Below are positions 1 to 34,487 of a DNA stretch of 34,487 bases, piece after piece. The notes under the pieces are model-generated. The model worked only from the letters and a program-made list of their open reading frames with translations. It searched no databases and was not told the origin of the DNA. Origin of the DNA: an uncultured Opitutaceae bacterium (GTDB lineage Bacteria > Verrucomicrobiota > Verrucomicrobiia > Opitutales > Opitutaceae); assembly GCA_903919205.1 (NCBI GenBank), contig CAIXHE010000014.1:1-34487 (forward strand). Direction: 5' to 3'. How positions within the stretch are numbered: position 1 is the stretch's first letter; each line of letters opens with the position of its first letter. The translations under genes were made by a program, and so were the position numbers.

Positions 1-126
1 GAACCTGCAGTCGATCCGGTAGATCGATTCGCAGAGGGCGGCTAGGTCGGTGAGGGCGACCGACAGATGCTTGGTGCCGATGCCGAGGGGTGATAGCCCG
101 CGCGCGAGGTTACGCATGCTTTGGAT
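1..126 (-). pseudogene. Partial histidine kinase fragment (dimerisation region)
   Basis: Read on the minus strand, the frame ending at base 1 contains RNLARGLSP followed by an LxxALxDLA-type stretch and a terminal IDCRF. This resembles the phosphoacceptor-proximal part of PAS-type sensor histidine kinases, where ARGLSPV...L..AL..LA is recurrent. The phosphorylated His would lie upstream, but the upstream sequence on this strand (above about 130) is already the antisense of a TonB-receptor C-terminus, so the kinase has no continuous start here. It runs off the window edge. It may be a gene remnant at a rearrangement junction or an assembly chimera. The identification rests on about 42 codons only. 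Confidence 0.4.
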
Positions 127-127
127 G

Positions 128-277
128 CACAACCCCTTCAAGTGGGGCACGAAGACCCTCAGGGCCCAGGTCAACGTCAAGAACATCGCCAATCGGCTGA
201 ACTGGACCCCTGACGCTAACTTCGTGCCCGATGGCAACGGACGCGAGTTCATCGGTTCCGTGGCCTTGAGCTTCTAG
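128..277 (+). CDS. C-terminal remnant of a TonB-dependent receptor
   Basis: The last 49 codons have the ending expected of an outer-membrane TonB-dependent receptor: alternating beta-strand residues, a VNVKNIANR strand like the 'N(V/L)xNLFN' of receptor barrels, and a terminal aromatic residue (VALSF, then TAG) as recognised by the BAM machinery. Such receptors import oligosaccharides or metal chelates and are often encoded beside AraC regulators and catabolic genes, as here. The frame stays open upstream to base 50, but that part encodes no receptor-like sequence because it overlaps the opposite-strand kinase fragment. The gene is therefore truncated inside the window, and the rest of the receptor is missing. 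Confidence 0.5.
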   Translation, partial: HNPFKWGTKTLRAQVNVKNIANRLNWTPDANFVPDGNGREFIGSVALSF

Positions 278-301
278 TCGAAGGGCCGGTATGTTTTGCG
301 A

Positions 302-332
302 CGGCGGGCAGACCCAGTCTGCCCGCCGTTTT
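302..332 (+). terminator. Rho-independent terminator
   Basis: A perfect 12-bp stem (CGGCGGGCAGAC at 302-313 paired with GTCTGCCCGCCG at 317-328) has a three-base loop and is followed directly by TTTT. It lies 25 bp after the TonB-receptor stop codon and ends that transcript. The minus-strand side lacks an equally good T-run for the converging AraC gene. Confidence 0.88.
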
Positions 333-395
333 CTTGAGACGTGCCTTGCCGGCGCGAGCCGCGCCCTTAGCGGTCTGCAGAGCGCTCCGTCGGGA

Positions 396-1241
396 TCAGC
401 GGACCGACGGGGGCCGGCCCAGGACGCGCCTGAACGCTCTCGAAAAATGGTAGGGGTTGGCAAATCCGAGCTCCTCGCTCACCTCCTTCACCCTCAAGCC
501 TTGGTAACGGAGCATCTCCTCTGCCCGTTGGAGCTTGAGCTCCAACAGGAAGCGGGCGGGTCCCTTGCCAAAGATCTGTCGCGTCAACGTGGTGAAATGG
601 CGGGCGCTCATCCCGGCCTCCCTGGCCAACTGCTGCACGGTCGGGCTGTCCTTGATGTGCTTGCTGAACGCGCCCGCAAGGGCCTCGCGCTTGGCCTCGT
701 CCCTCGGTAGGTGCAGCAGCTCATCGCTGAGGGCGCTCGGAGACAGGCCTCGGGCAATTCTCCAGAAAAGCGCCTCGAGCAGGCTGTCCTGGACCGCCGG
801 GCTGTGAGGAGCGCCCTCCTCGGCCTCGCGCCTCAGTTCGCGCAGGAAAAATGTCTCGCGTGAATAGTTGCCGACGCTGATCTGGTCGGACGGCAGGCAG
901 CCGTTTCTGAAGAGGGCCGGCGCGTGCTCCCCCGCGGCGTGTCCCGCGAGGCGAAAATGGAGCACGTAGTGCCGCTGCCCGTCGCGCAGATGGTCCTGGT
1001 GCCAGTCTCCCGGCTTCAGCACCAGCACCTGTCCCGCGACAAGGGTGAGCTGCTCCCCGTTCAGCTCGCATCTATAAGGGCCGCGGTCGACGAGGATGAC
1101 CTCGTAATTGGTGTGCTGGTGGCGGGGGTATTCGTAGTCGCCCTCCATTCGGAGGAGGTGGAAATCCTCGAATACGGGGTGAAACCGCGGGCCGGGCCCG
1201 GCGAGTTGCGGTCTGCGGAATCGCTGTTTGATGACGCCCAA
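396..1241 (-). CDS. AraC family transcriptional regulator
   Basis: The product is 281 residues, the normal length for an AraC-type activator. Residues ~35-110 form a cupin-like ligand-sensing domain with the PRHQHTNYEV signature and a later PGDWH. Residues ~180-281 form the double helix-turn-helix DNA-binding domain, including SPTVQQLAREAGMS and the second motif VSEELGFANPYHFSRAFRR, which is close to the family consensus. The only start codon available after the upstream in-frame stop is TTG at 1241. The gene is divergent from the catabolic genes starting at 1369, and a regulator of this class would typically bind the shared intergenic region and activate that operon when a sugar or derivative is present. 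The ligand is unknown. Confidence 0.9.
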   Translation of the reverse strand: MGVIKQRFRRPQLAGPGPRFHPVFEDFHLLRMEGDYEYPRHQHTNYEVILVDRGPYRCELNGEQLTLVAGQVLVLKPGDWHQDHLRDGQRHYVLHFRLAGHAAGEHAPALFRNGCLPSDQISVGNYSRETFFLRELRREAEEGAPHSPAVQDSLLEALFWRIARGLSPSALSDELLHLPRDEAKREALAGAFSKHIKDSPTVQQLAREAGMSARHFTTLTRQIFGKGPARFLLELKLQRAEEMLRYQGLRVKEVSEELGFANPYHFSRAFRRVLGRPPSVR

Positions 1242-1368
1242 CGGGGTAAGGAGTTAGGCTCCAGTCCACTGGCAGTCATATCGAATGGCAACTGCGCAAA
1301 AAGATATGCTTTTTACGGGGATGGACATGGTCGGCGCAACCCCGGTCCGATATAGTCGTGTTTCTTCC
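1242..1368. promoter_or_regulatory. Divergent promoter/operator region with two small palindromes
   Basis: This 127-bp gap separates the AraC gene from the catabolic operon. It contains CCAGT-CC-ACTGG at 1261-1272 and AAAAAG-ATATG-CTTTTT at 1298-1314, both exact inverted repeats, and an AT-rich TATAGT at 1350-1355 that could serve as a -10 element for the rightward operon. These are visible sequence symmetries. Their role as operators is inferred from the position between a regulator and its likely target. Confidence 0.45.
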
Positions 1369-2520
1369 ATGGCCAAGCCAATCGCAGCGGTTGTCGGGAC
1401 AGGGTTCATCGGTCCCGTTCACGTCGAGGCCCTCAGGCGCGTGGGAGTGCAAGTGAAGGGCATCGTCGGATCCTCCCCGGCGCGCTCGAGGCAGGCGGCC
1501 TCCCAGCTCGATCTCGATGTCGGCTATCCCAGCATCGAGGCCCTGCTCGCCGATAGCGAGGTCAACGTGGTCCATCTCGCCTCGCCCAACCGGCTACACA
1601 AGGAGCAGGTGCTGGCGTGCCTCAAGGCCGGCAAGCACGTCGTCTGCGAGAAGCCATTGGCGATGGACACGGCCGAGGCCCGCGAGCTCCTTGCGGCGTC
1701 GCGCAGGCATCCCAAGCTCGTCTGCGCCGTGAACTACAATGTTCGGTTCTACCCCATATCTCTGGAGGCACGCAGCCTGGTCAGGAGCGGGGAGGTGGGT
1801 GAGATCTACCACCTGCACGCCAGCTACACCCAGGACTGGCTCCTGTACCCGACGGACTTCAACTGGCGGGTGCTCGCCGCGGAGGGCGGCGCGCTGCGCG
1901 CCGTGGGCGACATCGGCACCCATTTGCTGGATCTCCTTGGGTTTGTCTGCGGCGTGGAGGTCGAGGCCGTCATGGCGGATCTGCGCACGGTGCATCCGGT
2001 CCGGATAAGGCCCGGCGCGGGGCCGTCCGACACGTTTGGGAGGAAGGCCAAGAGGGCTGGCGTTCCCGTCAACATTGACACGGAGGACTACGGCTCGATC
2101 TTGCTGCGATTCAAGGGCGGCGCGAAGGGCGTGGTGACGGTGTCGCAGGTGTGCGCAGGCAGGAAGAACTGCATCCGCTACGAGGTCGCCGGCTCCAAAT
2201 GCGCCCTGGCCTGGAACAGCGAGTCGCCCGACGAGTTGTGGATTGGCCGGAGGGGTGCCTCGAACGCGCTCCGCCTGCGTGACCCGTCCCAGCTGGACCC
2301 TTCGGCGGCAGCGTTCACCAGCTTCCCGGCGGGGCACGTCGAGGGCTACCCGGACACGTTCAAGCAGCTCTACAGGGCGGTCTACCAGGACATATCGGCC
2401 AGCCGACGCTCGGCACGCCCCCTCTACGCGACCTTCGAGGACGGTTATCGCGAATTGGTCCTCTGCGACGCCATTGCCGAGAGCCACCGGACGGGGTCGT
2501 GGGCCAAAGTCTCGAACTGA
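1369..2520 (+). CDS. Gfo/Idh/MocA family NAD(P)-dependent oxidoreductase
   Basis: The 383-residue product begins [16 protein letters not shown], with the GxGxxG nucleotide-binding loop near the N-terminus. The frame is open further upstream (ATG at 1285), but those 28 residues look non-coding and include the promoter-like region, so 1369 is preferred. CEKPLAMD carries the conserved EKP lysine, and [10 protein letters not shown] carries the Asp/His pair of the catalytic C-terminal domain. Family members oxidise or reduce sugars, inositols and sugar acids in the cytoplasm. It is the first gene of the operon, followed after 10 bp by a sugar isomerase/epimerase, a pairing seen in inositol and keto-glycoside pathways. 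The exact substrate cannot be read from the sequence. Confidence 0.9.
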
Positions 2521-2530
2521 GCATTACCCC

Positions 2531-3448
2531 ATGAAACTAGGATTCGTATCCGCTATCCTCGCCGACCTCGACCTCGAGGCCGTGCTCTCGTTTGCCAGGG
2601 ACGCCGGCTATGACACGGTCGAGCTGATGTGCTGGCCCGTGGGCAGGGCCGAGCGCCGCTACGCGGGAGTCACCCACGTCGACGTCGTCGATTTCACGCC
2701 AGCCGACGCGCAGGGGGTGCTGGCCCTTTGCCGGAAATATTCCGTGGGCATCTCAGGGCTTGGCTACTACCCGAATCCGCTGGTCGCCGACATCGACGAG
2801 GCGAGCGTGTACCTGGGGCACCTGAAGAAGGTGATCGCGGCCTCGGCCCTCCTGGGAGTGAACCAGGTGAACACCTTCATCGGACGCGATCCCTCGCTCT
2901 ATGACGATGGAAACTGGCGGCGGGTCGGCGAGCGCTGGCCGGACGTGATCCGCACGGCCGAGGCCGCCGGCGTCCGCATCGGCATCGAGAACTGCCCCAT
3001 GTTCTTCACCAAGGACGAATGGCCGGGCGGGAAGAACCTCGCAGTGTCCCCAAAGGCCTGGCGAGAACTCTTCAGGCGTCTCCCGAGCCGTTTCCTCGGC
3101 CTCAACTACGATCCCTCCCACCTCGTGTGGCAGCAGATGGACTACACCGCGCCCCTGCGCGAGTTCAGCGATCGGCTGTTCCACGTCCACGCCAAGGATG
3201 CAAGGATCGATCGGACGAGGCTGAACGACGTGGGCATCCTGGCCACGCCGCTTGAATTCCACGAGCCGAAACTGCCCGGAGGCGGGGATATCGACTGGCC
3301 GCGGTTCTTCGGGGCTCTTGCCGAAGTGGGTTATGACGGCCCCGTCTGCGTGGAGCTCGAGGACCGGGCGTTCGAGGGATCGCTCGAATCCCGCAAGGCC
3401 GGGCTGCTCAAGAGCGCCTCCTTCCTGCGGCCGTTCTTCAGCCCATGA
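2531..3448 (+). CDS. TIM-barrel sugar phosphate isomerase/epimerase family protein
   Basis: The 305-residue product starts at the ATG 10 bp after the dehydrogenase; a longer open frame from 2243 overlaps that gene and is spurious. It is an AP-endonuclease-2-like TIM barrel (xylose isomerase superfamily). Likely metal ligands sit in IENCP, YDPSH, HVHAKD and VELED, the usual Glu/Asp/His/Glu positions. Members isomerise, epimerise or dehydrate sugars and inosose (IolE and IolI) or perform elimination on 3-keto sugars. [11 protein letters not shown] and the LGYYPNP segment mark a subfamily I know only by the generic name. The stop overlaps the next start as ATGA, suggesting translational coupling with the ROK kinase. 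Confidence 0.88.
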
Positions 3449-4428
3449 GCGTCGTGCCGCAGCTGTTTGCGGGTGTCGACTTGGGCGGTACGAATTTCAC
3501 TACCGGATTTGGCGATGCCGAGGGCAACCTCCGCTTCGAGGAGAAACATGCCACGCGCGCGCAGGAGGGGCCCGAGGCCGTGCTGGAGCGCATCGCGTCG
3601 TCCGTCGACGCCCTGGCCAGGCGGGCCGGGGCCGGGCCGGCCGCTCTGGGGCTGGGGGTCCCAGGCCTGGTAGACATGGCAAGCGGGGAGACCCGGTTCC
3701 TTCCCAACATGCCCACGCAGTGGAGGAACGTGCCGGTTTCGGCCATCCTTTCCCGGAGGCTCGGCGTTCCGGTCTACGTCCTGAACGACGCGCGGGCCGC
3801 CACCCTTGGCGAGTCTATGTTCGGGCACGGTCGCGATGCACGCACCATGGTGCTGTTCACCCTGGGCACCGGCGTGGGCGGCGGCATCGCCATCGAGGGC
3901 CGTCTCCATCTCGGACCCATGGGCTCTGCGGGGGAAATCGGGCACATCTGCGTCGAGCCCGAGGGGCCGCCTTGTACCTGCGGTAGCCGCGGCTGCCTCG
4001 AGGTGTTTGCGAGCGGTCCCGCGCTCGCGGCGGAGGGGCTGAGGTTGGTGCGGTGCGGCAAGGCGGCGGGGCTACGGGTCATCTGCGGAGGCGACATGTC
4101 CCGGATATCGCCGGAAACCCTCGGGGAGGCCGCGCGCGCGGGCGATCCCGAGGCCTTGGAGGCGATCAGGCGAGCAGGCGCCCTGCTAGGACTCGCAGCT
4201 TCGAGCGTGGTGCTTGCGCTGCACCCCGACCTGATCGTTCTGGGCGGCGGGGTTTCGGCGCTCGATTCCCTAATCATCGATCCGATGCGCGAGGCCATTG
4301 AGCAACGGGTGCGGATGTTCCCCGTGCACGACCTTCGCATCCTGCGCTCGCGGCTCGGGGACAGGGCTGGCGTCTTTGGCGGTCTCGCAGCCGCTGTCCA
4401 GGGAGGCCTGGGGCCGTCCCGCAATTGA
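3445..4428 (+). CDS. ROK family sugar kinase
   Basis: This 327-residue protein has the ATP-binding GVDLGGTN loop at residues ~10-17, the catalytic Asp in LNDARA (D115), the second phosphate motif TLGTGVGGG, and the ROK zinc site formed by H167, C177, C179 and C184 (GH...[10 protein letters not shown]). These features define glucokinase, allokinase and N-acetylhexosamine kinase-like enzymes. It would phosphorylate the free sugar, or a keto or isomerised derivative, in the cytoplasm. It lacks an N-terminal helix-turn-helix, so it is an enzyme and not a ROK repressor. It overlaps the upstream isomerase by 4 bp and lies 2 bp from the next gene, consistent with one operon. Confidence 0.92.
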
Positions 4429-4430
4429 CT

Positions 4431-5927
4431 ATGAGCACGGCAATCCAAACTCTAGAAACAGAACCGCTCCCCCAGCTTGCGCCCGTCGCGCACCTGATCG
4501 GCGGAGAGCGGGTGGTGGGACGGGGGTCCCGTCCTCTCGAACTGCACTCTCCCGTGGACGGCACGCCCCTCGGGTCCGTCTATCCCGCCGATGAGGTCAT
4601 CGTGGACGAGGCCGTCCGGGCGGCTCAGGCGGCCTTCGTCCGATGGCAGGCCACGCCCGTGAAGGAGCGCGTGCAGCCGCTCTTTCGGTTCAAGCAGCTT
4701 GTGGAGCAGAACATCGACGAGCTTTCACACCTGATCACGCGCGAGAACGGTAAGACGCCGGCCGAGTCCGAGGCCGGGCTGCGCAAGGGCATCGAGGTGG
4801 TCGAGTACGCCACGTCGATGCCGCAGATGGTCACCGGAGAGGTACTCGAGGTGAGCGCGGGCGTAGACTGCTATTCGAGACGTTACCCGCTCGGCGTCGC
4901 CGTCGGCATCACGCCGTTCAACTTCCCGGCGATGGTCCCCATGTGGATGTTCCCCCTGGCGATCGCCTGTGGAAACACATTCATCCTGAAGCCGTCCGAG
5001 CAGGTCCCGTATACGGCGATCCGCCTGGGCGAGCTGCTTGCGGAGTCCGGCCTCCCCCCTGGGGTGTTCAACGTGCTGCAGGGCGACCGCTCAACGGTGG
5101 AGGCGCTGGTCGTGCACCCGGGCGTAGCCGCGGTCGCATTTGTGGGCTCAAGCGCCGTGGCCCGCTCCGTGCACGCCCGTGGCACGGCTGAGGGCAAGCG
5201 CGTGCTGGCGCTCGGCGGCGCGAAGAACCACCTGGTGGTCATGCCGGATGCGGACCCCGAGATCACCGCGCGCAACGTGGTCAGCTCGGCCATGGGGTGC
5301 GCGGGCCAGCGCTGCATGGCGGCCAGCGTCCTCATCGCCGTCGGCGATTGCGACCCGATCATCGACAGGATTGTAGGGGTGGCGCGCGCGGTGCGCGTCG
5401 GTCAGGACATGGGGGCCATCATCAGCACCAAGGCCCGGGATCGCATCGTGGGCTACATCGAACGGGCGGCTTCCTCAAGGGCCGCACTGCTGGTGGACGG
5501 CCGCTCCCCCAAGGTGCCGGGCAAGGAGGCGGGCAACTACGTGGGCCCCACGGTGATCGATCGCGTGACCCCGGGCGAGGAATGGGCCTGCGACGAGATC
5601 TTCGGACCCGTCCTCAGCATCGTGCGCGTGAAGACGCTTGAGGAGGCACTCGAGATAGAGGGGCGCTCGCCGTACGGCAACGCGGCCTCCATCTACACAA
5701 GGGACGGGGCCACCGCAGCGCACTTCGAGCACCGGGCGAACGCGGGGATGATCGGCGTCAACATCGGTGTCCCCGTTCCGCGCGAGCCCTTCGGGTTCGG
5801 AGGGTGGAACGCCTCGCGTTTCGGGGTGGGCGACATCACCGGCCGCGACTCCATAAGCTTCTGGACCAAGACCAAGAAGGTCACCCGCAAGTGGACGGCG
5901 AGCGCGGCTCGTAGCTGGATGAGCTGA
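4431..5927 (+). CDS. mmsA: Methylmalonate-semialdehyde dehydrogenase (acylating), MmsA/IolA type
   Basis: The 498-residue CoA-acylating aldehyde dehydrogenase converts methylmalonate or malonate semialdehyde to propionyl- or acetyl-CoA with NAD+. The catalytic cysteine is C295 in GQRCMA. FNFPAMVPMWMFPLAI and the C-terminal EPFGFGG and FWTKTKKVT are hallmarks of the MmsA/IolA branch, which lacks the general-base glutamate of hydrolytic ALDHs (ALGGAKNH here replaces ELGG). The ATG at 4431 is preferred to an in-frame TTG at 4425 that overlaps the kinase stop. In this operon it could be the last step of a cyclitol-like or sugar-acid pathway. The valine-degradation role is less likely given the neighbours. 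Confidence 0.88.
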   Translation: MSTAIQTLETEPLPQLAPVAHLIGGERVVGRGSRPLELHSPVDGTPLGSVYPADEVIVDEAVRAAQAAFVRWQATPVKERVQPLFRFKQLVEQNIDELSHLITRENGKTPAESEAGLRKGIEVVEYATSMPQMVTGEVLEVSAGVDCYSRRYPLGVAVGITPFNFPAMVPMWMFPLAIACGNTFILKPSEQVPYTAIRLGELLAESGLPPGVFNVLQGDRSTVEALVVHPGVAAVAFVGSSAVARSVHARGTAEGKRVLALGGAKNHLVVMPDADPEITARNVVSSAMGCAGQRCMAASVLIAVGDCDPIIDRIVGVARAVRVGQDMGAIISTKARDRIVGYIERAASSRAALLVDGRSPKVPGKEAGNYVGPTVIDRVTPGEEWACDEIFGPVLSIVRVKTLEEALEIEGRSPYGNAASIYTRDGATAAHFEHRANAGMIGVNIGVPVPREPFGFGGWNASRFGVGDITGRDSISFWTKTKKVTRKWTASAARSWMS

Positions 5928-5948
5928 CCTGCAGCAACAAAAACACCT

Positions 5949-6995
5949 ATGAAAGCAGCCGTCTACGAGGGCAAGGAGCAGATCATTGTCCGGGACGTCC
6001 CGGACCCGACGCTCGATGAGGGCGAGATCCTCCTCGAGATCGAGGCCTGCTCGGTGTGCGGCACGGACCTGAGGACGTACCGGCACGGCGACAAGAAGAT
6101 CGTCCCCCCCCGGATCCTAGGGCACGAGTTCTGCGGGCGCGTCGTGGAGTCGAGGGCGCCCGACGCGGGACCCAAGGTGGGCGACCGTGTGGTCATGTAC
6201 ATCGTGATCAACCACGGAAGCGACCGCTACGTCGAGATGGGTCGCTCGAACCTGTCCGGCCACCGGACGACGATGAGCTACCACCATGACGGGGCGTTCG
6301 CCCGCTTCATGAAGGTCCCCGCGGCGGCCGTCAGGCAGAACGCGCTCTTCAAGGTGTCCCGGGCCGACCTCACCCCCGTCGAACTCTCCGTGTGCGAGCC
6401 CCTGGGCTGCTGCATGAACGCGCACAGCAGGCTCGGCGTGGGTCTCAAGGACACGGTGGCCGTGATCGGCGCCGGCCCGATCGGGATCATGCACGCGGAA
6501 CTGGCGCGCTCCCAGGGGGCGCAGAAGGTCATCATCCTCGACACGAACCCGGGCCGCCTGGAGATGGCCCGGAAGTTCTCGGTGGACCACGCGGTCCTCG
6601 TCCGGGCGGACCTGGGGCACCGCGCCGAGGTCGCGGACCTGACGGCGGGGATCGGGGCCGATGTTGTCGTCGTGGCGGTCTCGTCGGCGCCCGCCCAGAA
6701 CGATGCGCTCGAGATCGCCGCGAAGGCGGGGCGCGTGTGCTTCTTCGCCGGGCTGCCCAAGGGCAACCCGACCGCGCTCCTCGACGTGAACCAGATCCAC
6801 TACAAGGAGCTGTCGGTCACCGGGTCGTACTCCGAGAAGCGCAGCGACTTCCAGGCGGCCTTCGCGCTCGTCGAGGGCGGCCGCTTTCCCGCAAGTCGGA
6901 TCGTCACCCACACGCTCCCGCTCGATCGGATAGGTGAGGCCTTCCCCCTCATGGAGTCCGGCGAGTCCCTGAAGGTCTGCATCCTGCCCTCGTAA
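5949..6995 (+). CDS. Zinc-dependent alcohol dehydrogenase (MDR family)
   Basis: The 348-residue medium-chain dehydrogenase shows the catalytic zinc ligands C37 (CSVCGTD), H59 and E60 (GHEF), and a CEPLGC motif, plus a Rossmann loop GAGPIG near residue 175. It would oxidise a secondary alcohol or polyol with NAD(P)+ in the cytoplasm, like sorbitol, threonine or scyllo-inosose-type dehydrogenases. The structural-zinc lobe that normally carries four cysteines (residues ~85-115) has none here; it reads INHGSDRY..EMGRSNLSGH instead. The start is preceded by an A-rich stretch and no Shine-Dalgarno sequence. It sits between two aldehyde dehydrogenases, which suggests sequential alcohol-aldehyde-acid oxidation. 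Confidence 0.9.
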   Translation: MKAAVYEGKEQIIVRDVPDPTLDEGEILLEIEACSVCGTDLRTYRHGDKKIVPPRILGHEFCGRVVESRAPDAGPKVGDRVVMYIVINHGSDRYVEMGRSNLSGHRTTMSYHHDGAFARFMKVPAAAVRQNALFKVSRADLTPVELSVCEPLGCCMNAHSRLGVGLKDTVAVIGAGPIGIMHAELARSQGAQKVIILDTNPGRLEMARKFSVDHAVLVRADLGHRAEVADLTAGIGADVVVVAVSSAPAQNDALEIAAKAGRVCFFAGLPKGNPTALLDVNQIHYKELSVTGSYSEKRSDFQAAFALVEGGRFPASRIVTHTLPLDRIGEAFPLMESGESLKVCILPS

Positions 6996-7006
6996 CTCAT
7001 TATTCC

Positions 7007-8449
7007 ATGATCACCTGCGACCTATTCATCGACGGAAAGAGCCGGCCCTCCTCGGACGGGGCGGCCGGTGACCTCCTCTCGCCCCACGACCAGCGGGTCA
7101 TAGCCCGGGTCGCCCGCGCGACCCTGGACGACCTGGAGGCGGCGGTCACCGGCGCCCACGCAGCCTTCAGGGCCTGGGCGGCCCTCTCCAGCTACGAGCG
7201 CGAGAGGATCACCCGCAAGGCCACGGCTTTCACGCGGGGCAAGGCGGACGAGATCGGCCGCCTCATGGCGCTCGAGCAGGGGAAGCCCCTGGCGCAGTGC
7301 CGCTCCGAGATCGTGGCCTCGTGCGACACGATCGACTACTACGCTGCGGAGGGCCCCCGCGTCGAGGGCTACACCAACGCAGCCGAGTCCCGCGAGTACC
7401 GGTCCACCGTGACGTACCAGCCGGTCGGGGTCTGCGCGCTGATCACCCCCTGGAATTACCCGGTCTCGCTCCTGTCCTGGAAGGTCGGCCCGGCGCTCGC
7501 CGCCGGGTGCTCCATGGTCGTCAAGCCGACCTCGGCCACGCCGCTTTCGCCCACGGCCTTCTGCGCGTCGCTGATCGAGGGAGGCCTTCCCGCGGGGCTC
7601 ATCCAGGTCGTGAACGGCTCGGGATCGACCCTCGGCGAGGCGCTCGCCCGCCATCCCCTGGTCGCTAAGCTTGCGCTCACCGGTTCCTCGGCGGTCGGCA
7701 AGCGCCTGATGGAGGTCGGCGCCCCGTTTCTGAAGAAGATCTCCCTCGAGCTCGGAGGTCACTGCCCGGCGGTCGTGTGCGCGGACGCCGACCTCGACAT
7801 AGCGGCCAAGGTCGTCGCCTACAAGGGGTTCCGGAACATGGGGCAGAGCTGCTCGTCCGTGAACCGGGTCTATGTCCACCGGAGCGTGCACGACGGCTTC
7901 GTCGCCAAGCTGGCTGCAATCGGAGCGAAGATGACCATCGGGGACGGCCTCACCGACCCCGCCGTCGACCTGGGGCCCATGACGCAGCGCAGCGGACTGG
8001 CCACGGTGTCGGAGCATGTCGCCGACGCCCTCGCCCACGGGGCGACGCTCGTCAGCGGCGGAAGGGCGCCCGACGGCGAGGCTTACGCGAAGGGCAACTA
8101 TTACCTGCCGACGGTGCTCACGGGATGCACACCCGCCATGCGGGTCATGCGGGAGGAGACCTTCGGCCCGGTGGTCCCGGTGGCCGCGTTCGACCGCAAC
8201 GAGGAGGCGGTCGCCGCTGCGAACGACACCCCCTACGGCCTCGTCAGCTACCTCTTCACGCGGGACTACTCGACCACCGTCCGCCTGTCGGAGGCCCTGG
8301 AAGCGGGCACCGTGTGCGTGAATAACGGGGCCGTGAACACGAACTACGCCCCTTACTGCGGGTGGAAGGACAGCGGGTTCGGCACGGAACTGAGCCGCAG
8401 GGCCATGTACGAATACCTGAAGGTGAAGCACGTGAAGACGGTCGTATAG
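7007..8449 (+). CDS. NAD(P)-dependent aldehyde dehydrogenase, succinate-semialdehyde/lactaldehyde type
   Basis: This is a 480-residue hydrolytic aldehyde dehydrogenase. The nucleophile is C282 (GQSCSS), the general base is E248 (LELGGH), and the cofactor loop is ITPWNYPVSLL followed by KPTSATPLSP. The C-terminal NTPYGLVSYLFTRD and GWKDSGFG motifs are typical of GabD/AldA-like enzymes. It would oxidise an aldehyde such as succinate semialdehyde, lactaldehyde or glycolaldehyde to the acid; the substrate is not determined. It starts 11 bp after the alcohol dehydrogenase and is followed 22 bp later by an aldolase, so it may remove an aldehyde released by that aldolase. Confidence 0.9.
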   Translation: MITCDLFIDGKSRPSSDGAAGDLLSPHDQRVIARVARATLDDLEAAVTGAHAAFRAWAALSSYERERITRKATAFTRGKADEIGRLMALEQGKPLAQCRSEIVASCDTIDYYAAEGPRVEGYTNAAESREYRSTVTYQPVGVCALITPWNYPVSLLSWKVGPALAAGCSMVVKPTSATPLSPTAFCASLIEGGLPAGLIQVVNGSGSTLGEALARHPLVAKLALTGSSAVGKRLMEVGAPFLKKISLELGGHCPAVVCADADLDIAAKVVAYKGFRNMGQSCSSVNRVYVHRSVHDGFVAKLAAIGAKMTIGDGLTDPAVDLGPMTQRSGLATVSEHVADALAHGATLVSGGRAPDGEAYAKGNYYLPTVLTGCTPAMRVMREETFGPVVPVAAFDRNEEAVAAANDTPYGLVSYLFTRDYSTTVRLSEALEAGTVCVNNGAVNTNYAPYCGWKDSGFGTELSRRAMYEYLKVKHVKTVV

Positions 8450-8471
8450 GACCTCGAAACCACCCGCCACG

Positions 8472-9461
8472 ATGCTCCTCGACCCCCAGCAGACGCGCGC
8501 GCTCATCGTCCACGCGCTCGAGCACCGCTACGCCGTCCTCGCGGTGAACGCCGACAGCCCCGCCGCGGTGGTCGACGTGCTCGAGGCCGCGAGCGCCTGC
8601 GACGCGCCGGTCATCATCGAGACAAGCCTCTGGCAATTGAAGGGGCGCAGCTACGGCGCGGGCGACGCGCTCCTCGGTCTATCGCTCTACCGTGCGCAGG
8701 TCGCGGCCCTCGCCGGGCACCCGCGGCTCCGCGGCGTGCCGGTGGTGCTGCACACGGACCACATCAAGGGCCCCGAGACCTTCGCGATCCTCGAGGCGGC
8801 CCTTGGAGCCTATTCATCGCTCTCCCTCGATTCCTCGGACATGACCCCCGCGCAGAACATCGCGGCCATTGGAAGGCTGTGCGCGTCGGCGCAGGCGCGC
8901 GGCGAGCCCCTTGCACTGGAGATGGAGGCCGGCGTGGACGCCGGCGTATCCTCCCTTGCGGATTGCGACGCGCTCTTCGGAGTGGCGGAGCGCAACCACC
9001 CGGGCTATCTCGCCCTCTGGGCGCCCGGGGTCGGTACCCGCCATGGACTGGGATCCGATGGTTACCCGTCCTTCAGCGATAGGGCGGTGGCCGCCCACCA
9101 GCAGCGGGCATCGGAACTGGCGGGCCGGCCGATCGGCATCGCGCTCCACGGATCCTCCGGATTGCCCGGGGAGAGCCTGCGCGCTGCCGTGCAGGCGGGG
9201 GCCGCTAAAGTGAACTGGTCCAGCGAGTCGCTCCTCCTGCGCTCCGAGGCCGCCCAGAGGTTCTTCGCCACGCATGGGGCCGAGCTCGACAGGCACCACA
9301 AGGATTGGAAGAGCACCGCCATGGACAACGGGCTGCAGACGTTTGTTTCGGGCGAGTACATTCCTAGGGTCATCGAACGCATCAAATTGCTGGGGGGCGC
9401 AGGCCATGGGACCGCGTTCCTGCGCGATGGGCGGGTTCCTGCCCCTCGGGGTCCCCGTTAG
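8472..9461 (+). CDS. Class II fructose-bisphosphate-aldolase family protein
   Basis: The 329-residue product belongs to the zinc class II aldolases. LHTDHIK (H94, H97) corresponds to the HLDHG zinc motif, EMEAG (E150-G154) to EVE.G, and LHGSSGL (H226) to the HGGSG zinc and phosphate segment. A SLDSSDM segment corresponds to SVM.DGS. It would cleave a ketose (bis)phosphate, or a deoxy or keto analogue, into a dihydroxyacetone unit and an aldehyde, as FbaA, GatY/KbaY and IolJ do. The motifs deviate from classical FbaA (HTDHIK, HGSSG), so a non-fructose substrate is plausible. It is the last gene of the catabolic operon and converges with a minus-strand gene 106 bp on. Confidence 0.82.
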   Translation: MLLDPQQTRALIVHALEHRYAVLAVNADSPAAVVDVLEAASACDAPVIIETSLWQLKGRSYGAGDALLGLSLYRAQVAALAGHPRLRGVPVVLHTDHIKGPETFAILEAALGAYSSLSLDSSDMTPAQNIAAIGRLCASAQARGEPLALEMEAGVDAGVSSLADCDALFGVAERNHPGYLALWAPGVGTRHGLGSDGYPSFSDRAVAAHQQRASELAGRPIGIALHGSSGLPGESLRAAVQAGAAKVNWSSESLLLRSEAAQRFFATHGAELDRHHKDWKSTAMDNGLQTFVSGEYIPRVIERIKLLGGAGHGTAFLRDGRVPAPRGPR

Positions 9462-9567
9462 CCAGCCGCCGGACTCGGAAGCCTCGCCCCTGGAAATGGG
9501 TTTCAGAGCCAAGGGCTACCCGAAGGGCACGAGCCCCGCTGGGTTTCAGCGATAGGCCCCTTTAGGG

Positions 9568-11010
9568 TCAGCCCAGCAGGATCGGAAGCAGGACGCCCAT
9601 GCCCAGGACAAACAGGCAGAGGGGCGCCGTCGGACGTGTGCGCGTTGCCTGGACGGTTTGCTCAGGAGAGGGCTCTCGGATCCGCCGCACGCGCTCGAGC
9701 CTCGAGCGCTCAAATGCTGAAAAGACGTTCGCTGTGACGATCCCGAAAAGGAGGTGGGAGACGAGGAGGGGAAGCAGCGCCGCCGCCGCTTCCGGCCTCC
9801 AGTCGCATTCGCCCGTTCGAACGAGGGGAAGCAGGGTCAGGGGGCCCGCATACCACGCGATCAGGCCCAGCACGGATCCCCAGAGGCTGCAGGAAACAAC
9901 GTCGGTCGACTCGCCCCGGAAGAGAACGCCGTAGCTGGCTCCTATCGCCGTGCTGGCAACCAGATGCAGAAGGACCCCCGCCGCCAGGGGCGTGGCCCCC
10001 TCCAACCCGGCCAGCTTCGTGATCACGCCGGTCTGGATCATGAGTGGAAGGGCGACCAGGCCCCCCGCAAGGCCCGCGGCGCAGCCCCAGCCCAGCGACT
10101 GCAGGGCGTGAAGCCCGGGGCCCTCGCGCTTGCGGTTGAGGGGGTCGGAGTCAACGAAGAGCCGGGTCCAGACTGCGTTCACGCCGGAATAGACTACGCC
10201 CAGGATCAACCCGTAGAAGACGTAGCCGACCCAGGGTCCGAAGAGCTCCGCCGCGTGCGAGGCGGACCAGTCGGGCCTGTGACCCAGGGCGGCTGCGAAC
10301 ACGGTCATGGGGCCGAGCAGCCACCAGAACACGGCGTAGGCCACGCCCCAGCCCATCGAGGAGCCGAGGTTGCGCACGTCGCTCTGGAACAGCACGCCGA
10401 AGGTGCACCCAATCAAGCAGGCCATCGCAAAGTGCAGCAGCACCGACGTTGCGTGCGAGCCCGAGTTCCCCAGCCCGGCAATGAGAGGATAGAAATCGCC
10501 CTCGTACATCCATCGGCTGAAGATGAGCGCCGCCGCGAATCCGGAAGCCCCGCCGGCCACGAGGGCCCTGCCTGCGTGGAAGGGGGCCGCGCGGGGTCCC
10601 ATTCCCCCGCGGATTCCCAGGGTGATCCCGACGGGCGCACCCACGCAGAGAACGCAGGCGAAGAGCTGGGGGACGTGGGCCCGGACATCCCCGATCATCG
10701 CCAGGGACGATACCCCGGACAGGTGCGCCGCGCCCGCCGACACGAGGACAACCCAGAGAAGAAACCCGCCGCCGAGACCCCATACGAGGCCGGCTCCGGC
10801 ATTCTCGGTCCTGCCGCGCAGCCCGGCTGCGCCGGAGAGTCCGAAGAGCCCGCCTGCCGCTGCAAAGGCCCCGGGGGATCCCCCCGCTAGCGTCGCCCCT
10901 AGGACTCCGCCCGCGGCTCCGACAAGAGCGGCCACGAGGGCCCCGGCCCAGTCTGGGGCGGGGGAGGGGGCCTCGCCTGAAAGGGGGGAATGTTCAGCGG
11001 TGCGTCTCAT
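9568..11010 (-). CDS. Polytopic membrane protein with internal duplication, paired with NDH-2
   Basis: The 480-residue product has roughly ten hydrophobic segments. The start at 11010 (MRRTAEH) overlaps the NDH-2 stop as ATGA; a longer open frame to 12078 lies antisense to nothing and only shadows the NDH-2 gene. Two halves repeat: residues ~149-284 and ~308-438 share VLLH, GVLF, W-x-GP-(M/L)-T and a (Y/L)FG segment. The N-terminal domain of the adjacent NDH-2 resembles the same unit (LLGWILYGSLLGLV against WVGYVFYGLILGVV). I do not recognise a named family. Translational coupling and shared domain architecture suggest it forms a membrane partner or anchor for the dehydrogenase. No catalytic motif is visible. 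Confidence 0.75.
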   Translation of the reverse strand: MRRTAEHSPLSGEAPSPAPDWAGALVAALVGAAGGVLGATLAGGSPGAFAAAGGLFGLSGAAGLRGRTENAGAGLVWGLGGGFLLWVVLVSAGAAHLSGVSSLAMIGDVRAHVPQLFACVLCVGAPVGITLGIRGGMGPRAAPFHAGRALVAGGASGFAAALIFSRWMYEGDFYPLIAGLGNSGSHATSVLLHFAMACLIGCTFGVLFQSDVRNLGSSMGWGVAYAVFWWLLGPMTVFAAALGHRPDWSASHAAELFGPWVGYVFYGLILGVVYSGVNAVWTRLFVDSDPLNRKREGPGLHALQSLGWGCAAGLAGGLVALPLMIQTGVITKLAGLEGATPLAAGVLLHLVASTAIGASYGVLFRGESTDVVSCSLWGSVLGLIAWYAGPLTLLPLVRTGECDWRPEAAAALLPLLVSHLLFGIVTANVFSAFERSRLERVRRIREPSPEQTVQATRTRPTAPLCLFVLGMGVLLPILLG

Positions 11011-12722
11011 GAGGACCCGTTCGATCTCAGGTCGATCGTCTGCACGATGTCGCGGGGAAAGAACAACTCGAAGGTCCAGTTGACGAGGACCCGGATCTTG
11101 CGCTCGAGGCCGGGCAGCTTCGAGACATAGATGCCCCTCCACATCATCCAGGCGAGGAGCCCGGAGAACCGGACCTGCCTTCCCCCGGTGAAAGGAACCG
11201 TGATCTCCGCGCAGGCGGTTTGGTGTCCCACCACACAGAGGGCTCCCAGCGAATCGAAATGGAACGGCTCCGGGGGCAGGCCCCTCAGGGAGCGGCTGAT
11301 GTTGCGCGCGAGCGCGCGCCCCTCGCGCAGGGCAAACTGTGCGGTCGGGGGGCAGGGATTGCCGCTCTTCCCGTCCTTGAGGGCCGCGCAGTCGCCGAGC
11401 GCCCAAATCCCGTCGCGGCCGGTGACGGCCATCGTGCTGTCGACAACGACCGCGCCCCGCTTGTCCGTCTCGAGCCCGAACGAATTGAGCCAGGGGCTGG
11501 GCCCAGACCCCGCGGTCCACGCCAGGGTCTGCGTGCGGATCTCCCCCTTGCTCAGGGTCACCTTGCCCTCCTCGGCGTCCAGCAAGCGCGTATTGAGCCG
11601 AAACTCGACGCCGCGGGCCGCCATACGGTCGAGGGCGTAGCGCCCGAGCGACTCGCTCAGCTCGGGGAGGATGCGGTCCCGCGAGTGCACGAGCACGGTC
11701 CTCACCTCGGCCTCGGGCACACGCGGATAATCCGCCAGGATTCCGCGCGAAAAGTCGTTCAGCGCCCCGGCCAGCTCGACTCCAGCGAATCCCCCGCCGG
11801 CCACCACGAAGGTGACGAGCGAGCGGCGCACCTCGGGGTCCGCCTCGCGGTCGGCACGCTCGAACATCTCGATCACGTGGTTGCGGATCCGGATCGCGTC
11901 GAGGAGCGTCTTGAAGTCGAAGGCGTGCTTCTGGATGTTCGCAGCGCCGAAATAGTTGGAGACGGATCCCACGGCCAGGACCAGGTGGTCGAAGCCGATC
12001 TCCCGCGCTGAACCGGGTCCGCCCCGTGCCGGGGCTACCGTCAGGATCCGCCGCCCGAGGTCTACGCCGGCGGCGCACCCTCGGACAAACTCCGTCCGGC
12101 GGAGCGCCGTTCTGAGCGGCGCGCTGATGTGTCCCGGCTCAAGGCTGCCACCCGCGACTTCCGCCAGCATCGGGGTGAACAGCAGGGCGTTCTGGTCGCT
12201 CACGAGCGTGATGGACACCGACCCATCATCGGGTAGCAGGTCCTCCAGGCCCTCGGCTGTGGACATCCCGGCGAATCCCCCGCCCACAATCACGATTCGC
12301 TTGGGGGATGCAGAGGCGGCGGGGGCCGCATCGTGATGGCCGCCCATGAATCGAGCCGCGAGGCCGTTCAACCCCGGGGCCACAAGGCCCAGCAGCGACC
12401 CGTAGAGAATCCATCCTAGCAGGGCGGGAAGCTGCATCCGCATCGCCTCTGCGCCTAGTTCCGGGGCATGCCCCGAGATCGCCGATGAGCCGGCACAGGT
12501 GACAAGCGCCCATGCGGGCAGCCCGAGCGCGCTTCCTGCAAGAACCGAGCCCGCCGGTGTGCGTTTCGTCGGCCCCAGCGCTGCGCCGAAGCCCGCGCCC
12601 ATGATGATGCCCGCGACGACGCCCCCGCTCGCGAGCGCATGCGCCGCTGCGAGCGGGTAGCTAGACAGTGCGCCGCTTATAGCCCCGCAAAGAATGCGCC
12701 GGGCGAGTGGGGTGATGCTCAT
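11007..12722 (-). CDS. Type II NADH dehydrogenase-like FAD oxidoreductase with N-terminal membrane domain
   Basis: The 571-residue product has four hydrophobic segments in residues ~1-125, then a flavoprotein domain of the NDH-2 family. The FAD loop IVGGGFAGMS lies near residue 148, the NAD loop VAGGGFAGVE lies mid-protein, and WALGDCAA is the C-terminal FAD motif. NPCPPTAQFALREG and WRGIYVSKLPG are typical of NDH-2, whose C-terminus docks on the membrane and passes NADH electrons to quinone without proton pumping. The start at 12722 (MSITPLARR) is preferred; the frame extends to 12791 with unpersuasive sequence. NDH-2 enzymes normally lack a polytopic N-terminus, so this fusion is unusual. 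It is divergent from a second NDH-2 gene. Confidence 0.85.
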   Translation of the reverse strand: MSITPLARRILCGAISGALSSYPLAAAHALASGGVVAGIIMGAGFGAALGPTKRTPAGSVLAGSALGLPAWALVTCAGSSAISGHAPELGAEAMRMQLPALLGWILYGSLLGLVAPGLNGLAARFMGGHHDAAPAASASPKRIVIVGGGFAGMSTAEGLEDLLPDDGSVSITLVSDQNALLFTPMLAEVAGGSLEPGHISAPLRTALRRTEFVRGCAAGVDLGRRILTVAPARGGPGSAREIGFDHLVLAVGSVSNYFGAANIQKHAFDFKTLLDAIRIRNHVIEMFERADREADPEVRRSLVTFVVAGGGFAGVELAGALNDFSRGILADYPRVPEAEVRTVLVHSRDRILPELSESLGRYALDRMAARGVEFRLNTRLLDAEEGKVTLSKGEIRTQTLAWTAGSGPSPWLNSFGLETDKRGAVVVDSTMAVTGRDGIWALGDCAALKDGKSGNPCPPTAQFALREGRALARNISRSLRGLPPEPFHFDSLGALCVVGHQTACAEITVPFTGGRQVRFSGLLAWMMWRGIYVSKLPGLERKIRVLVNWTFELFFPRDIVQTIDLRSNGSS

Positions 12723-13412
12723 CCAAGCGAGGGTTGTCGGGACACCTAATTTGGAGTCACCAGGATGATCGCCTATTGCAACGGTTCCCATCCATTCCGC
12801 TAGGTGATTGGTAGAAAATGACTTCGAGACGCATATTCTCCGTTGAGAGCATCCGATCGAGCGCGGGACGCCTCTCGAAGGGAGAGATTGGAGATCGAAT
12901 GATCGGCCTGCGCCCGGCGTGGACGTGCGGGTCCAAAGCTGCCGCGCTGTCGCCCAAGCGCCCGCGGGCTGCCTGGAGGCTGACTGCCAGATACTCGCCT
13001 CGTCCGTCCCTCGAAGTCACTCGTTCCGTCGCGGTGGCCAGTGAAGCCGCCTCTCGCCAGGTCCGTCTCCTGCGAGAGCGGCCGAGGTAATTCCACCCCG
13101 CTCCTGTGGCGCTGGCCGGACTTTCGGCCCGCGAGCCAACCCCTTGCCAACGTGGAACGCCGTCTGGAGTGCAAACAGGATGCGTGACGGGCCAAGAAAA
13201 GGCTTTCGCTCTCCACGGATGAAGGCCCCCTGAGAGCATCGTGCGGCCAGGTAGTCGGACAAGCCTGCCGGCCGCACCCATACGGGAAACACCCCATATG
13301 GCTCGGCGGTGGTTTCCGGTATCGTCCCCGCGCTCAAATGCGGGAGCACTTTCGTTCCCACGTCAGCTCGGATGCGGGTGGTAGGTGGGAACGATTGAGC
13401 TCGGAAATCTTC
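12723..13412. other. Intergenic region between divergent NDH-2 genes
   Basis: About 690 bp separate the two divergent NDH-2 genes. Several frames remain open on both strands because of high GC, but none shows a recognisable motif or plausible start. I see no RNA gene or clear terminator. It presumably contains both promoters. One short hyphenated match (ATCGAATGATCGG near 12895) has no evident function. Confidence 0.5.
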
Positions 13413-14729
13413 ATGCCCGAAAAAGTCCAAACAATCATGATTGTCGGAGGCGGTTTTGCCGGTGTCACCCTGGCTCGACGCCTCGAAAGGGCGCTTCCGC
13501 CGGAGACCGAAGTGGTTGTCGTCAGCACTGAGAACCACTTGGTTTTTACCCCGATGCTCCCGGAGGTGGTAGGCAGGACCATCTCTCCCCTGGATGTCGT
13601 CGTCGCCGGTCGCACGATGACCCGCCGCACCAAGTGGCTGGAAGCGCGGGTCAATCGGATCGATCGCGAAAGGAGCGAGGCGCACTATGTGCGGAGGGAC
13701 GGGACCACCGCCTCAATGCGCTATACCCACCTGGTGTTCGCCTGCGGAGTAGAGGCCGATCTCGCGGAGATTCCCGGTCTGGCTTCGAGGGGCCATGCGT
13801 TGAAGACGGTCGGGGACGCGATCGATATGGGAGACCATCTGATCGGTCTCTTCGAATTGGCCGCCTCGGAGGAAGATTCATCGATGCGACAACGCTTGCT
13901 CACGGTTGTCGTCGTTGGCGGAGGATTCAGCGGGGTCGAAGTAGCCGGACACATCGCCGATTTGATGCGGAGGATTCGGAAATTTTACCCGGAGATAAAG
14001 AACGAAGCACCCCGGGTTGTTCTGCTCCACAAGGGCGAGCGGCTCCTGCCGGAATTGACTCACGCGTCGTTGTCCGCATTCGCGCTGAAGAAGCTTCGTA
14101 AGAACCGGATCGACGTACGCCTGAAGGCGGCGGCTGAGAGGGTCACCTCGGCGGCCGTGCATCTGGCGTCTGGCGAGCGGATTGAGACGGAAATGATCGT
14201 CTGCACGGTGGGAACCACGGCGTCGGGGTTGATCAAGGGCCTCGGTCTCCCGCTCGAAAAGGGCCGGCTTCCGACCGAACCGGAGATGAGGGTTGGAGGG
14301 TCCTCCAACCTCTGGGCGCTTGGCGACTGTTCGCTGATTCCCAACGGGTACAACCGACACCCATGCCCGGCGACGGCGCAGTTTGCCATCGAGCAGGCCC
14401 GCCAATTGGCGGAGAACCTGATCCACGTCGCACAAGGGCGCCCGCCGAGGCCCTTCCGTTTTCGCCCTCGGGGCATGTTTGCGTCGATTGGGCATCGCAA
14501 TGCCGTCGCGGAAATCTATGGATTCAAGCTGTCGGGCTTCGTGGCTTGGTTCCTGTGGCGCGGCCTCTACCTGGCGAAGCTGCCCACGTTCAGCCGGAAG
14601 CTCGCGGTCGCAGCGGGTTGGGCATCGGCGATCCCGTTTCCGCCAAATATCGTCCAGCTTCGACCTGCGCCCAAGCAGCCGTCAGATGCGGCGGCAGGAC
14701 GGCCCAAGCTGGCGGAGGGAACTTCATGA
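13413..14729 (+). CDS. ndh: Type II NADH:quinone dehydrogenase (NDH-2)
   Basis: The 438-residue flavoprotein begins MPEKVQTIMIVGGGFAG, placing the FAD-binding loop directly at the N-terminus, which favours 13413 over the ATG at 13338. The second Rossmann loop VVVGGGFSGVE binds NADH, and LWALGDCS is the flavin-binding C-terminal motif. HPCPATAQFAIEQ and FLWRGLYLAKLP match the quinone and membrane-docking region of NDH-2. It oxidises NADH and reduces quinone on the cytoplasmic face without pumping. It is the first gene of the respiratory block, and its stop overlaps the next start as ATGA. It differs from the leftward paralogue by lacking the membrane N-terminus. Confidence 0.92.
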   Translation: MPEKVQTIMIVGGGFAGVTLARRLERALPPETEVVVVSTENHLVFTPMLPEVVGRTISPLDVVVAGRTMTRRTKWLEARVNRIDRERSEAHYVRRDGTTASMRYTHLVFACGVEADLAEIPGLASRGHALKTVGDAIDMGDHLIGLFELAASEEDSSMRQRLLTVVVVGGGFSGVEVAGHIADLMRRIRKFYPEIKNEAPRVVLLHKGERLLPELTHASLSAFALKKLRKNRIDVRLKAAAERVTSAAVHLASGERIETEMIVCTVGTTASGLIKGLGLPLEKGRLPTEPEMRVGGSSNLWALGDCSLIPNGYNRHPCPATAQFAIEQARQLAENLIHVAQGRPPRPFRFRPRGMFASIGHRNAVAEIYGFKLSGFVAWFLWRGLYLAKLPTFSRKLAVAAGWASAIPFPPNIVQLRPAPKQPSDAAAGRPKLAEGTS

Positions 14730-17125
14730 ATGCAGCCGATCGCAATGCACCAGGCGCCCCAGGGATCCAACCGCGATGGACCTCCAGCGCCAAGGATGGC
14801 GTGGGAACGGCCTACAGCGCCAGTTCCCACCTATGGTTCACGTTGAGCCACGGCATCGTGAACGAAGTCTATTACCCTCATGTGGACGCCCCGAACACAC
14901 GCGATCTCCAATTCCTCATCACCGACGGCGAGACGTTCTGTCATGAGGAGAAGCGAGATCTCGACCACAAGATCGAATACCCGGAGCACGACGCGCTGCT
15001 TTACCGGCTGACCAATTCGGACCGCGACGGCCGCTATCGCCTGGTCAAGGAGATCATCGGGGAGCCGCACTCGGCGGTTCTTCTGGTGCAGACCCGCCTG
15101 GAGATTCTCGACGAACGGCTGAGGGGCAAGTTGAGCCTCTTTGTGCTGCTCGCACCGCACCTGAAGGGGACGGGAGAACACAACTCGGCCCGCTGCCAGG
15201 ATACCGAGGGTCGAAAGCTCTTCCAGGCCGAGCGTGAGGATGTCCACATGGTGATGGGCTGTTCGCCCGATTTCATACGGCGCTCGGTCGGCTACGTCGG
15301 CTCCAGCGACGGCTGGCAGGACCTCATGGGCAATTTCAAGATGGACTGGGACTATCAGCAGGCGGTCGATGGCAACATCGCCCTCACTGGCGAGGTCGAT
15401 CTCTCGCACGGCCTGCAGTTTGTCATGGGTGTTGCCTTTGGCCGCAGCAGTCAGAGTGCCTCGACCCAGCTCCTGCAGGCCCTGGCAACGCCCTTCACAC
15501 AGCAGCGCGAAAAGTATGTCGGCCAGTGGCAGCGCACGCGCTCCGACGATGAACTACGTTCCGAAACCGGCGATGGCGGCCACCTGCTGCGCCTGAGCCG
15601 GAGCGTCCTGCTCGCCCACGAAGACAAGACCTTCCCGGGGGCGTTTGTTGCGTCGCTGAGCATTCCCTGGGGCGAGACCAAGGATGACAGCGACCAAGGC
15701 GGCTATCACCTCGTTTGGACGCGCGATATGGTGCAAACAGCCACCGCCTTGCTCGCCTGCGGTCGGACCGAGTCGCCGCTTCGCGCCCTGATATGGCTCG
15801 CCTGCGTCCAGCAGGCCGATGGCAGCATGCCGCAAAACAGCTCGATCACGGGCGAACCCTATTGGAAGGGCATCCAGATGGACGAGGTGGCGGTGCCGAT
15901 CTTGCTGGCATGGCGCCTGCGGCGGGAAAAGGCCTTGCGGCAATTTGATCCCTGGACACTTATCTCACGAGCGGCGAAATACTTAATCACGCACGGTCCG
16001 GTGACCGCCCAGGAGCGGTGGGAGGAGAATTCCGGCTACTCGCCCTCGACACTGGCATCGATGATCGCGGCTCTGATCTGCGCGGCAGACTTCGCGCACG
16101 ACCGGAACGAGGCTGTCGCCGCAAATCTCATGGTCGCCTACGCCGACTGGCTTTCGACGCACCTCGAGGAATGGACGGCCACGGATCGCGGCGAACTAGT
16201 CGCAGGTAGGCCGCGGCATTATGTGCGAATCACGCCAGCCAGTCCGCAACTGCCCGGCCTAGCGGCCGATCCCAACAATGCCCTCATAACGATCGCCAAT
16301 GGAGGCGGCGAACACCCCGCGCGCAATGTCGTTGGGGGTGACTTTCTCCAACTGGTTCGCCTTGGGGTGCGTGCCGCCGATGATCCCCTGGTGGTCGACT
16401 CGGTCGCCGTCATCGACCAGGTTCTCAAGCACGATCTGCCCCAGGGGCCATGCTGGCGCCGCTACAACCATGACGGATATGGGCAAAAGCACGACGGAAG
16501 CGCCTTTGACGGGACAGGAATCGGGCGGTCCTGGCCCATCCTGGCCGGCGAACGCGGGCATTATGAACTGGCCGCCGGGCGAGACCCCAAGCCGTTCATT
16601 GCGGCCCTTGAGAAATTCGCGAACTCCGGCGGGATGCTGCCCGAACAGCTCTGGGACGCGGAGGATCTGCCGGATCGAAACCTGACGTTCGGCGGCCCGA
16701 CCGGCTCAGCCATGCCCTTGTGCTGGGCGCATGCGGAGTACCTGTCGCTCGTGCGCAGCAGCCACGACCGCGTCTGCTTCGACCGAATCGAAGCTGTGTA
16801 CCAGCGCTATGCAAAGGCAAGGACGCAGGGAAACATGGAGATGTGGACGTTTGCCCATCCGTCGGCCGAAATGCGGGAGGGCAGAGGCCTTCGCATTATC
16901 GTCGAGCAGTCGGCCAACATCCATTGGTCGGTCGACGCCTGGGCAACCACCGGCGTCCTGGATACCAGCGCCTGCGGCCTCGGAATGCATTGGGCCGATT
17001 TGCCCACCGCCCCGCTGCCGCCCGGCACGAGAGTCGTTTTCACCTTCCACTGGACGGTGGCGAATCGCTGGGAAGGGCGTGATTTTTCCACAGCGGTCGC
17101 GGGAGCCAGTCGTAACGCGTCCTAG
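14726..17125 (+). CDS. GH15 glucoamylase/glucodextranase-like glycoside hydrolase
   Basis: The 799-residue product starts at the ATG overlapping the NDH-2 stop; an open frame from 14363 is a shadow of that gene. Residues ~15-270 form the N-terminal beta-sandwich of bacterial glucoamylases, with TAYSASSHLWFTLSHG and NEVYYP. The catalytic (alpha/alpha)6 barrel follows, with YHLVWTRDMVQT, the general acid E387 in QMDE and the general base E640 in MLPEQLWD. It would release glucose from the non-reducing ends of alpha-glucans. No signal peptide is visible, so a cytoplasmic role on glycogen, maltodextrin or trehalose-like glucans is likely. Its place inside a respiratory operon is unusual. Confidence 0.93.
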   Translation: MNAADRNAPGAPGIQPRWTSSAKDGVGTAYSASSHLWFTLSHGIVNEVYYPHVDAPNTRDLQFLITDGETFCHEEKRDLDHKIEYPEHDALLYRLTNSDRDGRYRLVKEIIGEPHSAVLLVQTRLEILDERLRGKLSLFVLLAPHLKGTGEHNSARCQDTEGRKLFQAEREDVHMVMGCSPDFIRRSVGYVGSSDGWQDLMGNFKMDWDYQQAVDGNIALTGEVDLSHGLQFVMGVAFGRSSQSASTQLLQALATPFTQQREKYVGQWQRTRSDDELRSETGDGGHLLRLSRSVLLAHEDKTFPGAFVASLSIPWGETKDDSDQGGYHLVWTRDMVQTATALLACGRTESPLRALIWLACVQQADGSMPQNSSITGEPYWKGIQMDEVAVPILLAWRLRREKALRQFDPWTLISRAAKYLITHGPVTAQERWEENSGYSPSTLASMIAALICAADFAHDRNEAVAANLMVAYADWLSTHLEEWTATDRGELVAGRPRHYVRITPASPQLPGLAADPNNALITIANGGGEHPARNVVGGDFLQLVRLGVRAADDPLVVDSVAVIDQVLKHDLPQGPCWRRYNHDGYGQKHDGSAFDGTGIGRSWPILAGERGHYELAAGRDPKPFIAALEKFANSGGMLPEQLWDAEDLPDRNLTFGGPTGSAMPLCWAHAEYLSLVRSSHDRVCFDRIEAVYQRYAKARTQGNMEMWTFAHPSAEMREGRGLRIIVEQSANIHWSVDAWATTGVLDTSACGLGMHWADLPTAPLPPGTRVVFTFHWTVANRWEGRDFSTAVAGASRNAS

Positions 17126-17152
17126 AATCGAGGACTCGAGAAGGAACCCGCA

Positions 17153-18112
17153 ATGGACCAAGACCACATCCGCTTGTCTGTCGCGGCGGTGCTGCAGGTA
17201 TTTGATCCGCAATCGCCTCAGGCCCGCGCAATGTTCCGCCTTGGGCTCGAGTCGAGCGTGATCTTTGCGATCATTTTCGCGATGGTCGCGGGAGCCGTCG
17301 TTTACGCACTCATGCGCTATCGCTGGCACGAGGGTGAGCCGGATCCCCGCCAGGTCGCCGGGAACACGACGATCGAGATCGTCTGGACGGCCATACCGTG
17401 CGCGATCGTCGTGGCGCTCTTCGCGCTCACCGCCCGTACGATGAGCGTGTCCGATCCCCCGGCGGCACCGGCGCCCGACCTCCTCGTCATCGGTCACCAA
17501 TGGTGGTGGGAGGCCCGCTATCCGAAATCGGGCGTCGTGGCCGCTAACGAGATCCACATCCCGGTCGGTCGGGCGATGTCCATAGAGTTCGACTCGGCCG
17601 ATGTGTTGCACGAATTTTGGGTGCCGCGCCTGGCCCGAAAAATCGCCGCCGTTCCAGGCCATCCGAATCACATCTGGATCGAGGCCGACGCGCCGGGAAC
17701 CTATCTGGGCGTGTGCTCGGAGTTTTGCGGGACCGAACATGCTTGGATGCACTTTCTCATCATCGCGGAGACTCCGGCGAAGTTCGCTGAATGGGAGAGC
17801 TCGCAACTCCTTCCGGCGTCTAAGCCCGCGGGACTTGAGGCGCGCAAAGGCCTGGCCCTTTTTGAACAGACGAGCTGTGTGAGCTGTCACGCAGTCAACG
17901 GCACCGTCGCCGGGGCGCGGGTGGGACCCGACCTCACGCATTTTGCCAGCCGCCGCGAACTCGGCGCGGGAATCGTCGAGAATACGCCGGACAACCTCCG
18001 TCGCTGGCTGAAGGACCCGCAGCAGGTGAAGCCCGGCGCTAAGATGCCGGACTTCAAGTTTTCGGGTGAGCAGATCGGGCAGTTGGTCGCCTACTTTGAG
18101 ACCCTAAAATGA
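17153..18112 (+). CDS. coxB: Cytochrome c oxidase subunit II with C-terminal cytochrome c domain
   Basis: The 319-residue protein has two transmembrane helices (~30-53 and ~75-95) and a periplasmic cupredoxin domain whose CuA ligands are all present: H153, C188, C192, H196 and M199 (CSEFCGTEHAWM). QWWWEARYP is the aromatic electron-entry patch. A heme c domain follows, with C242, C245, H246 (CVSCH) and a candidate axial Met in GAKMPDF. This caa3-type layout lets the oxidase accept electrons from the cytochrome c domain of the bc-type complex encoded downstream. No cleavable lipoprotein signal is evident. It overlaps the next gene by 4 bp. Confidence 0.95.
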   Translation: MDQDHIRLSVAAVLQVFDPQSPQARAMFRLGLESSVIFAIIFAMVAGAVVYALMRYRWHEGEPDPRQVAGNTTIEIVWTAIPCAIVVALFALTARTMSVSDPPAAPAPDLLVIGHQWWWEARYPKSGVVAANEIHIPVGRAMSIEFDSADVLHEFWVPRLARKIAAVPGHPNHIWIEADAPGTYLGVCSEFCGTEHAWMHFLIIAETPAKFAEWESSQLLPASKPAGLEARKGLALFEQTSCVSCHAVNGTVAGARVGPDLTHFASRRELGAGIVENTPDNLRRWLKDPQQVKPGAKMPDFKFSGEQIGQLVAYFETLK

Positions 18113-20340
18113 GCGAACTCGCCGCCATCCTGACCCGTGCCGGTCTTTCGAATCCCGAACAAAGGGAGCATTGGACCATGAAGTGGATCTCGACCATGGA
18201 CCACAAGCGCATCGGGATTCTTTATTTGTCCACTGCGCTCGTTTTTTTCGTCATCGGCGGCATCGAGGCCCTTCTCATTCGGCTGCAGCTCGCGGTTCCG
18301 AACAACCGTCTCCTGCAGCCGGACGAATACAACGTGGTGTTCACCATGCACGGGACAACGATGATTTTCCTGGTCGCGATGCCGGCACTCTTCGGCCTCG
18401 CCAATTATATACTCCCCCTGCAGATCGGCGCGAGAGACATGGCGTTTCCGCGGCTCAACGCCTTCAGCTTCTGGCTGGTTCCCTTCGGGGGTCTGCTGCT
18501 CCACTTCAGCTTCCTCGCGGGCGGAGCCCCGGGCGTGGGCTGGTTCGCCTACGCGCCGCTGAGCGAGACGCCTTACTCGTCACAGCTCGGCGTGGACTAT
18601 TGGGCGCTTGCGCTGTTGGTGTTAGGCATCGGTTCGGTGGGCACGTCGATCAACCTGATCGCGACGGTCCTCACCCAGAGGGCGCCGAATATGACCCTGC
18701 GCCGCCTGCCGCTCTTTTCGTGGATGATATTCGTGAATTCCTTCCTCGTCCTCATGGCGCTGCCGGTCCTTAACGCCGCCCTCGTGATGCTCTTGATCGA
18801 CCGACTGCTCGGCGCGCATTTCTTCCTCCCGTCCAGCGGCGGCTCGGCGATCATGTGGCAGCACATCTTTTGGGCCTTCGGGCATCCGGAGGTGTACATT
18901 GTCGCAATACCGGCGTTTGGCATTCTTTCAGAGGTGATTCCGGTGTTCGCCCGGAAGCCGATCTTTGGCTACGAGTTCGTAGCCGGTTCGACGGTGGCAA
19001 TCGCCTTTCTGAGCCTCCTGGTGTGGGCGCATCACATGTTCACGGTCGGTCTGGGCCATACTGTTGATTTGTTCTTTGTCGCATCGAGCATGCTGATCGC
19101 GATCCCGACGGGAGTGAAGGTTCTCGCCTGGAGCGCCACCTTGGTCGGCGGCCGTATCCGGCTGGATACGCCGATGCTATTTTGCACGGCGGCCTTGCTC
19201 CAATTTCTTCTGGCCGGTCTCACGGGAGTCAGTCTCGCCAGCGCGGCGCTCGATTGGCAGACCAAGAACAGCTACTATCTGGTGGCGCATTTCCACTTCG
19301 TCTTCGTTGGTCTGATCGTTTTCGCCATTTTGGGAGCTCTGCATTATTGGTTCCCGAAGATGAGCGGCCGGCTGCTGTCGGAGCGCCTAGGTAAATGGAC
19401 GTTTTGGCTGATGACAGCCGGGTTCAACATGACGTTCGTCATCCAGCATTTTCTGGGGCTGGCTGGCATGCCGCGGCGCATCTTCACCTATGCCGACCTG
19501 CCGGGCTGGGCGTGGATGAACATGGTTTCGACGATTGGCGCTTTCCTCATGGCTGCTGCGGCGCTGCTTTTCGTCTGGAACCTGGTGACGAGCCTTCTGA
19601 ACGGTGAACGGGCCGGCGACAACCCTTGGAGGGCCTGGACGCTGGAATGGGCGACCACGTCTCCGCCTCCGCCCGGGAATTTCCGGAGTCTCCCGCCCAT
19701 CCGCAGCCGCCGCCCCCTCTGGGACGATGCGAATCCAGACCGTCCCGATCCGATGGTGGGCACGAAATGGCGGGCGGAAGTCCACGTGCCGGAGAAGAAC
19801 GAGACTGCCGTCGCCGCCTTCATCGTTTCCGAATCCGCCTTCTTTGCAGTCCTGATCCTCGCATACCTCTTTTACAACGCGGTTCCGGAGGCGGGGGTAG
19901 GCGCCCACAGCCTCAACCTTGCCAAGACGGGCGCTTTCACGCTGTGCCTTTTGCTCAGCAGCATCACGATCTGGCGCTCGGAGGTGAGCCTGGATCGGGG
20001 AAATCAGCGTGCGATGCGGCTCTGGCTGGCCGCGACCCTTGTTCTGGGGGGTATCTTTCTCACCGGCCAGGGGCTCGAGTACGGGACTCTTTTCGAGGAC
20101 GGCGCGAGCTTGAACGGGAACCTGTTCGCAACGGCCTTCTTCACCCTCACGGGATTCCACGGGTTGCACGTCTGCGCCGGCTTGATCGCCCTGGCTATCG
20201 TTCTCGGACTTGCGCGGTCAGCCGACTTCAAGCGCCACCCGCCGCCGGCCCTCAAGGCGGTCGCGCTCTACTGGCATTTTGTCGACGCGGTCTGGGTGGT
20301 CGTGTTCTCGACCGTTTATTTCCTGCCGCATCTGCGATGA
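18109..20340 (+). CDS. coxA: Cytochrome c oxidase subunit I-III fusion
   Basis: The 743-residue product fuses the catalytic heme-copper subunit I (residues ~1-510) to a five-helix subunit III (~560-743). WAFGHPEVY carries H259 of CuB, the proton-gating E261 and Y263 for the His-Tyr crosslink. HH in VWAHHMF supplies CuB ligands, and VAHFHFVF supplies heme a and a3 ligands. K337 in TGVKVLAW marks the K-channel, and GARDMAFPRLN carries the D-channel aspartate. It is an A-family proton-pumping oxidase that reduces O2 to water in the inner membrane. The subunit III part has FIVSESAFFA, FTLTGFHGLHV and YWHFVDAVWV. Such fusions are known in other caa3 oxidases. Confidence 0.95.
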   Translation: MSELAAILTRAGLSNPEQREHWTMKWISTMDHKRIGILYLSTALVFFVIGGIEALLIRLQLAVPNNRLLQPDEYNVVFTMHGTTMIFLVAMPALFGLANYILPLQIGARDMAFPRLNAFSFWLVPFGGLLLHFSFLAGGAPGVGWFAYAPLSETPYSSQLGVDYWALALLVLGIGSVGTSINLIATVLTQRAPNMTLRRLPLFSWMIFVNSFLVLMALPVLNAALVMLLIDRLLGAHFFLPSSGGSAIMWQHIFWAFGHPEVYIVAIPAFGILSEVIPVFARKPIFGYEFVAGSTVAIAFLSLLVWAHHMFTVGLGHTVDLFFVASSMLIAIPTGVKVLAWSATLVGGRIRLDTPMLFCTAALLQFLLAGLTGVSLASAALDWQTKNSYYLVAHFHFVFVGLIVFAILGALHYWFPKMSGRLLSERLGKWTFWLMTAGFNMTFVIQHFLGLAGMPRRIFTYADLPGWAWMNMVSTIGAFLMAAAALLFVWNLVTSLLNGERAGDNPWRAWTLEWATTSPPPPGNFRSLPPIRSRRPLWDDANPDRPDPMVGTKWRAEVHVPEKNETAVAAFIVSESAFFAVLILAYLFYNAVPEAGVGAHSLNLAKTGAFTLCLLLSSITIWRSEVSLDRGNQRAMRLWLAATLVLGGIFLTGQGLEYGTLFEDGASLNGNLFATAFFTLTGFHGLHVCAGLIALAIVLGLARSADFKRHPPPALKAVALYWHFVDAVWVVVFSTVYFLPHLR

Positions 20341-21113
20341 CCACGGAACAATTCCTACTCCGGGGATGGACATGGGGCGGCTGCAGCCTGCCGATGGGCG
20401 CCGCCGTCCTGGTGTGCTACCTCGTTGCATTTGGGTTTCAGCGCCGCTTTTCCTGCTTCGCTGCCGCGCTGGGGCTGACTCTGCTTACGCTGAGGTCGCC
20501 AATCAATTCGCTCGCCGACGGATATCTCTTCAGCGCCCACATGCTCCAGCATCTCATCCTGCTGCTGATCGTGCCGGCCTTGGCGATGCTCAGCTTGCCT
20601 CGATCGCTCTCGCTTGCAATGCGGCCACGCGTCCTCGGCCATCCGCTGTTTGGGTGGATTGCGGGCGTCGGCGCCATGTGGTTGTGGCATGCGCCGGCCC
20701 TGTGCAACGCTGCGGTTTCATCGCGGTCGGTTCATGCCTTGCAAACTGTCTCGCTGCTGGCGATGGGCGGCCTGTTTTGGCGGCAGATTCTGGCGCCCCG
20801 GGAGAGCGAGCGGCTTGTGCCGCCCTCGGCGATTTTGTACCTATTTAGCGCCTGCGTGACGTGCAGCATTCTGGGAATCATCGTCACCTTTTCGCCGGTC
20901 GAGGTTTGCTCAATCTACTCCGCGCCGCCGATCGATCGCCTTGGCCTGCTGCAGTTCGTCAGGGCGGGGTGGGGCATGACGCCGGAGCGGGACCAGCAGG
21001 TCGGAGGACTGCTGATGTGGGTGCCCATGTGCCTGATCTATTTGAGCGCGATCGTGGTCCAGATCGCGCGCTGGTTCGCCGCGACCGAAGGCCCCTTGGC
21101 CGAAAAGCTATGA
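20337..21113 (+). CDS. ctaG: Cytochrome c oxidase assembly factor CtaG (caa3 type)
   Basis: The 258-residue polytopic membrane protein has about six or seven helices. SAHMLQHLILLL and MWLWHAP are characteristic conserved His motifs of the caa3_CtaG family, which is needed to assemble the copper centres of caa3 oxidases. The ATG at 20337 overlaps the subunit I-III stop; the frame is open much further upstream only as a shadow of that gene. This is the bacillar-type integral CtaG and not the Cox11-type protein of the same name. Heme a synthesis genes (ctaA, ctaB) and Sco are absent from the window, so they must be elsewhere. Confidence 0.85.
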   Translation: MTTEQFLLRGWTWGGCSLPMGAAVLVCYLVAFGFQRRFSCFAAALGLTLLTLRSPINSLADGYLFSAHMLQHLILLLIVPALAMLSLPRSLSLAMRPRVLGHPLFGWIAGVGAMWLWHAPALCNAAVSSRSVHALQTVSLLAMGGLFWRQILAPRESERLVPPSAILYLFSACVTCSILGIIVTFSPVEVCSIYSAPPIDRLGLLQFVRAGWGMTPERDQQVGGLLMWVPMCLIYLSAIVVQIARWFAATEGPLAEKL

Positions 21114-21334
21114 TCCCCGACGATCCTTCACCGTCCCACTCCCATTGGGATCTGCTTCCGCCCGAGCGCCTTCCGCGCCCCACCTATTGCCCGGCGGGCA
21201 TGGCCTTGGGCGCGGCCCTGCTTTTCTGGGGCATCATCACCTCCTGGGTCATCCTGCTCGTCGGATTCGGGGTGTTCACTGTCATGCTGGGGCGATGGAT
21301 CGCCGAAATTCTCCATGAACGAAAACAGTCTTGA
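21110..21334 (+). CDS. Small membrane protein, possible oxidase subunit IV-like
   Basis: The 74-residue product has one polar N-terminus rich in Pro, His and Ser and two closely spaced hydrophobic helices (~30-46 and ~47-66) ending in a charged tail (HERKQS). The start overlaps the CtaG stop as ATGA, and its last 20 bp overlap the Rieske gene. Position and topology resemble the small accessory subunit IV that often follows subunit III in heme-copper oxidase operons. There is no diagnostic motif, so this is a positional inference. Confidence 0.6.
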   Translation: MIPDDPSPSHSHWDLLPPERLPRPTYCPAGMALGAALLFWGIITSWVILLVGFGVFTVMLGRWIAEILHERKQS

Positions 21335-21851
21335 CCCCTCGCAGCCATGCCGGGAGCCGACGCGTGAGGAACTCACGCGTCGACTGTTCCTCGGGAAAAT
21401 TTCGCTGGGACTCGCTGGGGTGGGCGCGGCAATCGTCACCCTGCCGGTTATCGGGTTCATTTTTGCACCCTTGTTCCGCAGAGAGCCCGGAGTCTGGCGC
21501 ACCGTGGGAGCGGCTGGGGATTTCAAAATCGGCGAGACATCGGCGGTCGTTTTTCTGGACGCCTCGCCGCTGCCGTGGGCGGGGATGACGGCCAAGACGG
21601 CCGCTTGGCTTCGACGAACGTCCGATCAGGAGTTCATCGCCTTCGCGATCAATTGCAGCCATCTGGGCTGCCCGGTCCGATGGCAGCCGTCGGCGCGGCT
21701 TTTCATGTGCCCCTGTCATGGGGGAGTCTATTACGAGGACGGCAGCGTCGCCGCCGGACCTCCTCCGTCGCCGCTGGCGCGCTATCCGGTTCGGGTGCAG
21801 GGCGGAAAGGTGCAGATCCAAACCCGGCCGATCGAAATTCAACGAGCCTGA
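21315..21851 (+). CDS. Rieske [2Fe-2S] protein of a bc-type complex
   Basis: The 178-residue product has an N-terminal RRLFLGK twin-arginine-like motif before a single hydrophobic helix (~30-52), consistent with a Tat-exported, membrane-anchored Rieske protein. The cluster ligands are C114 and H116 in CSHLGC and C132 and H135 in CPCHGG; C119 and C134 form the stabilising disulfide of high-potential Rieske proteins. It would take the first electron from quinol at the Qo site and pass it to cytochrome c. It is 7 bp from the cytochrome b gene, whose product completes the complex. Confidence 0.93.
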   Translation: MNENSLDPSQPCREPTREELTRRLFLGKISLGLAGVGAAIVTLPVIGFIFAPLFRREPGVWRTVGAAGDFKIGETSAVVFLDASPLPWAGMTAKTAAWLRRTSDQEFIAFAINCSHLGCPVRWQPSARLFMCPCHGGVYYEDGSVAAGPPPSPLARYPVRVQGGKVQIQTRPIEIQRA

Positions 21852-21858
21852 CGTGTCG

Positions 21859-23262
21859 ATGATTCGCGAAACGTTCAAGATGGCAGTGGGTTGGGTCGAC
21901 GATCGCCTGGGCCTTTCGGCAACCCTTGGGCCGATGCTGCGCCACCTGGTTCCCCACGACGCACGGTGGTGGTATGTCTTCGGGAGTGCGACGCTCTGCG
22001 CCTTCATGATCCAGGTGGTCAGCGGCGTGGCTCTCGCCTTTGCCTACAGCCCATCGGCCACGGATGCCTATCCCACGCTCCAATTCATCACCCACGACGC
22101 GCCCTTTGGAAATTTCCTGCGAGGCCTTCATTACTTCGGGGCCTCGGCAATGGTGCTGATGGTCGGCCTCCACATGGCCCAGGTCTTCCTCTTTGGATCG
22201 TACAAGTTTCCCCGCGAGATGAACTGGATGACCGGCGTATTGCTCCTCGGATTCGTCTTGCTCATGGGCTTTACCGGCCAGCTTCTTCGGTGGGACCAGA
22301 CTGCGGTTTGGTCGGTGGTGGTCGCGGCCGAGCAGGCCGGCCGCATTCCTTTGATTGGCGAATGGGTAGCAAGATTCACGCTGGGCGGCCAAACCTTGGG
22401 AGGAGCTACTCTTAACCGGTTCTTTGCGATCCACGTGTTTATTGTGCCTGCATTGACCTTCGCCTTCATCGGGCTGCACCTGCTCCTGGTGTTGCGTCAC
22501 GGCGTGGCCGAACCGCCCAAGGTGGGAGAGCCCGTTGACCCAAGGACCTATAGGGCGAATTATCAGGCGCTTCTCAAGAAGAGCGGCCGGCCATTCTGGC
22601 CCGATGCGGCCTGGCGGGACGTGGTGTTTTGCGTCGGGATGATTGCGGCCGTCGCACTATTGGCACTCGTCTTCGGTCCGCCGGAACTGGGCAAGCCACC
22701 GGACCCCAGCATCATCGAGGCCAACCCGCGGCCGGACTGGTATTTGCTCTGGTATTTCGCGGTTCTCGCGCTGCTTCCGCACGGCACGGAAAAGGTCTTC
22801 ATGGTATTCGGACCGTTGACTGTCGGCTTGCTCCTGATCCTTCTTCCCTTTCTTGCGCCGAGTGGCGAACGCAGCCCCCTTCGACGCCCCTGGGCCGTGG
22901 TAGGAATCCTGCTTACGGTGACGGTCATCGGCGCCCTTTGGGTGGTCGGCAGAAAGTCTCCGTGGTCCCCCAACTTCAGTCCTGAGCCGCTGACCGCGAA
23001 GATCGTCGGCGCAACGAGCGGCCCCGTCTTTGTCGGCGCGCAGCTGTTCCAAGAGAAGTCGTGCATCGACTGCCACCTGGTCGAAGGCATCGGTGGGCGT
23101 CGCGGACCGGATCTCACTTATATCGCCGACAACTTGAAAAGGAGCGACATGATCATCCGCATCGTGAACGGCGGCGTAAACATGCCCTCCTACGGGGCGA
23201 CCCTGAAGCCAGGGGAGTTGGAGAACCTCGTCGCCTTCTTGGAAACGCGAACCAAACACTGA
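21859..23262 (+). CDS. Cytochrome b fused to C-terminal cytochrome c (bc/b6f-type complex)
   Basis: The 467-residue single polypeptide combines the four-helix heme-binding domain, a subunit IV-like helical domain and a heme c domain. Heme b ligands are H91/H105 (13 residues between) and H192/H207 (14 residues between, the b6-type spacing). The Qo motif is PDWY at 292-295 in place of PEWY. The c domain has C402, C405, H406 (CIDCH) and a probable axial M442. It oxidises quinol, pumps protons through the Q cycle and can deliver electrons to the oxidase. GTG at 21853 is an alternative start. A separate cytochrome c1 is not encoded and would be replaced by the fused domain. Confidence 0.92.
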   Translation: MIRETFKMAVGWVDDRLGLSATLGPMLRHLVPHDARWWYVFGSATLCAFMIQVVSGVALAFAYSPSATDAYPTLQFITHDAPFGNFLRGLHYFGASAMVLMVGLHMAQVFLFGSYKFPREMNWMTGVLLLGFVLLMGFTGQLLRWDQTAVWSVVVAAEQAGRIPLIGEWVARFTLGGQTLGGATLNRFFAIHVFIVPALTFAFIGLHLLLVLRHGVAEPPKVGEPVDPRTYRANYQALLKKSGRPFWPDAAWRDVVFCVGMIAAVALLALVFGPPELGKPPDPSIIEANPRPDWYLLWYFAVLALLPHGTEKVFMVFGPLTVGLLLILLPFLAPSGERSPLRRPWAVVGILLTVTVIGALWVVGRKSPWSPNFSPEPLTAKIVGATSGPVFVGAQLFQEKSCIDCHLVEGIGGRRGPDLTYIADNLKRSDMIIRIVNGGVNMPSYGATLKPGELENLVAFLETRTKH

Positions 23263-23323
23263 AACATCAGCCTAAGGCAGTCCTTGCGGAATGTCCGCTC
23301 GGCTTCACATCCATCACATTCCT

Positions 23324-24091
23324 ATGCGCTTAAAAAACACGGTGGCAATCGTCACAGGGGCATCCTCGGGCATCGGCCAAGCCATCGCGATTCGATTTGC
23401 CCGGGAGGGGGCTGCGGTCGTTGTCGACTACGTGGGCGACGCGGACACCCCCGCCGCGACCGAGATGCAGATTGCGAGCTTCGGCGGAAGGTCCATCGCG
23501 GTGGCGGCTGACGTGTCGAAGCCAGAGGAAGCGCAGAATCTCATTGATCGTGCCGTCGCCGCCTTCGGCAGGCTCGACATCGTGGTGAACAATGCCGGCA
23601 TCGAGAAGAAGTGCGACTTCGTCGACTATCCGCTGGATGAATGGCAGAAGATCTTGGCGGTAAACCTTGTCGGCCCGTTCTTGGTCAGCCAGGCGGCCGC
23701 GCGACAGATGATCGTCCAGGGCCAAGGCGGGCGGCTGATCAACATCTCGTCCGTCCACGAGGACCTCCCGATGCCGACCAATTCGGCCTACTGCTCAAGC
23801 AAGGGCGGCCTGCGAATGCTCATGAGGACGATCGCCGTGGAATTGGCGAAACACAGGATCACGGTGAACAACATCGGTCCGGGAGCGGTGTTTACTCCCA
23901 TCGACGCCGATGTGGAGGCCAAACCTGAGATGGAGAAGGCCCTCATGGCCGAGATTCCGCTCAACCGCTGGGGAAAACCGGAGGAGATTGCAGGGCTTGC
24001 CGTGTTTTTGGCTTCCGACGAAGCGGCCTATATCACCGGGTCCACCTACTTTATCGATGGGGGTATGCTCCGGCAGTCAGGCAGCTACTGA
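23324..24091 (+). CDS. SDR family oxidoreductase, glucose 1-dehydrogenase-like
   Basis: The 255-residue short-chain dehydrogenase has the cofactor loop TGASSGIG, NNAG, and the Ser-Tyr-Lys triad (ISSVHE and AYCSSKGG). The EKK after NNAGI, the SVHEDLPMP stretch and PGAVFTPI closely resemble bacterial glucose 1-dehydrogenases, which oxidise beta-D-glucose to gluconolactone with NAD(P)+. The ATG at 23324 is preferred to 23291 because MRLKNTVAIVTG is the usual N-terminus. If it uses glucose, it could take the product of the GH15 enzyme and yield NADH for the NDH-2 in the same block. The SDR assignment is certain and the substrate is an inference. Confidence 0.85.
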   Translation: MRLKNTVAIVTGASSGIGQAIAIRFAREGAAVVVDYVGDADTPAATEMQIASFGGRSIAVAADVSKPEEAQNLIDRAVAAFGRLDIVVNNAGIEKKCDFVDYPLDEWQKILAVNLVGPFLVSQAAARQMIVQGQGGRLINISSVHEDLPMPTNSAYCSSKGGLRMLMRTIAVELAKHRITVNNIGPGAVFTPIDADVEAKPEMEKALMAEIPLNRWGKPEEIAGLAVFLASDEAAYITGSTYFIDGGMLRQSGSY

Positions 24092-24121
24092 TCCCAGGGC
24101 TGCGATTCCCATTTTTTGTTT

Positions 24122-25669
24122 ATGACCAACGGAAATCACTACGACTTTATCATCATCGGGAGCGGTGCCGGAGGAGGCACGCTCGCGCTCAAGCTGGCCG
24201 GTTCGGGGAAGAGGATCCTCATCGTCGAGCGGGGCGATTACTTGCCCCGCGAGAAGGAGAACTGGGATCCGACGGAAGTATTCGTCAAGTCGCGGTATGT
24301 CGCTGACGACAAGTGGCATGACAAGGACGGCAAGGAGTTCCAGCCGGGCATCCACTATGTGGTCGGCGGTGCGACCAAGATGTTTGGAGCCGCCCTCTTC
24401 CGCCTTCGCAAGGAAGACTTCAGCGAGGTGAAACACTACGACGGTGTTTCCCCTGCGTGGCCCGTTTCCTACGAGGAATTCGAGCCCCATTATTGCGAAG
24501 CGGAGAAGCTTTACCAGGTCCATGGACTTCGTGGCGAGGATCCAACCGAGCCTCCCGCAAGCATGCCCTATCCGTTCCCTCCGATCGCCCACGAACCCCG
24601 CATCCAAAGGCTCAACGACGATCTGCTCAAGGCGGGTCACCATCCCTTTCATGCGCCCACGGCGGTCATGCTGAACGAGGCGCACCGGGCCGAGAGCCAC
24701 TGCCTCAAGTGCGACACCTGCGATGGCTATCCGTGCATGGTCCACGCCAAGGCGGATGCCGAGGTGATCGCTGTTCGGCCGGCATTGAAGCATTCCAACG
24801 TCACCCTTCTGACCAAGGCCGAGGTGATCCAGCTCAAGACCAGCTCTTCGGGACGCGAGGTGACCGAGGTCGTGATAAGCCATGGCGGAGGCATCGAGTC
24901 GTACGGCGGCAGTATCGTCGTCGTCTCGGCGGGCGCTGCCAACAGCGCGCGCCTGTTGCTGATGTCCGCCAACGACAAGCATCCGAACGGGCTGGCGAAC
25001 GGATCCGATCAGGTCGGGCGCAACTACATGTTCCACAACAGCCAAGCAGTCGTAGCGCTCGCGATGGAGCCCAACCTGACGGTTTTCCAGAAGACAATTG
25101 CGCTCAATGATTTCTATTTCCGCGACGGGGATTTCGAGTTCCCGCTCGGCAACATCCAGATGATCGGCAAGTCCAAGGGTCCGATGTTCAAGGACGACGC
25201 ACCCTTTTTCGCGCCGGGGTTCGCACTGGATGAGATGGCCCGCCACGCCGTCGACTTTTGGCTGACCACCGAGGATCTTCCCGACCCCAATAATCGCATC
25301 ACGCTCGATCGGGAAAAGAAGATCGTCCTCAGCTATACGTTCAACAACGAGGTTCCAACCAAGCGGCTTTTTGAGCGCTTAAAATCGATGCTCAATCTCA
25401 TGGGAATGCACAAGCATCTGATTCCGAATTCGGCCTATTTGGGGAAGGTGATCCCGATCGCAGGCGTCGGCCATCAGAGCGGAACCTGCCGTTTTGGAAC
25501 GGATCCCACCAGCTCAGTCTTGGATACGAACTGCAAGGCCCATGAGCTGGACAACCTCTACGTCGTCGACACGAGTTTCTTCTGCAGCATCGGAGCGGTG
25601 AACCCCTCGCTAACGGCGATCGCCAATGCCCTGCGTGTCGGCGATCACCTCTTGGCTCGGTGCCCGTAA
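24122..25669 (+). CDS. GMC family FAD oxidoreductase with cysteine cluster
   Basis: The 515-residue protein has the FAD loop IIGSGAGGGTLALKLA at the N-terminus, the GMC C-terminal signature, the catalytic H451 in GHQSGTCRFG and N494 in AVNPSLT. GMC enzymes oxidise alcohols, aldoses or gluconate. No signal peptide is seen, so it is probably cytoplasmic. The unusual element is C194, C197, C200 and C205 (CLKCDTC...PC), a spacing compatible with metal or Fe-S binding, in the region where some bacterial GMC dehydrogenases place a cluster. ATG at 24122 is chosen over an upstream TTG. It overlaps the following channel gene by 10 bp. Confidence 0.88.
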   Translation: MTNGNHYDFIIIGSGAGGGTLALKLAGSGKRILIVERGDYLPREKENWDPTEVFVKSRYVADDKWHDKDGKEFQPGIHYVVGGATKMFGAALFRLRKEDFSEVKHYDGVSPAWPVSYEEFEPHYCEAEKLYQVHGLRGEDPTEPPASMPYPFPPIAHEPRIQRLNDDLLKAGHHPFHAPTAVMLNEAHRAESHCLKCDTCDGYPCMVHAKADAEVIAVRPALKHSNVTLLTKAEVIQLKTSSSGREVTEVVISHGGGIESYGGSIVVVSAGAANSARLLLMSANDKHPNGLANGSDQVGRNYMFHNSQAVVALAMEPNLTVFQKTIALNDFYFRDGDFEFPLGNIQMIGKSKGPMFKDDAPFFAPGFALDEMARHAVDFWLTTEDLPDPNNRITLDREKKIVLSYTFNNEVPTKRLFERLKSMLNLMGMHKHLIPNSAYLGKVIPIAGVGHQSGTCRFGTDPTSSVLDTNCKAHELDNLYVVDTSFFCSIGAVNPSLTAIANALRVGDHLLARCP

Positions 25670-26517
25670 CAACCGGCAGCGCGCAAGGGAAAGACGCCAA
25701 GGCGCTCCGCCTGGATCGCCTGTCCGCGGCCGAGTCGTTGCGCACACACTGGCCGGAATATATGATGGAGGGGGCGCAGCTCGGGATCTTCATGATTTCC
25801 GCGGGCGCTGTCACCGCCTTGCTCGAGTCTCCGCAATCCTTTCTCGGCCGGGCTCATCTCGATCCTGCTCTAAGCCGCGCCCTGATCGGTGTCGCGATGG
25901 GGGCGACTGCCATGGGCCTCATCTATTCTCCTTGGGGGAAGCGGTCGGGATCGCACATGAATCCGGCGATCACGATAACGTATCTGCGCCTCGGCAAGAT
26001 ACCTCCCTGGGATGCCTTCTTTTACATCATCTTCCAGTTCGCCGGTGGTCTGATCGGAGTCATCCTGACGGCTTGGGTTCTCGGGACTGCCTTTACGCTG
26101 CCGCCCGTGAACTATGTCGCCACGATCCCGGGTCCGACCGGACCTTGGGCTGCCTTTGCCGGAGAGCTGATCATAAGCGTCATAATCATGGCGATGATAC
26201 TCTATGTCTCCAACAGGGCAGCCATCGCCCGCTTCACCGGCCTCTTTGCGGGTCTTCTCATCGCGTGCTTTGTTGAATTCGAAGCGCCCTATTCGGGTTT
26301 TGGCATGAATCCGGCCCGCACGCTCGCGTCGGCGCTCCCGAGCGGTATCTGTACAGGGTTGTGGATTTATTTCACGGCTGCTCCGATCGGAATGCTCCTA
26401 GCGGCCCAAGGCTATCTAGCAGTAAGGGGTCCGAATTCGATCCACTGCTGCAAACTCCACCACCACTCAGCTGGCCGCTGCATTTATTGCGGTCTGCAGG
26501 GACTCTGGGAAAAGTGA
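25660..26517 (+). CDS. MIP/aquaporin family channel with C-terminal Cys/His tail
   Basis: The 285-residue product has six predicted helices and both pore motifs, HMNPAIT and GMNPARTL, which define major intrinsic proteins transporting water, glycerol or small neutral solutes. The N-terminus (about 35 residues) is longer than in most bacterial aquaporins. The extra C-terminal tail contains HCC, HHH and C..C (HCCKLHHH...RCIYCG), a potential zinc site outside the membrane. The start is GTG at 25660, overlapping the GMC stop, which indicates coupling. As the last gene of the block it may export or import a small polyol, water or a peroxide-like solute; the solute cannot be determined. Confidence 0.88.
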   Translation: MPVTTGSAQGKDAKALRLDRLSAAESLRTHWPEYMMEGAQLGIFMISAGAVTALLESPQSFLGRAHLDPALSRALIGVAMGATAMGLIYSPWGKRSGSHMNPAITITYLRLGKIPPWDAFFYIIFQFAGGLIGVILTAWVLGTAFTLPPVNYVATIPGPTGPWAAFAGELIISVIIMAMILYVSNRAAIARFTGLFAGLLIACFVEFEAPYSGFGMNPARTLASALPSGICTGLWIYFTAAPIGMLLAAQGYLAVRGPNSIHCCKLHHHSAGRCIYCGLQGLWEK

Positions 26518-26587
26518 TGGCCCACGGCGTCGTAAGTTCTGATAAGATCATCTCCCGCTCAAAAAGGGCCCGCTGACGCTATTTGGA

Positions 26588-26976
26588 TCAATGCAGGCGA
26601 AGTTTTATCGTTACTAGGCGCGAAGACCCGGCCGTTCGGGGCCGGGATGAAGCGCCGTCCTCGGGCCGGCGCTTCTGCTGATTGTAGGCCTTGACCTTGG
26701 CGAGGGCGGCGCCGCCGGTCGACGAGACGAAGTAGCTTGGACTCCAGAAGTGCTCGTCCCAAAGGACCCTTTTTACCTCGGGGAGTCCCCGGCTGCGAAC
26801 ATGGCGCGAGGACACGTCTTGCAGGGAAGTGACGAGCTGTCTGGGGCGACCGTGGGCGGCATCGAGACCAGCGGGTGCACGTGGTCCGCTTCGCCATCCA
26901 TTGCGTCTAGCGTTCCCCCGAACTGAGCGCAAACCTCGGGAAAGACGCCTCTCAGGCAGAGTTGCGACCAGGGCAT
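26588..26976 (-). pseudogene. IS200/IS605-type TnpA transposase remnant (frameshifted)
   Basis: Two overlapping minus-strand frames together reconstruct the middle and end of a Y1 HuH transposase. One frame, up to about 26976, holds VFPEVCAQFGG and GEADHVHPLV, the HuH histidine motif, then PPTVA. A second frame continues from about 26840 with RQLVTSLQDVSSRHVR and LWDEHFWSPSYFV. A single-base deletion near 26840 explains the shift. The N-terminal third cannot be recognised and no hairpin ends are evident. The element is inactive and lies right after the respiratory block, marking a mobile-element scar. Confidence 0.75.
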
Positions 26977-27142
26977 TTGACGGAAACCTTGGATGCTTGC
27001 TCTTCAAGAAGGTCGGCTTGGCCCTTCGATGCGCAAGAAATACCAAGCTGCCGACAGGAGTGCTATTTCGCGGCATTCCAGCGGAAGGCCGGGGTACGGA
27101 TCGTGCTGAATGGAGTCCACTCTGCATCAAACTATGCCTGCA

Positions 27143-27330
27143 GCCAAGACCGTGTTCCACGCGCTCCGCCTGCACATGCTGGACGGCGCCATCGGGCTGG
27201 GCGTCGCCGACAAGGTGGGCAGCCTCGAGATCGGCAGGTCCCACGTTTTCCTCGCCGTGGACGGTCGCAAGCTGGACTCCCGCCGACCCACGATCTTGTC
27301 GCTAACCGCCTGCTCGCCCTCTGGTTGCGC
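27143..27330 (+). pseudogene. Amidohydrolase C-terminal remnant
   Basis: A short plus-strand stretch, ALRLHMLDGAIGLGVADK followed by GSLEIGR and VDG, resembles the segment after the metal site in amidohydrolases of the guanine/cytosine-deaminase and TRZ/ATZ type (typically AL.MAT..GA.ALG..D..GSLE.GK.AD). A continuation (PTHDLVANRL) appears in another frame near 27285, indicating a frameshift. None of the metal-binding residues is present. It is interpreted as a decayed gene end; the similarity is limited to about 50 residues. Confidence 0.4.
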
Positions 27331-27477
27331 AGCTCAATTCAATTCGGCGTGGGAGAAAATCTGGCGAGCGACGGCGACCGAATGCTTGGTTCGGGTAGGG
27401 CGCGCTTCGGGCTCGAGATCGACACGGGCACGGCTCGGCTCTAGGCTCGGTTCGCGTCTCCGCGCTTCTATACCACC

Positions 27478-28296
27478 ATGAAAACATCGCCCTCCCTGCA
27501 CTGCCGGCTCGCAGGCATCAATGTCCATCCGCGTAGTCCAGATGGCAGACCGGACCCCACCTTGCCTCGCACGCAGGCCTCGCAGCTCCTACGAGCCCTT
27601 GCATTGGCTGCGTGCGCTTGTCTGGTCCTCGCACGGACCGCGCCTCTCGCCGCGGCCGATTTTCCGCAGCTTCTTACCCAAGCCCGCGCCGCCCGCCAGG
27701 CCCACGACCCCGCGAAGGCGATCGAACTCTACTCCGCCGCCATCGAGGCCAACCCGTGGTCGGGCGAGGCTTGGCTTGAGCGGGGCTATGTGTACTGGGG
27801 TCGAGAGCAGCGGACGTTGGCCCGGCTGGACTTCAATCAAGCCGTCCTTGCGGATCCGACGTTTGCGCAGGCCTACGTGACCCGGGGCGATCTGGACGCG
27901 CGGATGTCGCGACGCGACTGGAAAGGGTGCGAACATGACTACGCCACCGCCCTGAAACTACAGCCGGATTTTCCCTTCTATTTCGCCTACACCGCCGAGC
28001 TTTACCTTTATAATGGCCAACCGGCCCGAGCGATCGCCGAAGCCAGAAAGGGCCTCGCGAAGGATCCGACCGCGCTGATTTACAAGATGAACCTCGCTCA
28101 CGGCCTGCTCTTCACAGGTCAGGTCGAAGCCGCCCGGAAACTCTACACGGAAATGGCGCCCCTGGAAGTCGAGCCCGGAATGAACGGCGTCGCCTTTGCC
28201 TTGCACGATTTCGACGGCCTCCGGCGCATCGGCGAGGTGGTGTACCCCCAAATCGCCGAGACCGAGCCCTGGTTGAAAGGCCTCGCCACCAGGTGA
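27478..28296 (+). CDS. Exported tetratricopeptide-repeat protein
   Basis: The 272-residue product contains about four TPR units between residues ~66 and 235, for example AIELYSAAIEANP, A..DFNQAVLADP and DYATALKLQP, each ending in the (L/A)xP turn typical of TPRs. The hydrophobic run at ~39-58 (ALALAACACLVLA) ending in AAA looks like a signal peptide, but about 38 unusually polar residues precede it, so the true start may lie further in although no good alternative codon is seen. TPRs mediate protein-protein contacts; the partner is unknown. It is 33 bp upstream of the nucleoside-hydrolase-family gene, suggesting cotranscription. Confidence 0.78.
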   Translation: MKTSPSLHCRLAGINVHPRSPDGRPDPTLPRTQASQLLRALALAACACLVLARTAPLAAADFPQLLTQARAARQAHDPAKAIELYSAAIEANPWSGEAWLERGYVYWGREQRTLARLDFNQAVLADPTFAQAYVTRGDLDARMSRRDWKGCEHDYATALKLQPDFPFYFAYTAELYLYNGQPARAIAEARKGLAKDPTALIYKMNLAHGLLFTGQVEAARKLYTEMAPLEVEPGMNGVAFALHDFDGLRRIGEVVYPQIAETEPWLKGLATR

Positions 28297-28329
28297 GACT
28301 CATCCGAGAGCCGACAATACGCTGAGAAC

Positions 28330-29421
28330 ATGACCTGCAGCACGATGGGTTTTGCCCGACTTTGTTCGGTCATCCTCTTGGCTCTGAGCCTAGTTGTGCT
28401 CGCGTCCCGGGGCGTCGATGCCGCGCCGGCCATGCCTCCTGTGCCCATATTTCTGGATACCGACGTCTGTGTAGACCCCGGCGATGTCTCGGCAGTGACT
28501 CTGCTCAACGGTCTCGCGAATCGCGGTGAAGCAAAGATTCTCGGAATCACGTGCGTAACGTCCTTTCCCTATGCTCCGGGGTGTGTTGACGCCGTGTGTT
28601 GTTGGTGCGGTCGGTCCGATGTTCCCATCGGCTCGCTCAAGGACAGCGGGTTTCTCGATGAGTCGAAATACGCGCAATATGTCGCCAACAACTGGCCGAA
28701 CCGCTACCCGGACGGTTCGAGGAACGTGCCGGACGCGGTGGCGCTCTTCAGGCGGGTTGTCTCGAATCAGCCTGACCACAGCGTCGTCATGGTGGCCATC
28801 GGCCCAGCGCGCAATCTCGCCCATTTTCTTCAATCCAAGGCCGACTCTGCCAGCCCGCTTTCGGGTCGCGACCTGATCGCCATGAAGGTGAAGCACCTTT
28901 CGTTCATGGCCGGTGCCTTCAGCAAGACACGACGAATCAAGGACCAGATGGGAAAAGATTATGGCCCATCCGAGACGTTTATCGAATGGAACGTCCAGCA
29001 GGACATCCCCGCATTTCAGTACGTCGTGAAAAACTGGCCAACTCCAATAATGTTCAGCGGCTTCGAGATCGGGCAGGAAATATTGGTCGATGGGTCTATG
29101 GTGACGGCGACGCCACAAAGCCCGCAGGCTTACTGTGTCCCCACAACCCAGCGAGCCTTCGGCTACCGCAACGTCAGCCGCCCGGCCTGGGACCAGACAG
29201 CGATTCTTTACGGCGTGCGCGGCCTTTCGAACTACTGGGGCGGCGCGATGGAAGGCCGCGTCGTTGTCGACGACCAGGGCCACACCATCTGGCGCGCTGA
29301 CCCCACGAGGCATCAAGGGTTTCTTGAACCGAAAATGAGCGATGCCGAGTTGGGAGAAATCATCTCCCAAATTCAGGCTGAAGCTGGTCAAATCAAACCC
29401 CTAGGAGAACGCGGCCGCTGA
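28330..29421 (+). CDS. Nucleoside-hydrolase-family secreted protein
   Basis: The 363-residue product has an N-terminal signal peptide (hydrophobic run ~13-28, then AAPAMP). PIFLDTDVCVDPGDVSAV is a variant of the calcium-binding DTDxGxDxDD motif of inosine-uridine nucleoside hydrolases. GRSDVPIG and AIGPARNLA match the family's (G)RPDIPV and GPLTNLA blocks. It likely cleaves N-glycosidic bonds in nucleosides, or a related glycosidic substrate, outside the cytoplasm. The DVCVDPGD form and the CCWC segment differ from the classical enzymes, so substrate and activity are uncertain. It is followed by the left end of the tRNA-bounded island. Confidence 0.82.
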   Translation: MTCSTMGFARLCSVILLALSLVVLASRGVDAAPAMPPVPIFLDTDVCVDPGDVSAVTLLNGLANRGEAKILGITCVTSFPYAPGCVDAVCCWCGRSDVPIGSLKDSGFLDESKYAQYVANNWPNRYPDGSRNVPDAVALFRRVVSNQPDHSVVMVAIGPARNLAHFLQSKADSASPLSGRDLIAMKVKHLSFMAGAFSKTRRIKDQMGKDYGPSETFIEWNVQQDIPAFQYVVKNWPTPIMFSGFEIGQEILVDGSMVTATPQSPQAYCVPTTQRAFGYRNVSRPAWDQTAILYGVRGLSNYWGGAMEGRVVVDDQGHTIWRADPTRHQGFLEPKMSDAELGEIISQIQAEAGQIKPLGERGR

Positions 29422-29484
29422 GGTAGCCCTGGCCCTGCCGGTTCGCTTGGGTAGGTCCGCAAAGTTTCCGGACACGCCAGTCCC

Positions 29485-29512
29485 AGATGGTGGACTCTAC
29501 AGGACTCGAACC
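29485..29512. repeat. Left att-like repeat (tRNA-Val 3' end copy)
   Basis: This 28-bp copy matches 30996-31023 except at 29496 (T instead of G), including the T-arm and acceptor sequence with encoded CCA. Similarity ends abruptly inside the T-arm, so this copy is not a functional tRNA. Confidence 0.8.
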
Positions 29513-29567
29513 AGTGAGTGAGTCTGGTCGGAACGATGAAAATGGACCTTAGCGAAAGAAGAGACCT

Positions 29568-29939
29568 TTATTCGGACTTGGGTCCGAACCAGCGCTCAAC
29601 AATTACACGTACATCGGCTGAGTGACTGTAAAACATGATCTTCGCCTTTGGGACCCGTTCATGAGCTACGTCGATGATTTGTTCCATGAAGTATGACATC
29701 GACTCGTTGCCGGCTACTCCACCACCGATTAGGACACCGTCGCAAGGTTGGGTCTCCAGCTGAAGTTTGAAACCATCAAGGCCAGTTTCGGGTGACACCT
29801 GGATGATTTCGTAATTATAGCCAGCGCGCGTCATCCGTTCCTGCAAGTCACGCAACCTTTCCCTTATCTTTGTGCGCTCCTCCACCGGGATCAATGGATG
29901 ATCCAGCGATAGACCGATGTGGAAAATGGATAACGACAA
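29568..29939 (-). CDS. Hypothetical protein, 123 residues
   Basis: The product has no signal peptide or membrane helix. It starts MSLSIFHIGLSLDHPLI at a TTG codon just after an in-frame TAG, with no ATG available. Alternating hydrophobic strands (FHIGLSL, YEIIQVS, GVLIGGGVAG, KIMFYSHS) and helical charged stretches suggest an alpha/beta fold with a glycine-rich loop, possibly nucleotide or ligand binding. I do not recognise a family. Its codon use and AT-richness match the island and differ from the chromosome-like flanks, which suggests transfer. Confidence 0.6.
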   Translation of the reverse strand: MSLSIFHIGLSLDHPLIPVEERTKIRERLRDLQERMTRAGYNYEIIQVSPETGLDGFKLQLETQPCDGVLIGGGVAGNESMSYFMEQIIDVAHERVPKAKIMFYSHSADVRVIVERWFGPKSE

Positions 29940-30140
29940 GATCGATTCCTAACGGATTTAAGGGCCCGGATCTGGTAGTCTTTGTGGATCGCTGGGAAAA
30001 GACTACCACAACCTCTTGGATTCTTGAAGAGACAGCGCATGTCTCACAAGGGACATCTTTGGAAAGGGCATCCAGAGCCGGGAAATAGTGAGGTGAAACG
30101 GGTCGCGCAATAGAGGCAAGTGAAACTCACGAATGCGCGC

Positions 30141-30425
30141 TCAGACTCTTGCGAGGCGTTCTTCCGCAACGTCGGAGAGCGTCTTGTGGTTTCGTTCAGC
30201 CTCTTTTCGGAGCCCTGAGATTACCCGGGGGCTAAGCCTCAGGAGAACTGCCTTGCGTCCGGACGGCTTGCGCCCCGCGCCGACCCTGGGTCCGCCGTGC
30301 TTGAAAGGCCGGAATGCCAGCTTCTCCAGATTGGGCAGCGGTTCACCGTTCAGGTCCTTCATGTTGACCTGGTAGCCCGCGCTATTGAACCGTGGCTTCT
30401 CAATTGGGATTATTTTTTTCTTCAT
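30141..30425 (-). CDS. Putative ribbon-helix-helix antitoxin partner of BrnT-like toxin
   Basis: The 94-residue product starts at ATG 30425, inside the last codons of the BrnT-like gene; a longer minus-strand frame to 30737 is out of frame with the toxin and spurious. The C-terminal third (KAVLLRLSPRVISGLRKEAERNHKTLSDVAEERL) has the short strand followed by two helices of ribbon-helix-helix DNA-binding proteins. The basic GAGRKPSGRK precedes it. The order toxin then antitoxin with overlapping ends is that of brnT-brnA modules, in which the antitoxin binds the toxin and represses the operon. It is not close to the classical BrnA sequence that I know, so the pairing is inferred from position. 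Confidence 0.6.
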   Translation of the reverse strand: MKKKIIPIEKPRFNSAGYQVNMKDLNGEPLPNLEKLAFRPFKHGGPRVGAGRKPSGRKAVLLRLSPRVISGLRKEAERNHKTLSDVAEERLARV

Positions 30426-30691
30426 AGATTTTCGCTCCGATTTCCCAGTAACCGGCACCAATAATCCGGATGACCCCGTTCGGACGGTGAGTGTACCGTA
30501 CAAGGATGACTCGCTCTCCAACCTTTCCGAGGAGCCACCAACGAAGTTCAGATTTTCCACGCGGGCTATGAACTTCGTCGAACGCGACAACGGCGAGTGG
30601 ATCGCTGAAGGCCTGTTCCGCTTCAGAAAATGGTACACCGTGTTTGGCGAGATTGGTGGCTTCCTTCCTGGGGTCCCAGGCAAAACTTCAT
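30400..30691 (-). pseudogene. brnT: BrnT-like toxin, frameshifted at codon 3
   Basis: Reading from an ATG at 30691, MKF is followed by a shifted frame that encodes a BrnT/DUF497-type RelE-fold ribonuclease: WDPRKEATNLAKHGVPFSEA, DPLAVV, LLGKVGERVILVRYTHR and IRIIGAG. The region is 292 nt, one base more than a whole number of codons, and removing one T from the TTTT run at codon 3 restores a 96-residue BrnT (MKFAWDP...). No ATG, GTG or TTG exists in the correct frame before the conserved core. The toxin would be inactive unless rescued by slippage or a sequencing error. It overlaps the antitoxin gene. Confidence 0.75.
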
Positions 30692-30995
30692 CGAAAGACG
30701 GTAGCTCCGAATATTTGAAAAGCAATATCGGAATCAAAATATCCGTTATCGAGACCGGCTGAGGCTGCGCATGGTAAACTCACCCGCGCAGGGCGCGAAA
30801 TGGTCGGAATCTTCCCTGTATGAACCCCAATGCCCCAAGTGACCGGGATCCGATCCTCGAGCACTCTTCTCAAGCCGGCGGCGACCCGTTCAAACCATAT
30901 TGGCAATCATCCGCTGTTGTCACTTTGTTGTTACTTTCCCTCAGTTTTAGGTCCGCCTCTTTGTCATATCACTCTACGCGATAGAAGTTTAGATG
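30692..30995. other. Intergenic stretch upstream of the BrnT-like gene
   Basis: About 300 bp between the toxin start and the right att repeat should hold the toxin-antitoxin promoter. A possible 54-codon plus-strand frame (30820-30984, MNPNAPSDRDP...) with a hydrophobic C-terminal half is seen, but it has no ribosome-binding site or relatives that I recognise, so I do not call it a gene. Nothing else is recognisable. Confidence 0.4.
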
Positions 30996-31023
30996 AGATG
31001 GTGGACGCTACAGGACTCGAACC
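30996..31023. repeat. Right att-like repeat at tRNA-Val 3' end
   Basis: This is the parental copy of the 28-bp repeat, covering the CCA, acceptor strand and half of the T-arm of tRNA-Val plus three bases downstream of the tRNA. Together with 29485-29512 it brackets the small island. Confidence 0.8.
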
Positions 31024-31075
31024 TGTGACCCCGTGCGTGTGAAGCACGTGCTCTAACCAACTGAGCTAAGCGTCC
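30999..31075 (-). tRNA. tRNA-Val (anticodon CAC)
   Basis: The reverse complement folds as a complete 77-nt tRNA including an encoded 3' CCA. The acceptor GGACGCT pairs with AGCGTCC. The D-arm contains AGCTCAGTTGGTTAGAGCA, the anticodon arm CGTGC-TTCACAC-GCACG gives anticodon CAC for Val (GUG), and the T-loop is TTCGAGT. It is intact and presumably functional; its 3' end was reused as an integration site. Confidence 0.95.
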
Positions 31076-31152
31076 CCTTTGGGAGGGTCCTTATTGGCCG
31101 AGCCCGGGCGCCGAATCAAGGCTTTTGGTCGGGCCGCCCGAGGCGGACCCGA

Positions 31153-34100
31153 TCACGCCCCGGCGGGGCACCGGCGGCGTAGAACAAGCAGGCCGACGAG
31201 CGCGACACCCGCACCCATGAGCGCCCAGGTGGAGGGCTCGGGAACCGGCGTGAATTTGAGGTCCAGGGCGTCGCCGTTCTGGGTGACGCTGAAGACGCCC
31301 AGGTTCGTGGGGTTCACGAAGCCGGAGGTGACGATGTTGAAATCCGCCGCGTTGAACGACGTGATCCCGGTGGTCGATTGGGCGAAGGCCCAGGAATAGG
31401 GTAGGGCGGGGTTGAAGTTGAGGGCCGCCGCGGAATTTCCCGCGGCGTCGGTGGTGACGACGTTGAAGGTGATGGTGTTCGGGCTCGCTGCCAGCGTGAT
31501 CCCCCCGGTCACGTTGAGCTGGCCGAAGCCGGTCCCCGGGGTCCCGTTGGCGTCATAGAGGCTGAAGTGGATCGCGGTTCCCGTGCCGATCGTCAGGCCG
31601 CTTCCGAAATTTAGCATCCCTGGACCGTTGCCAGTCGATGCGCTTGGATTGAGGATCACGGACCCGTTCGTGGTCACGGCCGACGTCACGGTGCCGTTTC
31701 CGGCAAGCGTGTTGGGGGTCCCGGAGAAGGTCAGCACGTTCGCTATGGCGGCGGGACTCTGCACCACGAGCCCGGACGAGCCGGTCAGGGCGACGCCGTT
31801 GGTCCCGAGGGCGTTGCTGTTGGCCGCGAAGACCGTCCCGCTCTGGATGGTAAGCCCTCCGGAGAAGCCGGAGTTGTTACCGCTCAGGGTGAGCGAGCCC
31901 CCCGATGACCCACCGTTGTAGGTCAGCGCCCCGGACCCGGTGATGGCGCCGGAGAGGGCCAGGTTGTTGTCGTCGTTCAGGCCGATCGTGGTGGATGAGC
32001 CCGTGATGTTGATGGCATTCGTCAGGCTGAGCGAGGCTCCGGGCCCCCCCGCGGCCGAGAGGAAGGTGCCGGTGTCCAGCGTGATGGTCCCGCTGCCGGC
32101 CGAGGTGTTGGTGCCGAGGAGGAGTGTGCCCTCGCGCATGTCGACGCCCCCCGTGAACAGGTTGCTGTTCGTGAGGGTGAGGATGCCTGGCGTGCACCAG
32201 ATGATGCTGCCGCTGCCGTTCACCTCTGAGATCTGACCGGTGAGCGTGAGGTTGTTCGTGCCGCCGTCGTCGTTGTCGAGGCCCTCGCCCCCGTAGAGCA
32301 CGATCGGGTTTGCGAGCGTGACGTTGGCGGTGGGCGAGAGCTCCGAGTTGCCCTGGCTCGAGTACTCGAAGGTGACCGCGCCGGTGCCGAAGGGCCCCGA
32401 GGTGATGTTCCCGGGGGCGCCCACGGTGGAACTCCCGACATAGACCTCGCCGGCGACCACGGTCGTGCCGCCGCTGTAGGTGTTGGCCCCGGAGAGGCCC
32501 TGGCTCAGGGCCGACGTGCTGAAATTGGAGATGTTCACGGCGAGGGCGCCCGGCCCGGAGATCGTGCCGCTGAAGGGCGCAAGCGCGTCGTTGCCCACGC
32601 CGATCGTCAGCGTCGTGCCCGGCGCCAGCGTGACGTTGCCCGATCCCTCGCCGTTCTCCAGGTCGCCAATGGTCTCGTTGTAGTTTACCGCGAGGGTGCT
32701 GCCGCCCTCGATCTGGACGCTGCTGTTCGGCGAGAAGGCGTTGCTCGCGCCGTCCGCGAGGGTGCCCTGGAAGAGGTAGGTGCTCCCGCTGTAGGTGTTC
32801 GTTCCGCTGAGCGTCACCGTGCCCCCCTCATAGAGCGTGACGCCGCCGGTGCCGCTGATGTTGTTGGGGAACGTGAGCGTCCCCGTCTGGGCGAAATCCA
32901 GGCTGCCGTTGTCGGTGATGCTGGCGGTCGGGTTGATCGCGCCGTTTGTGTCCACATTGCCGATCTGCAGGACGCCGCCTGAGTCGATCGTGATGTTGCC
33001 GGTGCCGGTGGCCGAACCGCTCGCGTTGTCGGCGAGCAGCGTGCCGGCTGAGATCTCGGTCCCGCCGGTGTACGTGTTGGCCCCGGTCAAATCCAGCACG
33101 TAGCCGGCCATGAGCAGGCCTCCGTTTCCTGCGATTGTGCCCGAGAACACGGTAGCATTGCCATACGGGTTGCCGACCGTGAGGACCACCTCGCTGCCGA
33201 TGTTGACCGTTCCCGAGCCTGTGAGGGTGCCGATCGTATTGCTGTAGTTGGTCACATTGAGTTGCCCGGCTGCATTCACGGTGACATCGCTCAGGCCCGT
33301 CGCGCCGCCGAAGGCGCTCGAGGAGCCGTCCTGGAGGATGCCCGCGTTGACGGTGGTTGGCCCCGAGTACGTGTTGTTCCCGGAGAGGGTTGTCGTCCCG
33401 GTGCCGGCCTGGACGACGTTCAGGTAGCCCGAGAGCGTGCCCGCGTAGGTGTAGGCGCCGCTCAGATGGAACCCGAGCGCCCCCGGGATCTGTCCGACGG
33501 TGGCGGAGCTCGAGATGCTGGGGCTTGCGATGCTGCCCGACGTCCCCCCGTTGCCGATCTGGATGGCGGCGTTGGTGCCGATCACGGTCGGGCCGGTGTA
33601 GGTGTTCGCGCCCGTCAGGATCAGCGTCCCCGCGGTGTCCATCTCGATCCCGCCGGCTCCGGAGATCACGCCTGTGAAGGTCGACGTGTAGCCGCCGTTC
33701 ATGACGAGTGTGGCTTCGCTCCCAATTTGGATTGAAGGAGCGCCGGAAGGGGCGCTGATTCCGAGGACGTACTCGGTATAATTGACCTGCAGGGTTCCAC
33801 TTCCAACCATGTTTACAAAGGAGCTGGGTGAGAACGCCGACGCGTTGGCGTCGCCGAGAGTCCCCGAGTAGACGTTCGTGGTGCCCGTGTAGGAATTGCT
33901 CCCGCTCAGCGTGAGGGAGCCTGTTCCATTGACGGTCAGGCTCATGGCACCTGAGAGCGGCACGGACACGAGGACGTTCGTGGCGCTGCTGTCCGTGAAG
34001 CTTGTGTTGACGGTCAGGATCGCCCCGCCGGAGTTTGAAAGCGTCAGCACACCCGCCGAGGCTCCGATCGCCACGGAGTCGATCGTTTGGCTGGAATCGA

Positions 34101-34293
34101 CGAGGGAGATGAAGGCCGAGGAGTTCGAGAAAAAGGCGGTCGAGCCAAAGCCTGGAAGACCCGCATTCCAGTTGCTCGCGTCGGACCAATTCAGGTTGCT
34201 GCCGCCCCCTCCGGTCCACACGGTCGTCTGCGCCATCACGGTCAGGGACGAGACCCAGAACGCGGCAGCGGGGAGTAGCGAGCGGAGGCGCAT
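31153..34293 (-). CDS. PEP-CTERM-anchored protein with autotransporter-type beta-strand repeats
   Basis: The 1046-residue product has a signal peptide (MRLRSLLPAAAFWVSSLTVMAQ) with ATG at 34293; the frame also continues to a TTG at 34311. At least eight copies of a motif like LTLSG.NTYTG.T.V..GTL mark the autotransporter-associated beta-strand repeat that stacks into a beta-helix. The C-terminus has VPEPSTW, a hydrophobic helix and RRR, the PEP-CTERM sorting signal recognised by the exosortase/archaeosortase-like system of Verrucomicrobia and other biofilm formers. It is probably an exported surface or extracellular-matrix protein rich in Gly, Ser, Thr and Asn. No exosortase gene lies in the window. 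There is no C-terminal outer-membrane barrel, so it is not a classical autotransporter. Confidence 0.9.
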   Translation of the reverse strand: MRLRSLLPAAAFWVSSLTVMAQTTVWTGGGGSNLNWSDASNWNAGLPGFGSTAFFSNSSAFISLVDSSQTIDSVAIGASAGVLTLSNSGGAILTVNTSFTDSSATNVLVSVPLSGAMSLTVNGTGSLTLSGSNSYTGTTNVYSGTLGDANASAFSPSSFVNMVGSGTLQVNYTEYVLGISAPSGAPSIQIGSEATLVMNGGYTSTFTGVISGAGGIEMDTAGTLILTGANTYTGPTVIGTNAAIQIGNGGTSGSIASPSISSSATVGQIPGALGFHLSGAYTYAGTLSGYLNVVQAGTGTTTLSGNNTYSGPTTVNAGILQDGSSSAFGGATGLSDVTVNAAGQLNVTNYSNTIGTLTGSGTVNIGSEVVLTVGNPYGNATVFSGTIAGNGGLLMAGYVLDLTGANTYTGGTEISAGTLLADNASGSATGTGNITIDSGGVLQIGNVDTNGAINPTASITDNGSLDFAQTGTLTFPNNISGTGGVTLYEGGTVTLSGTNTYSGSTYLFQGTLADGASNAFSPNSSVQIEGGSTLAVNYNETIGDLENGEGSGNVTLAPGTTLTIGVGNDALAPFSGTISGPGALAVNISNFSTSALSQGLSGANTYSGGTTVVAGEVYVGSSTVGAPGNITSGPFGTGAVTFEYSSQGNSELSPTANVTLANPIVLYGGEGLDNDDGGTNNLTLTGQISEVNGSGSIIWCTPGILTLTNSNLFTGGVDMREGTLLLGTNTSAGSGTITLDTGTFLSAAGGPGASLSLTNAINITGSSTTIGLNDDNNLALSGAITGSGALTYNGGSSGGSLTLSGNNSGFSGGLTIQSGTVFAANSNALGTNGVALTGSSGLVVQSPAAIANVLTFSGTPNTLAGNGTVTSAVTTNGSVILNPSASTGNGPGMLNFGSGLTIGTGTAIHFSLYDANGTPGTGFGQLNVTGGITLAASPNTITFNVVTTDAAGNSAAALNFNPALPYSWAFAQSTTGITSFNAADFNIVTSGFVNPTNLGVFSVTQNGDALDLKFTPVPEPSTWALMGAGVALVGLLVLRRRCPAGA

Positions 34294-34487
34294 GGGATGA
34301 CAAAAATGCAAACGAATGGCGAACGCAAGTCCCTTTGCGTTTACAATCGGACTTTCGGATAAGACACGCGACGGGCCAAATTGCCGCTACTAAATCGGAC
34401 ACCTGCGACCAATTGACCCTTCACTGCCGTGTCGCGGGCCTGTCCTCCCTCGGGGAGAGGCGGGCGGTTGGATGGCGCGCCCCATGC

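Follow-up and report, generated by a model that had tools for sequence, protein, structure and literature searches.

A bc complex-caa3 oxidase block encoded together with predicted glucan and glucose oxidation enzymes in an Opitutaceae genome: a recurrent but optional arrangement of known parts

Terminal oxidases are usually regarded as serving every electron donor in the cell. The closest described counterparts of the respiratory part of the locus analyzed here are the A1 caa3 oxidases with an adjoining bc complex, which share with it CuA and a cytochrome c on subunit II, a fusion of subunits I and III, and the placement of ctaG, Rieske and cytochrome b-c genes in one run. The present locus differs from these in that the bc complex and the oxidase form one compact six-gene unit that is found in several phyla, and in that cytochrome b bears a fused cytochrome c. 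The sugar-related part resembles loci of other bacteria in which a hydrolase of the same GH15 family is encoded beside oxidative pentose-phosphate genes, likewise a glucose-oxidising setting, but has, where those loci have G6PD and 6PGD, an SDR of the glucose dehydrogenase type together with a respiratory core. GH15 takes part in archaeal glycogen breakdown (PMC11046441), and a metabolic model of a desert cyanobacterium led to the proposal that a quinol oxidase provides metabolic water (PMC10516996); among the titles and abstract openings listed in a PMC search, which cannot prove absence, there was no description of the block arrangement or of its pairing. The locus combines known parts in a new arrangement that recurs elsewhere and is optional.

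The window, that is, the whole stretch of 34,487 nucleotides that was analyzed, is contig 14 of a genome of 3.26 Mb (174 contigs, 87.7% complete); the GH15 loci most similar to that of the window bear names that suggest a position within Verrucomicrobiota close to Opitutaceae. Eleven genes occupy positions 13413-26517 on a single strand, with the largest intergenic gap being at most 30 bases (Table 1). All eleven were found on the plus strand, at or very near the positions given by an earlier note on this DNA, and the identities that it had assigned to them agree with the family searches and the best solved relatives; the family match is clear for 10 of the 11 genes, that of the 74-aa peptide being weak. 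The junctions, in gene order, are -4, 27, -4, -4, -4, -20, 7, 28, 30 and -10 bases, so that the description of the block as held together mostly by 4-bp overlaps was incorrect, such overlaps being present at only four of the ten junctions. Terminator-like matches within the block are rarer than in shuffled sequences (9 compared with a mean of 13.5), and promoter-like matches are at chance level (2 compared with a mean of 2.5). The entire block can be predicted to be expressed as a single transcript.

Table 1. The eleven genes of the block and the grounds for their assignment
Feature	Position	Strand	Evidence
NDH-2, type II NADH dehydrogenase	13413..14729	+	Pfam Pyr_redox_2 + NDH2_C; best PDB relative NADH:ubiquinone reductase
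GH15 glucoamylase/glucodextranase-type alpha-glucosidase	14726..17125	+	GH15 family; E433/E640 conserved; no signal-like segment
coxB, subunit II, caa3 type	17153..18112	+	CuA site + C-terminal cytochrome c
coxA-coxC fusion	18109..20340	+	Subunit I (A1-type motifs) + subunit III
ctaG, assembly factor	20337..21113	+	Pfam Caa3_CtaG
74-aa one-span peptide	21110..21334	+	Weak oxidase subunit IV likeness, E 0.009, under cut-off
Rieske 2Fe-2S protein	21315..21851	+	Rieske boxes
Cytochrome b with fused C-terminal cytochrome c	21859..23262	+	PDWY, CXXCH
SDR, glucose 1-dehydrogenase type	23291..24091	+	TGxxxGIG, NNAG, YxxxK; best solved relatives
GMC flavoenzyme, relative of glucose dehydrogenase/fructose dehydrogenase large subunit	24122..25669	+	GMC domains, His-Asn pair
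MIP-family channel (aquaporin)	25660..26517	+	MIP domain, two NPA motifs

The nearly complete NADH-to-oxygen chain that had been proposed for the block is borne out by the presence of NDH-2, bc and caa3 genes in which the motifs of an active chain are intact (CuA, CXXCH, GHPEVY, the K- and D-channel motifs, the Rieske boxes, PDWY and a second CXXCH). The NDH-2 protein combines two nucleotide-binding domains with the NDH2 C-terminal domain, as is characteristic of the family, lacks a membrane span as judged by hydropathy, and would be the entry point of NADH electrons into the chain. The oxidase carries CuA and cytochrome c on subunit II and the heme/CuB ligands along with the D and K channels on subunit I, which we take to be the motif set that defines the A1 class of heme-copper oxidases. 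The NCBIfam cut-offs are reached for CoxB and CtaD, and the caa3_CtaG cut-off of the same collection is not reached by the ctaG product. The bc complex is recognizable by the Rieske 2Fe-2S motifs, the P-E/D-W-Y motif of cytochrome b and the cytochrome c. Because the genome also contains, outside the block, the one complex I subunit gene that was searched for and, on different contigs, another three genes of the COX1 family, of which the weakest match scores 91 bits, the chain of the block is probably additional to the other respiration genes.

Two solved relatives were found for the GH15 protein, a glucoamylase (1lf6), presumably from Thermoanaerobacterium, and a glucodextranase (1ug9), with both of which it aligns over most of its length. 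Residues E438 and E636 of 1lf6, which we assume to be the catalytic acid and base, correspond in the alignment to E433 and E640 of the protein encoded in the window, as expected of a GH15 family member; of the E387/E640 catalytic pair suggested previously, E640 is thus retained, and E387, the Glu of a QMDE motif, gives way to E433. The protein scores just under the NCBIfam glucan_glucosid cut-off (711 compared with 742), which, along with the lack of a signal-like segment, sets it apart from 1lf6 and 1ug9. Given that GH15, SDR and GMC are all devoid of a membrane span or signal-like segment in a simple hydropathy scan, release and oxidation of glucose are predicted to be cytosolic, and GH15 would be an alpha-glucan hydrolase that is apparently intracellular. 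A glycogen synthase gene is present in the genome.

The best solved relatives of the SDR are known glucose 1-dehydrogenases (E 1e-66), presumably of Bacillus origin, and the three SDR motifs characteristic of these enzymes are in place, glucose being the predicted substrate. Among the NCBIfam models, the cut-off of PRK07231, 'glucose 1-dehydrogenase', is reached (243 bits, cut-off 215), and that of PRK08936 is not (277 bits, cut-off 420). Beta 2 ends in an Asp, a residue that at this position marks a preference for NAD and thus suggests one here. The GMC protein, a family member by its domains and His-Asn pair, resembles the known GMC glucose and fructose dehydrogenases, its best solved relatives being a glucose dehydrogenase and the large subunit of a fructose dehydrogenase (E 3e-35); it reaches none of the NCBIfam cut-offs, and the block differs from those systems in that no small or cytochrome partner subunit is encoded among its genes. 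The MIP protein, with its two NPA motifs, has aquaporins of several classes as solved relatives and may carry water or glycerol.

We propose, with a probability of about 0.5, that the block was acquired horizontally and joins two modules, in which ATP-free oxidation of glucan and glucose would be coupled to the bc complex and caa3 oxidase. The first module would be a portable six-gene quinol-to-oxygen core that consists of the Rieske protein, cytochrome b-c, the caa3 oxidase, ctaG and the small peptide, and the second a set for glucan and glucose oxidation that includes NDH-2, GH15, glucose dehydrogenase and GMC, with the aquaporin. Judging from the gene content, cytosolic GH15 would convert storage alpha-glucan to glucose, from which the SDR would produce gluconolactone and NADH; NDH-2 would pass the electrons of NADH to quinone without pumping, the ATP of the kinase step not being spent; GMC could provide a second entry of sugar electrons; and the bc complex and caa3 oxidase would transfer electrons from quinol to oxygen, with conservation of energy. 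These substrates, this route of electrons and the physiological role that they imply for the block are all predictions.

We searched for the core, in the gene order coxB, coxA-C, ctaG, small peptide, Rieske, cytochrome b-c (hereinafter type I), in 387 genomes of the phylum of the window, 250 of its family, 45 of the FCPU426 phylum, 297 from the phylum to which an Acidobacteriaceae genome belongs, 294 from that of Blastopirellula and 320 from the order that includes genome G387, as well as in plasmids; the sets of 387, 297, 294 and 250 genomes are samples of larger groups. With the window included, 27 type I loci with usable flanks were identified in three phyla and on Deinococcus plasmids, the small one-span peptide being encoded at the same position in many of them. 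The six genes of the oxidase/bc core make up a unit that is portable. In a second type of core, coxC and Rieske are separated by two additional genes; this type occurs in Acidobacteriota, some Planctomycetota and a few members of the class of the window; in loci L191-L203, mostly from Acidobacteriota, these two genes are of similar length and have no assigned function. Separately, in genome G046 of the phylum of the window (contig C3, 13864-15393, minus strand), an oxidase subunit I match contains 14 in-frame TGA codons and is perhaps a recoded or contaminant, possibly organellar, sequence.

Genes for GH15, GlgP, G6PD, 6PGD, phosphoketolase, transketolase, transaldolase and GMC were counted as sugar genes when located within 10 kb of the oxidase. 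In the first count, 8 of the 20 type I cores had such genes nearby, as compared with none of 20 cores of other types (among which L126 has a gene order unlike that of the second type) and none of 17 canonical oxidases. For seven further type I cores, at least two positives were expected, a number fixed before the flanks were read, and none was observed, which rules out a general link of the core to sugar genes; two more controls scored alongside were negative as well. The same was the case for five controls (L123, L227, L233, L235 and L237) that were scored by tblastn, all with detectable oxidase genes. In two of the seven, the oxidase gene is incomplete or missing: the 6-kb contig L273 truncates it, and L275 encodes cytochrome b-c and Rieske with no oxidase gene nearby; with these two dropped, the result is 0 of 5 further cores and 8 of 25 overall. 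In total, sugar genes were found near 8 of 27 type I cores and 0 of 44 control oxidase loci (Fisher p 0.0002) or, when the window and the two loci detected by way of GH15 are set aside, near 5 of 24 and 0 of 44, respectively (p 0.004), these values being descriptive because the loci are phylogenetically related rather than independent. Loci L280 and L283 (contig ends), L220 (a 4.5-kb contig), L124 and L125 were left out. GH15 itself was detected in 8 of the 20 core-bearing genomes or plasmids searched. In L275 (genome G1495), a gene for a glucose-dehydrogenase-type SDR, which is outside the sugar-gene criterion, directly follows cytochrome b-c on the same strand (841-1623, minus strand).

Thus, the co-occurrence of GH15 with cox and bc genes across genomes, anticipated in the earlier note, holds for a minority of the cores: 19 of the 27, including all five from the same family, lack a sugar gene within 10 kb, where many flanks are shorter than that and the counts are accordingly lower bounds on sugar-gene presence. 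The circumstance that had been named beforehand as pointing to an accidental association, namely, homologous clusters without the sugar enzymes in most relatives, was therefore encountered in part, in these 19 cores, the seven additional ones among them. The predominance of cores devoid of sugar genes favors the strongest of the alternatives, which we nevertheless consider less probable than the functional coupling: that the core and the sugar genes merely share mobile stress and redox islands as cargo, each working on its own. Against such a coincidence stands the complete lack of sugar genes beside the 44 control oxidases.

The individual pairings range from tight to loose. In G392 (FCPU426), the run 6PGD-G6PD-ROK-like-HAD-GH15-coxB continues through the core with overlaps or gaps below 60 bases. 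In G387 (palsa_1400; locus L222 on contig C355), glgP, zwf and phosphoketolase genes precede coxB and the rest of the core on the same strand, the spacing between consecutive genes being 15-54 bases over the interval from glgP through coxB; upstream of glgP, the end of a phosphoglucomutase-like gene and a small lipoprotein-like gene were noted by eye only. In G393 (Udaeobacter), GH15 is separated from the core by about 342 bases, and coxB and coxA-C are each in two pieces, so this core may be broken or badly assembled. Among the weakest pairings are G078, with G6PD/6PGD 3-4.5 kb away on the opposite strand, G392b, with transketolase 4.9 kb away, and two Deinococcus plasmids, where GMC and GH15 follow the core 5-10 kb on; on a third Deinococcus plasmid, there is no sugar gene within 10 kb of the core, and GH15 is about 34 kb away. 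The tight same-strand packing, with short gaps or overlaps, in the window, G387 and G392, and the provision of the same function by different enzymes (glgP-zwf-xfp in one case and GH15-GDH in another) argue against chance cargo. The association of sugar oxidation with this oxidase, as originally proposed, accordingly survives as a pairing that recurs in unrelated lineages with different enzymes and is missing from most cores; such recurrence supports the idea that the oxidation of glucan or glucose can go together with this oxidase, and the pairing appears to be a recurrent, optional coupling to a dedicated bc-caa3 branch.

Phylogenetic analysis does not favor a single inherited GH15-core arrangement: the four core-linked GH15 proteins, including that of Deinococcus on a long, unsure branch, occupy four separate positions in the GH15 tree, which forces four label changes. 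For the core trees, five changes of the sugar label are needed, four to five of them forced, and the label clusters no more than shuffled labels do, a pattern that fits random cargo as well; on both sets of trees, a change may represent either a gain or a loss. An ancestral pairing that formed once, with later replacement of GH15, is possible. That the same step is served by GH15 in some lineages and by GlgP in another is the principal ground for preferring function to inheritance. Of 100 confirmed GH15 matches, the best 80 were retained, and these represent 79 distinct loci, among which GH15 is near pentose-phosphate genes in 22 and near a type I core in two, the other 77 not being beside a core, where 4 kb on both sides was available for 37 of the 79. 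Near-identical or identical GH15 proteins occur in MAGs assigned to different phyla (L024/L025 and L031/L033/L044), probably as a result of binning errors or very recent transfer.

The G+C content of the block is 0.616, compared with 0.67-0.69 in three other stretches of the same genome, and the third-position G+C is 0.70-0.79 in the ten block genes measured as opposed to 0.83-0.93 in six genes that flank the low-G+C stretch. This stretch includes two genes to the right of the block (27478-29421), with equally low G+C, and extends to a tRNA-Val at 30999. Cytochrome b-c with at least 65% identity was found in 6 of the 250 family genomes, the source genome counted, and none of the 12 listed genomes of the same genus contains the core, the best being partial matches of up to 41%. 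The composition and the absence from the 12 listed congeners suggest that the block was horizontally acquired. Integration of the whole block at tRNA-Val is not supported, since the 33-nt repeat found there encloses no more than 1.5 kb. This direct repeat of the 3' end of tRNA-Val (94%; 29485-29517 and 30996-31028) flanks a low-G+C stretch that looks like a small integrated element.

The nearest relative of the subunit I-III fusion (79% identity) is in G018, where the core has no sugar genes nearby, whereas that of GH15 among the best 80 of 100 matches (75% identity), which also pairs with it in the tree, is in L003, a stretch with the order NDH-2-SDR-GH15, GMC some kilobases off and no core; the genome of L003 is G387, with its core on another contig. 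These affinities give the block the appearance of two joined modules. The same observations can be cited for coincidental cargo as well: the modules occur apart, the core is patchy within the family, and the block is a compositional island, a kind of region that gathers unrelated cargo.

Oxidases of other kinds on plasmids bring up another alternative. On the Caballeronia SBC1 plasmid (L244), a trehalase-like GH15 gene (24468-26276, minus strand) overlaps coxB by 4 bases, with GMC, gluconate-dehydrogenase-like, enolase-like and thiamine-pyrophosphate genes as neighbors, and a similar set is present on a Deinococcus plasmid. A Fischerella NIES-4106 plasmid encodes NDH-2-x-x-coxB-ctaD-ctaE-transketolase-transaldolase-6PGD-G6PD and, about 20 kb away, SDR-glycosidase-like-MIP-GMC; on Azospirillum p3, SDR-aquaporin-GMC lie near a debranching enzyme and a glucosidase. 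Among the 19 of the 25 best plasmid hits that were examined, GMC, GH15 or pentose-phosphate genes are within about 11 kb of 11 of 15 cytochrome c oxidases (two of these records lack annotation of the stretch and were judged by blastp, and three Deinococcus loci are also among the 27 cores), and the four quinol oxidases have GMC near one, an alpha-amylase-family gene near one and sugar-acid genes near one. The contrast between 11 of 15 and 1 of 4 (Fisher p 0.12) proves nothing by itself. By blastp, the GMC and GH15 proteins of Burkholderiales and Deinococcus are distant from those of the window.

Accessory plasmid oxidases located near GH15 (trehalase-like in one case), GMC, gluconate-dehydrogenase-like, SDR or aquaporin genes in Deinococcus, Burkholderiales and cyanobacteria could reflect a shared regulon rather than a shared pathway. 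Under this scenario, which we deem improbable, the genes would respond together to drying, osmotic upshift or starvation with no dedicated electron link, GH15 clearing stress carbohydrate, the oxidase raising respiration and the aquaporin handling water. It does not account for the fact that the path through NDH-2, bc complex and oxidase takes exactly what the glucose dehydrogenase yields, and it receives no direct support from the block, given that family searches found no regulator gene among the eleven. A highly unlikely, speculative reading is that the block is a self-contained storage-glucan-to-water unit, in which drying would trigger glycogen hydrolysis, ATP-free glucose oxidation and, through the dedicated bc-caa3 branch, intracellular production of metabolic water managed by the aquaporin, with the glgP-zwf-phosphoketolase-core locus and the two gene sets of the cyanobacterial plasmid (NDH-2-cox-pentose-phosphate and SDR-glycosidase-MIP-GMC) as repeated inventions of one survival device.

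The similar pairings in several unrelated bacteria hint at a portable pathway from storage sugar to oxygen. Separate assemblies of a glucan/glucose set with the portable bc-caa3 core would speak for respiratory branches that are each dedicated to a substrate and travel as cassettes, and the way in which soil bacteria draw on stored glucan during drying or starvation would become directly testable through one operon.

The surroundings of the block in the window contain several other genes of note. Divergently from the block, another NDH-2 is encoded that is longer and extended at its N-terminus (11007-12722, minus strand); the product of the next gene (9568-10935, minus strand) reaches no family cut-off. 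Farther upstream, a run for sugar or polyol catabolism with a divergent AraC-type regulator (1369-9461) encompasses genes for a MocA-like oxidoreductase, a xylose-isomerase-like barrel protein, a ROK protein, two aldehyde dehydrogenases, a Zn alcohol dehydrogenase and a class II aldolase. At the other end of the window (31153-34293, minus strand), a protein of about 1046 aa contains passenger-associated repeats and a PEP-CTERM tail.
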